Shown piece after piece: positions 1-46,166 of a DNA stretch of 46,166 nucleotides. Each line of letters begins with the position of its first letter. Positions within the stretch are counted from its first letter, which is position 1. The position numbers and the translations under genes are program-made. This DNA is from Pseudomonadota bacterium (GTDB lineage: Bacteria; Pseudomonadota; Alphaproteobacteria; SHVP01). The notes beneath the pieces are model-generated. The model was not told where the DNA came from. It saw only the letters and a list, made by a program, of their open reading frames with translations, and ran no database searches. The DNA is taken from the NCBI GenBank assembly GCA_027622715.1, contig JAQBYN010000024.1, forward strand, positions 1-46,166, written 5' to 3'.

Positions 1-72
1 GCTGGACTTAGTGTCCGCCTCGCCGCGCAAACAATGGCCGTGGCTTGGACACACAAACTGAAGGTTTATCTC

Positions 73-1092
73 ATGATCGGAAGATCTCTCGTTATCGCGC
101 TGGCGGCCGGCATGGTCATCGCCGGTGCCGCGGAGGCGCGCGACCAAATTCGGATCGTCGGCTCCTCCACCGTCTTTCCGTTTTCGGCAGCCGTCGCCGA
201 GCAGTTCGGCAAAACCACGACATTCAAGACCCCGGTCGTCGAAAGCACGGGAACCGGTGGTGGCATGAAGTTGTTCTGCGCCGGCGTCGGCGAAGGCCAT
301 CCGGACGTCACCAACGCGTCTCGGCGGATCAAGGCCTCGGAAGCAAAGAACTGTGCGGACAAAGGCATCACCATCACCGAAGTCAAAGTCGGGTTTGACG
401 GGATCGTACTCGCCAATGCGAAAAGCGGTCCGAGCGTGACGATCAGTCGCCAGTCGATCTTCTTGGCGCTGGCGAAAGATATCTGGAAGGACGGCAAGCT
501 CGTACCAAATCCGTATACGACATGGAACCAGATCGATCCGTCGCTGCCCGACGTCAAGATCGAAGTATTGGGTCCGCCGCCGACATCCGGCACCCGTGAT
601 GCGTTCGTCGAGCTGGTCATGGAGCACGGCGCAGCCCAGGTCATGGGCGATCTGAAAAAGACGGACGCGAATATGTTCAGTACCGCGTCCAAGGCGGTCC
701 GCGAGGACGGCGCCTACATCGACGCTGGCGAGAACGACAATTTGATCGTCCAGAAACTCGTCGCCAACCCAAACGCGATGGGCATCTTCGGCTTCAGCTT
801 CCTCGACCGAAACGCCGACAAGATCAAAGGCGCGGTTGTTGAGGGCAACAAGCCGACGTTTGAGAACATCGCCTCGGGCCAATATCCCGTCTCGCGGTCG
901 CTGTTCTTCTACGTCAAGAAGCAACATGTCGGGGTCATTCCAGGCCTCCAGGAGTTCGTGAAAGAGTTCACGAGCGAAAAGGCTTGGGGTCCCGATGGCT
1001 ATCTCGTCGATAAGGGATTGATCCCGTTGCCGGACGAAGAGCGTAAGGCCGTTGCCGGTCAGGCCCAGTCGCTCGCGCCGTTGAGCATGTAG
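73..1092 (+). CDS. pstS: Phosphate ABC transporter, periplasmic phosphate-binding protein PstS
   Basis: Captures inorganic phosphate in the periplasm and delivers it to the PstCAB transporter. I start at ATG 73 because an AAGG lies about 8 bases upstream and the product opens with a signal peptide: a basic start, a hydrophobic run and an AEA cleavage site before residue 23. An upstream ATG at 34 would add a polar extension before the signal peptide. The phosphate-binding Gly-Ser-Ser-Thr (residues 30-33), the TGTGGG stretch and the later TSGTRDAF segment are typical of PstS. Length (339 residues) is normal. First gene of the pst-pho operon; the 72 bases before it show no obvious PHO box. Confidence 0.95.
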   Translation: MIGRSLVIALAAGMVIAGAAEARDQIRIVGSSTVFPFSAAVAEQFGKTTTFKTPVVESTGTGGGMKLFCAGVGEGHPDVTNASRRIKASEAKNCADKGITITEVKVGFDGIVLANAKSGPSVTISRQSIFLALAKDIWKDGKLVPNPYTTWNQIDPSLPDVKIEVLGPPPTSGTRDAFVELVMEHGAAQVMGDLKKTDANMFSTASKAVREDGAYIDAGENDNLIVQKLVANPNAMGIFGFSFLDRNADKIKGAVVEGNKPTFENIASGQYPVSRSLFFYVKKQHVGVIPGLQEFVKEFTSEKAWGPDGYLVDKGLIPLPDEERKAVAGQAQSLAPLSM

Positions 1093-1100
1093 TCCCTCTC

Positions 1101-1137
1101 TGTGGTGGCCGGCCTTGGGCCGGTCACCACACTTTTT
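1101..1137 (+). terminator. Strong hairpin with T-run between pstS and pstC (likely attenuator)
   Basis: GTGGTGGCCGGCC (1102-1114) pairs with GGCCGGTCACCAC (1118-1130) through 13 positions with a single G-U pair and a TTG loop. The flanking T1101-A1131 pair extends it by one. Five T residues follow at 1133-1137. This is the form of an intrinsic terminator, but it sits inside the pst operon, 86 bases before pstC. I infer partial termination or 3'-end protection that leaves pstS mRNA in excess over pstCAB, as is common for binding-protein genes. Confidence 0.75.
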
Positions 1138-1177
1138 CCGCAACTTCACGCCAAATCGTGCGGTCTGATCGCTTTCC

Positions 1178-2563
1178 ATGAGTCCATCGCTGCTCTTTAT
1201 CGTCCTGCTGGGCCTATCGGCGCTGGCTTACTATCTCGGTCGGACCAAGGCGCTGCGCGCGGCAGCCGGTAGGGGCGACGGCCGGCTTCACTCTTTGCCG
1301 GTCTATTACGGCGCCTACGTCGCACTTTGGGTCGGTCTTCCCGCCCTCATCGTCGTGGTGGTTTGGCTTGTTCTCGAGCCCCAGATCATTCATCTGCTGC
1401 TCTCGGCACGTCTTCCCGCGGCGGCCCTAGGCCTGGACCCGGCGCGCCTCTCCCTTCTCATCGCCGATATCAAAAATCATGCGCTCGGCGGCATTACCAG
1501 CACCACGCTTTCGCCCGAGCTGCGGGGCGTAGCAGACTATTTCTCGTCGCTGCGAACCGCCGGCCTGATCGGCATGCCGGTTCTCTCTGGGGCTTCTGCT
1601 GCTGGCGGTCTGATGATCGGATGGCGGCACATCAACCCGACGTTTCGCGCCCGGCACGCGGTTGAACGCGCGCTCCGCATTGTGCTCATTGTCGCGTCGA
1701 CCATCGCGATCCTGACGACGGTTGGCATTGTTCTCTCTCTCCTGTTCGAATCTGTCCGCTTTTTCTCCCAAGTTTCGCTCTTCGAATTCCTATTCGGGAT
1801 TCAGTGGAGCCCGCAAACCGCGCTTCGCGACGACCAAGTTGGCCAGACCGGCACTTTTGGCGCGGTGCCGATCTTCGCCGGCACCTTGATGATCACACTA
1901 ATCGCCATGCTGGTGGCGGTACCCATCGGACTCTTTTCAGCGATCTACATGGCCGAGTATGCGAGTCCGGGCTTCCGCTCGGTGATCAAACCGGTTCTTG
2001 AGGTGCTGGCCGGAATCCCGACCGTGGTCTACGGATTCTTTGCGGCGCTAACGGTCGCGCCGGCATTGCGAGGCTTCGGTGAAGGCGTCGGTCTCGACGT
2101 CGCGTCAGAAAGCGCCCTTGCCGCAGGCCTCGTCATGGGGGTCATGATTATCCCCTTCATTTCGTCGTTGTCCGACGACGTGATCAATGCCGTGCCGCAA
2201 AGCCTGCGCGATGGATCGTTGGCGATGGGGGCGACGAAATCCGAGACGGTGATTCAGGTCGTATTGCCGGCGGCGCTGCCGGGGATCGTCGGCAGCGTTC
2301 TGCTGGCGGTCAGTCGCGCGATTGGCGAAACCATGATCGTTGTGATGGCGGCGGGCCTGTCGGCCAACCTTACCGCCAACCCATTTGAAGCGGTCACCAC
2401 CGTCACGGTCCAAATCGTAACCTTGCTGACGGGCGATCAAGAATTCGATAGTGCCAAGACCCTCGCCGCATTTGCGTTGGGTTTGGTGCTTTTCATCATG
2501 ACCCTGGGCTTGAACGTCATCGCCCTGCGCGTGGTCCGAAGGTACCGGGAAAAATATGACTGA
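1178..2563 (+). CDS. pstC: Phosphate ABC transporter permease PstC
   Basis: Inner-membrane permease subunit of the high-affinity phosphate transporter. The 461-residue product has a membrane segment at the N-terminus, a long N-terminal section before the transporter core (longer than the E. coli protein, as is usual in alphaproteobacteria), and then the BPD-type permease core. The core includes the PIGLFSAIYMAEYA and EVLAGIPTVVYGFFA segments and the ATP-ase contact loop SLRDGSLAMGATKSET. It follows pstS after the hairpin and overlaps pstA by 8 bases, so translation is probably coupled. No strong Shine-Dalgarno is visible before ATG 1178. Confidence 0.95.
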   Translation: MSPSLLFIVLLGLSALAYYLGRTKALRAAAGRGDGRLHSLPVYYGAYVALWVGLPALIVVVVWLVLEPQIIHLLLSARLPAAALGLDPARLSLLIADIKNHALGGITSTTLSPELRGVADYFSSLRTAGLIGMPVLSGASAAGGLMIGWRHINPTFRARHAVERALRIVLIVASTIAILTTVGIVLSLLFESVRFFSQVSLFEFLFGIQWSPQTALRDDQVGQTGTFGAVPIFAGTLMITLIAMLVAVPIGLFSAIYMAEYASPGFRSVIKPVLEVLAGIPTVVYGFFAALTVAPALRGFGEGVGLDVASESALAAGLVMGVMIIPFISSLSDDVINAVPQSLRDGSLAMGATKSETVIQVVLPAALPGIVGSVLLAVSRAIGETMIVVMAAGLSANLTANPFEAVTTVTVQIVTLLTGDQEFDSAKTLAAFALGLVLFIMTLGLNVIALRVVRRYREKYD

Positions 2564-3854
2564 CATACTCGCCGGGCGCGCCTTGACCGACAGCACGGCG
2601 GTTGCCCGACTCGGCAAACGCCATCGTGCCGAACGCCGGTTCAAGTGCTATGGGTTGGCGGCGATTTTCTCGGCACTGGCGGTGCTTGCCGTTCTTTTAG
2701 TAACAATCGTCGGCACCGGCTACTCGGCGTTCGTGCAAACTTACGTTCAGCTGGATATTGAATTTCGGGCGGACGCCATTGATCCGCAGGGAACGCGCCT
2801 CGAGTCCGATTTCCGGCAGGCGAACTACGCGGTCCTCGTCCGCGACGCGTTGGTCGCGCATTTTCCCGACGTCAGCGGTCGGCGCGACCGCCGGGCACTT
2901 GCCGGTCTGATCAGTTCCGGGGCCGACATACGCCTACTCAACATGGTGTTGCGCGATCCCTCGTTGATCGGGACGAAACGCGCGGTGTGGGTGAAAGCGT
3001 CGGCAGATCTCGACAGCTTCACGAAAGGCCAAATTCCGCGCGACGTGCCGGAAGACGAACGAAAAGTCAGCGATCTGCAGATCACTTGGATCGATCAACT
3101 CGCCGCCAAAGGGTTGGTGGAGAAGAAGTTCAATTTCGATTTCTTCGCCAGTGCCGACAGCCGGGAGCCGGAACAGGCCGGTGTTCTCGGTGCCCTCGTC
3201 GGGTCTTTGCTCACATTGCTCGTTACCTTGGCACTGTCCTTCCCCATTGCCGTGATGGCGGCGGTCTATCTGGAAGAATTCGCGCCCAAGAACCGGTTCA
3301 CCGATTTCATCGAGATCAATATCAACAACCTCGCGGCGGTACCGTCGATCGTCTTTGGCTTGCTCGGGCTCGCGGTTTTCTTGAATTTCTTTGGGTTGCC
3401 GCGTTCGGCGCCGCTTGTCGGCGGCATGGTTCTCGCCCTAATGACGATGCCGACCATCATCATCGCAGCGCGCGCGGCTTTGAAGGCGGTGCCGCCATCA
3501 ATCCGCGAGGCCGCGCTCGGCATGGGCGCATCGCCGGTTCAAACAGTGTCCCATCATGTCTTGCCGCTGGCCATGCCAGGAATATTGACCGGTACGATCA
3601 TAGGCATGGCGCAAGCGCTGGGTGAAACGGCGCCGCTGCTGATGATCGGCATGGTTGCCTTTATCGTTGACGTGCCGGGCTCGTTCACCGACGCGGCGAC
3701 CGTCCTCCCGGTTCAAGTCTACCTGTGGGCCGATGCGCCCGAGCGGGGTTTCGTCGAGCGCACATCGGCTGCGATCATGGTGCTTCTCGCGTTTCTCATC
3801 ACGATGAATATTTTGGCCGTTGTCCTGCGACGACGGTTTGAGCGGCGGTGGTAG
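2556..3854 (+). CDS. pstA: Phosphate ABC transporter permease PstA
   Basis: Second membrane subunit of the phosphate transporter. At 432 residues it is much longer than enterobacterial PstA. The extra roughly 190 residues lie between the first membrane segment (about residues 35-55) and the permease core and correspond to the DUF3333-type region common in alphaproteobacterial PstA. The core has [35 protein letters not shown] and the coupling loop [19 protein letters not shown] 2556 overlaps the end of pstC, and the gene runs into the start region of pstB. Confidence 0.95.
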
Positions 3855-3880
3855 CCATGGCTTTACATGAGGCAGCGAAC

Positions 3881-4690
3881 ATGAGTGCAATCTCCAGCAA
3901 TGATCTCCCGACCGAGGCAGGGGTGGCGCCGGTGGCGAGCAAAATTCGCGCGGATCGGGTTTCGGTCTATTACGGCGAGAAACGCGCGATCAACGAGATA
4001 TCGATCGACATCCAAGCCAATCAAGTCACGGCATTCATCGGGCCCTCAGGGTGCGGCAAGTCAACATTTCTCCGGTGTCTTAATCGAATGAACGACACGA
4101 TCGATATCTGCCGCGTTACCGGATCGATAGTCCTTGACGACGAGGACATTTACGATCCGAAGGTCGATGTCGTTCAGCTGCGGGCGCGAGTCGGGATGGT
4201 TTTCCAAAAGCCGAACCCGTTTCCAAAATCGATTTACGACAATATTGCCTACGGTCCCCGTATCCATGGCTTGGTCTCAAATCGCACGGACACCGATCGG
4301 GTCGTCGAGGCGAGTTTGAAACGGGCCGGATTGTGGGAAGAAGTCAAAGATCGTCTGTTGGATTCGGGAACCGGCCTTTCCGGCGGCCAGCAACAGCGGC
4401 TCTGTATCGCCCGGGCTATTGCTGTGCAGCCCGAAGTCATCTTGATGGATGAGCCGTGCTCGTCCCTGGATCCGATCGCGACCGCGCGCATTGAAGAACT
4501 GATCGACGAACTGCGAAAAAACTTCACGATCATCATCGTGACCCATTCGATGCAGCAGGCGGCGCGGGTATCGCAGCGAACCGCCTTTTTCCACCTCGGG
4601 GATATGATCGAATACGGGGATACGGAACAGGTTTTCACCAACCCTGCCGAACAAAAGACCCAAGGCTACATCACCGGTCGGTTCGGCTAA
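3881..4690 (+). CDS. pstB: Phosphate ABC transporter ATP-binding protein PstB
   Basis: Cytoplasmic ATPase driving phosphate import. Walker [10 protein letters not shown] is at residues 54-62; the signature [14 protein letters not shown] and Walker [13 protein letters not shown] follow in order, with a late HLGDMIEYG segment typical of PstB. Starts at GTG 3848 and ATG 3857 are also open, but ATG 3881 has GAGG nine bases upstream and gives the usual length (269 residues). If 3848 is used the gene overlaps pstA by 7 bases. It lies between pstA and phoU in one operon. Confidence 0.95.
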
Positions 4691-4704
4691 CGGCAGAGGA
4701 CGTC

Positions 4705-5451
4705 ATGAGCGACGAACACATCGTCAAATCTTTCGGCGAAGAGCTTGAACGCATCGACCAATTGATCGTCGAAATGGGCGGTTTGGCCGAGACCCAGCTG
4801 GCGTCGGCGATTCGCGCCCTGGTACGGCGTGATGCTGAACTGGCGAACCAGGTGGTGGACGGCGACGCCCGGATCGACGAACTAGAGAGCGACGTTAACG
4901 AGCGGATCATCCGTCTCTTGGCGCTTCGCCAACCCATGGCCGGAGATCTACGCGTCGCCATCGCCGCGCTAAAAATCTCGAACGAGCTCGAACGGATCGG
5001 GGACTACGCCAAGAACGTCGCCAAGCGCACCGTCGTCCTTGTGCAGTCGCCGGCGATGCCCGCCACGCTGGCCATCTCCCGCATGGGAACCCTCGTTCAA
5101 GGGATGATCAAGGCAGTATTAGACGCCTATGTTGCGCGCGATGCCCTGGCGGCCGAGGATGTTCGCTTGGCCGATCAGGAGGTCGATCAGCTTCATACCA
5201 GTATGTTTCGCGAGCTTCTGACCTACATGATGGAAGACCCGCGTAACATCACCCCATGCACCCATCTTCTCTTCATCGCCAAGAACATCGAACGGATTGG
5301 CGATCACACCACCAACATCGCCGAGAACGTTCATTTTTTGGTCCGCGGCGAGGACCCCGATGGTGCGCGCCCCAAGCGGGACCGGTCGAGCTCCACGATG
5401 GTCAAGCCCGCAAGCAGTGCAGCCGCAGCGGGCACCTCGGGTAACCAATGA
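4705..5451 (+). CDS. phoU: Phosphate signalling regulator PhoU
   Basis: PhoU links the Pst transporter to the PhoR-PhoB two-component system and keeps the regulon off when phosphate is plentiful. The 248-residue all-helical protein shows the two PhoU repeats: ISNELERIGDYAKNVAKR near residue 92 and IAKNIERIGDHTTNIAENV near residue 193, each with the acidic metal-binding pattern of the family. A polar, low-complexity tail of about 30 residues is extra. AGAGGA precedes ATG 4705. Its stop overlaps the phoB start by 4 bases. Confidence 0.95.
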   Translation: MSDEHIVKSFGEELERIDQLIVEMGGLAETQLASAIRALVRRDAELANQVVDGDARIDELESDVNERIIRLLALRQPMAGDLRVAIAALKISNELERIGDYAKNVAKRTVVLVQSPAMPATLAISRMGTLVQGMIKAVLDAYVARDALAAEDVRLADQEVDQLHTSMFRELLTYMMEDPRNITPCTHLLFIAKNIERIGDHTTNIAENVHFLVRGEDPDGARPKRDRSSSTMVKPASSAAAAGTSGNQ

Positions 5452-6137
5452 AACCGCATGTCCTTGTTGTCGAAGACGAGCCGTCGTTAGTCGAGGTCTT
5501 GCGCTACAACCTTGAGAAGGCGGGTTACCGGGTCAGTGTCGCGGGGGACGGCGCCGAAGCGCTCGGCGGGGTGCGCGACGCGATTCCCGATCTGATCATT
5601 CTAGATTGGATGTTGCCTAAGCTCTCGGGGATCGAGGTGTGTCGGCAGCTGCGGGAGGACCCCGAGTCCAAGAATGTCCCGGTGATCATGTTGACCGCCC
5701 GCGGCGAGGAGGCGGACCGCCTAAAGGGATTAGCGAGCGGCGCAGACGACTATGTCGTCAAACCGTTTTCGCCGGCCGAGTTGCTGGCGCGGGTACGCGC
5801 GGTGTTGCGCCGCTCGACGTCCAGTGCGCCCGACGAGACGCTCGTCTACCGCGACCTGACGATGGATTTGGCAGCCCACAAAGTATCGCGCAACGGCCGC
5901 GCCGTTCATCTCGGCCCAACCGAGTTCCGTCTGCTTCGTGTACTGCTCAAGCGACCAGGCCGGGTCTTCTCGCGCGAGCAGCTGCTGGATCTTGCGTGGG
6001 GACGCGATATCTATCTCGAGGCGCGAACGATCGACGTGCACGTTCGGCGGCTGCGCAAGCAACTCAACGGGCCCGCCGAATCCGATCTAATTCGGACCGT
6101 CCGCGGGGCAGGCTATTCGCTCGACGCCGGGGACTGA
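5448..6137 (+). CDS. phoB: Phosphate regulon response regulator PhoB
   Basis: OmpR-type response regulator that activates phosphate-starvation genes. The receiver has the acidic pair E9/D10, phospho-acceptor D53 in LDWMLPK, switch T83 and K105 in DYVVKPF. The C-terminal half is a winged helix (LGPTEFRLLRVLLKRPGRVFSRE, ending TVRGAGYSLD). Length 229 residues matches PhoB. ATG 5448 overlaps the phoU stop (ATGA). No phoR kinase is found downstream; in related genomes it often lies ahead of pstS, which would be just outside the window. Confidence 0.93.
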   Translation: MKPHVLVVEDEPSLVEVLRYNLEKAGYRVSVAGDGAEALGGVRDAIPDLIILDWMLPKLSGIEVCRQLREDPESKNVPVIMLTARGEEADRLKGLASGADDYVVKPFSPAELLARVRAVLRRSTSSAPDETLVYRDLTMDLAAHKVSRNGRAVHLGPTEFRLLRVLLKRPGRVFSREQLLDLAWGRDIYLEARTIDVHVRRLRKQLNGPAESDLIRTVRGAGYSLDAGD

Positions 6138-6194
6138 ACGCTAGGAACCCGCGGTCCCCTTTGTCATAGTGGGCCCATCATCGGGGGAGGGAAG

Positions 6195-6980
6195 ATGCAT
6201 AGGGGCTACGTCGATACACCGGACGGGCAGATCCACTACCGAATGGCCGGCGAGTCCGGCCCGACGATCTTTTGCCTCCACGAATCGCCCGTGTCGTCGT
6301 GGGAGTTCGAGAGAACGCTGCCACTGTTTGGTGCCCGTTGCCGCGCCATCGCCTTCGATACTCCGGGCTATGGGCTGTCCGATCCGCCACCGGGACCGAT
6401 CGGCATTGCCGAATACGCGCGCCGGATGTTGCCCGCGATCGAACACTTTGCGCCCGGCGGCCGTTTTGCTTTCGCGACCGTTCATACCGGCACCTCCATT
6501 GCCCTGGAACTTATTACCGAGCATTTGGCTGAGCGAACAACGCACGCCGTTTTTTCGGGTGTGCCGATGATCAAGCCGGAGCAAGTCGCGGCCTTCACGG
6601 CACGAATTGGTGAGCCGACGATCGACGCGGCGGGCGACTTTCTCAAGGACATGTGGGCGACGCGCCGCAAGAACTGGGGCGAGGATACCGACCTTGAGAC
6701 GATCCACGCCGCCATCGCCCAGCACTTGTCGATCTATCCGCGCTTCCACTGGGCCTTTCAGGCAGTGTTCGCATACGACGCGGCGGCGGCGCTCAAAAAG
6801 ATTCGCTGCCCGCTCTACGTCATCAACGCTGAAGGCGACAGTCTCGCCCAGATTGACAAGGAAGCCGCTGCCATCGTCCCCGGCGCGCAATTCAAGCTTG
6901 TACCAGGCGTCGGCGGGCAACTGCCTTTCCGGGCGCCGGAGCTATACGCCCGCGAGGTGCTGAATTTCATCGGCGCGTAG
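6195..6980 (+). CDS. Alpha/beta hydrolase-fold protein with altered catalytic residues
   Basis: A 261-residue alpha/beta hydrolase-fold protein. The oxyanion region FCLHESPVSSWEF and the AFDTPGYGLSDPP segment are standard. At the nucleophile elbow, where most members have G-x-S-x-G, this protein has VHTGT, putting Thr98 at the nucleophile position. Near the C-terminus the usual G-x-G-H segment that carries the catalytic His reads GVGGQLPF, so no His is there. Substrate cannot be predicted, and the protein may not be a classical esterase. GGGAGGGAAG just before ATG 6195 is a strong ribosome site. It follows phoB by 57 bases and may or may not share its transcript. Confidence 0.85.
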   Translation: MHRGYVDTPDGQIHYRMAGESGPTIFCLHESPVSSWEFERTLPLFGARCRAIAFDTPGYGLSDPPPGPIGIAEYARRMLPAIEHFAPGGRFAFATVHTGTSIALELITEHLAERTTHAVFSGVPMIKPEQVAAFTARIGEPTIDAAGDFLKDMWATRRKNWGEDTDLETIHAAIAQHLSIYPRFHWAFQAVFAYDAAAALKKIRCPLYVINAEGDSLAQIDKEAAAIVPGAQFKLVPGVGGQLPFRAPELYAREVLNFIGA

Positions 6981-7104
6981 CGGACCAAAGACCCGCCTGT
7001 AGATTGTAGGGCCTGCACATAATTCGCGTATTAGTATTGAGACTCGCGCGATCCATTCGACTACACTCCCACCGGGGATCGTAATCGAACAAAACCGTTC
7101 CGAA

Positions 7105-8580
7105 ATGGCACAAAAAATACTCGTCGTCGAGGATGACCCGGCGCAGCTTCGCTATCTTGAGACCATCGTTGCCAACCTTGGTTACGAAACGCTCACGGCT
7201 GCGGATGGCGATGCGGCGGTCGATCTTCTAATCCGCCAAGACCGCAGCGGCGTCGATCTCGTCCTTCTCGATCTCGTTCTCCCAAAACTAGATGGATTTG
7301 GTGTGCTTCAGCGCGTCGAACCGATCCATCCCGACCTTCAGATCATCGTCTTGACGATGAGCGGTGGCGTGGGAACCGTGGTTCAAGCCATGCGCCACGG
7401 TGCGACGGACTTCTTGGTCAAGCCGGTAAGCCCGGAACGCATTCAAATCTCGATCGAAAACGCGCTGAAGATATCAACTCTTTCCGGCGAGCTTTCGCGC
7501 ATCACGCGCAAGGTCAACGGCGAGATGACGTTTGATGACTTGGTCGCCGTGGCGCCGCCAATGCGCAATGTTGTCGACTTGGCCAAACGCGCCGCCGCAT
7601 CGAACATCGCGGTGTTGCTTGAGGGCGAGAGTGGTGTCGGCAAGGAAATGATTGCCCGCGCCGTACAAGGCAGCAGCGAGCGTGCCGGCAAACCATTTGT
7701 AACGGTCAACTGCAGTGCGATCCCGGAAAACCTCGTCGAAAGCATCTTGTTTGGCCACGAGCGTGGATCGTTTACGGGGGCGCAACAAAAACACATCGGC
7801 AAGTTCCAAGAAGCCAACGGCGGGACGCTTTTCCTCGACGAGGTCGGTGAGCTGCCGCCGGATATCCAAGTCAAACTTCTGCGCGCCCTTCAAGACGGCG
7901 AAATTGACCCGGTCGGCAGCAAGCGACCCGTTAACGTCAATGTTCGCCTGATCTCGGCGACCAACCGCGACCTCCTTCAGCTCGTTGAAACCGAGCGGTT
8001 TCGCGAAGACCTCTACTACCGCCTCAACGTATTTCCAATTCGGGTGCCGCCGTTGCGCGAACGCCGCGAGGACATCCCGGCGCTGGTGCGCGCCTTCGTC
8101 CAACGCTTCGCCGCGTCCGAGGGAAAAGTCGTTGCCGGTGTCGATGATTCCGTGATGGATCTATTGATTTCCTACCCATGGCCGGGGAACGTGCGGCAAC
8201 TCGAGAATGCGGTGTTCCGCGCGGTGGTCTTAGCCGACGCCGAACACCTGCGCCTTGATGACTTTGGTCAAATCGCCGGGCGCTTGGCCCAGGCCGCTCA
8301 GCAGGGTGGCGTCGGCCGGCCCTTCGCCATTTCCGGCTATGGTGCGGGCGCAGGGGTATCGGTTGGCGCCGCCGCCGCCATGGCGATTACAGCGGTGGAC
8401 CAACAGGGTTCGATGCGGTCGCTGCGCGACATCGAGGACGACGCCATTCGCATTGCGCTGGATCGCTACAACGGGCAAATGTCAGAAGTCGCAAGGCGCC
8501 TCGGCATCGGGCGCTCAACCCTGTATCGAAAAATTCGCGACCTAGGGATCGATGTCGATCGGGCCCAAAGCGCCGGTTAA
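7105..8580 (+). CDS. Sigma-54-dependent response regulator (NtrC family)
   Basis: A 491-residue enhancer-binding activator of sigma-54 promoters. Receiver at 1-120 with D10/D11, phospho-acceptor D56, T84 and K106. AAA+ domain at about 145-375 with Walker A GESGVGK (174-180), the sigma-54 contact loop GSFTGA (221-226, usually GAFTGA), Walker B LFLDEVGEL and a WPGNVRQLEN segment. C-terminal Fis-type helix-turn-helix (MSEVARRLGIGRSTLYRKI). A Gly/Ala-rich linker of about 60 residues precedes the HTH. No kinase is adjacent; the convergent Hpt and receiver genes are likely partners. A TTGAGA/TACACT pair upstream is too widely spaced to call a promoter. Confidence 0.93.
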   Translation: MAQKILVVEDDPAQLRYLETIVANLGYETLTAADGDAAVDLLIRQDRSGVDLVLLDLVLPKLDGFGVLQRVEPIHPDLQIIVLTMSGGVGTVVQAMRHGATDFLVKPVSPERIQISIENALKISTLSGELSRITRKVNGEMTFDDLVAVAPPMRNVVDLAKRAAASNIAVLLEGESGVGKEMIARAVQGSSERAGKPFVTVNCSAIPENLVESILFGHERGSFTGAQQKHIGKFQEANGGTLFLDEVGELPPDIQVKLLRALQDGEIDPVGSKRPVNVNVRLISATNRDLLQLVETERFREDLYYRLNVFPIRVPPLRERREDIPALVRAFVQRFAASEGKVVAGVDDSVMDLLISYPWPGNVRQLENAVFRAVVLADAEHLRLDDFGQIAGRLAQAAQQGGVGRPFAISGYGAGAGVSVGAAAAMAITAVDQQGSMRSLRDIEDDAIRIALDRYNGQMSEVARRLGIGRSTLYRKIRDLGIDVDRAQSAG

Positions 8581-8876
8581 GCGTCGGCCAATGCCGCAAT
8601 AAGTGCGGCGTAAAGGGTCTCCGCCTCCGGTCGCGCGCGTTGCGCCTCCACAGAGCCGGCATCCCCGCTGATCGCGTGAAGATAATCGTTGAGTGCGCGT
8701 GCGGCGCCACCCAACGCAGAAAAACCAAAGGTTTCGCTGGCGCCGGCCAGACTGTGGACGAGCCTGTAAGCGACTTCCAAGTCTTCCGCATTCCAGTCGC
8801 CGTCGATGAGTGTGCGCCAAGCTAACGCCAGAGCGTGGCGTCGCTCGGGGAGCGAGGCGGCGAAATCGCGCCGCAT
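8577..8876 (-). CDS. Stand-alone Hpt (histidine phosphotransfer) domain protein
   Basis: A roughly 99-residue single-domain phosphorelay protein. The core AYRLVHSLAGASETFGF carries the conserved phospho-accepting His (H41 from this start), followed by two further helices ending ALIAALADA. The only upstream alternative start is TTG 8969, which would add 31 residues and overlap the receiver gene by 59 bases. I favour ATG 8876 because it gives a complete Hpt domain, though a helix upstream of it (STLEEALAE) looks like protein too. The stop overlaps the stop of the convergent sigma-54 regulator by 3-4 bases. It probably relays phosphate between an unlinked hybrid kinase and the receivers beside it. 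Confidence 0.78.
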   Translation of the reverse strand: MRRDFAASLPERRHALALAWRTLIDGDWNAEDLEVAYRLVHSLAGASETFGFSALGGAARALNDYLHAISGDAGSVEAQRARPEAETLYAALIAALADA

Positions 8877-8910
8877 TTCGGCGAGGGCTTCTTCGAGGGT
8901 CGAGGTTGGG

Positions 8911-9306
8911 CTAGGCAGCGTGTTTTTCCCAAATCTCGCGGACCGTTGTGCCGAGAGTACGGGGGTCAAAGGGCTTGGGTATAACGCTTGCCGCGCCCAG
9001 CGCGAGATATCGCGAAACCTCTGCCGACTGTACTTTCGCCGTCATGAACACGATCGGAACGGTCGCGGTTTCTGGTCGCTTGCGCATCTCCTCCATCGTC
9101 GTGAGCCCGTCCATACCAGGCATCATCACGTCGAGGAGCACGATTTCGGGTCTGAAGTCTCCGATGATGGTCAGGGCTTCAGCGCCGGATTCGCAAATTT
9201 TCACCTCAAACTCGCCGGAATACTCGAGGGCAAATCGGGCCACTTCTCGAATATCGGGTTCGTCTTCGACATAGAGAATGCGGCTAAGTTTTTTCTCGGC
9301 CATCAT
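8911..9306 (-). CDS. Single-domain response regulator (CheY-like)
   Basis: A 131-residue receiver without an output domain: acidic pair in YVEDEPD, phospho-acceptor D59 in LLDVMMPGMDG, MTAK switch, and K111 in IPKPFDP. The frame is open far upstream, but the sequence before ATG 9306 does not look like protein; AAGGG lies 12 bases before this ATG, and an adjacent ATG at 9303 is equivalent. It is followed by the Hpt gene on the same strand, so the two probably form an operon and one relay. Confidence 0.9.
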   Translation of the reverse strand: MMAEKKLSRILYVEDEPDIREVARFALEYSGEFEVKICESGAEALTIIGDFRPEIVLLDVMMPGMDGLTTMEEMRKRPETATVPIVFMTAKVQSAEVSRYLALGAASVIPKPFDPRTLGTTVREIWEKHAA

Positions 9307-9419
9307 GGCTTTGCGCTGGCCCTTGTTGCGGCGGAAGGTCACAATACTTGGCGCGGCGGGCATTACAATACCGCTCGAATGCGGCTTTGGGCCCCGCGAC
9401 CGAACGACCGTATCCAGCT

Positions 9420-9435
9420 TGGCACAATATTTGAG
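9420..9435 (+). promoter_or_regulatory. Candidate sigma-54 (-24/-12) promoter
   Basis: TGGCAC at 9420-9425, four spacer bases after a purine, then TTGAG at 9431-9435. The -24 half is exact for the TGGCAC-N5-TTGC consensus and the spacing is right. The -12 half has GA instead of GC, which weakens the call. It points toward the pentapeptide-repeat gene at 9574 and lies one gene group away from a sigma-54 activator. Confidence 0.3.
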
Positions 9436-9508
9436 CTGTTTTACCCAGGGGAGGCACCGGGGCCGCTTTATGTGTGGTTCCGGCACAGGTGTTTGTTTCC
9501 GAAACGGG

Positions 9509-9531
9509 TCATGTCTCAAAATTGGACATGA
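9509..9531. promoter_or_regulatory. Perfect 7-bp inverted repeat upstream of the pentapeptide gene
   Basis: TCATGTC (9509-9515) and GACATGA (9525-9531) are exact inverted repeats around the AT-rich spacer TCAAAATTG. The element ends 42 bases before the TTG start of the pentapeptide-repeat gene. It could be an operator or an mRNA hairpin; no T-run follows, so it is not a terminator. Confidence 0.4.
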
Positions 9532-9573
9532 TCTGGCGGAGAAACTGCACCATAGAGTTGGAGGACCCGGTTT

Positions 9574-10917
9574 TTGCTGACATCGGCTGATTTCGTCGAG
9601 GTTCTGAAACGCCACGAGCGCTTTGCCCGTGGAGTCAAAGGGGGCGCACGCGCGGAACTCAAGCACGTCAATCTTGGCGGCCTGAGGCTGATGAATCTCA
9701 ACCTCCAGGGCGCCGTGCTGGCCGGAAGCGATTTTAGCCGCTGTACGTTGGTCGGCACGAACTTCAGCTACGCCGATCTTTTTGGCGCGCGGTTTGTCAA
9801 AGCAGACGCCTCGGGCGCGAATTTTGAGCGCGCGGATCTACGCGGCGCAAATTTTGAGGGCGCCAGCCTTCGCGACACGAATTTCCACGAGGCCGATATG
9901 CGTCCCGGCGTCATCGTCGCCAGTGATCGGCAACTTCGCTCGCTCGAAGGTTCGGCGATGAACACGGCGGTCAAGAATTCACGTGAAGCCAACGTCGACA
10001 TGCATGGGGCCGACTTGTCGCATGCCAATCTTGAACTTGCCCAACTGCGCCACGCTAATCTCAGCGGCGCCAATCTCGAGGGTGCAAACTTGGCGCGCGC
10101 GCGGGTCCAAGGCGCCAACTTTCGCGGGGCCGTTCTTGCAGGTGTTGATCTCACCGCCGTAGATCTTCAAGAAGCGCACGTAAGTCCCGGCACCAGCGAC
10201 CTGCCAAGAGACGTCCAGCTTGTTTTGCGCGACCACTCCTTGTGGGTCGATTCGTTCGGCGCCGAAGGCAAGCGGGCCGTTTTGTCGGGGATGAACTTTG
10301 CTGGCGCTGATCTCAGCGGCATCTATCTCAGCGGTGCAGACTTGCGCGAGTGCAATTTTGTCGGTGCGAAGCTATCGCATGGCGTTTTTGTGCTGGCGGA
10401 TATGCGCGGTGCCAATCTCTCGACGGCCGACTTGCGCCATTCGGAACTCATGGGCGCAAATATGGCAGAGGCAGACCTTCGCGGCGCGAAACTTAACTCG
10501 GCGGCGGCCGACGCCATCGAGATCAAGACGGCGGACGGCAAGCGGACCGGCCACACTCAGCCCGCGAATTTTACCAAGTCCAACTTGGAACGAGCGACCC
10601 TGTCCGAGGGCAGCTTCAGCGGGGGTAAATTCGTCCGGGCCGATATGTCGCATGTCATTGCGGAGCGTACCAATTTCAATGGCGCCGATCTGAGCCGCGC
10701 CAACCTGCGTGGTGCCCAGATGCGTGGCGCCGATCTGTCAGAGTCGATTTTGGACCACGCCAAATTGTCTGGCGCCAAGCTTGAGTTTACCAAGCTCCGT
10801 TTTGCAAGAATGGACGACGCGAACCTGGAAAACACCGAGCTCTCGGGCGCGGACGTCACCGGCACGGTTCTCGAAGCCCTACGCACAGACCTCAAGAAGG
10901 GGCACATCGCCAGCTAG
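9574..10917 (+). CDS. Pentapeptide-repeat protein
   Basis: A 447-residue protein built almost wholly of A(D/N)LxG-type pentapeptide repeats, which form a right-handed quadrilateral beta-helix. Repeats fall into four blocks: about residues 28-113, 142-203, 235-310 and 335-430, separated by short non-repeat linkers, the third containing LPRDVQLVLRDHSLWVDSFG. The first 25 residues (FVEVLKRHERFARG) are a helix-like cap. No signal peptide, so cytoplasmic. Function of this family is mostly unknown; a few members bind DNA gyrase. The start is TTG 9574, chosen because GGAGG is nine bases upstream. Possible control elements lie at 9420 and 9509. Confidence 0.9.
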   Translation: MLTSADFVEVLKRHERFARGVKGGARAELKHVNLGGLRLMNLNLQGAVLAGSDFSRCTLVGTNFSYADLFGARFVKADASGANFERADLRGANFEGASLRDTNFHEADMRPGVIVASDRQLRSLEGSAMNTAVKNSREANVDMHGADLSHANLELAQLRHANLSGANLEGANLARARVQGANFRGAVLAGVDLTAVDLQEAHVSPGTSDLPRDVQLVLRDHSLWVDSFGAEGKRAVLSGMNFAGADLSGIYLSGADLRECNFVGAKLSHGVFVLADMRGANLSTADLRHSELMGANMAEADLRGAKLNSAAADAIEIKTADGKRTGHTQPANFTKSNLERATLSEGSFSGGKFVRADMSHVIAERTNFNGADLSRANLRGAQMRGADLSESILDHAKLSGAKLEFTKLRFARMDDANLENTELSGADVTGTVLEALRTDLKKGHIAS

Positions 10918-10964
10918 ATCATCCCTAGTTCGGCCGATCCTTTTTTCGCAAATGGGCGACACGC

Positions 10965-11756
10965 TCAAGTGTCGTAAAATTCTCGGGCCAGTGCAGCTGC
11001 ACCGCGTGGGTCGACCTCAAGGAACCAGTGGCCCCAGTCCAACCGTTCGTCGTAGCGGCCATGCCGGATGACGTCGCGGGCCCGCCGGGTCGGTTCCTCA
11101 ATATCATCCTTCGTGCAAAGCACGAGGACTTCTTGTTCAAGATGCGCGAGCCGCGCCGCCATGTCGTGTTCGAACACGGCCTGGTGCGCCCACCAATGAC
11201 GTTCAAAATCTTGCACCGAGTCCGCGGCATAGCGCCCGATCATGTCGTCGGTCACGCCAGGCCACCGCCATGCCGCCCATCCCGTCCACCGCTTGGCAAG
11301 ATGGCCGCCGTCCGCCTCGACCGGCTTGGGCTGGGCAAACGTGACCTTTTGCTTGGCGCGTTCTTCCTCGGTGTAGATCGCCGCGCCGAACAGGATCAGG
11401 CGCTGCACTTGCCGAGGCCGGAGGTGCGCAATCTCGACAGCAAGGCGCGAACCGGTGTGCGCGCCGAATAGGTCGATCTCGTCCAACGCGAGTTCATCGA
11501 GGACGGCAGTGAGGGTCTCGGCATAGGCATCGAGATCGGTTGGTGCCGGCGGCGCGTCCGACCCGCCATAGCCCGGCGTATCCACCGCGATCGCGAGCCG
11601 GTCCTTACCCATTTCCGCCAGGAAAGGCCGGTACATCCGGCCGCTTCCCGGACTGAGATGAAAACAGATCAGCGGTCTTTGGGTCGCCGGACCTTCTGGT
11701 TCCGCAATGTGGAGATGAAGTTGCCCCCACCGTCCGCGCACATATTGTCGCCGCAT
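10965..11756 (-). CDS. Alpha/beta hydrolase-fold protein
   Basis: A 263-residue hydrolase-fold protein related to the one at 6195. It has LICFHLSPGSGRMY at the oxyanion loop, AVDTPGYGGSDAPP, and a nucleophile elbow reading FGAHTGSRLA, with Thr101 where Ser is expected. Unlike the other copy it keeps a candidate catalytic His in DWGHWFLEVDP near residue 244. The HTG elbow recurs in a subfamily of bacterial hydrolases whose substrates I cannot name. The gene starts 8 bases after the CBS gene and is likely cotranscribed with it; it converges on the pentapeptide gene. Confidence 0.87.
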   Translation of the reverse strand: MRRQYVRGRWGQLHLHIAEPEGPATQRPLICFHLSPGSGRMYRPFLAEMGKDRLAIAVDTPGYGGSDAPPAPTDLDAYAETLTAVLDELALDEIDLFGAHTGSRLAVEIAHLRPRQVQRLILFGAAIYTEEERAKQKVTFAQPKPVEADGGHLAKRWTGWAAWRWPGVTDDMIGRYAADSVQDFERHWWAHQAVFEHDMAARLAHLEQEVLVLCTKDDIEEPTRRARDVIRHGRYDERLDWGHWFLEVDPRGAAALAREFYDT

Positions 11757-11764
11757 CTGAATCG

Positions 11765-12196
11765 TCAGGCTTGCGCGACGTATTGGCGCAGCGCTTCGGC
11801 CTCGGACTCGATCTCCGCGATCCGATGTTTGACGATATCACCAATGCTGACGATGCCGATCAGCGCGCCTGACTCGATCACCGGCAGGTGGCGGATACGC
11901 CGTTCGGTCATCAGCACCATCAACGAGGAGATCGTGTCGGTCGGCGCACACGTCACCACCGAACGACTCATCAGTTCGGATGCGGGGATCGAGCTGATGC
12001 GCGACCCCTGGTCAGCGAGACCACGAACGATGTCGCGTTCCGACAAGATGCCATCGATCGAGGTCCCGTCGCCTGAAATGACAAGCACGCCGATCTTTTT
12101 TTCTGCAAGGAGATTGACTGCGTTGCCAATCGTTGTGTCCGGTCGTGCCGTGACGACATCAGCGCCTTTGTTCGCAAGTAACGCGGAAACATACAT
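11765..12196 (-). CDS. CBS-domain pair protein
   Basis: A 143-residue cytoplasmic protein with two CBS motifs that form one Bateman module, the kind that binds adenosyl ligands such as AMP, ATP or SAM. First CBS: about residues 8-60 (VVTARPDTTIGNAVNLLAEKKIGVLVISG, then GILSERDIVRGL). Second: about 73-125 (MSRSVVTCAPTDTISSLMVLM, then GIVSIGDIVKHRI). No output domain is attached, so it must act on a partner. AGGGAG precedes ATG 12196. The hydrolase-fold gene follows directly. Confidence 0.92.
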   Translation of the reverse strand: MYVSALLANKGADVVTARPDTTIGNAVNLLAEKKIGVLVISGDGTSIDGILSERDIVRGLADQGSRISSIPASELMSRSVVTCAPTDTISSLMVLMTERRIRHLPVIESGALIGIVSIGDIVKHRIAEIESEAEALRQYVAQA

Positions 12197-12341
12197 CGTG
12201 TTTCTCCCTTGCTGTGTGCAGACCAGTCTACACCAGAAGGCATGGCGCTGCAGTCACCATGGCAAAGCCGTCGTATCTTAGGGAATTCGGTGGCGGGTCG
12301 GCATCGGTGGCGCGGCCGACGTATTGCAGCGGGCCGGCCCG

Positions 12342-13247
12342 TTAGGCGGCGGGCGCGTGACCTAGTCGATGTTTGTGCAGCCGTGGCCGCCTCGACGGCA
12401 AAGCGGCCCGCCAGGCCGCAGCGATGTCGCGGCGCAACGCCGCCGCATCGCTGAGCGTTTGCGGTGCCCGAACCGTTTCGCGGTTGCCGCGCAGAATAAC
12501 CCGGCCGTGCCGGAGCGCATCGATATCTGCCGTCGCGCCGGTAACGGCGCTGGCGAACGCATCGGGGTGGGTGACGTAGAGCGCCGGCAGCAGGTCCCAC
12601 AAGAAGATTCGGCAGACGCCGCGGCTGATGCCGTAGAGCGCAAGCCAGCTGCAAATGTGGCGAACCAACCGGGTGTCGATACCGCGCAACAGGGAAAGAT
12701 CGCGCAGCCGAAACGGCAACTGACGGCAAACCTCGGTGACGAACAATCGGACCTGCGCGCCGCCATTCAAGACCGCGTGGGCCGCCGCCGCGTCTGCCGA
12801 TAGATTAAGTTCGCCGGCGGGCCGCAGGCCAATTTGCTGGGCACCGAAATAGCCGCCCATACAATGAATCGCCCGCACGTTGGCGAAGAATGCCGGGTCG
12901 TACGCGGCCGCTGCTGCAATGTTGGTCAGCGGTCCGGTCGCCAGCACGATTAGCTCGCCGGGGTGGGCCGCTGCGGTTTGCGCGAGAAAGGCCGCGGCCG
13001 GGGTGTCATTGTCGCCGGGCCGTGCGGCGCCAGGGATCAAACGAATGTCGGGCCGGCCGGCGCTGCGCAAAAGATTTTCGGTCTGCTGCGTCACGCGTAC
13101 CACATCGGTATTGCCGAACACGCAGGTGACGCCCGCAACCTCGATATCTTCACGGCCTAGCAGGTACGCCAATGTCAGCGCGTCATCAACGTCACGGCCC
13201 GGCAGCCCGCACGCGTTGTCGCAGTCCAGAATGACGGTGGTGGTCAT
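12342..13247 (-). CDS. Inosine/uridine-preferring nucleoside hydrolase family protein
   Basis: Predicted N-ribohydrolase of about 301 residues that cleaves nucleosides to base and ribose. The N-terminal calcium-binding Asp cluster is present but stretched: VILDCDNACGLPGRDVDDAL, compared with the compact DTDPGxDDA of most members. LATGPLTNIAAA, CMGGYF and the GELNLSADAAAAHAVL segment fit the family. I start at ATG 13247, directly before MTTTVILDCDN; a longer open frame to 13331 overlaps the cupin gene. It begins 2 bases after the cupin stop, so the two form an operon. The insert in the metal motif leaves substrate class uncertain. Confidence 0.88.
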   Translation of the reverse strand: MTTTVILDCDNACGLPGRDVDDALTLAYLLGREDIEVAGVTCVFGNTDVVRVTQQTENLLRSAGRPDIRLIPGAARPGDNDTPAAAFLAQTAAAHPGELIVLATGPLTNIAAAAAYDPAFFANVRAIHCMGGYFGAQQIGLRPAGELNLSADAAAAHAVLNGGAQVRLFVTEVCRQLPFRLRDLSLLRGIDTRLVRHICSWLALYGISRGVCRIFLWDLLPALYVTHPDAFASAVTGATADIDALRHGRVILRGNRETVRAPQTLSDAAALRRDIAAAWRAALPSRRPRLHKHRLGHAPAA

Positions 13248-13249
13248 CG

Positions 13250-13648
13250 CTATTGCGCCCATGGTGGTGCCGGCACTTCGGCGCCGTCCGGCAGAAAGAA
13301 ACGGAGGCCGGCGCGGCTTACGATCATCCACTGGGCGTCAGCGGCACCGGCGTTCCTTAGTTGATGCGTGGTCTTGGCCGGCAGCAGTGCAGCGTCGCTG
13401 GCGAGGAGCTCGATTGTGCCGCCATTTGCCTCGACCTGAAGCGCGCCCTCTAGCATGATCAGGACTTCGTCGCGATCGTGGCTGTGCAGTGGCCCGTCGA
13501 TCCCTGGTGGGGCGATCTGACGGATCACCGCGATGTCGGCGCTACCCGCTTGGGGGGTTAGCGCCGCCAGCGAAAGCGTCGGCGGGTCCTCGGGACCCGG
13601 GGGCGAGTCGGCGATGGAGACACGGCGCGAATGGATTATTTGAGACAT
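13250..13648 (-). CDS. Small cupin-domain protein
   Basis: A 132-residue single cupin barrel. Metal-binding residues of motif 1 are visible in GIDGPLHSHDRDEVLIMLEGALQ (H-x-H-x5-E pattern, about residues 55-75), and motif 2 contains PAKTTHQLRNAG. Small proteins of this type can be dioxygenases, isomerases or ligand-binding proteins, and the sequence alone does not decide. AAGGAGA lies before ATG 13648. First gene of a cupin-nucleoside hydrolase operon that diverges from a MarR gene, and therefore likely under MarR control. Confidence 0.88.
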   Translation of the reverse strand: MSQIIHSRRVSIADSPPGPEDPPTLSLAALTPQAGSADIAVIRQIAPPGIDGPLHSHDRDEVLIMLEGALQVEANGGTIELLASDAALLPAKTTHQLRNAGAADAQWMIVSRAGLRFFLPDGAEVPAPPWAQ

Positions 13649-13675
13649 CAGGTTCTCCTTCAGCCAGCGTGAAAA

Positions 13676-13693
13676 TAAAGTAAACTTACTTTA
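13676..13693. promoter_or_regulatory. 18-bp palindrome, probable MarR operator
   Basis: TAAAGTAA-AC-TTACTTTA: two perfect 8-bp arms around a 2-base centre, in the 76-base gap between the cupin and marR genes. Size and symmetry fit a MarR-family site. A second, imperfect site (TAGTCAA-N5-TTTACTA) starts at about 13700. The palindrome overlaps the candidate -10 of the cupin promoter and the -35 of the marR promoter, so one bound dimer could block both. Confidence 0.75.
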
Positions 13694-13706
13694 CTAGATT
13701 AGTCAA
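13679..13706 (-). promoter_or_regulatory. Candidate sigma-70 promoter of the cupin operon
   Basis: Read on the minus strand: TTGACT (13706-13701), 16 bases, TTTACT (13684-13679). The -10 lies inside the palindrome at 13676-13693. The predicted transcript start is about 30 bases before the cupin ATG, leaving room for its AAGGAGA ribosome site. Confidence 0.5.
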
Positions 13707-13719
13707 TAAGGTTTACTAT
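13690..13719 (+). promoter_or_regulatory. Candidate marR promoter giving a nearly leaderless transcript
   Basis: TTTACT (13690-13695), 18 bases, TACTAT (13714-13719). With usual spacing, transcription would begin at or within a few bases of the ATG at 13725. The only Shine-Dalgarno-like sequence, AAGG at 13708-13711, overlaps the promoter and would lie outside such a transcript. Confidence 0.4.
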
Positions 13720-13724
13720 TTGAC

Positions 13725-14216
13725 ATGGCGGAAAGTGAAAAAACCAAGGCGCAGCGCGAGATCGAGTACTTGCGCGCCGGGGCGGTCGATCACATCGGCG
13801 TCCCTTTGTGGCGCGCCTCGCACGCTTTCGTCGCGCTGATGATGGCGGGCTACCGGGCCCTCGGGTACGACGACCTCAGCGAGAGCCACACCACGTTGTT
13901 GCCCCATCTTGATGTTGGTGGCACGCGGATCACCGACATTGCCGCCCGGGCCGGCCTGACAAAACAGGCGATCGGCCAAATCGTGAGCGACCTAGAGGAT
14001 CGCGGCTATGTCCTGCGAGCGGCGGATCCAAGTGACGCGCGCGCCAAGATCGTGCGCTACACCGCGAAGGGGCGGCGCTTCATGCGCGATGGTTGGGCGA
14101 TCAAGCGCGATTTACATGAACGCTGCCGCGACGTCGTCGGCGCCCAAGACTTCGATGCGTTTGTCGCGCGGCTCGAAGCCCTCGCCGGCTCGCTGGAGCA
14201 GGGGGATAAGGGTTAG
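13725..14216 (+). CDS. MarR-family transcriptional regulator
   Basis: A 163-residue winged-helix repressor-type protein that binds DNA as a dimer and usually responds to small aromatic or oxidising ligands. The core is SHTTLLPHLDVGGTRITDIAARAGLTKQAIGQIVSDLEDRGYVLRAADPSDARAKIVRYTAKGRRF: helix-turn-helix then wing with the DxRA motif (DPSDARAK). It diverges from the cupin-nucleoside hydrolase operon across a palindromic operator and probably represses both itself and that operon. Its stop overlaps the stop of the convergent ASCH-like gene by 3-4 bases. Confidence 0.93.
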   Translation: MAESEKTKAQREIEYLRAGAVDHIGVPLWRASHAFVALMMAGYRALGYDDLSESHTTLLPHLDVGGTRITDIAARAGLTKQAIGQIVSDLEDRGYVLRAADPSDARAKIVRYTAKGRRFMRDGWAIKRDLHERCRDVVGAQDFDAFVARLEALAGSLEQGDKG

Positions 14217-14674
14217 GCCGGCAGGGCGTCAACGTTCGTATTGACCACCGTGAACGCGAGAACGATCACCGCGAGGTCGTCCGCCCACGCGGTTGCCCCG
14301 TGCATCTCCGTCCATTGGTCGCGGAACAAGTCGCGGGCGCCTCCGGGGCCGCGAATCGCCATACCCTCGGCACGGGCATCGGCTTCGCTGATCTGTTGCG
14401 CGGTTTCGTGCCGCACAGCATTGACCAACAGGGTCATCCGCGATGCCCAGCGTGGCATGTGGAGCCCGGGGCGCCAGCGGCCGGGCCCGGATTCGCCGAC
14501 GCTGCGATAGGTGACGTTGGTCCCGTCGATCCGGTGGGACTCGCGCACCCATAACCGGTCGCCGGCGACGGCGCGGGTCCACATCGTCGGCTTTCCGGTT
14601 TTGCCGATGGCGCGGCGCCGGGTTTGGGTCTTCAGGCCTGTCATCAAGGCCTGCACCATCGCCGGGGTGAACAT
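14213..14674 (-). CDS. Phage-type ASCH-like domain protein
   Basis: A 153-residue protein of a family seen mainly in prophages and phage-like islands. The signature order is present: an opening F-TPAMVQALMTGLKTQTRR, then GDRLWVRES, a YRS segment, WRPGLHMPRWASRMTLLV, ISEADARAEGM, and a final VIVLAFTVV strand. These proteins carry an ASCH-like (RNA-binding PUA-type) fold; their role is not established. ATG 14674 is chosen because the conserved opening begins there; sequence upstream in frame overlaps the deacetylase gene. No other phage gene is seen nearby, so it is probably a domesticated or stray copy, now 22 bases downstream of the deacetylase gene. Confidence 0.75.
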   Translation of the reverse strand: MFTPAMVQALMTGLKTQTRRRAIGKTGKPTMWTRAVAGDRLWVRESHRIDGTNVTYRSVGESGPGRWRPGLHMPRWASRMTLLVNAVRHETAQQISEADARAEGMAIRGPGGARDLFRDQWTEMHGATAWADDLAVIVLAFTVVNTNVDALPA

Positions 14675-14696
14675 GATCGGATGATCGGTCAACCGG

Positions 14697-15599
14697 TTAC
14701 CCGATATGCGACGCGTGGTTGTCCAGATACCACGTCGCGATTTCTTCTCGCGTCGTGATCCACACGTCCGGCTTTTTCTGGGCATAGGCGATGAAGTCAC
14801 GCAGCGCGCGGATTCGATAGGCAAGACCGCTCACATGCGGATGCAGGCCGACATTCATCATGCGCCCGGTCTTGGCGCCCTCAAGCCACAACACATCAAG
14901 CTGCTCTTTGTACAAATCCAAGACTTCGTCGGTGGTAAAGCCGCGCCGGTGAAAATGCGTGAAGTCATTCACTTCGTTGGTATAGGGCGTCGAGACGATC
15001 GGGCCCGAGTCGGTCTGGATCAAATAGGGCTGATCGTCGTTCATAAGATCGCAGTAAAAGATCAATCCTTGTTCGGCGATTAGGTCAGGCGTGCGCATCG
15101 TGCCGCGCAGACTCGAAGACAGCCAACCCTTGGCTTTCTTGCCGACAACCTTTTCATACACGTCCAAGGTTTTTTGGATGACCTCGCGCTCTTTGGCTTC
15201 GTCATGGGCGTGTTTCCACAACAGCTCACCCTGCTCGTAATTGTGCGCGACGATTTCCCAGCCGCGGTCAACCGCGTGCTGGACCATCTGTGGCCGTTCC
15301 AGCGCGGTCTTCGCGTTGATGGTGCAGCTCGCGCGCGCGCCCAGTTCCTCGAACACGTCGTAAATGCGCCAAACGCCAATCCGCTGTCCGTACTCGCGCC
15401 ATGAATAATTCGGCCAGTCCACGACATTGCCCGGCATCGGGTCGGGCAAGATCGGCGGGCCGCCAGCGTAGTAGGGCTCGCTGCTGTCCTTGACCATGTC
15501 CCAATGCTCAAGGTTGATCGTCAGGATCAACGCCACGCGCGCACCGTTGGGCCAACGCAGGGGCTTCCGCTCGGGTAAAGGGACGTAGTCGTACTTCAT
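14697..15599 (-). CDS. Polysaccharide deacetylase-like (NodB-fold / PuuE-type) protein
   Basis: A 300-residue NodB-fold hydrolase resembling allantoinase PuuE-like and related amidohydrolases rather than cell-wall deacetylases. Seen: LILTINLEHWD at strand 1, IYDVFEELGARASCTINAK, the metal-site region WEIVAHNYEQGEL, GWLSSSLRGTMRTPDLIAEQGLIFYCDLMNDD, and MMNVGLHPHVSGLAYR late. The classical first motif (TFDDG) and the H-x3-H pair are not standard, so the metal site may differ. GAGG lies ahead of ATG 15599. Likely operon with the NTF2-like gene upstream and the ASCH-like gene downstream; the substrate is probably a small amide, but that is inference. Confidence 0.83.
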   Translation of the reverse strand: MKYDYVPLPERKPLRWPNGARVALILTINLEHWDMVKDSSEPYYAGGPPILPDPMPGNVVDWPNYSWREYGQRIGVWRIYDVFEELGARASCTINAKTALERPQMVQHAVDRGWEIVAHNYEQGELLWKHAHDEAKEREVIQKTLDVYEKVVGKKAKGWLSSSLRGTMRTPDLIAEQGLIFYCDLMNDDQPYLIQTDSGPIVSTPYTNEVNDFTHFHRRGFTTDEVLDLYKEQLDVLWLEGAKTGRMMNVGLHPHVSGLAYRIRALRDFIAYAQKKPDVWITTREEIATWYLDNHASHIG

Positions 15600-15619
15600 A
15601 ACGCTGCCTCGTCTTTGGG

Positions 15620-15661
15620 GTTATGCATTTGTTTTTGGGGATTACGCATTTGCTTGGGCAA
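15620..15661. repeat. Two-copy imperfect tandem repeat of 21 bases at the end of the NTF2-like gene
   Basis: TTATGCATTTGTTTTTGGGG from 15621 is followed 21 bases later by TTACGCATTTGCTTGGG from 15642. The second copy contains the stop codon of the NTF2-like gene (complement of 15642-15644), and the first lies in the gap before the deacetylase start. It looks like a short slippage duplication. Confidence 0.6.
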
Positions 15662-16103
15662 AATCGTCGTCGCAGTTGGCGCGCAGCGTGCCGCGCATTT
15701 GCACCATAGCCGCCAGGGGCGCCTCGACGTAATGGAAGAACCGCCAACCCGCTGCGGTGCGGCGCACCAGCCCGCTGACCCGGACATCGCCGCCCATCAA
15801 GCTGCCGTCCACGATTTTCGCGTTCCAGTGCATCTGGTAAAATAGAATCGCGACATCCTCGCCCACCGCGCGGACCTGATGGTCCCAGGTGCGAATCGCG
15901 ACATTCGCTAGGACCTTTCGATTGCCGGCGAAATAGGCGTCGATAGCAGCCCAACCAATCAGCGGCGCTGATTCCTCGGCGACATAAATCGGTTCGGGTT
16001 CATCGCTATCCCACAACGCCCGCACCGCGTCATAGTTGCCACCCCGCCAAGCGGCTTCGTATGTGCGCAAGAAGCCACCGAGTTCGTCATGTAGCGATGT
16101 CAT
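15642..16103 (-). CDS. NTF2-like / SnoaL-fold protein
   Basis: A 153-residue protein with the cone-shaped NTF2 fold: opening helix LHDELGGFLRTYEAAWRGGNYDAVRALWDSDEP, then strands IYVAEESAPLIGWAAIDAYFAGNRKVL, RTWDHQVRAVGEDVAILFYQMHW and WRFFHYVEAP. Members include small enzymes, such as isomerases and AtzH-type hydrolase partners, and ligand carriers; no catalytic signature decides which. GGGAGA precedes ATG 16103. It is first in a probable operon with the deacetylase-like gene, which suggests a shared small-molecule pathway. It diverges from the VOC gene. Confidence 0.82.
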   Translation of the reverse strand: MTSLHDELGGFLRTYEAAWRGGNYDAVRALWDSDEPEPIYVAEESAPLIGWAAIDAYFAGNRKVLANVAIRTWDHQVRAVGEDVAILFYQMHWNAKIVDGSLMGGDVRVSGLVRRTAAGWRFFHYVEAPLAAMVQMRGTLRANCDDDFAQANA

Positions 16104-16161
16104 AGCGTCTCCCGACTCGCGCGTACCTAACCGAACCGCCGCACATTGGTCAATCGTGTGT

Positions 16162-16190
16162 TTGACCTGCCTCTGGGCCCTTCATAGACT
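16162..16190 (+). promoter_or_regulatory. Sigma-70 type promoter of the VOC gene
   Basis: TTGACC (16162-16167), exactly 17 bases, TAGACT (16185-16190), about 28 bases before ATG 16218, which has GGGAGGAG as its ribosome site. A good housekeeping-type match. Confidence 0.6.
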
Positions 16191-16217
16191 CGCGGCGTTA
16201 ATCTGGGAGGAGACCTT

Positions 16218-17138
16218 ATGGCTAACGACACATCGGCACCGGCAATCGGACCGTGGGCAGCATCGACCATCGCGGCACCCGATGTTGCGGCGGTTGAAAA
16301 GGTCTACGTCGATTGGCTCGGCTTCCGTGTCGTTCACCGCGGCACGCTGGATGCCGCCGTCGCTGCGTCTTGGGGTGCGCCCAAGAATGCCGGCGCGGCG
16401 TTCTCCGTCCTCGAACCTGAAAGCGGCAAACAAAGCTTCCTGCGCGTTGTGACCAATCCCAAGCCCGACGGGTACCGGCACTTGACCACATTCGGTTGGG
16501 CCGCCTCTGAAATGGCCTGCCAGGACGTCGATGCGCTTCAGGAACGCCTCAAAGACTCGCCGTTCGAAATCATCGGACCCGCCGCCGACCTGGAAATGAT
16601 CCCGCAGATTCGCGCGATGCAGGTCCGCGGATTGGCTGACGAAGTGTTTTACCTCACGATGTTTAAGGAAGACCTGCCGGAATTTGATCTGCCCGAGGCA
16701 AATTCCTTTGTCGATCGGATGTTCATCGCCGTCCTGGCGACCGACGGGCCTGAGAAGGTCCAAGCCTGGTTCGACACCCACTGGGGAATAGCGCCGGGCG
16801 CCATCGCCGACACCAAGCTCACCATCATCGACGACGCGTTCGGGGTTCCCCAGCGCAGCCTGGACTTACGCCTGACCGTGGCGACCATGCGTGGGCGCAG
16901 TTTGGTTGAGATTGACGGCTATCCGCCGCAGGCGACCGAGCGTTCGCGCAACCCAGGGTACCTGCCACCGGCCAACGCGATGATGTCGGTCTTGGTCGAT
17001 AGCCTCGACGGGCTGTCGATGCCGATGCTGAGCAAGCCGATCCGCCAGCCTGAGGCGCCTTATTTCGGGCGGCGCGCGGCCACCACGGCTGGCGCGATGG
17101 GCGAGTTGATCGAGTTGATCGAACGCGATCCATCTTAA
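16218..17138 (+). CDS. VOC (glyoxalase/dioxygenase fold) family protein
   Basis: A 306-residue protein with two vicinal-oxygen-chelate half-domains. The first begins IAAPDVAAVEKVYVDWLGFRVVHRGTLDAAVAASWGAP and continues to a FGWAASEMACQDVDALQERLKDSPFEIIGPA strand; the second starts near residue 168 (DRMFIAVLATDGPEKVQAWFDTHWG). VOC proteins use paired half-domains to hold a divalent metal and include dioxygenases, glyoxalases and isomerases; the metal ligands are not clear here. A strong ribosome site and sigma-70 promoter lie upstream. It is followed after about 300 bases by the ABC transporter operon, which may handle a related compound. Confidence 0.8.
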   Translation: MANDTSAPAIGPWAASTIAAPDVAAVEKVYVDWLGFRVVHRGTLDAAVAASWGAPKNAGAAFSVLEPESGKQSFLRVVTNPKPDGYRHLTTFGWAASEMACQDVDALQERLKDSPFEIIGPAADLEMIPQIRAMQVRGLADEVFYLTMFKEDLPEFDLPEANSFVDRMFIAVLATDGPEKVQAWFDTHWGIAPGAIADTKLTIIDDAFGVPQRSLDLRLTVATMRGRSLVEIDGYPPQATERSRNPGYLPPANAMMSVLVDSLDGLSMPMLSKPIRQPEAPYFGRRAATTAGAMGELIELIERDPS

Positions 17139-17436
17139 CCGGTTTGGCGCCCTATATGCCTTCAAACCAACGCCGCTATGGGTCGGTGAGGCGGGCGGTT
17201 AGTTTGCTTGACGGCCCCAAGGCGGGCCTATAAACCAAGGCGTCGAGGCAGAAAAACAGCGAAAAATGCTGTATAAGTGGCCACGATCAGGGCGCAGGCG
17301 AGGTGCCAAAAAGGCACCCGCAACGGGAGGGACTAGGGTTTGAAAATGACCCAGCCGCGCGATGCGGCAGTTTCACGACACCAAGTAATGTCGGGGTGCC
17401 TCCTGTCCCCGCATCAATCCATCCGAGGGGCGTTTC
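17139..17436 (+). other. 298-base leader region of the ABC transporter operon
   Basis: No conserved gene. It holds a short hairpin GGTGCC-AAAAA-GGCACC (17302-17318), a weaker one CGACA/TGTCG at about 17375-17392, a TATAAG at about 17271 that could be a -10, and a strong GGGAGGG at 17325-17331 that is not used by the permease. The last feature precedes the small frame at 17346. Together this looks like a long mRNA leader, or what remains of a lost binding-protein gene start. I recognise no known riboswitch. Confidence 0.4.
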
Positions 17437-17444
17437 GTGACTGA
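17346..17444 (+). CDS. Possible 32-residue upstream open reading frame
   Basis: ATG 17346 follows GGGAGGG by about 14 bases and stays open for 32 codons, ending TGA at 17444, which overlaps the GTG start of the permease (17437) by 8 bases. Such an overlap could couple translation. The peptide (start MTQPRDAAV, end RGAFRD) resembles nothing I know. It may be chance. Confidence 0.2.
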   Translation: MTQPRDAAVSRHQVMSGCLLSPHQSIRGAFRD

Positions 17445-18456
17445 TATTGCGAACGAACAAAAGCCGGTCGTGCCAGCCATCCCGAAAGGGCGGTCGTCTG
17501 GCGACGCGGAGACCATTCCGGTTACACAGCAGACCATTCAGACGCTGACCAAGCGTGTGCTCGAACTGCTCTTCCTGCTGATGTTCATCAGCACGCTGCT
17601 CTTCTTTCTCCTCCGACTGACCGGCGACCCCGCCGCGGTCCTCGCCGGTGAAACCGGCGATCAAGAACAGCTTGAACTGATCCGCAAACAATACGGGCTC
17701 GACAAACCGCTGATCGTTCAGTACGGCGTTTTCTTATACAAAATGGTCCAGCTCGATTTCGGTAGTTCGCTGGCAAACGCGCAAGACGCGCTTGGTCTCG
17801 TGTTCGAACGGCTGCCCACCAGCTTTACCCTGGTCATCATCGCCTTTACTGCAAATCTTATCGTGTCCATCCCGCTGGGCGCGTGGCTCGGCAGTCGACC
17901 GGATCGAACCGGTCGAAAACTCGCGGCCACCGCGGTCTTCATCGCGCAGGGGATACCCGGCTATATCATCGGTCTGTTGTTGATCCAGTTATTTGCGGTC
18001 GAACTTCGATGGCTACCATCGATTGGGAACCAAGGAATATTAAGTTGGATCATGCCGGCGATAACGCTGGCGGCATTCCAAGCCCCACAGGTCGTCCGGG
18101 TGATTTCCGCCAACGTCGCAGAGGCGATGCGCGAAGATTACATTCGCACGGCGCGCGCAAATGGCGCGGGCTTTAACACGCTGCTGTGGCGGCACGCGCT
18201 CAAGAACGCGATGCTGGGTGCTACAGCGCTCATCGGGGCGCAGGTCTCGTTCCTGGTCGGCGGATCGATCATCACCGAGGTGATTTTCGCCTGGCCTGGA
18301 ATTGGTCGTCTTCTCGTGACCTCGGTTCAGACTCTCGACTTCCCGGTGGTTCAAGCGGCGGTGTTCATGATCGCCATTTTCGTCTACTTCGCGATTACCA
18401 TGACGGACATTGTCTTCCTCTTCATTGATCCAAGGCTTAGGAGGCAACGGGCATGA
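17437..18456 (+). CDS. Peptide/nickel-type ABC transporter permease (DppB family)
   Basis: A 339-residue inner-membrane permease. After a polar N-terminus of about 40 residues, membrane segment 1 (VLELLFLLMFISTLLFFLLRLTGDPAAVL) is followed by the family motif QYGLDKPLIVQYG. The permease core includes IPLGAWLGSRPDRTGRK, the coupling loop MREDYIRTARANGAG and FLVGGSIITEVIFAWPGIGRLL. GAGGGG lies 7 bases before GTG 17437. It overlaps the next permease by 4 bases. The substrate could be a di/oligopeptide, nickel or another small solute; with no binding protein present it cannot be narrowed. Confidence 0.92.
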   Translation: MTDIANEQKPVVPAIPKGRSSGDAETIPVTQQTIQTLTKRVLELLFLLMFISTLLFFLLRLTGDPAAVLAGETGDQEQLELIRKQYGLDKPLIVQYGVFLYKMVQLDFGSSLANAQDALGLVFERLPTSFTLVIIAFTANLIVSIPLGAWLGSRPDRTGRKLAATAVFIAQGIPGYIIGLLLIQLFAVELRWLPSIGNQGILSWIMPAITLAAFQAPQVVRVISANVAEAMREDYIRTARANGAGFNTLLWRHALKNAMLGATALIGAQVSFLVGGSIITEVIFAWPGIGRLLVTSVQTLDFPVVQAAVFMIAIFVYFAITMTDIVFLFIDPRLRRQRA

Positions 18457-19346
18457 CGACGGCTACCGCAACGGATAAACCGGCGCCGGCTTTCAGATTC
18501 AACAAGCTCGGCACCGGCTCGTTCCAGCTCGACCTCGGGATTTTGATCTTTGCATTGGTCATCTTGGCGTTGCTGTCGCAATGGTTCCTGCTCGACTCTT
18601 CGAACCTCGACGGCAACCTCACCAGCCGCCTCAAGGGGCCGGGATTCACCGGGCGCGACGGCATTTATCACCTTCTCGGTACTGACCAATTGGGCCGCGA
18701 CCTATTGTTCCGGGTGTTGGGCGGTTTGCCTTGGTCCCTCGGGATATCTGGCGTAGCGGTCGTTTGCGTGGCGGTTATTGGCACCTTCGTTGGCCTGATT
18801 GGCGCCTGGTATACCGGCATCATTCGGACCCTCGTCTTGCTCGGTATTGCGTCGATGGTTGCAATGCCCTTTCTGGTTCTGGCGTTGGTCGTGGTGGCCG
18901 TCGTTGGCCGCGGATTTTGGCCGATCTCGCTCACCATGGGCTTCATCGCGTGGACCGCTGTCGCGCGCGTGATTTATGCCGAATCGCGCGGCCTCTTGAC
19001 GCGTGAATACGTGCTAGCAGCGCGCCTATTCGGGGTGTCCAAGTGGTCGATCCTGATCTTTCACGTGCTGCCGGGGCTGCGCCCGACCATTCTCGTGATG
19101 GCCGCATTTTTCTTTGCTGTCTTGCTCATTATTGAAAGCGCGTTGTCTTTCCTCGGTCTCGGCGCACCGCTCAATGCGCCGTCGTGGGGCAACATGCTTT
19201 CCGATAGCCGGCAATATCTCGTCAACGCGCCGTGGATGATGTTTGTGCCGGCCGGCGCCATCGTGACGTCAGTGATCTCATTGAATCTCATTGGCGACGG
19301 GTTCGCCGAACTATCGCGCAAACGCGCACGGGCGGTCGAAGTATGA
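18453..19346 (+). CDS. Peptide/nickel-type ABC transporter permease (DppC family)
   Basis: A 297-residue partner permease. The N-terminal membrane segment ILIFALVILALLSQWFLL is followed by the DppC hallmark HLLGTDQLGRDLLFRVLGGLPWSL. The coupling loop reads LTREYVLAARLFGVSKW, and ESALSFLGLGAPLNAPSWGNML is the typical late motif. It starts on ATGA shared with the upstream permease and ends on ATGA shared with the ATPase gene. Confidence 0.93.
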   Translation: MTTATATDKPAPAFRFNKLGTGSFQLDLGILIFALVILALLSQWFLLDSSNLDGNLTSRLKGPGFTGRDGIYHLLGTDQLGRDLLFRVLGGLPWSLGISGVAVVCVAVIGTFVGLIGAWYTGIIRTLVLLGIASMVAMPFLVLALVVVAVVGRGFWPISLTMGFIAWTAVARVIYAESRGLLTREYVLAARLFGVSKWSILIFHVLPGLRPTILVMAAFFFAVLLIIESALSFLGLGAPLNAPSWGNMLSDSRQYLVNAPWMMFVPAGAIVTSVISLNLIGDGFAELSRKRARAVEV

Positions 19347-20371
19347 GTATCGTTAGCGAAAGCGCGGCGGACGCCGCGCGTACAGCCCTTTCCGGTGACA
19401 CGATTCTGTCCGTCAAGGATTTGGTTGTTGAATTTCCGCGTCCCGGGCAGCCGACGAATTTTCGCGCCGTGAACGGCGTGTCGTTCGATTTGCGTCAGGG
19501 TGAGACCCTAGGGCTAGTCGGCGAGTCAGGCTCGGGCAAGAGCATGACGGCGTTGAGCCTTCTCGGCATCGTGCCCGCCCCGGGCAAGATCATCGAAGGG
19601 TCAATTAATCTTCGCGATCGACGGATCGACGATCTTCCCGTCAACGAACTCCGACGGGTGCGCGGCAACGACATCGGCATGGTGTTCCAAGATCCGATGA
19701 CAGGACTCAACCCGGTGCGTTCTGTTGGATCGCAGCTCACCGAGTCGGCCATGCGCCATCAAAATGTCTCAAAACGTGAAGCGCTTGAGATCGCCTACCA
19801 CGCGCTTGACGATGTCGGCATTCCGGCGCCCCGCGAACGCCTCCAGGCGTTTCCGCACGAGTTGTCGGGTGGCCTGCGGCAGCGCGTGATGATCGCTCTG
19901 GCGCTCATCAATCATCCCGAAGTGATCATCGCTGATGAGGCGACCACGGCGCTCGACGCGACAATCCAAGCACAGATCCTCGATCTCTTCCGCGAACGGC
20001 TGTCTGTCGCGACGATGATTCTAATCACCCATGACATGGGCGTTGCCGCAGAGATTTGCGATCGCATCATGGTTATGTATGCCGGGCGCATCGTTGAGAC
20101 CGGCACCATCGAAGAGGTGCTTACCAGCCCGCGCCATCCCTACACGGTCGGCTTGCTATCCGCGGTGCCCAAATTTGATATCCGTCGGCCCAAGCTGGTG
20201 CCGATCCCTGGTATTCCGCCCACGGCCGAAGACATCGTGCGCGGGTGTCCGTTCGCGCCGCGTTGTCGGTTTGCCGAATCCAAATGCGATGATCGGCCAG
20301 CGCTCGAATACACCGACGGGCGCTTGCTGGCTTGCTGGAATCCCCGGTCCGCAACGGAGCAGCCCCAATGA
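19343..20371 (+). CDS. ABC transporter ATP-binding protein (DppD/OppD family)
   Basis: A 342-residue ATPase. Walker A GESGSGKS at about residues 58-65, LSGGLRQRVMIALAL signature, and Walker B VIIADEATTALDATIQAQIL. The C-terminal oligopeptide-transporter extension has VPIPGIPPTAEDIVRGCPFAPRC, with further Cys at CDD and ACW. This Cys-rich tail binds an Fe-S cluster in some homologs. ATG 19343 is chosen over upstream open sequence because it makes a 4-bp overlap with the permease and starts at a normal length. Confidence 0.93.
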   Translation: MSIVSESAADAARTALSGDTILSVKDLVVEFPRPGQPTNFRAVNGVSFDLRQGETLGLVGESGSGKSMTALSLLGIVPAPGKIIEGSINLRDRRIDDLPVNELRRVRGNDIGMVFQDPMTGLNPVRSVGSQLTESAMRHQNVSKREALEIAYHALDDVGIPAPRERLQAFPHELSGGLRQRVMIALALINHPEVIIADEATTALDATIQAQILDLFRERLSVATMILITHDMGVAAEICDRIMVMYAGRIVETGTIEEVLTSPRHPYTVGLLSAVPKFDIRRPKLVPIPGIPPTAEDIVRGCPFAPRCRFAESKCDDRPALEYTDGRLLACWNPRSATEQPQ

Positions 20372-21444
20372 CCAATCCACAGGATGCGGCCGGCCGCCAG
20401 GGCAACAGCGAGTATCTGCTCGAGGCCGAGAATCTCAAGGTCACCTTTCGCGCCCCCGGTGGCCGCAAGCTTCATGCTGTCGACGAAATTAGCCTCGGCG
20501 TCAGGCCACGCGAAACGGTCGGGCTCGTCGGCGAATCGGGGTCGGGCAAGTCGACGGTCGCGTTGACCCTAATGCGGGCGCACGAACCGGAAGGCGGCCG
20601 CATCATTTTCGACGGCCAGGACATCACGCATCTGAACGAGCGGGAGTTGATGCCGGTCCGTCGCCGTCTCCAGATGGTCTTCCAAGATCCGTACTCCAGC
20701 CTCGACCCGCGCTGGAGCATTCGTCGCGTCATCTCAGAACCGTTGAAGGCGCACAAATACGGCACGCGTCAGCAAATCAACGACCGCGTCGCGGAACTAT
20801 TGGAACAGGTTGGGCTACCGCCCGATGCTGCGAACCGGGTGCCGTCGCAGTTTTCTGGCGGTCAGCGCCAGCGCATCGCGGTCGCGCGCTCGCTCGCTTT
20901 GCAACCCAGCGCGCTGATCGCGGACGAGCCGGTTTCGTCATTGGACGTCTCGATTCAGGCGCAGATCATCAATTTGTTGCGCGACCTGCAGGATCGTCTT
21001 CACATCGCGCTGTTCATCATTGCCCATGATCTTGCACTGGTGCATCAGATCTCCGACCGCATCATCGTGATGTATTTGGGCGAACCGGTGGAAGAGGGCC
21101 CGTCAGACGAGGTCGTCGGTCATCCGCAGCATCCCTATACCGTGGCGCTGTTGTCCGCCACGCCCGTGCCCGAGCCCGGCGGCGACCGCAAACGAATTGT
21201 TTTGACCGGCGATCCGCCGTCGCCGATCGCGCGCCCGAACGGCTGCCGGTTCCATCCGCGCTGCCCAATTGTGCAAGAACGCTGCAGAACCGAAAAGCCG
21301 CCGCTCACGACCATCGGTCCGGGGCGTAAAGTCGCCTGCTGGTTTGCCGGCCAGATGGACCCGCCGCGGGATTTGTGGGCGCTCCAAAACGTTCCCCTGC
21401 CGCCCGGTGTTGAACCGGCCAAGCGTGCATCGCTGGGCAGCTAA
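20368..21444 (+). CDS. ABC transporter ATP-binding protein (DppF/OppF family)
   Basis: A 358-residue second ATPase of the transporter. It contains GLVGESGSGKST (Walker A), the DppF-typical VFQDPYSSLDPRWSIRRVISEPL, SGGQRQRIAVARSLALQPSALIADEPVSSLDVSIQAQIINLL, and a C-terminal tail with GCRFHPRCPIVQERC, again Cys-rich. ATG 20368 shares ATGA with the DppD-type gene. It is last in the four-gene transporter set, 83 bases before the double cupin. No solute-binding protein is encoded on either side within the window. Confidence 0.93.
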   Translation: MTNPQDAAGRQGNSEYLLEAENLKVTFRAPGGRKLHAVDEISLGVRPRETVGLVGESGSGKSTVALTLMRAHEPEGGRIIFDGQDITHLNERELMPVRRRLQMVFQDPYSSLDPRWSIRRVISEPLKAHKYGTRQQINDRVAELLEQVGLPPDAANRVPSQFSGGQRQRIAVARSLALQPSALIADEPVSSLDVSIQAQIINLLRDLQDRLHIALFIIAHDLALVHQISDRIIVMYLGEPVEEGPSDEVVGHPQHPYTVALLSATPVPEPGGDRKRIVLTGDPPSPIARPNGCRFHPRCPIVQERCRTEKPPLTTIGPGRKVACWFAGQMDPPRDLWALQNVPLPPGVEPAKRASLGS

Positions 21445-21527
21445 CGGGTCTGACCCCAATTAGTGCGGCCCGAGGGCCAGCCTAGTCGTCCTTTGGCGCC
21501 CTACGTCGTGAACGAAGGCGGAAACCT

Positions 21528-22373
21528 ATGGCACGACCCCACATCGAATTTATCCAAGTCCAGGCGTTGCCGTGGGCGCGCGGGCTTTACGGCGGCGCGC
21601 GCGACGATGTCGAAACCAAAGTCCTCAGCGTTGACGACCAGACCGGCGCCGCCACCGTGATGGTGCGCTACCCGCCGGGTTGGTCGCGCGCCACCCCGGA
21701 ATATTTGTGCGCCGACGAGGAAATGTTTGTCCTCGACGGCGACCTCACGATCAACGAGGCCGACTACCGCACCTACGGCTACGCCTACCTGCCCGCCGGT
21801 CACGAGCGGCGCAGCGCGACAACCCGCAATGGCGCCGTCGTCCTCACCTTCTTCGAAGGTGAGCCCAAGAAGGGCACCGGTAGCGAGACCTTCCGCCACG
21901 ACGGCGGCCTGGTCGAGCATATCGATACCAATTTGCAAGAATGGAAACCGGTCACCCACGATCCGAAAGTGCCGACCGGTCTGCTCAGCAAGACCCAGCG
22001 TATCGATCCCGACACCGGCGACCGGACGTGGCTCAACGCGCGCCAACCCGGTGGCGTCGTGGATGGTTTCATGGGGCCGCGCGAATACCATCCGGTGGTC
22101 GAGGAGATGTTTATCCTCTCCGGCGATCTCTATTTGGAGCGTGGCGTGATGCGCGCCGGCGGCTATTTCTGGCGGCCGCCCGATATTCATCACGGCCCCT
22201 TCGGTACCCGCGCCGGGATGTTCATGCTCGGACGATCCAAGGGTGGCCCGCTGGTCAACTACTGGACCGAAGAAAAGTACGAATTCACGTTCGACCCGGC
22301 ACACCGGCCCGATCTGCCGCCGGCGCTCGAACCGTATGGTCGCGCACCCTACCGGGGTCTCGAACCGTTCTAA
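21528..22373 (+). CDS. Double-cupin protein (DUF4437/ChrR-cupin-like)
   Basis: A 281-residue protein with two cupin barrels. The first contains SRATPEYLCADEEMFVLDGDLTINEADYRTYGYAYLPAGHERRS, and the second PREYHPVVEEMFILSGDLYLERGVMRAGGYFWRPPDIHHGPFGTRAGMFMLGRS. The EEMF-x-LxGDL strand is repeated in both halves, indicating internal duplication. The second half has the H/E/H residues expected for a metal site; in the first the ligands are less clear. No signal peptide. Downstream of the ABC transporter and on the same strand, so it may act on the imported compound, but that is only positional inference. Confidence 0.8.
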   Translation: MARPHIEFIQVQALPWARGLYGGARDDVETKVLSVDDQTGAATVMVRYPPGWSRATPEYLCADEEMFVLDGDLTINEADYRTYGYAYLPAGHERRSATTRNGAVVLTFFEGEPKKGTGSETFRHDGGLVEHIDTNLQEWKPVTHDPKVPTGLLSKTQRIDPDTGDRTWLNARQPGGVVDGFMGPREYHPVVEEMFILSGDLYLERGVMRAGGYFWRPPDIHHGPFGTRAGMFMLGRSKGGPLVNYWTEEKYEFTFDPAHRPDLPPALEPYGRAPYRGLEPF

Positions 22374-22915
22374 GGTGTTGTTTGGCCGATCAGGTCGGTC
22401 AACCGCTTCGCCAGGTCCGACGTCACTTGGAAGCGTTCGGCGCCTTCCACCACGATGGTCGCTTTGCCGGTCCAAACAATCTGCCGCGCTTCGCGATCGA
22501 TGAGATCCATATAGACCTCATAGCGCACCACCCGCCGCTCATTGTCCGGATCGGGCAGGTCGATCCCCACCTTGAAATCGTTCAGACCGACGCGACTGCC
22601 GCCCTCGCCGTAAAAGCGTAAGCGAAACCCGCCCGGGTCGCCGCGCCGCACTGACGTGCGAAGATCAAGCAGCAGCGACGGTCGGTCGCGCAGCACAAAG
22701 CCACGCGCCGTCAGCGCACGTTCGATCTCGGCGGCGAGCCGACTGTTCGTCTCGGTGTTTTCGCGGTAGTCGACCCGCACGTCCCCGGCGCGTACGGCGC
22801 TGAACGCCCGCGCTTCGACGATCGCCGATCCCTGGCTGTTCTGTGCCGACGTTGGCTGGGCCAGGATGGCTAGCGCGGCGACAACGATTCCGACACTGCG
22901 TCCGGCCACGCTCAA
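22370..22915 (-). CDS. Small secreted protein with DUF4136-like features
   Basis: About 181 residues. The N-terminus (SVAGRSVGIVVAALAILAQPTSA before QNSQGS) is a signal peptide with a plausible TSA cleavage site. The mature part has VRVDYRENTETNSRLAAEIERALTARGFVLRDRPSLLLDLRTS and WTGKATIVVEGAERFQVTSDLAKRLTDLIG, which resemble DUF4136-type periplasmic proteins; there is no lipobox Cys. Start is uncertain: TTG 22915 overlaps the glutathione transferase stop as TTGA with GCGGA six bases upstream, and GTG 22909 is nearly as good. A frame open to 23038 is less likely because it enters the neighbouring gene. Converges on the double cupin. Confidence 0.7.
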   Translation of the reverse strand: MSVAGRSVGIVVAALAILAQPTSAQNSQGSAIVEARAFSAVRAGDVRVDYRENTETNSRLAAEIERALTARGFVLRDRPSLLLDLRTSVRRGDPGGFRLRFYGEGGSRVGLNDFKVGIDLPDPDNERRVVRYEVYMDLIDREARQIVWTGKATIVVEGAERFQVTSDLAKRLTDLIGQTTP

Positions 22916-23586
22916 CGCGAGTCCGCCTGCGCGCCGGGTGCCGCGAAACCGCGCTGACGCTCGTAGGCCACCACGACCTCTTTGATTCGCTCCAGCGCCG
23001 GTTTCAGCACCGGGTCTTGCCGAATGGCGCCCCACCACGCTGCCAGTTTGGGACGCCCATCAAAACGGTTCTTCATGCCGTGGTTGCCAAGCACCATGAG
23101 GGCCAGCGCAACCCCACCATGCAACGTGCAGTCGGCCAGGGTGATCGACGTGCCGTAGGCAAAGCCGATGTCGTCGAGAAAATGCTCAAGATGGCCGAGC
23201 GCGGCAACGGTCGATGCCATGGCCGGCTCGATAACCGCGGCATCGCCGCCAACCGGCGCAACAAGAAGATCGATGGCGCTTGGAAACAAATAGAGGTCCG
23301 CGATCCGGCACAGCAACCGCACGCGGGCACGCGCTGCCGCGGCACCGGGTAGGAGAGGCGGCCCGGGCAACACCGCGTCGAGGTATTCGCAAATCACCGC
23401 CGATTCAGGAATCACAACGTCGCCGTCGACCAGCACCGGTATTTTGCTCATCGGATTGAGCGCGCGGTAACCAGCGCTCGTGATCCCATCAGGGTATTCC
23501 ACCAGATCCACGCTGCCGCCCTTTGCCGTAACCGCCAGCCAGCACCGCGCGACGAAAGGTGAGGAAAGCGCGCCGTACAGTTTCAT
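22912..23586 (-). CDS. Glutathione S-transferase family protein (copy 2 of a tandem pair)
   Basis: A 224-residue cytosolic GST. Thioredoxin-fold N-domain at 1-75 starting MKLYGALSSPFVARCW, with the glutathione-binding PVLVDGDVVIPESAVICEYL (cis-Pro and Glu-Ser). All-helical C-domain at about 90-210 with GTSITLADCTLHGGVAL, the N-capping motif. It is the same length as the next upstream gene and matches it along its whole length, so the two arose by duplication. ATG 23586 is where the conserved MKLYG begins. Substrate is unknown. Confidence 0.9.
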   Translation of the reverse strand: MKLYGALSSPFVARCWLAVTAKGGSVDLVEYPDGITSAGYRALNPMSKIPVLVDGDVVIPESAVICEYLDAVLPGPPLLPGAAAARARVRLLCRIADLYLFPSAIDLLVAPVGGDAAVIEPAMASTVAALGHLEHFLDDIGFAYGTSITLADCTLHGGVALALMVLGNHGMKNRFDGRPKLAAWWGAIRQDPVLKPALERIKEVVVAYERQRGFAAPGAQADSR

Positions 23587-23614
23587 TGCATGCCCACTCG
23601 GGGGGCCCGCAATC

Positions 23615-24289
23615 CTAACCGGCTGCCGCTTTTTTAGTTGCGGCTTCAGCCGCCCGTCGCTCGCGGAACTCGCGGACACTGACCTCGATCTCGTCCAACG
23701 CCGGTTTTAGCGTCGCGTTCTCGTTGACCGCTGTCCACCACTTGGCGAGTTTGGGCCGTCCCTCAAATCGACCCGACATCCCGTGGATGCCCATCACCAA
23801 GACGGCCAACCCCACCGCGCCGTGTAACGTCGTATCGGCCAACGTCAGCGACGCGCCATAAGCGAACCCGGTATCGGCCAAGAAATGCTCGATGTGATTG
23901 AGGCCCGCGATGGTATTGATCCTGGCGGTCTCGATGGTTTCGGCGTCGCCGTCCTTGGGCAACCGCAACAACGAAAGAGCGGGCGGAAACACATATAGGT
24001 CGGCGATCCGGCACAGCAGGCGGACGCGCGCTTGCCCTGCTACATCCGTTGGCATCAGCGCCGGTCCTGGCAGCGTTTCGTCAAGGTATTCGCAAATCAC
24101 CCCGGATTCCGGCATCGATACATCGCCGTCGACCAGCAGCGGCATTTTGCCCATCGGGTTAAGCGCCAGGTACCTGTCGCTCTTGATGCCGCCGTCGTAC
24201 ATCGCAAGATCGGCGCCGCCGCCTTTGGCCGCAACGGTGAGCCAGCAACGTGCCACAAATGGCGAGGCAAGTGATCCGTATAGCTTCAT
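23615..24289 (-). CDS. Glutathione S-transferase family protein (copy 1 of a tandem pair)
   Basis: A 224-residue GST with MKLYGSLASPFVARCWLTVAAKGG at the N-terminus, PLLVDGDVSMPESGVICEYLDETLPGP for glutathione binding, and GASLTLADTTLHGAVGLAVLVMGIHGM in the helical domain. By eye more than half of its residues match the gene 28 bases downstream; they differ mostly in the C-terminal tail, which here ends in an Ala/Lys-rich stretch. GGAGGA lies directly before ATG 24289, a better ribosome site than its paralog has. Confidence 0.9.
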   Translation of the reverse strand: MKLYGSLASPFVARCWLTVAAKGGGADLAMYDGGIKSDRYLALNPMGKMPLLVDGDVSMPESGVICEYLDETLPGPALMPTDVAGQARVRLLCRIADLYVFPPALSLLRLPKDGDAETIETARINTIAGLNHIEHFLADTGFAYGASLTLADTTLHGAVGLAVLVMGIHGMSGRFEGRPKLAKWWTAVNENATLKPALDEIEVSVREFRERRAAEAATKKAAAG

Positions 24290-24344
24290 GGTGGTCCTCC
24301 CAATGGGGCTGGGAGTATCGGGCCAAGTTCGCGGCCCGTCTAGG

Positions 24345-25556
24345 TCAGGCGCGTATCAGATCGGGCATCCCGCTGGCCGCGCGGCTACCTGGAAAAACGC
24401 GATCCTCCAAAATGCCTTCGGCGATGCCCAGATGATCACGCAGGACGCCTTTCAGGACCGCACGAATATCAGTGGCCGGGGCCAGGTCGCGTCCTTCGAA
24501 CAGGTGCCGGGTGTCGATGCCCGGCCACGGTGTCGCGATGCGCCCGCCGTTGACGGCACCGCCAAGCAGCAATGCGACGCTGCCGGTACCGTGGTCGGTG
24601 CCCTTAGTCCCGTTGATCGCCGCGGTGCGGCCAAACTCGGTCACAACAACGATGACTGAATCGCGCCATGCCGCGCCCAGACCGTCTTGCAACTGGATCA
24701 GGCCACCGGCGAGGTTGCCGAGCTGGACGGCCAGCGCGCCGGCAGACCCGCCCTGAAAAGCGTGGGTGTCCCAGCCGTCAGTGTCGAGCGCGGCGACCCG
24801 CGGCCCATTGCGGTCGGCCAGTAGTTTTCCGGCCGCGCCGAACGCTTCCCTGAAATAAGCGCCGCCGCCCTGGCCCCGGCCCATGTTGGCCGAATCGCCC
24901 AGCACGTCGGCCTTCATCGCCTTGGACTGCATGGCTTCTGCCAGGGTCTTTGCCAACACCGGGTCCTGCCGGTACATGGTTTCCAGCCGGGCAAGAAAAT
25001 CCGCACCGGCAACCGGCAGTACCTGCGGCGCGTAGGTGGTGTAACGCGCGTCGCCGCGCATGATCAGCGGCACATTCGCGCCGACCGCCAAGCCGATCGG
25101 GACGTCGCCATTGGTCATCGCCGCAATCGCGCGATTCATCCAACCGTCGGCGGTGCTATGCGGCAGGGCGGTACCGTTCTCCAGAACGTTCTGGGCATCG
25201 AAGTGGGAGCGGTCGCGGTAGGGGATGCCAACCGCGTGGGCCACCGCCAACTCACCGCGGCCATACAGCGCATGAAGCGGCGCCAGGGCGGGATGGAGGC
25301 CGAATTGACCGTCGAGGTCGATGACCCCGCCTGTTTCGCCGGGGCCGGGCAGTGCAAGGTCGCCGCGTTGACGCCGGTAGCGCGCCTCGCCGTACGGTGC
25401 GACCGCCGCCAGGCCGTCCATGCCGCCGCGCAGCAGCACAATGACCAGACGCCTGTCGGTCGGCACGGCGCCGAATGCGATGCGCAAACCGGCCGGCGAT
25501 AGCGTCAGCGCAGCGGCCGCCGTCATCCGTTGCAGTGTTTGTCGCCGGGTCAGCAT
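24345..25556 (-). CDS. DUF1501 family protein (exported, sulfatase-like fold)
   Basis: A 403-residue protein. The N-terminus MLTRRQTLQRMTAAAALTLSPAGLRIAFG is a Tat-like signal with paired Arg. The body follows the DUF1501 pattern: RRLVIVLLRGGMDGLAAVAPYGEARY, GVIDLDGQFGLHPALAPLHALYGRGELAVAHAVGIPYRDRSHFDAQNVLENG, ALDTDGWDTH, and VVTEFGRTAAINGTKGTDHGTGSVALLLGG. The late His and Asp residues resemble an alkaline-phosphatase-superfamily metal site. Family function is not established. It is 2 bases downstream of a DUF1800 gene; this pairing recurs in many bacteria. Confidence 0.92.
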   Translation of the reverse strand: MLTRRQTLQRMTAAAALTLSPAGLRIAFGAVPTDRRLVIVLLRGGMDGLAAVAPYGEARYRRQRGDLALPGPGETGGVIDLDGQFGLHPALAPLHALYGRGELAVAHAVGIPYRDRSHFDAQNVLENGTALPHSTADGWMNRAIAAMTNGDVPIGLAVGANVPLIMRGDARYTTYAPQVLPVAGADFLARLETMYRQDPVLAKTLAEAMQSKAMKADVLGDSANMGRGQGGGAYFREAFGAAGKLLADRNGPRVAALDTDGWDTHAFQGGSAGALAVQLGNLAGGLIQLQDGLGAAWRDSVIVVVTEFGRTAAINGTKGTDHGTGSVALLLGGAVNGGRIATPWPGIDTRHLFEGRDLAPATDIRAVLKGVLRDHLGIAEGILEDRVFPGSRAASGMPDLIRA

Positions 25557-25558
25557 GG

Positions 25559-26890
25559 CTATTTCCTCTGAAACTCGGGGCTAGCGAAAACCAGCGCCAC
25601 CGCTTCGGTGCGGCTTTGCGCCTGGGCAACTGTGATCCTGGTATCGTCGGAAAGGACCGGCCCGATGATCGCCTCGGCCCAGTCAACTGGATTGGGCATC
25701 GGTGCGCGGTTGCTGACGGCGCGCAGCCATTCGATGCGGGTCATCAAGGCTTCAGGGCCCAACCAGTCGGCGGTGCGGTCGGACCAACCGGCCGGCGAGG
25801 GCGCAGTGAATGGAAACTGGTTCAATAGCCCAAGAGCGCCGACCACCGCTTTGTCGGGCAGTGTGGAGATATTCAGCGCCCGCAGACTTGAAATGATCAG
25901 ATCGTTGGGCGTCTTGAACTTGGACAAGGGGTCGTTCCACGGTTCTGGCGAGTCGATCAGCGCCAGCGACAGCGCGCGGAGATCGCCGCCGGTGTCGTTG
26001 TACACGCGCGCCAATCGCGCGATCGTGCCCGCGGTGGGTTCGTCGGCGAGGAAGTGCCGCGCGAGTTTTGTCGCGACGAAGCGCGCAGTGGCAGGGTGGG
26101 TGGCGAGGTCGCGCAACGCGTCTTCACCTTCGCGCACGCCGCCACGGCGATAGGTCTTGCCCAGCAGAGTCTTGCCGCCTGGTTCGTGGCCAACCGATCG
26201 AAACAGGAACTTCCCCGGGGTGCCATCCTGGTTGTTTTGTGGCCGGCTCACGCCCCACCCGGTAATCAGTTCGGCCAGCGCGATCACGTCGTCCTGGGTG
26301 TAGCCGCTGCCGACGCCCAGTGTGTGCAGCTCGAGAATCTCTCGCGCGAGATTCTCGTTCAGGCCGACGTCCCGCTGTTGGCCAGCCGCGCTGTTCGGGC
26401 CAAATGAAAATTGGTTGTCCAGGTACATCAACATGACCGGGTGCTGCGACACAGCGACCAGCAGGTCGGCGAACGTGCCAAAGATATTCGGCCGGATCGC
26501 CTCGCGCTCAAAGGCGCCGACAGCGGCCACGATTTGCGGCCGCTTGGCCGACACGGTGAAATGGTTGCTCCAGAAATGCACCATGCGTTCGCGAAACGGC
26601 ACATCGCTGGCGACCGCCGCAACCGTGCGGCGCCCGACCTCGTGAGTCAGAATGGGTCGGGCTACATCTTTGAGATATGCGCCGAACCCTTGGGCGCTGG
26701 ACTGTTGGCGGATCGTCTCGGCCAGCAGCGGTGCCGACCCGTCGAGGTCACCCAATTCACTCGGCACGGTCAAGTCGCCGACCTGAGCCCGCAACCAACC
26801 CACGGGGTCGCGCCCGATCGTCTCCAGGTCGCCGGGACGGGGCCCGTAGCCAAACCGGGTCGCCGCGACATAGGCCTGCTCGGTCGCCAT
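25559..26890 (-). CDS. DUF1800 family protein
   Basis: A 443-residue protein of the DUF1800 family. It has the diagnostic opening AATRFGYGPRPGDLETI, RMVHFWSNHFTVS, HPVMLMYLDNQFSFGPNSAAG, LNENLAREILELHTLGVGSGYTQDDVIALAELITGWGV and ATKLARHFLADEPTAGTIARL, in order. No clear signal peptide is seen, unlike its DUF1501 partner. The two genes are adjacent and cotranscribed. The family is uncharacterised, and nothing else in the sequence suggests a role beyond a secreted or envelope complex. Confidence 0.92.
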   Translation of the reverse strand: MATEQAYVAATRFGYGPRPGDLETIGRDPVGWLRAQVGDLTVPSELGDLDGSAPLLAETIRQQSSAQGFGAYLKDVARPILTHEVGRRTVAAVASDVPFRERMVHFWSNHFTVSAKRPQIVAAVGAFEREAIRPNIFGTFADLLVAVSQHPVMLMYLDNQFSFGPNSAAGQQRDVGLNENLAREILELHTLGVGSGYTQDDVIALAELITGWGVSRPQNNQDGTPGKFLFRSVGHEPGGKTLLGKTYRRGGVREGEDALRDLATHPATARFVATKLARHFLADEPTAGTIARLARVYNDTGGDLRALSLALIDSPEPWNDPLSKFKTPNDLIISSLRALNISTLPDKAVVGALGLLNQFPFTAPSPAGWSDRTADWLGPEALMTRIEWLRAVSNRAPMPNPVDWAEAIIGPVLSDDTRITVAQAQSRTEAVALVFASPEFQRK

Positions 26891-26967
26891 CCTGTCTCCG
26901 TAAGCGTAAATGCGGGAAGTGCCTCTCTAACCTCTACCCACGGGCCGCCGCGCCGGTTTCCGTCGGC

Positions 26968-29307
26968 CTATGCCGCCCTGGCTGCCGCCATCGTGCGCCA
27001 CACCCGCTCGGGCGTGGCCGGCATGTCGATATGCTCGACGCCGAGCGGGGCAAGGGCATCGAGAATCGCGTTCACCACGGCCGGCAGGGCGCCCAGCGTG
27101 CCAGCCTCCCCGGCGCCCTTGGCGCCGAGCGGATTGGTCTGGCACAGGATCTCGTTGTAGCGAAAATCGATGAAGGGCAGATCGTCGGCGCGCGGCATGC
27201 AGTAATCCATGAACGATCCCGACAGCAGCTGGCCGCTTTCGTCGTCATAAACCGCATGCTCGAACAGCGCCTGCCCCATCCCTTGCGCGATGCCGCCGTG
27301 AACTTGACCCGCGACCAGCATCGGGTTGATGACCTTGCCGAAATCGTCGACCACGGTGTAACGGGTGATCGCAACCTGTCCGGTCTCATCGTCTATCTCG
27401 ACCTCGCAGATATGCGCCCCGTTGGGAAAGGTCGGCACCGGGTAGGTAAAGTCGCCGGTCTCATCCAAGCCCGCCGTCACGCCATCGGGCAGGTTGGCTT
27501 TGTCCTTGGCCGCTTTGGCGACGTCCATAATCGAGATCGTCCTATCGGTGCCCGCAATCGTGAACGTGCCGTCCTCGAACTCAAGATCGGATTCAGCGGC
27601 CTCCAGCATATGCGCCGCCACCTTGCGCGCCTTCTGCAAAACCTTGTCTGCCGTCGTCAGGACTGCGTTGCCGCCGATCACCAGGGATCGCGATCCCGCG
27701 GTCCCGCCGCCCTGCGGCAACGCGCGATTGTCGCCCTGGCGAAAATCGATCTTGTCGAATTCAATGCCCAAGGCCTCGTTGACGAACTGGGCAAATGTCG
27801 TGGGATGGCCTTGGCCGGTGCCCAGCGTGCCCATGTCGAGCAAGACCCGCCCGTCGTCTTTAAACGTGATCTTCGCGGTCTCGGTCGGATCGGCGCCCGT
27901 TGCCTCGATGTAGGTGGCGACGCCAAACCCCAACAACTTGCCGCGCGGTGCGGCCGCCGCCCGGCGCGCCGCGACTTCGCTCTGCCCCGCATCGCTCAGT
28001 GCATTGCGCAGGTTGCGCGCGAAGTCGCCCGAATCGTAACTCAAGCCCATCGCCGTGGTGTAGGGCATGTCCTCGGGCCGGATGTAATTGCGGTTGCGCA
28101 AGTCCTCGGCCGACACCTTCAATTCGCGCGCCGCCTTATCGACCAGCCGCTCAATCACGTATGCGGCTTCGGGCCGCCCCGCGCCGCGATAGGCGTCGGT
28201 AACCACAGTGTTGGTGAAAACGCCCGTGACCTGCGCTAACGCCGCAGGGATTCTATAAAGCCCGGGCAACATCCGGCTGTACAGCAGTGTCGGCACCAAC
28301 GGACCAACTTGATTGGCGTAGGCACCAAGGCTCGCCACCGTCTTGACCCGCAAACCTAAGAAGTCGCCGTCCTTGGTCATCGCCAATTCAGCGTGGGTCA
28401 CATGATCGCGCCCGTGCGCGTCGCTGACGAATGATTCGCTGCGGTCGCCATACCACTTCACTGGTCGGGCCAACGCCTTCGCCGCCCATAGCACCAAAAT
28501 TTGCTCGGCGTAGATATAGCCCTTCATGCCGAACCCGCCGCCAACATCATCGGTCAGCACGTGCATGTGTTTTTCGTCGGTTCCCATAATCCCAGCGGCG
28601 ACTTGGCCCAGCTGGAACACGTTCTGGCAGTTGGTGTGCAAGGTGTAGGTGCCGCTAGCCGCATCGTATGCACCAGTCGCGCCGCGCGGCTCCATCGAGG
28701 CGCAAATGACGCGGTTGTTGATCACGTCGATTGTCGTCACATGGTCGGCATTGGCGAAGGCGGCGTCGGTCGCCGCGGCATCGCCCATGGCCCATTCGAA
28801 GCAGGTGTTTTGTGGCGCGTCGGCCCAGATTTGCGTTACGCCCGGGTTTGCCGCGACCGCGGTATCGGTCAACGAGGGCAGTATGTCGTAATCGATGTTC
28901 ACGAGATCCGCGGCGTCATGCGCTTGCTGCAGGCTCTCCGCGACGACCAGCACCACTGGATCGCCGACGTGTTTGACCGCCGCCGTCGCCAGCACCGGCC
29001 GCGGTGGGACATAAGCGGGCGACCCATCGGCCCGCTTGAGTTGCAGGACGCCGACAGTCGGGCTCGGCAGATGCCCGATCCCAGCTTTTTCGGCATCCGT
29101 CCCGATGAACACCCCGATCACCCCCGGGGCAGCCTGGGCGGCGGCCACATCGATCGCACCCAACCGGGCATGGGCGTGGGGCGAGCGGACAACGACGGCA
29201 TAGGCTTGTCCCTCGAATTCGAGGTCGTCGTGAAAGCGGCCTTGGCCAACCAACAGCCGGTCGTCCTCGACCCGCCGTACGCTCTTACCGAACCCGTACT
29301 CCGACAT
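26968..29307 (-). CDS. Xanthine dehydrogenase/CoxL family molybdenum hydroxylase large subunit (paralog A)
   Basis: A 779-residue molybdopterin-binding large subunit. The N-terminal substrate-channel domain opens SVRRVEDDRLLVGQGRF; GGGFGMKG near residue 250 is the first cofactor motif; DAYRGAGRPEAAY is the form-II version of the CoxL active-site loop, not the AYxCSFR of true CO dehydrogenase; the catalytic Glu lies in GAKGAGEAGTLGA near the C-terminus. ATG 29307 has AGGGAG seven bases upstream, and a longer frame to 29337 is less likely. This is the last of three tandem paralogs. No CoxM (FAD) or CoxS (2Fe-2S) gene is adjacent, so partner subunits must come from elsewhere. Substrate is unknown. 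Confidence 0.93.
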   Translation of the reverse strand: MSEYGFGKSVRRVEDDRLLVGQGRFHDDLEFEGQAYAVVVRSPHAHARLGAIDVAAAQAAPGVIGVFIGTDAEKAGIGHLPSPTVGVLQLKRADGSPAYVPPRPVLATAAVKHVGDPVVLVVAESLQQAHDAADLVNIDYDILPSLTDTAVAANPGVTQIWADAPQNTCFEWAMGDAAATDAAFANADHVTTIDVINNRVICASMEPRGATGAYDAASGTYTLHTNCQNVFQLGQVAAGIMGTDEKHMHVLTDDVGGGFGMKGYIYAEQILVLWAAKALARPVKWYGDRSESFVSDAHGRDHVTHAELAMTKDGDFLGLRVKTVASLGAYANQVGPLVPTLLYSRMLPGLYRIPAALAQVTGVFTNTVVTDAYRGAGRPEAAYVIERLVDKAARELKVSAEDLRNRNYIRPEDMPYTTAMGLSYDSGDFARNLRNALSDAGQSEVAARRAAAAPRGKLLGFGVATYIEATGADPTETAKITFKDDGRVLLDMGTLGTGQGHPTTFAQFVNEALGIEFDKIDFRQGDNRALPQGGGTAGSRSLVIGGNAVLTTADKVLQKARKVAAHMLEAAESDLEFEDGTFTIAGTDRTISIMDVAKAAKDKANLPDGVTAGLDETGDFTYPVPTFPNGAHICEVEIDDETGQVAITRYTVVDDFGKVINPMLVAGQVHGGIAQGMGQALFEHAVYDDESGQLLSGSFMDYCMPRADDLPFIDFRYNEILCQTNPLGAKGAGEAGTLGALPAVVNAILDALAPLGVEHIDMPATPERVWRTMAAARAA

Positions 29308-29408
29308 CGCAGCGCTCCCTTTGCCGGTCACATTCACGCGGACCGTTTTTCTTGATCAGGGAGGATAGCGTGGTCGCCGCGCTGCGTCAGCCGAGGGACG
29401 TCGAAATT

Positions 29409-31745
29409 CTACGCAGCTTTAGCGTCGTGAATCGCGCGCCACACCCGCTGTGGGGTCGCCGGCATTTCGATGTGTGTGACCCCGGTGGGGGCCAGCGCAT
29501 CCAAGACGGCGTTGATGACGGCCCCCGTCGCGCCGGTGGTGCCGGCCTCGCCGGCGCCTTTCAGGCCCAACGAGTTGGTGGTGCACGGCACGACGTTCAT
29601 ATCGATCTTGATCGACGGCAGGTTCAGCGCGCGCGGCATGCAGTAATCCATGAACGAGCCGGTGAGAAGTTGCCCCGATTCGGCGTCATAGATCGCATCC
29701 TCGTATAGCGCCTGGCCGATGCCTTGGACGATGCCGCCGTGAATTTGGCCGTGCACGATCATCGGGTTGAGCACGTGGCCGAAGTCGTCGACCACCGTGT
29801 AGTTCTCAATCACAATATCACCTGTATCGGGATCGACCTCGACCTCGACAATGTGACACCCGTTCGGAAAGCTCGACGCCTCGGATTTGTAGGTCGCATC
29901 TTCTTTGAGCCCCGGGGCCATGCCGTCGGGCAGGTTGGCCGGATCGTCCGCTGCCTTGGCCACGTCGCCCAGGCTAAGCGTGCGGTCGGTGCCGGCGATG
30001 GTGAAGGTGCCACCGTCGAATTCGATATCGGCCTCAGCCGCTTCCAGCATGTGCGACGCAATCTTGCGCGCCTTGTCGATCACTTTCTCGACGCCGGCCA
30101 GCACCGCGCCGCCCCCGCTGTAGCCCGAGCGCGATCCACCAGCGCCGCCGCCTTGCGCCAAAATATCGGAATCGCCCTGGTGAACCGTGATGCGGTCATA
30201 GTCCGTCCCCAGTTTGTCGGCGACGATTTGCGCGAAGGTCGTGGCGTGGGCCTGTCCCTGGGTTAGCGATCCCGAATAGGCCATGACCGATCCGTCGGCG
30301 TTCACCTCGATCCGCGCGGTTTCGGGGACGCCGCCCGCGGTCGCTTCGATATAGACCGACATGCCGATGCCCCGCAGCCTGCCGCGTTTGGCCGCTTCGG
30401 CCCGCCGCACCTCGATGCCATCCCAGTCGGCGGCCTTCAGACAGTCGTCCAGGTTTTTGACAAAGTCACCCGAATCGTAGGTCATCCCGGTTGGCCCGCT
30501 ATAGGGCATCTGCGCGGCCGCGATCAGGTTGCGGCGCCGGATTTCGACCGGGCTCAGCTTCATCGCGTGCGCCGCCAGATCGACCAGCCGCTCGATGACA
30601 TAGCTCGCTTCTGGGCGGCCCGCGCCGCGATAAGCGTCGGTAAAGACTTTGTTGGTAATGCTGACCTCGACCTCGGCATAAACCAGTGGCACGCGGTAGA
30701 CCCCGGGCAGCATGCGCACGCTGCCGGCCGACAAAATCATCGGTCCAAAATTGGACGCATAGGCCCCCATCGAGCCCACCGAATGCACCCGTACCGCCAA
30801 GAAATGCCCGTCGCTATCCAGCGCCAGTTCTGCGTCGACCACCAGGTCGCGCCCCTGGGTATCGCTCAGGAACGCCTCGCTGCGGTCCGAATACCATTTC
30901 ACCGCGCGACCCAAGCGTTGTGCGGCGAGCATCACCAACGGTTGCTCCGGATAGGGCATGCCCTTCATCCCGAACGAGCCGCCGACTTCGGGGCAGGTCA
31001 CATGAATGCGGTTTTCCTCGACGCCCAACATCTGCGCGCAAATCGCCCGATTGCGGTACACGCTTTGGGTATTGGTGTGCAGCGTATAGCGGCCGCTCGC
31101 CGCATCGTACTCGCCGATGCAGCCGCGCGGTTCCATCGATGCGGCGATGATGCGCTGGTTGACGTGTTTGAAACGTACCGTCTTATGCGCCGCCGTAAAT
31201 GCGGCCTCGCTCGCCGCCGCATCGCCCATGGTGAACAAAAAGGCGTCGTTGCCGTCGGTCTCGTCCGCATAGATGACCGGCGCGCCCGGCGCCAGCGCCG
31301 CGGCCGTATCGGTCACGCTCGGCAAAACCTCGTAGTCGACAAGAACGGCTTCGGCGGCGTCTTTGGCCTGGGTGCGGGTCTCGGCGATGACGAATGCAAC
31401 GGGGTCGCCGACATGGCGCACATGCGTCCGCACCAGGACATGATGGGTCGGAAAGAACCGTTTCGATCCGTTGCGCCGTTTGAACTCGAACATGGCATCG
31501 ACGGCGCAGGGCAGGGGGCCCACGTCTTCAACGTCGGCGCCGGTGTAAATAGCGAGGACGCCCGGCATCGCCAGGGCGCTACCGGTCTCAATCGACAAGA
31601 CCTTGGCGTTGGCGTGAGGTGAACGCAGGACATACGCGTGGGCTTGGCCGGCAACGTTGATGTCGTCGATATAGTGGCCTTTGCCGATCAACAGCGTGTC
31701 GTCTTCTTTGCGTTTGACCGACTGACCGATCCCGAATTCGCCCAT
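29409..31745 (-). CDS. Xanthine dehydrogenase/CoxL family molybdenum hydroxylase large subunit (paralog B)
   Basis: A 778-residue second copy. It opens MGEFGIGQSVKRKEDDTLLIGKGHYIDD and has GGSFGMKGMPYPEQ, TDAYRGAGRPEASYVIERLVD (form-II loop), the cofactor-binding GQAHATTFAQIVADKLGTDYDRITVHQGDSD segment and catalytic GLKGAGEAGTTGAT. It matches its two neighbours along the full length, with differences around the substrate channel. GAGG is nine bases before ATG 31745. About 100 bases separate it from paralog A and 72 from paralog C, so all three probably form one transcript or were duplicated as complete gene units. Confidence 0.93.
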   Translation of the reverse strand: MGEFGIGQSVKRKEDDTLLIGKGHYIDDINVAGQAHAYVLRSPHANAKVLSIETGSALAMPGVLAIYTGADVEDVGPLPCAVDAMFEFKRRNGSKRFFPTHHVLVRTHVRHVGDPVAFVIAETRTQAKDAAEAVLVDYEVLPSVTDTAAALAPGAPVIYADETDGNDAFLFTMGDAAASEAAFTAAHKTVRFKHVNQRIIAASMEPRGCIGEYDAASGRYTLHTNTQSVYRNRAICAQMLGVEENRIHVTCPEVGGSFGMKGMPYPEQPLVMLAAQRLGRAVKWYSDRSEAFLSDTQGRDLVVDAELALDSDGHFLAVRVHSVGSMGAYASNFGPMILSAGSVRMLPGVYRVPLVYAEVEVSITNKVFTDAYRGAGRPEASYVIERLVDLAAHAMKLSPVEIRRRNLIAAAQMPYSGPTGMTYDSGDFVKNLDDCLKAADWDGIEVRRAEAAKRGRLRGIGMSVYIEATAGGVPETARIEVNADGSVMAYSGSLTQGQAHATTFAQIVADKLGTDYDRITVHQGDSDILAQGGGAGGSRSGYSGGGAVLAGVEKVIDKARKIASHMLEAAEADIEFDGGTFTIAGTDRTLSLGDVAKAADDPANLPDGMAPGLKEDATYKSEASSFPNGCHIVEVEVDPDTGDIVIENYTVVDDFGHVLNPMIVHGQIHGGIVQGIGQALYEDAIYDAESGQLLTGSFMDYCMPRALNLPSIKIDMNVVPCTTNSLGLKGAGEAGTTGATGAVINAVLDALAPTGVTHIEMPATPQRVWRAIHDAKAA

Positions 31746-31817
31746 CGTCGTATTCCTCTATCGTTGACAACGATGTGGCCGCCATGGGGCGGCCACATCC
31801 GTCGCAAAGTAGTCGCG

Positions 31818-34142
31818 TTAGGCGGCTTTGGCGCCGTCCATCAAGCGCCACAGGCGTTCCGGCGTGGCCGGCATTTCGACATGTCGGATGCCCAAATCCT
31901 TGAGCGCATCCACCAGCGCGTTGGTCACGCAGCCCAGTGCACCAACGGTCCCGGCTTCACCGGCCCCCTTGATGCCCATCGGGTTGGTTTTGCACAGCAC
32001 CTCGTTGAACCCGATCTTGAACGACGGGAAGTTGTCGGCGCGCGGCATCGCGTAATCCATGTATGACCCCGTCACCAGCTGGCCCGAGTCGGCATCGTAG
32101 ATGCAATGCTCGAGCAGCACTTGGCCGACGCCCTGGACAATGCCGCCGTGAACTTGGCCCGCGACGAGCAGCGGGTTGATGACCTTGCCGAAGTCGTCGA
32201 TGACTACATAGTTCAAGATCGTCACGTTGCCGGTGTCGCGGTCGACCTCCAATTCGCAGATGTGGCACCCGTTGGGGTAGGTGCCGGAATTGACGTCCGA
32301 ACCGGCGCGGGTGTCGAGCCCGGCGTCGACGCCGTCGGGCAGATTGGCCTGGTCCTTGGCTGCCGTTGCAACCTCGCCAATGGTCAACCGTCGGTCGGTC
32401 CCGACAATGGAGAACACACCGTCACCGAACTCAATGTCGGACTCGGCGGCTTCCAGCATATGCGCGGCAATCTTCTTGCCCTTTTCGATGATCTGCTCGG
32501 AGGCATTCTTGAGCGCTGCGGCGCCCAGCATCATCGACTTAGACCCGCCTGTGCCGCCACCGGTTTTCACTCGGTCGGTATCGCCTTGCACAACCGTGAT
32601 TTTGTCGAATGGCAGGCCCAGCATTTCCTCCAACACCTGCGAATACGATGTCGCGTGGCCCTGGCCGTTGGTCAGCGTGCCGATCAGCACCGTGACGCTG
32701 CCGTCGTCCTCGAAGATCAGTTCGACGTTTTCGTTGGGCCCACCCGCTGCGGCCTCGACATAGCACGCCATGCCGATGCCGCGCAGCTTGCCGGCCTTTG
32801 CCGATCCGGCGCGGCGCGATTCGAAGCCGTTCCAATCGGCCATCTTCATCGCGGCGTCCATATTGGCCGCGAACTCACCCGAATCGTAGTTCGGCCCCAG
32901 CGGCGCCGCGAACGGCAGCTTGCTCGAGGGGATTAGGTTGCGCCGGCGGATCTCGGCCGGGTCGATGCCCATATCGTACCCTGCGCTATCGACCAATCGT
33001 TCGATGATGTGCGATGCCTCAGGCCGACCGGCGCCGCGATAGGCATCGATCGACACCGTATTGGTGAACACACCGATCACGTTCACATAGGCCGCCGGAA
33101 TGTCGTACAGCCCGGTCAGCAAGCCGGTGCCCGCCATCGTCGCCACCATCGGCGCGAAGTTCGACAAATACGCACCCATGGCCGAAATATTCTCGACCTT
33201 TATCGCGAGGAACTTGCCGTCTTTGTCCATCGCCAGTTCGGCATGGGTGACATGATCGCGTCCCTGCGTGTCGGAAACGAATGCTTCGGTGCGCTCGCTG
33301 GTCCATTTGACGGGACGACCGACTTTCTTAGCGACCCACGGCATCAGGCACTGTTCAGGATAGACGAACACTTTCATGCCGAACCCGCCACCGACATCGG
33401 GCGATATCACCCGCACTTGGTCGGCCTCTGCGCCTAACGCGCCGGAGACAATATCGCGCATCATGTGAACGTGCTGGCAGGGCGTGTGCAGCGTATAGCG
33501 TTTGGTCTTGGTGTCGTATTGGCCCAGCGCGCCGCGCGGCTCCATCGAGGCCACGACCACGCGGTTGTTGGTGAGGTCGATCTTGGTGATATGCGCTGCA
33601 CTGGCAAAGGCCGCATCGACCGCCGCGCGGTCGCCCTTCTCCCAATCGAAGACTCGGTTGCCGGGCGCGTCATCCCAGACCAGCGCCTTGCTCGTCAGCG
33701 CGCCCGCCGTATCGGTCACTGAGGGCAGGATGTCATAGTCGACCTCAACAAGATCGGCGGCGTCTTTGGCCTGCTTGGCGGTCTCGGCGACCACGACGGC
33801 GACCGCGTCACCGACGGTTCGCACGCGGTCAAGGGCCAACAAATCGTGTGGTGGTTGCGCCATCTTCGAACCATCGCGTGAGGTTAGAACGGCAAGGCAC
33901 GGGATGCCGCCGATTTTGTCAGCCTTCAGGTCGGCCGCCGTGAAAATGCCCAGAACTCCCGGCGCGGCCTTGGCCGCCGCCGAATCAATGCCGTTGATCT
34001 TGGCATGGGCATGCGGTGAGCGGACGAAATGGGCAAAGGCCTGCCCGTCGAACGTCAAATCGTCGAGATAGCGTCCGCCACCCGTCAGCAGCCGGTTGTC
34101 TTCTTTGCGACGGACCGCTTGGCCCACACCGAATTGACCCAT
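31818..34142 (-). CDS. Xanthine dehydrogenase/CoxL family molybdenum hydroxylase large subunit (paralog C)
   Basis: A 774-residue large subunit and first of the tandem set in transcription order. It opens MGQFGVGQAVRRKEDNRLLTGGGRYLDD and contains GGGFGMKVFVYPEQCL, IDAYRGAGRPEASHIIERLVD (form-II loop), NGQGHATSYSQVLEEMLGLPFDKITVVQGDTD and the catalytic GIKGAGEAGTVGALGCV. Most members of this family are cytoplasmic heterotrimers or heterodimers that hydroxylate aldehydes, purines or N-heterocycles. AAAGG precedes ATG 34142. A candidate promoter with a palindrome lies at 34196-34230. Confidence 0.93.
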   Translation of the reverse strand: MGQFGVGQAVRRKEDNRLLTGGGRYLDDLTFDGQAFAHFVRSPHAHAKINGIDSAAAKAAPGVLGIFTAADLKADKIGGIPCLAVLTSRDGSKMAQPPHDLLALDRVRTVGDAVAVVVAETAKQAKDAADLVEVDYDILPSVTDTAGALTSKALVWDDAPGNRVFDWEKGDRAAVDAAFASAAHITKIDLTNNRVVVASMEPRGALGQYDTKTKRYTLHTPCQHVHMMRDIVSGALGAEADQVRVISPDVGGGFGMKVFVYPEQCLMPWVAKKVGRPVKWTSERTEAFVSDTQGRDHVTHAELAMDKDGKFLAIKVENISAMGAYLSNFAPMVATMAGTGLLTGLYDIPAAYVNVIGVFTNTVSIDAYRGAGRPEASHIIERLVDSAGYDMGIDPAEIRRRNLIPSSKLPFAAPLGPNYDSGEFAANMDAAMKMADWNGFESRRAGSAKAGKLRGIGMACYVEAAAGGPNENVELIFEDDGSVTVLIGTLTNGQGHATSYSQVLEEMLGLPFDKITVVQGDTDRVKTGGGTGGSKSMMLGAAALKNASEQIIEKGKKIAAHMLEAAESDIEFGDGVFSIVGTDRRLTIGEVATAAKDQANLPDGVDAGLDTRAGSDVNSGTYPNGCHICELEVDRDTGNVTILNYVVIDDFGKVINPLLVAGQVHGGIVQGVGQVLLEHCIYDADSGQLVTGSYMDYAMPRADNFPSFKIGFNEVLCKTNPMGIKGAGEAGTVGALGCVTNALVDALKDLGIRHVEMPATPERLWRLMDGAKAA

Positions 34143-34195
34143 GAAATAAGACCTTTCTGATTGGCCGGTGAACCCGGCCTAGTTTCCTCCGCAGG

Positions 34196-34230
34196 TGCCT
34201 ACAATAGGCAATTGGCTCGGGCGCGACCAA
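34196..34230 (-). promoter_or_regulatory. Candidate promoter with 6-bp palindrome upstream of the CoxL triplet
   Basis: Read on the minus strand: TTGGTC (34230-34225), 17 bases, CTATTG (34207-34202), or TATTGT with 18. The -10 is embedded in the palindrome TGCCTA-CAA-TAGGCA (34196-34210), perfect over 6-bp arms, which is a reasonable operator. The following leader includes a GGCCGG/CCGGCC hairpin before the ribosome site of paralog C. Confidence 0.4.
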
Positions 34231-34268
34231 TCCCTATTTTCCCGCGGTTTGCCGAGGAAATTTGCGCC

Positions 34269-35324
34269 CTAGTCTGTCACTTTTGGGCGCCCAAAAATGA
34301 GCCGGTAGACCGCGGCGCCTGACAGCATCACGACCAAAACCCGCAAAAAATGCATGACCGTGACGAACGCGGTATCGGCCGAGAGCGCAAAGGCGATCAA
34401 GCTCATCTCGGCCAGGCCACCTGGGGCAATCGACAGAAACAGGATAAATCCGTCGAGCCCGGTCAGCCGCGCGAATATCATCGCAGTCATGACTGCCAAA
34501 GCGATCATCGACACCGCGGTAAGCACCGCGATCGCGATCGTGCGCGCCATCGATCTGGCGCTCATGCGGTCTGTGAACCGGCACCCGACACTGGTCCCGA
34601 CGACGACCAGCGCGATCGACACTAGCCAAACCGGTACCGTGGCGTTGGTGATGCCGGTGGCGTGAAGCGATGCGGAAAGTATCATCGGTCCGATCAGCGG
34701 CGCGGCGGGAAGGCGCAATCTGCTGCTCACGCCGTAGCCAATCACCGCGCAGGCGACAAGGAGCGCGATCTCCAGCGGCGTCGAGGCGATGTGGGCGCCG
34801 CTCTGCGGCGTGGTCGGTACGGCCAGATTCTCGACATAACGGAAATAGAACGAGATCAAGGTCACGACCAGAACAATCCGCACTCCATGATTGAGCGGCA
34901 CGATGCGGCCATCGCCGCCCATCGCCTCGCTGATCATGGTCATTTCCGTTAACCCGCCGGGGGTCGAAGAGAAATACGCGGTGGTCCGGTCGTAGCCGCC
35001 GACCTTTCGGTAAATCCAATAGGCGATGGTCATGGCGACCGCCATAAAACTGATTTGGATCAGCAGCGTGGCGCCGAACCGTCCTGCCTGCTGGACGAGT
35101 TCCGGCGTGAATGCGCTGCCCAGCAGGACGCCAATGACGGTGGCAAAGACCGCACGAAAACGGTTGGGTACGCGGACGGGCGCGCCGGCCAAGGCGGCAA
35201 CCATCACCGCGATCATGGAGCCCAGCATCCAAGCCAACGGCAGCGACAAGAAATAGAAAACCGCGCCCCCGACCGCGCCGATGGCAAGCGCGACGATCAA
35301 TCCGCGCGGGACGGCAGTGTTCAT
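34269..35324 (-). CDS. AbrB-family (duplicated AbrB transporter-like) membrane protein
   Basis: A 351-residue integral membrane protein with about ten hydrophobic segments. Two similar halves each carry a SLPLAWMLGSMIA or LPAAPLIGPMILSASLH type segment (near residues 27 and 205) and a glycine-rich PGGLTEMTMISEAMGGD / APGGLAEMSLIAFALSAD segment, which marks the internal duplication of the family. Sometimes labelled ammonia monooxygenase regulator AbrB; the actual substrate is not established. ATG 35324 overlaps the aspartoacylase-family stop by 4 bases. It is the last gene of the NAD kinase operon. Confidence 0.88.
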   Translation of the reverse strand: MNTAVPRGLIVALAIGAVGGAVFYFLSLPLAWMLGSMIAVMVAALAGAPVRVPNRFRAVFATVIGVLLGSAFTPELVQQAGRFGATLLIQISFMAVAMTIAYWIYRKVGGYDRTTAYFSSTPGGLTEMTMISEAMGGDGRIVPLNHGVRIVLVVTLISFYFRYVENLAVPTTPQSGAHIASTPLEIALLVACAVIGYGVSSRLRLPAAPLIGPMILSASLHATGITNATVPVWLVSIALVVVGTSVGCRFTDRMSARSMARTIAIAVLTAVSMIALAVMTAMIFARLTGLDGFILFLSIAPGGLAEMSLIAFALSADTAFVTVMHFLRVLVVMLSGAAVYRLIFGRPKVTD

Positions 35325-36283
35325 CGGTTGACGTAGCGGCCGAATCGAACGGCCGTCTGCCCGCGCTTGATCCGCCGTGTCGGCATGATCAACACGCAGC
35401 TGTCATAGGGCGTGACGATGGTCCGGGCGCCGTCGCGCGCAATCGCTGTCCCAGCCTGGGCAATCATTTCGAGGCCCTGGTACGCATCGAGAAATTGGAA
35501 ATCGGCGCTGCCGACCGTCACCGCATCGGTCACCTCAACGGCGCGTTGTCCGTCCGGTGCCGGCCCCAGCCGGGATGCTAGCCAGTCCCGATCGACGGCA
35601 TCGAACGCGCCAAGAAAACGCAACGCAGACTCGATCGCCACATCGCGGCTGGCGGCCATCCAATGCTGCCCGCATTCCACGAGGACCGACGTATGGTGCT
35701 GGTCCTCGTCGGCGAAATATCCGTAATCGCGCAGCCGTACACCTTCGGTATGGCCGGCATCGATGACGATATGCTGCGGCACACCCATAGCCTGACACAG
35801 GGCAAGACACTTGCGCGTCGTCCCGGCCAACGCTAACGGCGGGCTCGGCGTCTGCATGGAATGCAGGTCGAGCAGATGGTCGACGGTATCGATCAACGCG
35901 CGTAATTCCTTGGCCCGCGCCAACTCGCTTGACCGTGCCGCGCCGTCCAACACACTGGACGACCACAAACGATTGAAGTCTTCGTCCACAAAACGCGACG
36001 CCCCTGGATTGGCCGCGTCGAACGACTCATAGGCCGTGACGTTTGCAAAACTAAGGCTTAGTCGGCCCCGCGTCGGCGTCACGCCGTTGCGGAATAGGTA
36101 ATCAAGCGCGTGGGCGCCGCAAACCTCGTTGCCGTGGGTCAGCGCGTTGATCAGCAGATGCGGCCCCGCGATCCCGCTATCCAATGTCGTGACATAGGGT
36201 ATCGCCGTGTTTCCGGTATACGCCGAGATATCGACCGGCAGCAGGTCCAGCGGCCGGTCAGCGGGCGGCGCCGGGTCGCTCAC
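35321..36283 (-). CDS. Aspartoacylase/succinylglutamate desuccinylase family zinc hydrolase
   Basis: A 320-residue M14-fold metallo-amidohydrolase. Zinc ligands appear as [14 protein letters not shown] (His and Glu, about residues 48-53) and a later His in LLDLHSM. DFNRLW holds the substrate-carboxylate Arg typical of the family, and VECGQHW carries the proton-shuttle Glu. The C-terminal beta domain follows from about residue 230. It probably cleaves an N-acyl amino acid, with specificity unknown. The start is GTG 36283, forming a GTGA overlap with the NAD kinase stop, and its own stop overlaps the AbrB-family start. Confidence 0.88.
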
Positions 36284-37047
36284 GGAATAAATTGTTCGTT
36301 CAGAATGCGTTCTTCGAGGTTGTGCTCAGGGTCGAACAGCATACGCATGCGGCGCGCGCGGTCCTCGCGAACTTCAACCCACGAAACGTCGCGCACTTCG
36401 GTGTGATCCGCGACCGCACTCACCGGGCGCTTCTCCGGTTCTAAAACCTCAAAACGAACAACGGCGCGCTGCGGCAATAGCGCGCCGCGCCAACGCCGCG
36501 GTCGAAACGCACTGATCGGTGTCAGCGCCATAACATCGGCACCGATTGGAATGATTGGCCCATGCGCCGACAAATTGTAGGCAGTGCTGCCCGCCGGGGT
36601 GGCCAATAGGATGCCATCGCAGATCAGCTCGGGAATGCGCACGATGCCGTCCACCGAAATGCGTAGTTTTGCTGCTTGCCGGGTTTCGCGCAGCAGCGAG
36701 ACTTCGTTGATGGCGAGCGCTCTCTTCCGCCGACCCTTGCGCATCGCAATCATTTCAAGCGGACGTAGTGAAACTTCCTCGGCTAGAGCGACTCTCTCCC
36801 GCAGTTTGTCTTCCCGGTACTCGTTCATCAGGAAGCCAACGGTCCCCTTGTTCATGCCGAAAATCGGCACGTCGCGCTCCATGTAGCGATGGAGGGTTTC
36901 GAGCACGAACCCATCGCCGCCCAACGCCACGATGACGTCGCCCTTGCTCGGCGGTACGTGCTTGTAGCGCCGCTTCAAGCGCGCAAGACCGTTTTGCGCC
37001 TCTTTCGAGCGGCTCGCGACGAAGCTTAGGGTCCTGAGTTCCGGCAT
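36280..37047 (-). CDS. nadK: NAD kinase
   Basis: Makes NADP from NAD and ATP in the cytoplasm. The 255-residue product has the GGDG motif at residues 43-46 ([17 protein letters not shown]), [14 protein letters not shown], and the NAD-binding [27 protein letters not shown] 37047 gives the usual alphaproteobacterial length and a start of [12 protein letters not shown]; an open frame to 37179 adds a non-conserved stretch. First gene of a three-gene operon with 4-bp overlaps; an essential enzyme in front of two metabolic genes of uncertain role. Confidence 0.94.
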
Positions 37048-37181
37048 GGGGCGGGGCGTCCGGCTGAAAGCGGCGGGAGACTGAGTATAGCGCAAGGGCA
37101 GGGCGGTGCCAGCCAGGGCAACAGCGTTGCGACCCGGGTGTGTCTCGCGCATCATGTCGGCCCGGTTGGAGATTTTCATCG

Positions 37182-37673
37182 ATGCGTCATTATTTGCGGA
37201 CTGCCGCAGTCTGTCTGTTCTTTCTTACTCTGGTCCCAGGTATCGCAACCGCCCAGGAAGGAAACGACCGCCACGAGGGCTACTACTATCCCGAACCGAA
37301 GAGCCAGGAGACCTACGTTGCGCGCGCGGTAACGCTGCCGCAGGCGTCGCGTCAGTCCCGCATCGGCTTTGTGACGGGCATGACCGCTCAGCAATTGCGC
37401 GCGCCGTATCCGCCGCAATTCGCGATCTTCGCCAAGGGTGACGGTGCGCAAAAGCTCATCATCGTGGGGCTCAACGAGTCGGCCGTCGGCACCGTCTACC
37501 GAGCCCGCGCACTACTGGCCCAACTCACCGCGCAGGTGCGCACCACCCAATTTTTTCAAGAAATGGGCGTGACCGATTTCTTCACGTTCTTCGATATGGC
37601 CAAAATGATGGGGTTCGAGCAGATCACGGTGTCCGACGGCGACACCTTTTCGCATCAAGTCTTGATCCGTTAG
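37182..37673 (+). CDS. Uncharacterised exported protein
   Basis: A 163-residue protein. The N-terminus [25 protein letters not shown] is a signal peptide with an ATA|Q cleavage site near residue 23. The mature part reads [28 protein letters not shown], then [32 protein letters not shown] and ends FSHQVLIR. No Cys, no metal motif, no known domain that I recognise. ATG 37182 is chosen because TGGAG lies 11 bases upstream and the signal peptide starts there. It diverges from nadK and its stop is 1 base from that of the convergent moaA. Confidence 0.82.
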
Positions 37674-37674
37674 A

Positions 37675-38664
37675 TCAGCCGCCGGTGACGCTCATATGCC
37701 GCTCGACTGCGGGCGCGGTGTGGCGTCGGTCGATGAAAAAGTCATGTCCCTTGGGCTTGCGCGTGATCGCTTCATCGATGGCGGCGTCCAGCGCGTCGTC
37801 ACTGTCGCCGGCCCGCAGCGCGGTGCGCAGGTCCGCCGAATCGCCCTGACCCAAGCACATATACAACGTCCCCGTGCAGGTCAGCCGCACGCGGTTGCAC
37901 GATTCGCAAAAGTTGTGGGTCAGCGGCGTGATGAAGCCAATCCGGCCATCTGTTTCTTTTACCCGTACGTACCGCGCCGGCCCGCCGGTCTGGTAGTCAA
38001 TATCGTCGAGGTGCCACCGTTTGTTGAGGTCGGCGCGCGCCACCGAAAGCGGCAAATAGTCCGCCGAGCGGTCACCGTCTATGTCACCCATCGGCATCGT
38101 CTCGATAAACGTCAGGTCGAACCCTTGATCGCCGCACCAGGCGATAAGCCGGTCGAACTCGCCGTCGTTGATCTTGTTGAGCGCCACCGTGTTGATCTTA
38201 ATCGCTAGGCCCGCGCGTTTGGCTGCGGCGATCCCGCGCATCACTTGGTCGAAGTCACCCCAGCGGGTAATGCGCTTGAATACGTCGGGGTCGAGCGAAT
38301 CAAGCGATATGTTGACCCGCCGCACGCCCGCGGCATACAGCGCATCGGCGTAGCGGTCGAGCTGGCTACCGTTGGTCGTTAGCGTCAAATCTTCGAGCGC
38401 ACCAGTGGCCAAATGCCGACCCAAGCTTTGAAACAACGTCATGATGTCTTTGCGCACCAATGGCTCGCCACCGGTCAGTCGCAACTTATTGACGCCCTTG
38501 CGTACGAACGCCGAACACAGCCGGTCAAGTTCCTCCAGCGACAGCACGTCGCGCTTGGGCAGGAACGTCATGTGCTCAGACATGCAATACACGCAACGAA
38601 AATCGCACCGGTCCGTCACTGACACACGCAGGTAGGTAATTTCGCGGCCGAAGGGGTCGATCAT
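37675..38664 (-). CDS. moaA: GTP 3',8-cyclase MoaA (molybdenum cofactor step 1)
   Basis: Radical-SAM enzyme that rearranges GTP in the first step of molybdopterin synthesis. The N-terminal cluster motif C-x3-C-x2-C is at residues 20, 24 and 27 (RCDFRCVYC); the second cluster is [15 protein letters not shown]; the protein ends in the Gly-Gly tail that is essential in MoaA. Length 329 is normal. ATG 38664 starts the canonical [13 protein letters not shown]; a longer frame is not conserved. It diverges from fdhD across a ModE-type palindrome. No moaC, moaE or moeA gene is nearby. Confidence 0.96.
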
Positions 38665-38685
38665 GGATTGCTTTCCGTTGCGGCG

Positions 38686-38721
38686 TTGAGCGTTATATAT
38701 GGCAGTATATAACCCTCTCAA
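38686..38721. promoter_or_regulatory. Overlapping divergent promoters for moaA and fdhD
   Basis: Plus strand (fdhD): TTGAGC (38686-38691), 16 bases, TATAAC (38708-38713). Minus strand (moaA): TTGAGA (38721-38716), 16 bases, TATATA (38699-38694). The two -10 elements are formed by the opposite arms of the palindrome at 38692-38713, so anything bound there would be expected to stop both. Confidence 0.55.
38692..38713. promoter_or_regulatory. ModE-type palindrome (molybdate-response operator)
   Basis: GTTATATA (38692-38699), TGGCAG, TATATAAC (38706-38713): perfect 8-bp arms with a 6-base centre. This matches the published ModE core of TATATA-N6-TATATA with flanking AC/GT. It sits centrally between moaA and fdhD and over their predicted -10 elements. 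A ModE-like HTH protein is encoded at 40246 in the fdhD operon. Confidence 0.8.
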
Positions 38722-38766
38722 GGGCGGGCGTGTGGTTTTCTGCGCGCCCCGCGAAGATGTGACGCG

Positions 38767-39630
38767 ATGCGCGAATTTGAGGTAGGCCCTAACCCGCACG
38801 ACCCCCGGCTTACCCGGCGGGTGACGGGGCGTGACGAAACCGGAGCCGAGGTTGAAACCGCGGTCACCGTTGAGCGTCCCTTGACGGTCTATCTCAACGG
38901 CCAGGAAATCGTCACCATGATGACGATCGGCGACCATCCGAAGTGGCTCGCGGTCGGCTATTTGTTGAACCAGAACATGCTGCGGGCCGACGACCGGATC
39001 GACGCAATCGACTACGACGAGGAACTAGAGCTTGTCGTCGTGCGCACCCAGCGCCCGACCGACTACGAAGCCAAGCTAAAGAAGAAGACCCTGACCTCCG
39101 GCTGCGCCCAGGGCACGGCGTTCGGCGATCTGATGGAAACCTTCGAAGATGTGACGCTGGCGCCCGACGCCGTTCTGCGCACCGCATGGCTCGCGATGCT
39201 GCTCAAGAAAATCAACACCCAACCCAGCCTGTATTTAGAGGCGGGTGCGATCCACGGCTGCGTCTTGGCGCGCGAACAAACCCCGTTGCTCTATCTCGAA
39301 GATGTCGGGCGCCACAACGCGGTCGACAAGATCATGGGCTACATGTTTCTCAATAGCGTCACGCCGGAAGACAAGATTTTCTACACGACCGGTCGGCTGA
39401 CTTCAGAAATGGTCATCAAGTGCGTCAATATGCGCATTCCGATTCTGGTCTCACGGTCGGGCTTTACGGCCTGGGGCGTGGATTTGGCGCGCCAAGCGAA
39501 CTTAACCTTGGTCGGCCGCGCTCGCGGTCGTCGCTTCGTCGTGCTGGCCGGGCATGAACGCATGATCTACGACGCGCCTACGGGCGCCGAAGAAGAGCCC
39601 GAATCCGACCGGCGCAAGGGCGGTCGGTGA
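38767..39630 (+). CDS. fdhD: Formate dehydrogenase accessory sulfurtransferase FdhD
   Basis: Carries sulfur from a cysteine desulfurase to the molybdenum cofactor, needed for an active formate dehydrogenase. The 287-residue product has [10 protein letters not shown]-like sequence ([18 protein letters not shown]), the YLLNQNML segment, FTTGRL-like [15 protein letters not shown] and [12 protein letters not shown]. The sulfur-carrying Cys is in [11 protein letters not shown], but the second Cys of the enterobacterial C-x2-C is Gly here. Some formate dehydrogenase clusters name this gene fdsC. It leads an operon with mobA and the ModE-like gene and precedes the convergent formate dehydrogenase genes. 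Confidence 0.94.
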
Positions 39631-40253
39631 AGGCGCATCGTCACGTAGTCGGCGTTTTGCTGGCTGGCGGGCAGGCGCGGCGCATGGGCGGCGGCGATAA
39701 ATGTTTGCAACGACTGGGCGGCGAAACGCTGTTGGCGCGCGCCATCGCGCGTGCCCGCCCGCAAGTTGATTCGCTCATTCTCAACGCCAACGGCGATCCC
39801 GCGCGATTTGGCGCTTATGGCATTCCGGTGGTACCCGACGTGATCGACGGGTTCGCGGGCCCGCTGGCGGGCATCTTGACCGCGATGGAGTGGGCGGCGC
39901 AAAACGCGACCGACCATGAAACCGTGGTCTCGTTCCCGACCGACGCCCCGTTCTTCCCAGACGATCTTGTGGATACCATGCTCGAGGCCCGTCGCCAGGC
40001 CGGGGCACTCTTGGCGTGCGCGGCGTCGCGCGGTCGCACCCATCCGGTTTTCGGCGTGTGGCCGGTTAATCTGCGCGCCGACCTGCGGCACGCGCTCGAA
40101 CAAGGCGAACGAAAGATCGACCGGTGGACCGATCAGTATCCCATCGTGACCGTTGAGTTTTCCGGCGTCGACGTCGATCCGTTCTTCAACGCCAACACGC
40201 TCGAAGACTTGGCCCAGGCCGAACGCTTGTTGCAGGGGCCGACGCGTGAGTAA
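39627..40253 (+). CDS. mobA: Molybdenum cofactor guanylyltransferase MobA
   Basis: Adds GMP to molybdopterin to give the MGD cofactor used by formate dehydrogenase. The 208-residue nucleotidyltransferase has the signature GVLLAGGQARRMGGGDKCLQRLGG, then VPDVIDGFAGPLAGILTAM and VVSFPTDAPFFPDDLV. The start is GTG 39627, overlapping the fdhD stop (GTGA). The CoxL-type enzymes in this window would instead need the MCD form made by MocA, which is not found here. Confidence 0.95.
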   Translation: MKAHRHVVGVLLAGGQARRMGGGDKCLQRLGGETLLARAIARARPQVDSLILNANGDPARFGAYGIPVVPDVIDGFAGPLAGILTAMEWAAQNATDHETVVSFPTDAPFFPDDLVDTMLEARRQAGALLACAASRGRTHPVFGVWPVNLRADLRHALEQGERKIDRWTDQYPIVTVEFSGVDVDPFFNANTLEDLAQAERLLQGPTRE

Positions 40254-40611
40254 GCGGTCTCATGCGGCAGCGCCGCAGCTGCGGGTGCTGCTCGGGTCGG
40301 CAACCGCAATGGGGCCGGGCAAGGCAGCGCTCATCGACACAATCGCGCGCACCGGCTCGATCTCGGCTGCGGCCCGCGACATGGGTATGTCCTATCGGCG
40401 CGCTTGGGATTTAGTGGAGACCATGAACCAATGTTTTCGTCACGCGCTGGTCGAAACCGCGACCGGCGGACGAGGCGGCGGTGGCGCGCAGGTTACTGAC
40501 TTTGGTCGGGAGGTGGTGCGCCGCTACCGGGTCATGGAGGGCAAGGCCGCGCGCAGTGTCGCGGCCGAAATGAGCGCGCTCGAAAAGATGATGCGCAAAC
40601 CGGCGAGCTAG
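40246..40611 (+). CDS. ModE N-terminal-type winged-helix regulator lacking the Mop domain
   Basis: A 121-residue DNA-binding protein matching only the N-terminal half of ModE: LLGSATAMGPGKAALIDTIARTGSISAAARDMGMSYRRAWDLVETMNQCF (winged helix), LVETATGGRGGGGAQVTDFGREVVRRYRVME (wing and dimer helix). E. coli ModE goes on to two Mop/TOBE molybdate-binding domains; here the protein stops after the dimer helix. The start is GTG 40246, overlapping mobA by 8 bases; a frame open from 40153 runs inside mobA. It is the obvious candidate to bind the palindrome at 38692. How it would sense molybdate is unclear. Confidence 0.88.
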   Translation: MSKRSHAAAPQLRVLLGSATAMGPGKAALIDTIARTGSISAAARDMGMSYRRAWDLVETMNQCFRHALVETATGGRGGGGAQVTDFGREVVRRYRVMEGKAARSVAAEMSALEKMMRKPAS

Positions 40612-40651
40612 AGAAAGGTCGAACGAAAGCCGCAGTAGCTGGAGGTTCTTC

Positions 40652-40855
40652 TTAGAACCGGCGCATGCCGACGCGGCGCTCGTTTTCCTGAAACAGTTCC
40701 TCGACCGCGGCCAGGACATCCTGCCAAATACGTTGGCCGGCTGTATCACCCCGCCGCTCGAACCGACCAATGGCGTTGCGCGCCACCGAAGCAGCCTCGC
40801 CGCCATGAACATCGATCAGTTGGTCGGCAGTTGCGAACGTCAATTGATCGCCCAT
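40652..40855 (-). CDS. Small uncharacterised protein upstream-convergent to the FDH region
   Basis: A 67-residue soluble protein. The helix pair EAASVARNAIGRFERRGDTAGQRIWQDVLAAVEELF resembles a small alphaproteobacterial family of unknown role. GGGGAGGGT lies four bases before ATG 40855, a very strong ribosome site, which supports expression. It lies between the ModE-like gene (convergent) and the formate dehydrogenase alpha gene (same strand, 159 bases upstream). The position is that of a delta subunit (FdsD), but I see no similarity to FdsD and do not call it that. Confidence 0.68.
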   Translation of the reverse strand: MGDQLTFATADQLIDVHGGEAASVARNAIGRFERRGDTAGQRIWQDVLAAVEELFQENERRVGMRRF

Positions 40856-41014
40856 CGTGACCCTCCCCGGCCCAAATTAGTGGCGCTTAACGGGTCAAAA
40901 CTAGGCGCTTTGGGGCAACCCGCGCTGTGCGCGCCGTCACACTTTGAGGCGTATTAGAGGCTGTGGGGGGGCACAAATCCGGGGAAATCCCAATTCGCGG
41001 GGCCCTAGCTGAGG

Positions 41015-43750
41015 TCAGTCGGCCAGGATCGGCTCAACATTTGCCGCGCAAAACTTGAACTCCGGGATTTTCCCGAACGGGTCAAGCGCGGGATTGGTCA
41101 ACAGGTTGGCTGCAGCCTCGGCGTAGCAAAAGGGCATGAACACCATGCCTTCGGGCACCCCGGAATCGATCCGCACCGCCAATTCGATGGCGCCGCGCCG
41201 GGTGGCCAGCCGCACCCGCTGCCCGCCCTCAAGGCCCAAGGCCTCAATGTCGTTGGGCGCGAGATGGGCATGCGCCTCGGGCTCCAGGTCGTCCAGTACG
41301 TCGGCGCGCCGGGTCATCGCCCCGGTATGCCAATGTTCCAGCAGCCGCCCCGTACTCAGCACGAACGGATAGTCGGGATCAGTCGGCTCGTCGGGCGGAA
41401 TGATTGCCGCCGGGACGAACCGCCCGCGCTTGGTCGGCGTCGGAAACCCGTCGCCGAATATGACTTCGTGCCCGGCGTGTTGCTCGTCGTCGCACGGATA
41501 CGTCACCGCGCTCTCGCGCTCCAAGCGTTCCCAGGTGATCCCTTTGATTGAAGGCATGCAGGCGCGCATTTCCGCAAACACGTCGCGCGGATGCGGGTAG
41601 TCCCAGTCAAGCCCCAACCGCCGCGCCACCTCTTGGATGATCCACAAATCCTGTCGCGCATCACCGGGCAGGGGTAGCGCGTGGCGGCCCAACTGCACCC
41701 GGCGGTCGGTGTTGGTAAACGTGCCGTCCTTCTCCGGAAACGCCGAGGCGGGCAAGATGACGTCGGCATAGCACGCGGTCTCAGTTAGGAAGATATCCTG
41801 CACCACCAAATGCTGCAGCTTGGCCAGGGCCGCGCGGGTGTGGTTCAGGTTCGGGTCCGACATCGCCGGGTTTTCGCCCATGATGTACATGCCCTCGATC
41901 ACCCCGTCATGGATCGCGTCGGTGATTTCCACCACCGTCAGCCCTATCTTGGGGTCGAGTTTGGCGTCCCACAACGACTCGAAACGCGCACGCACCGTGT
42001 CGTCCTCGACGTGCGTGTAGTCGGGGTAGAACATCGGGATCAGGCCGACGTCGGATGCGCCTTGCACATTGTTCTGGCCGCGCAACGGATGCAGCCCGGT
42101 ACCCGGTCGCCCGATCTGGCCGCACATCAGCGCCAGCGAAATGAGACAACGCGCGTTGTCGGTGCCGTGAATATGCTGGCTGATCCCCATGCCCCAAAAA
42201 ATCATCGCCGAGCGCGCCCGCCCATAGATGCGGGCGATCTCGCGTAACGTGTCGGGTGGTACGCCGCAGACGTCGGCCATCGCTTCCGGCGAAAACGCTT
42301 TCAGATGCTGGCGCATCGCGGCAAAGCCGTCGGTGTAGCCCGCGATGTAATTATGATCGACCAAATCCTCGTCAACGATCACATGCATGATCGCGTTGAG
42401 CAGGGCGACGTCGGTACCGGGCTTGAATTGCACCATATGTGTCGCGTGCCGCCCGAGCGCTTCGCCGCGCGGATCGAGCACGATCAGTTTGGTGCCGTTC
42501 TTGACCGCGTTCTTGAAGAACGTCGCCGCGACAGGATGATTGACCGAGGTGTTGGAGCCGATCACGACGATCACCTCGGTGTTCTTCACCTCGGCGAACG
42601 GTGCCGTCACCGCGCCGGAACCGATCGTCTCCATCAGTGCCGCCACCGACGAGGCGTGGCATAGCCGCGTGCAGTGATCGACGTTGTTGGTGCCGAACCC
42701 GGCGCGCACCATTTTCTGAAACAAATAGGCTTCTTCGTTGGAACCCTTGGCGCTGCCGAACCCGGCAAGGCCTGCACCGCCCTTGGTGTCGCGAATATCG
42801 CGCAAGCCTTTGGCGGCAACCGCCAGCGCTTCTTCCCACGTCGCCTCGCGGAAGTGGCTCAACGGGTTGGACGGATCGACATCAGGGTGGAGCGATTTTG
42901 CCACGCCATCTTTACGAATAAGCGGCGTCTTGAGCCGCTGCGGGTGGCTGACATAGTCGAACCCAAAGCGGCCCTTAACGCATAGCCGCCCTTGGTTGGC
43001 CGGACCGTCGCGCCCCGAAACGTAGACCAGCGCATCGTCCTTGACGTGATAGGTCAACTGGCAGCCGACACCGCAATAGGGGCACACGCTGTCGACCTGT
43101 CGGTCGATGGTCTCAAGTAGCGCGTCTTTCGCCGGCGCCAGGGCGCCGGTCGGGCAGGCCTGGACGCATTCGCCGCAGCCCACGCAGGTGCTGGCGCCCA
43201 TTGGGTCACCCACGTCGAAAACAATTTGGCTGTGCGACCCGCGGTGGGCCATGGCGATAACGTCGTTGACCTGGACCTCGCGGCAGGCCCGCACACACAG
43301 CCCGCAATGGATGCAGGCATCCAGGCGCACCGTCATCGCTGGGTGCGATGGATCGGGATTGGGCCGCAATCCTGCCGGATAACGGCTGGTTGTGGTGCCG
43401 CAAGCGTCGGCCATGCGCCAAAACAGGCTATCTTTATCGTAGGCCTGATCGCGCGGCGGTTGGTCGGCGACCAGCAGTTCCATCACGCCGCGCCGCGCCG
43501 TTGCGGCACGCGCGCTCGCGCTGTGCACCGTCATGCCGTCGGTCGGTTTGCGGATGCACGCCGCCGCCAGCGTGCGCTCGCCGTCAATCTCGACCATACA
43601 GGCGCGGCAATTGCCGTCGGCGCGGTAGCCCGGCGCCGGCGAATAACACAGGTGTGGGATCGCCACGCCTTCGCGCGCCGCGACCTGCCAAATGGTTTCA
43701 CCGTCGGCGGCCTCGACGTCGCGGCCGTCCAGCGTAAAAGTAATGCTCAT
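41015..43750 (-). CDS. fdsA: NAD-dependent formate dehydrogenase, alpha (catalytic) subunit
   Basis: A 911-residue Mo/W-bis-MGD enzyme that oxidises formate to CO2. In order: an N-terminal 2Fe-2S ferredoxin domain (HLCYSPAPGYRADGNCRAC, later ACIR), two 4Fe-4S ferredoxin motifs (CIHCGLCVRAC and CVGCGECVQAC), the proximal 4Fe-4S motif CPYCGVGCQL, and the catalytic domain with Cys in TRLCHASSVAALMETIG where E. coli FdhF has selenocysteine. The MGD-binding C-terminal domain ends near PILAD. Electrons pass to the fused gamma-beta subunit, whose stop overlaps this start by 4 bases. It is cytoplasmic with no signal peptide. Tungsten cannot be excluded as the metal. Confidence 0.94.
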   Translation of the reverse strand: MSITFTLDGRDVEAADGETIWQVAAREGVAIPHLCYSPAPGYRADGNCRACMVEIDGERTLAAACIRKPTDGMTVHSASARAATARRGVMELLVADQPPRDQAYDKDSLFWRMADACGTTTSRYPAGLRPNPDPSHPAMTVRLDACIHCGLCVRACREVQVNDVIAMAHRGSHSQIVFDVGDPMGASTCVGCGECVQACPTGALAPAKDALLETIDRQVDSVCPYCGVGCQLTYHVKDDALVYVSGRDGPANQGRLCVKGRFGFDYVSHPQRLKTPLIRKDGVAKSLHPDVDPSNPLSHFREATWEEALAVAAKGLRDIRDTKGGAGLAGFGSAKGSNEEAYLFQKMVRAGFGTNNVDHCTRLCHASSVAALMETIGSGAVTAPFAEVKNTEVIVVIGSNTSVNHPVAATFFKNAVKNGTKLIVLDPRGEALGRHATHMVQFKPGTDVALLNAIMHVIVDEDLVDHNYIAGYTDGFAAMRQHLKAFSPEAMADVCGVPPDTLREIARIYGRARSAMIFWGMGISQHIHGTDNARCLISLALMCGQIGRPGTGLHPLRGQNNVQGASDVGLIPMFYPDYTHVEDDTVRARFESLWDAKLDPKIGLTVVEITDAIHDGVIEGMYIMGENPAMSDPNLNHTRAALAKLQHLVVQDIFLTETACYADVILPASAFPEKDGTFTNTDRRVQLGRHALPLPGDARQDLWIIQEVARRLGLDWDYPHPRDVFAEMRACMPSIKGITWERLERESAVTYPCDDEQHAGHEVIFGDGFPTPTKRGRFVPAAIIPPDEPTDPDYPFVLSTGRLLEHWHTGAMTRRADVLDDLEPEAHAHLAPNDIEALGLEGGQRVRLATRRGAIELAVRIDSGVPEGMVFMPFCYAEAAANLLTNPALDPFGKIPEFKFCAANVEPILAD

Positions 43751-45426
43751 CGCACGGCCTCCGGGAAATACCGCATCAACGTGTCGAACACGTTGGGTGC
43801 TGCTTGGCCTAACCCGCAGATCGAGGCATCGCGCATGGTCTGCCCAAGGTCACGCAGCAACGCGGCATCCCACGGCCCATCTTGCATCAGGGTTACGGCT
43901 TTCTCGGTGCCGACCCGGCACGGGGTGCACTGGCCGCAACTTTCGTCGGCAAAAAAGCGCATCAGGTTCAACGCCGCGCCGCGTACGTCGTCCTGGTCGG
44001 ATAAGATGATCACCGCGGCGGACCCAATGAACGCGCCGTGGGGTTCCAGCGTGCCGAAATCCAGCGGCACGTCGCCGAGGCTGGCGGGCAGGATGCCGCC
44101 CGACGCGCCGCCCGGCAGATAGGCGGCAAAGGCATGCCCGTCCTGCATCCCGCCACAATACTGGTCGATCAGATCGCGCACCGTGATACCGGCGGGCGCG
44201 AGTCTGACCCCGGGCTCGCGCACCCGACCCGACACCGAATAGCTACGCGGACCCTTGCACCCGTTCGTGCCCTGGTCGGCGAACCAATCCGCGCCGTTCG
44301 CCAAAATGTGCGGGATCCAGTACAGCGTCTCGACGTTGTGGGCCAGCGTCGGGCGGCCGAACAGACCAACCTGCGCCGGGAACGGCGGGCGGTGCCGGGG
44401 CAGGGGCCGATTGCCCTCCATGCTTTCCAGCATCGCCGACTCTTCGCCGCAAATATAAGCGCCGGCGCCGCGCCGCAATGTAATTCGCGGCAGCGCCCGG
44501 CCCGACGCTTCCAACGCGGCAATCTCTTTGCGCAGCGTCTCGTGCACGTGCGGGTATTCATCGCGTAAGTAAAAATAGATGTCCTCGGCCTCGATCGCCC
44601 AAGCAGCAATCAGCGCGCCCTCGAGAACGCGGCGCGGTTCGGTCTCCAAATAGTGCCGGTCTTTGAAGGTACCGGGTTCGCCCTCGTCGGCGTTGACCGC
44701 CAGCACCCGCGGTTTGGGCTCGGCCAACACGAACTGCCATTTGCGCGCGGCGGGAAACCCCGCGCCGCCAAAGCCGCGCAACCCGGCCGCGCCCACCGTG
44801 TCCATGACCTGCGCGGCGCGCCGCTGCCCCCCAGCACACGCGTCGAATTCGGCATAGGCGGAATCGACGGCTGCTGTCCGGACCGGTGCCCGGGCAGCGG
44901 TATCGCCACTATCAATCGCTGCCCGCACCGCCAACGCCAATGCGCCGCCGATGTGGTTGCGGCCGACCTCGGCAACCGGTGCGGTATCGCAACGGCCCAT
45001 ACACGGTGCGCGCACGACACGAACCCCGGCCCCAGCCGCGCCCGCCACATCGGCGAATAGCTGCTCGGCCCCGGCCATCGCGCACGACAAGCTGTCGCAA
45101 ATGCGCACGGTCAGCGGCGGCGGCGCCTCTTCGTCCTCGCGGTGCACGTCGAAATGCGCATAAAAACTCGCGACCTCATAAATCTCCGCCATCGACAGGC
45201 GCATGTGATGCGCCAGCGCCGCGATATGCTGCGCCGAAATGCCGTGATGCCGGTCTTGGATGCGGTGCAGATACTCCAACAACAAATGCCGGTTAGGCGT
45301 CTCGCCCGCAAGCACCGCCGCCACATCGCGCAGCGACTGCGCGCTTGGCTGACGCCCGCGCTCGGTCCGCCGGCCCTTGCGCCGGCCTTTACCGGGATGC
45401 GGTGCGGCTTTGGTTTCGGCCGTCAT
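43747..45426 (-). CDS. Formate dehydrogenase fused gamma-beta subunit (FdsG-FdsB / NuoE-NuoF fusion)
   Basis: A 559-residue flavoprotein that passes electrons from the alpha subunit to NAD. Residues about 25-165 are NuoE/FdsG-like with 2Fe-2S ligands in CDSLSCAMAG and PCMGRCDTAP. Residues about 205-555 are NuoF/FdsB-like: NADH/FMN site GLRGFGGAGFPAARKW and NADEGEPGTFKDR, GAGAYICGEESAMLES, and the 4Fe-4S motif CGQCTPCRVGT with a further C in SICGLGQ. Two-subunit fusions of this kind are known, for example the beta subunit of Methylobacterium FDH1. ATG 45426 forms an ATGA overlap with DUF3553; a longer frame to 45615 only runs over that gene. Confidence 0.92.
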   Translation of the reverse strand: MTAETKAAPHPGKGRRKGRRTERGRQPSAQSLRDVAAVLAGETPNRHLLLEYLHRIQDRHHGISAQHIAALAHHMRLSMAEIYEVASFYAHFDVHREDEEAPPPLTVRICDSLSCAMAGAEQLFADVAGAAGAGVRVVRAPCMGRCDTAPVAEVGRNHIGGALALAVRAAIDSGDTAARAPVRTAAVDSAYAEFDACAGGQRRAAQVMDTVGAAGLRGFGGAGFPAARKWQFVLAEPKPRVLAVNADEGEPGTFKDRHYLETEPRRVLEGALIAAWAIEAEDIYFYLRDEYPHVHETLRKEIAALEASGRALPRITLRRGAGAYICGEESAMLESMEGNRPLPRHRPPFPAQVGLFGRPTLAHNVETLYWIPHILANGADWFADQGTNGCKGPRSYSVSGRVREPGVRLAPAGITVRDLIDQYCGGMQDGHAFAAYLPGGASGGILPASLGDVPLDFGTLEPHGAFIGSAAVIILSDQDDVRGAALNLMRFFADESCGQCTPCRVGTEKAVTLMQDGPWDAALLRDLGQTMRDASICGLGQAAPNVFDTLMRYFPEAVR

Positions 45427-45605
45427 GCCAAATCGTCCTCGTCCAGCACCGTCAGGGTAATCACCTCGATATTGATCAGCTGTTTGCCGGCATGTTGAAA
45501 ATTGACGGTCACCCGCATGCCCACCGCCGACTGAACTTGGCCGATGCCCCAGTCGGGTCGGTCGGGATGTCTGACATAGGCGCCCGGTTCCAACAGTAGC
45601 GTCAC
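45423..45605 (-). CDS. DUF3553 small protein
   Basis: A 60-residue protein with the DUF3553 pattern LEPGAYVRHPDRPDWGIGQVQSAVGMRVTVNFQHAGKQLIN, a small beta-barrel-like fold also seen in CarD/Mfd-type interaction modules. The start is GTG 45605 with GGAAGTGGA close upstream. The stop overlaps the fused formate dehydrogenase gene by 4 bases, so it is the first gene of the operon. Function is unknown; the tight coupling to formate dehydrogenase is unusual. Confidence 0.85.
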   Translation of the reverse strand: MTLLLEPGAYVRHPDRPDWGIGQVQSAVGMRVTVNFQHAGKQLINIEVITLTVLDEDDLA

Positions 45606-45941
45606 AACGGTCCACTTCCGGCGTTCTTCATAGGTTATTCTAACAGACCAGGGATTGAATTAGGTCAATCGGGGAACGCCATGGACGACATCGACTTCAG
45701 TCCAATGACATTCAGGATGGAAGAGTGTCGCGGTGGCAGCACTATTTCTCTCGGCAAGGGCTTGCGCGAACTGTTCGAGCCAGCGTGTGGCTTGAGCGCT
45801 TACCGGTTCAACGTCCGTGGGTTCTTTCATCTCTTGGTCCAATCGCTGATTTTACGCTGTTATCTAGACGTCTCCTCAGACCCCGTTGTTATCGTGCGAC
45901 AACGCGCGCTAGGCTAACCCGCGCCACATTGGAGGTTTGCC
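45606..45941. other. 336-base gap with a gene remnant and divergent control regions
   Basis: No intact gene. It carries a short coding remnant (45660-45842 minus), a small GTTA-TTC-TAAC dyad at 45634-45644 in front of DUF3553, and the upstream region of the HD-domain gene that ends in GGAGG at 45930-45935. I find no convincing promoter for either gene. Confidence 0.5.
45660..45842 (-). pseudogene. Remnant of an NTF2-like domain at the head of a flavin-dependent oxidoreductase
   Basis: A 60-residue open frame. ATRWLEQFAQALAERNSAATATLFHPECHWTEVDVV matches the opening helix and first strand of the NTF2-like module that precedes some FAD-dependent monooxygenases (usually ...LFaddcHWRDLLAFTW). 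After HW the sequence loses the pattern and stops within 15 residues, and no continuation is found in other frames before the DUF3553 gene. I read it as the 5' end of a deleted gene; a chance similarity is possible. Confidence 0.45.
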
Positions 45942-46166
45942 ATGAGTGCCGACACGTCACGCCCGACAGCATATGACCTTCTTGACGAGGGCACAGCCTT
46001 GCCAGCCCAAGCCACTTTTCGGTCGCTCGCAGAGGCGACCACTGAGGACTGGGCGGTAATTATCGAAAAAGGGCGAACAAAGAAGAACCACGTTCTTCGC
46101 CTGTGCCTCGAACATCTTGAGATGTTGAAGGAGCCACAACCCGGTTTTCCGATTGATCGTTACACG
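45942..46166 (+). CDS. HD-domain-like protein, 5' part (runs off the window)
   Basis: The first 75 codons are visible and open to the end of the window. GGAGG lies eight bases before ATG 45942. The peptide opens MSADTSRPTAYDLL and continues ATFRSLAEATTEDWAVIIE, then NHVLRLCLEHLEMLKEPQPGFPIDRYT. This matches the start of alphaproteobacterial HD/inositol-oxygenase-like proteins, where G-(F/Y)-P-(I/V)-x-R-x-x-HSLQTATRA follows. The HD residues would lie beyond the window edge, so the assignment is tentative. Confidence 0.6.
   Translation, partial: MSADTSRPTAYDLLDEGTALPAQATFRSLAEATTEDWAVIIEKGRTKKNHVLRLCLEHLEMLKEPQPGFPIDRYT

Follow-up and report, generated by a model that had tools for sequence, protein, structure and literature searches.

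Four CoxL-type large subunits and one coxL-less cox operon in an alphaproteobacterial genome: a putative set of exchangeable catalytic subunits

The genes of molybdenum hydroxylases are assumed to come in complete sets for a large (L), a medium (M) and a small (S) subunit. The large subunit binds the molybdenum cofactor (Moco) and the substrate, and two [2Fe-2S] clusters in the small subunit carry the electrons to the FAD in the medium subunit, from where they reach an acceptor. In large subunits of the xanthine-oxidase family, the catalytic glutamate lies in a G-x-G-E motif. For carbon monoxide dehydrogenase (CODH), CoxG has been reported as a membrane or quinone link. Outside this family, many terminal oxygenases share one common ferredoxin/reductase in the Rieske oxygenase sets of sphingomonads. 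Form II CoxSLM complexes, expected to have the composition (LMS)2, are regarded as putative CO dehydrogenases or aldehyde-oxidase-like enzymes. In Rubrivivax gelatinosus, according to the accessible part of the description, L, S and M occur in one NBT-reducing complex, and a coxL mutant lacks this complex (PMC10434068). The form I enzyme carries the loop AYXCSFR, as given in the available part of a recent ocean survey (PMC13203968). Genomes with many COG1529/CoxL paralogs are described, in the accessible parts of the two reports, for SAR202 bacteria (PMC5395668) and sponge symbionts (PMC8941161), where they are thought to oxidise diverse organic compounds. The latter report, in the same part, also describes Poribacteria that express coxM and coxS without a CO-type large subunit (PMC8941161).

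The window analysed here is an entire contig (C21, 46,166 bp) from a marine-type bacterium, whose genome assembly comprises 86 contigs with 3.15 Mb in total. Based on open reading frames, Pfam domains and motifs, it contains three CoxL-type Moco large subunits, L1 (31818..34142, 774 aa), L2 (29409..31745, 778 aa) and L3 (26968..29337, 789 aa from a GTG), all of them complete, co-directional and arranged in tandem on the minus strand (26968-34142). The likely start of L3 is an internal ATG at 29307, which aligns with the paralogs and gives 779 aa. The three proteins share 53-55% pairwise identity and match PF01315 (Ald_Xan_dh_C), PF02738 (MoCoBD_1) and PF20256 (MoCoBD_2) far above the Pfam cut-offs. 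The initial annotation of a triplet of full-length tandem CoxL paralogs, each with the motifs AYRGAGR and GAGEAG, was thereby confirmed. Its further claim that no CoxM or CoxS gene lies beside the array also held, with neither the FAD/CoxM profile (PF00941) nor the two-cluster Fe-S/CoxS profile (PF01799) matching anywhere in the 46 kb of the contig.

The spacing of the genes suggests that the array is part of one operon on the minus strand. Its probable first gene encodes an NAD kinase (PF01513/PF20143; 36280..37179), followed by an AstE/aspartoacylase-like deacylase (PF24827; 35321..36283), an AbrB-family membrane protein (PF05145; 34269..35324) directly upstream of L1, the three large subunits, a DUF1800 protein (25559..26890) and a DUF1501 protein (24345..25556). 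The gaps in this order are -4, -4, 126, 72, 101, 77 and 2 nt, the deacylase gene thus overlapping both of its neighbours by 4 nt. The array and its flanking genes are kept in both congeneric genomes searched (G001 and G002). L1-L2 are retained in G004, G005, G006 and G008, and L2-L3 in G007, where they lie at a contig end. The AbrB, AstE and NAD kinase genes (34269-37179) stay with the array across the family, except that AstE was not found in G005 and G008, and the downstream DUF1800-DUF1501 pair (24345-26890) is conserved in G001, G002, G006 and G007. Because the array and its flanks are conserved in both congeners and dN/dS values lie between 0.03 and 0.08, an array formed by chance can be excluded.

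By sequence, L1-L3 and a fourth large subunit, L4 on contig C31, are of the form II CoxL type. L4 likewise has Ald_Xan_dh_C, MoCoBD_1 and MoCoBD_2 above cut-off together with AYRGAGR and GAGEAG, so that all four combine the three domains and the catalytic Glu of xanthine-oxidase family large subunits with the form II AYRGAGR loop, and all lack the Cys-containing form I loop AYXCSFR. The nearest solved chain to L1 is the CO dehydrogenase CoxL 8uem_A (E 1e-159), followed by quinoline 2-oxidoreductase and CODH. The form I Mo-CODH model TIGR02416 scored 527-549 against a cut-off of 991. In NCBIfam, L1-L4, M and S matched best to the alpha, beta and gamma subunits of a single enzyme, archaeal glyceraldehyde dehydrogenase (NF041018-NF041020), which speaks for their belonging together; the scores of 550-607 for L (cut-off 790), 229 for M (350) and 228 for S (290) stay below the cut-offs, so by this test the proteins are not members of these families. 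A known equivalog for L1-L4 was rejected, as no curated NCBIfam cut-off was reached.

A profile search of all contigs showed that the source genome, rated 100% complete, holds four L, one M and one S. The count of coxM and coxS proposed in the initial annotation therefore gave one of each for four large subunits, instead of a linked coxMS pair for every L. The sole FAD subunit (PF00941) adjoins the sole Fe-S subunit (PF01799) in the interior of contig C47, where they form part of an operon with the order coxG-S-M-D-E-F, followed by a MoeA/MobA-like fusion for Moco synthesis. The partner subunits of a form II enzyme are thus present (one S with eight Cys and one M with FAD), but the form II order coxS-coxL-coxM is not: coxL is missing, the large subunits lie on other contigs, and only 17 nt separate S and M at the site that coxL occupies in form II operons. 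The genes D, E, F and G are intact and were named by position and resemblance. The family search supports an NTP-transferase domain in the fusion; NCBIfam points to an XdhC-like F, an AAA-type D and a VWA-type E, all below cut-offs. Gene G, a putative coxG, had as its sole NCBIfam match a weak one, below cut-off, to another family, and the C-terminus of its product is a hydrophobic helix. Next to the L-less operon lies an antiporter operon of the Mrp/Mnh type for Na+/H+ (L011:12086-19463, C47; named from sequence), which is also found beside the cox operon in G001, G005, G018 and several of 80 CoxM loci; a functional link between the two is possible.

Neither the orphan large subunits nor the L-less operon appear to be decaying, since dN/dS values point to purifying selection. 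These were 0.03-0.08 for L1-L4 (source genome against two congeners, L4 against G001 only) and 0.03-0.10 for S, M, D, E, F and G (against two congeners), although the values are rough because synonymous sites are near saturation.

The position of L was then compared across related operons. In G006, from the same family, and in the more distant G018, the same operon has its L directly between S and M. In G000, G001, G002 and G005 no L intervenes and the flanking genes are conserved; nor is there an L in the S-M stretch of G013 or G057. Eight CoxM proteins were used to scan the collection, which yielded 80 loci; after removal of L031, which matches G002, and addition of eight whole-genome loci, the survey comprised 87 loci, nine of which were set aside because no S was in reach. 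L lies between S and M in 55 of the 78 scored operons and is absent there in 23. Seven of these 23 have an L elsewhere nearby and 16 have none in view, the latter being weak evidence for some loci because they are short (L108 spans only 3.3 kb). On the S+M tree, 14 changes between L-containing and L-less states were counted, at least seven of them forced by well-supported branches, so the L-less operon form arose repeatedly. The tree itself does not distinguish gain from loss of L. Most changes are read as loss because S-L-M is the majority state and the form II order given in the available part of the ocean survey (PMC13203968). In L035, L075 and L080, from Betaproteobacteria/Burkholderiales, an S-M pair without an L in between has a divergently oriented L upstream.

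An excess of L over M and S is common in relatives of the same genus or family. The L/M/S counts were 5/1/2, 4/1/1, 8/7/7, 6/1/2 and 4/1/1 in G001 to G005 and 6/3/3, 7/2/3, 3/1/1 and 0/1/1 in G006 to G009; the fifth L of G001 scored too low to be listed. The excess is not universal, since counts are near-equal in G003 and G009 (64% complete) has no L. Further counts covered 11 genomes from named loci without L between S and M and five hand-picked control genomes with L in place. The L:M ratios were 3:1, 8:2, 42:13, 32:11, 37:12, 37:15, 10:5, 7:7, 5:5, 6:4 and 6:4 in the former, of which G060 duplicates G008 (MarineAlpha2_Bin1), as their match places are identical, and 12:6, 14:7, 11:6, 5:3 and 14:9 in the latter. 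Genomes whose operon retains L thus show the excess as well, so it is not specific to L-less genomes.

The complete relative G062 (OX638326.1), a single 4.15-Mb chromosome, has 41 L genes (42 domain matches; one gene is interrupted by an in-frame stop and another is split), 13 M and 14 S. An L lies within 2.6 kb of 12 of the 13 M genes, and the one remaining M/S pair belongs to a coxG-S-M-D-E-F operon with the nearest L 20.8 kb away. The large subunits comprise 27 orphans with no M or S nearby on their own strand, 13 that are M-linked and one that is linked to S only.

If orphan large subunits use the S/M pair of the L-less operon, they should be of the same type as the usual L of that operon. 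This was assessed in a tree of 81 large subunits, comprising the 27 orphan and 13 linked L of G062, 23 orphans from window-type and other genomes, and 18 operonic L chosen by hand; the L trees are quick trees with the linked rows on long branches. A clade of 60 rows (SH-aLRT 99) unites all 18 operonic L, all 23 window-type orphans and 19 of the 27 G062 orphans, compared with none of the 13 linked L of G062 (Fisher p 1.9e-5). Within it, 40 rows, all orphans, form the sister group to the operonic L (support 97). L1 to L4 fall inside the 60-row clade, L4 grouping with G062 orphans, which indicates that the orphan type is older than the family of the source genome. The remaining eight G062 orphans fall outside, beside linked L, and may therefore use other M/S pairs. 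An earlier tree had given the same picture from 20 of the 27 orphans and eight of the 13 linked L. The catalytic-Glu motif is GCGEAG in 13 of the 18 operonic L, and window-type orphans mostly have GAGEAG, a Cys-to-Ala change beside the Glu.

Four large subunits against one copy of the electron-carrying parts suggest that a single electron-transfer unit is shared by many catalytic subunits. It is quite likely that L1 to L4 are exchangeable catalytic heads for which one L-less cox operon supplies the common parts. The two [2Fe-2S] clusters would come from CoxS and the FAD from CoxM, CoxD, CoxE and CoxF would mature the active site, and CoxG would, through its C-terminal hydrophobic helix, tether the enzyme to the membrane or pass electrons there, which fits the membrane or quinone link reported for CODH. 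Each L would bind Moco, oxidise a substrate of its own, probably not CO but an aldehyde or N-heterocycle, and dock in trans on the same S and M to hand on its electrons in a physical L-S-M complex. The suggestion in the initial annotation that the three L share one distant M/S pair is well supported at the genome level by the 4:1:1 count and the L-less operon, and L1-L3 may have the swappable substrate channels that it suggested. More broadly, we lean towards a lineage-wide modular platform in which a CoxG-S-M-D-E-F hub for electron transfer and maturation serves exchangeable L (four here, up to about 19-27 in the complete relative), the catabolic range grows by single L genes and not by entire operons, and an ancient orphan-only L clade has evolved to work in trans.

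Other explanations have to be weighed against shared partners. The orphan L could work without CoxS and CoxM and deliver electrons to another acceptor, e.g. a ferredoxin or a Fer2-domain reductase, as the initial annotation had offered as an alternative. This idea gained no positive support and appears improbable: the genome does hold six Fer2 (PF00111) matches besides CoxS, of which one belongs to the window's formate dehydrogenase and another is below cut-off, but CoxS is its only two-cluster Fe-S (PF01799) protein. Moreover, the window L belong to a clade whose members include L with CoxS and CoxM as operon mates, and the L-less S/M/D/E/F/G operon would be partnerless, yet it is under purifying selection.

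A single L could also be the true partner of S and M, having moved out of the operon, with the others non-catalytic or part of one mixed complex. Such moves are plausible elsewhere: G067 (7:7:7 L:M:S) and G068 (5:5:5) have an S-M pair without L in between, and their equal counts indicate that one L simply moved. For the source genome, this explanation is given slightly less credence still, as all four L keep AYRGAGR and GAGEAG and have dN/dS values of 0.03-0.08, and the sister relationship of the orphan and operonic clades implies that none of L1-L4 is the displaced operonic L itself. Least credible is an assembly artefact with further coxMS pairs in unassembled parts. The 86 contigs would allow for it, but completeness is 100%, a single M is also found in G001 (10 contigs, 99% complete) and G005 (20 contigs, 98% complete), and the complete chromosome of G062 shows the pattern more strongly.

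The system resembles the form II CoxSLM of R. gelatinosus in its L, S and M families and the accessory genes D and E, and differs from it in that, in the part of that description available, one L lies between S and M, whereas here the operon is L-less and four L lie elsewhere (PMC10434068). Form I Mo-CODH (CoxMSL, e.g. of Oligotropha) has the fold, the Moco domains, the partner subunits and the maturation genes in common, but has the Cys loop AYXCSFR instead of AYRGAGR. For the expansions in SAR202 and sponge symbionts, the accessible parts of the reports propose neither a shared S/M pair nor an L-less cox operon (PMC5395668, PMC8941161), and a search of the open-licence PMC literature found no proposal of one S/M pair serving many CoxL, which is a weak negative. 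In our view, the components are ordinary and it is their arrangement, which recurs, that is unusual; we call the system a hub-and-spoke version of the form II CoxSLM hydroxylases. The Rieske oxygenase sets of sphingomonads work alike, with many catalytic units on one electron supply, but their proteins are unrelated.

The recent ocean survey of functional cox genes, in its available part, filters by intact operon (form I coxMSL; PMC13203968). If one S/M pair serves many L, orphan coxL-like genes in ocean genomes would be substrate modules and not debris, and the size of a cell's hydroxylase repertoire would be set by its L genes. Where a genome has only one M/S pair, a single deletion would then switch off the whole hydroxylase set, and the role of form II Cox would become directly testable.

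Among the neighbours of the G062 orphans, of which 72 out of 181 ORFs were scanned, catabolic genes of mixed families prevail. The 25 of 99 families listed include alpha/beta hydrolases, short-chain dehydrogenases, UbiD-type decarboxylases, luciferase-like monooxygenases, TauD and enoyl-CoA hydratases, and this sample gave no single substrate hint. The active-site loops of these orphans vary, e.g. GPYRGAGR, ASYRGVGR and GTYRGPGR. In the source genome, the C31 region L012:3425-11696 holds L4, preceded by genes named from sequence as a TonB receptor, a binding protein, a permease, an ATPase and a TonB-like gene, an order kept in G001 (L014). Beside the L1-L3 array, the window contains a MoaA-like Moco-synthesis gene (37675..38937, minus strand, probable real start near 38749) and a MobA-like guanylyl/cytidylyltransferase (39627..40253, plus strand). 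The latter falls in a cluster rich in genes for molybdenum enzymes (38767-45615), which also encodes an FdhD-like protein and an FdhA/FdhB-type formate dehydrogenase, all named from sequence.

What the first reader, a model, noticed from the sequence alone, without database searches (positions are those of the whole stretch)
38692..40611. ModE-type operator paired with a ModE-like protein that has no molybdate-binding domain
Seen: a perfect GTTATATA-N6-TATATAAC palindrome covers both divergent promoters of moaA and fdhD-mobA, and the last gene of the fdhD operon encodes only the ModE winged helix and dimer helix (121 residues). Known: ModE senses molybdate through C-terminal Mop/TOBE domains and its sites have a TATATA-N6-TATATA core. 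Inference: this is a self-regulated molybdenum-cofactor circuit in which sensing is done by a separate partner, by a different ligand, or not at all. The target set is also unusual: cofactor synthesis plus FdhD, not a molybdate transporter.
Basis: partly seen in the sequence, partly recalled or inferred. Interest (0 to 1): 0.78.

Follow-up and report, generated by a model that had tools for sequence, protein, structure and literature searches.

The report
Lone-domain ModE regulator with classic operator
This bacterium appears to control its molybdenum uptake and cofactor genes with a short form of the well-known regulator ModE that lacks the molybdate-sensing half; the short form turns out to be the usual one in its class and is already described elsewhere, but how it senses molybdenum is still unknown.

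Summary
A perfect GTTATATA-N6-TATATAAC palindrome (38692-38713) lies between moaA and fdhD-mobA-modE, and the last gene encodes a 121-residue ModE with only the DNA-binding domain. It is not unusual. (1) Of 85 strong ModE-domain hits followed across the class, 82 are lone domains and 3 full-length. Full-length ModEs form a separate clade (support 0.996), and lone ones carry a GPGK motif (155/163 against 0/28). (3) Across ModE loci, GYTATAT-N8-ATATARC occurs 26 times, with 0-1 at other spacings; 23 of 28 sites lie just upstream of modA/B, moaA or fdhD. (4) Lone ModE is published for Desulfovibrio and for Campylobacter jejuni, where it is next to fdhD and represses molybdate and tungstate transport; an Agrobacterium lone ModE has a solved structure. 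The genome has no full-length ModE and no Mop-only protein; its single TOBE domain is in ModC. How molybdate is sensed remains open. New member of a known kind.

The parts
38692..38713 (.). ModE-type operator GTTATATA-N6-TATATAAC between moaA and fdhD-mobA-modE
   Evidence: Exact palindrome, 0.01 expected at <=3 mismatches in shuffles; matches 15 of the 16 specified bases of the CGNTATATA-N6-TATATANCG core of the E. coli ModE consensus quoted in PMC545781; conserved at the same place in the same-genus genomes G001 and G002 and in family member G007
40246..40611 (+). modE, 121 aa, DNA-binding domain only (GPGK-type lone ModE)
   Evidence: TIGR00637 100.9 bits; nearest solved relatives 2IJL (lone ModE of Agrobacterium, E 6e-23) and E. 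coli ModE 1B9M/1O7L; AlphaFold model mean pLDDT 90.5, winged helix plus C-terminal helices 85-104 and 106-116
39627..40253 (+). mobA, molybdenum cofactor guanylyltransferase
   Evidence: TIGR02665, 209 bits, over cut-off
38767..39630 (+). fdhD, formate dehydrogenase accessory sulfurtransferase; first gene of the operon
   Evidence: TIGR00129, 142.9 bits, over cut-off
37675..38664 (-). moaA, GTP 3',8-cyclase, divergent from fdhD
   Evidence: TIGR02666, 366.5 bits, over cut-off
41015..43750 (-). Formate dehydrogenase alpha subunit: the molybdoenzyme that FdhD would serve; neighbour, no operator found before its operon
   Evidence: TIGR01591, 744.8 bits; no further site in the window
43747..45615 (-). 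NuoE/NuoF-like fused subunit of the same formate dehydrogenase
   Evidence: NuoF-type and NuoE-type matches

Best explanation
This is a molybdenum homeostasis regulon run by a lone-domain ModE. The 121-residue winged-helix protein most likely binds as a dimer to TATATA-N6-TATATA operators. One operator lies between moaA and fdhD-mobA-modE, so it would control cofactor synthesis and ModE itself; the other abuts modA and would control modABC. Binding over these start regions would repress molybdate uptake, cofactor synthesis and its own production. Shown here: operator sequence, position and conservation; the lone-domain subfamily; the absence of a full-length ModE or Mop-only protein in the genome. 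Inferred: binding, dimerisation, repression and autoregulation. How the signal enters is not shown. I think an indirect signal (a partner protein or a Mo-dependent state of the cell) somewhat more likely (about 0.5) than repression set only by the amount of ModE (about 0.3) or direct ligand binding to the lone domain (about 0.2).
For: Operator exact and beyond chance. The second-best site in the whole genome is before modA. Both sites are conserved in sister species G001, and the moaA/fdhD site also in G002 and G007. Across 165 ModE loci (1.98 Mb; all but three lone), GYTATAT-N8-ATATARC occurs 26 times, with 0-1 at other spacings; in those loci plus the window and two modA regions, 23 of 28 sites lie within 300 bp upstream of modA/B, moaA or fdhD, which cover 3% of bases. 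The wing ATGGRGGGGA is nearly the ATGGKGGGGA of E. coli ModE, which fits the shared operator. It is the only ModE over cut-off in the genome. Precedent: C. jejuni ModE without a metal-binding domain is reported to repress modABC and the tungstate transporter (PMC7011364 citing Taveirne 2009); its gene is numbered next to fdhD and is needed for formate dehydrogenase activity (PMC11237541).
Against: No binding or expression data. ModE can also activate: it is described as an activator of the moa operon (PMC11980592), so the sign at moaA and fdhD could differ. No consensus promoter was recognised at the site. Several relatives with fdhD-mobA-modE (L181, L214, L220) have no such site in the 8 kb read. 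In C. jejuni the modE mutant loses formate dehydrogenase activity, which simple derepression does not explain.
Confidence: 0.78

Rival explanations
1. Split sensor: the lone ModE is the DNA-binding half, and the C-terminal TOBE domain of ModC, the only such domain in the genome, is the molybdate-binding half; ModE would be held or released by the transporter according to molybdate.
For: ModC carries the only TOBE domain and modABC is itself a target. About half of the lone modE genes (42 of 82) have mod genes within 4 kb. PMC7011364 reports the proposal that C. [quoted passage not shown]
Against: No interaction data. Three lone-ModE genomes (G339, G152, G264) show no TOBE match at all, and others have several.
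Confidence: 0.15
2. Ligand-independent homeostat: the lone ModE binds its operators whether or not molybdate is present; its amount, set by repression of its own operon, caps modABC and cofactor gene expression.
For: modE is the last gene of an operon headed by the operator. Among 163 lone ModEs, strongly conserved positions are in the helix-turn-helix, the wing and the start of the C-terminal helix; no conserved Cys or His site is seen. No dedicated Mop protein is present.
Against: Repression of a high-affinity uptake system without a metal signal would be unusual physiology. Many lone modE genes lie beside mod genes rather than in an evidently self-regulated operon.
Confidence: 0.25
3. Direct sensing by the lone domain: the nearly invariant GPGK at the start of the first helix of the DNA-binding domain binds molybdate, tungstate or a cofactor intermediate.
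For: GPGK is in 155 of 163 lone ModEs and in 0 of 28 full-length ones; a Gly-rich, Lys-bearing helix start is a plausible anion site (inference).
Against: E. coli ModE has an Arg at the equivalent Lys position in the alignment, so the residue may simply contact the DNA backbone. No ligand data were found here.
Confidence: 0.1
4. The palindrome is a chance AT-rich promoter element and the ModE relative acts elsewhere.
For: Weaker matches elsewhere in the genome are at background level: 15 sites with up to 3 mismatches against 23 for the reversed control pattern.
Against: Both sites with at most one mismatch precede Mo genes and are conserved; strong enrichment across ModE loci at exactly this spacing.
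Confidence: 0.03

Closest known systems
Lone ModE of Campylobacter jejuni (Cj1507c; Taveirne et al. 2009, read through PMC7011364 and PMC11237541)
   Same: ModE DNA-binding protein without a metal-binding domain; gene numbered next to fdhD (cj1508c); reported to repress modABC
   Different: C. jejuni ModE is also reported to control a tungstate transporter; its operator and sequence were not compared here; the window's modE is in an fdhD-mobA-modE operon with moaA opposite
Single DNA-binding-domain ModE of two Desulfovibrio species and D. psychrophila (Rodionov et al. 2004, PMC545781)
   Same: Lone ModE DNA-binding domain in genomes with modABC; sensing mechanism described as not clear
   Different: The predicted Desulfovibrio operator is CGGTCACG-N14-CGTGACCG, not TATATA-N6-TATATA, and an integrase-Mop fusion gene is in the modABC cluster; in this genome no Mop domain exists outside ModC
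Agrobacterium tumefaciens lone ModE, PDB 2IJL (135 aa)
   Same: Closest solved sequence relative (E 6e-23) and fold match (TM 0.81 by target length)
   Different: Its 'molybdenum-binding' name was not traced to a binding experiment here; it has G-H-G-K instead of GPGK
Full-length E. coli ModE (PDB 1B9M, 1O7L)
   Same: Same winged-helix domain and nearly the same wing sequence; same operator core; same kinds of target (mod, moa)
   Different: E. coli ModE has two C-terminal molybdate-binding TOBE domains; the window protein has none and falls outside the full-length clade

Membership tests
ModE family, DNA-binding domain (TIGR00637) | Match to the ModE_repress profile over its curated cut-off | tested here: met
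   100.9 bits against 98.5
ModE family, DNA-binding domain (TIGR00637) | ModE winged-helix fold | tested here: met
   Best fold matches are 1B9M, 2IJL, 1B9N and 1O7L; model mean pLDDT 90.5
Full-length ModE (PRK10676 equivalog) | Two C-terminal TOBE/Mop molybdate-binding domains | tested here: not met
   No TOBE match and only 121 aa; PRK10676 76.4 against a cut-off of 369 bits
Full-length ModE (PRK10676 equivalog) | Molybdate-dependent DNA binding | not testable with these tools
   Needs protein and DNA in vitro
Lone-domain (GPGK-type) ModE | ModE DNA-binding domain with a short C-terminal tail and no TOBE | tested here: met
   82 of 85 class-wide hits share it
Lone-domain (GPGK-type) ModE | GPGK motif, and separation from the full-length clade | tested here: met
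   GPGK at residues 23-26; 155/163 lone against 0/28 full-length; full-length sequences form one clade, support 0.996
ModE regulon | TATATA-N6-TATATA operator before molybdate transport genes | tested here: met
   GTTATATAGGACCGTATATTAC ends 5 bases before modA; similar site in G001
ModE regulon | Operator bound by the ModE protein of the same genome | not testable with these tools
   Needs gel shift or footprinting
Moco riboswitch control (alternative) | Moco RNA motif before moaA | tested here: not met
   No Rfam match in the window

The most novel reading that the evidence does not exclude
The GPGK-type lone ModEs are an old, separate branch of ModE that reads molybdenum status through another protein, perhaps the TOBE domain of ModC, making the ModE system a split sensor in most of the class and linking transport activity directly to the repressor.
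Probability: 0.15. Interest if true: 0.55.

Novelty: new member of a known kind. Interest (0 to 1): 0.27.

Why it matters
It shows that the one-piece, molybdate-binding ModE of textbooks is a minority form in this class: most sampled members use a protein with no sensor, on the same operator. How such a regulator reads molybdenum was called not clear for Desulfovibrio in 2004 and was attributed to a hypothetical complex in C. jejuni. This genome offers a clean case (one lone ModE, no full-length ModE, no Mop protein, two operators, one TOBE domain in ModC) in which that question could be tested.

Tried and rejected
Moco riboswitch before moaA: no Rfam match. Full-length ModE elsewhere in the genome: none over cut-off; the two weak hits lie in frames of 342 and 402 aa and also match the general LysR-type HTH_1 profile strongly. 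Mop-only proteins: none; the only TOBE is in ModC. Third genomic site (two mismatches) before hemE: sequence read, AT-rich and less symmetric, treated as background. Sigma-70 promoter consensus at the operator: none at threshold. The weak site G001:C2:120147 is not near a full modABC set and was not pursued. Conserved Cys or His as a redox or metal site in lone ModE: Cys63 is present in only a third of sequences. Studholme and Pau 2003 is not held, and Taveirne 2009 is cited only through papers that describe it.

Full report
Observation. The palindrome GTTATATATGGCAGTATATAAC is at 38692-38713 exactly as written, the only match with up to three mismatches in the window against 0.01 expected in shuffles. 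It lies between moaA (minus strand, start 38664) and fdhD (plus strand, start 38767). fdhD, mobA and modE overlap end to start (38767-39630, 39627-40253, 40246-40611), so modE is very likely transcribed from the region that holds the operator. The families are secure: MoaA, FdhD and MobA are over their NCBIfam cut-offs, and the 121-residue protein matches the ModE_repress domain at 100.9 against 98.5 bits with no TOBE match.

The genome. The window lies on contig C21 of a 3.15-Mb, 86-contig genome (completeness 100). It has one protein over the ModE cut-off, this one; the two next hits are weak and lie in frames of 342 and 402 aa. The genome has one TOBE domain, at the end of ModC on contig C2. 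The whole genome holds two sites with at most one mismatch to TTATATA-N6-TATATAA: the one in the window, and GTTATATAGGACCGTATATTAC on C2, which ends five bases before the modA start codon of a modABC operon (L023 6657-6678; modA 6684-7466, modB 7470-8165, modC 8162-9244). The sister species G001 has a perfect site between moaA and fdhD and GTTATATATGGCCGTATATTAC just before its own modA. G002 and G007 also have perfect sites between moaA and fdhD.

How common lone ModE is. A search of 337 genomes of the class gave about 100 strong ModE-domain hits. For 85 loci from the class and the order the reading frame was followed to its stop: 82 end within 49 residues of the profile match and 3 continue for 154-162 residues with tandem SARN-type TOBE domains. 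The 80 closest relatives found among GTDB genomes, mostly alpha-, beta- and gammaproteobacteria, are all lone too. Lone ModEs carry GPGK at the start of the first domain helix in 155 of 163 cases, against 0 of 28 full-length ModEs taken from the phylum-wide search. In a FastTree of 188 DNA-binding domains the 31 full-length sequences form one clade with support 0.996 and no lone sequence inside. So the lone protein is not a recently truncated ModE but belongs outside the full-length clade. Some genomes in the phylum-wide search hold both a frame long enough for full-length ModE and a short one (for example G509).

Neighbourhoods and operators. Of the 82 lone loci, 42 have mod genes within 4 kb and 11 have fdhD with mobA. 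Across 165 loci (1.98 Mb, three of them full-length), GYTATAT-N8-ATATARC occurs 26 times; the same half-sites at eight other spacings occur 0 or 1 time each. In the set that adds the window and the two modA regions, and allows one more base at one position, 23 of 28 sites lie within 300 bp upstream of modA/B, moaA or fdhD, regions that make up 3% of the bases (binomial p about 1e-30, which ignores relatedness). Not every fdhD-linked locus has the site: L181, L214 and L220 do not.

Protein. The nearest solved sequences are 2IJL, a 135-residue lone ModE from Agrobacterium (E 6e-23), and E. coli ModE. The AlphaFold model has mean pLDDT 90.5, with a winged helix and C-terminal helices at 85-104 and 106-116; its best fold matches are the same ModE structures. 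The wing ATGGRGGGGA is almost that of E. coli ModE, which fits the same operator. In 163 lone ModEs the strongly conserved positions are in the helix-turn-helix, the wing and the start of the C-terminal helix.

Literature. Rodionov and colleagues reported single DNA-binding-domain ModEs in Desulfovibrio in 2004 and called the sensing mechanism not clear (PMC545781). PMC7011364 reports, citing Taveirne 2009, that C. [quoted passage not shown] PMC11237541 gives adjacent gene numbers for modE (cj1507c) and fdhD (cj1508c) and shows that a modE mutant loses formate dehydrogenase activity, restored by complementation. The window is thus a further instance of a known arrangement.

Mechanism. I infer a dimeric repressor acting on both operators, with negative feedback on its own operon. 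Signal input is open. A separate Mop-only partner is not encoded here; among 78 lone-ModE genomes, 33 have at most one TOBE match and three have none, so a Mop partner is unlikely to be general. ModC's TOBE domain is the one candidate molybdate-binding domain of this kind in the genome; the link to ModE is speculation.

Limits. No binding, expression or interaction data. The class genomes were drawn evenly, but the loci read were the higher-scoring hits. TOBE counts depend on one Pfam profile. Promoters at the operator were not recognised by the consensus scan.

Noticed in passing
window 40652-40855 (minus): A 67-residue ORF (MGDQLTFATADQLIDVHGGEAASVARNAIGRFERRGDTAGQRIWQDVLAAVEELFQENERRVGMRRF) lies between modE and the formate dehydrogenase alpha gene on the strand of the latter; it may be a small formate-dehydrogenase-associated protein.
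   Followed up: no
window 29409-31745 and 31818-34142 (minus): Two tandem large-subunit genes of the xanthine/CO dehydrogenase type, below the cut-off of every named equivalog, so their substrates are unknown; both look like molybdoenzymes whose cofactor the regulated genes would supply.
   Followed up: partly
window 43747-45615 (minus): The formate dehydrogenase diaphorase subunits are fused: a NuoE-like part followed by a NuoF-like part in one 622-residue protein.
   Followed up: partly
L023 6657-6684 (G000 contig C2): The modA operator ends five bases before the start codon, leaving little room for a normal leader; the modA transcript may be leaderless or start inside the operator.
   Followed up: no
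G509, G562, G505, G472, G467: Some genomes of the phylum appear to hold both a full-length-sized ModE frame and a short one, so the two forms may share work there.
   Followed up: no
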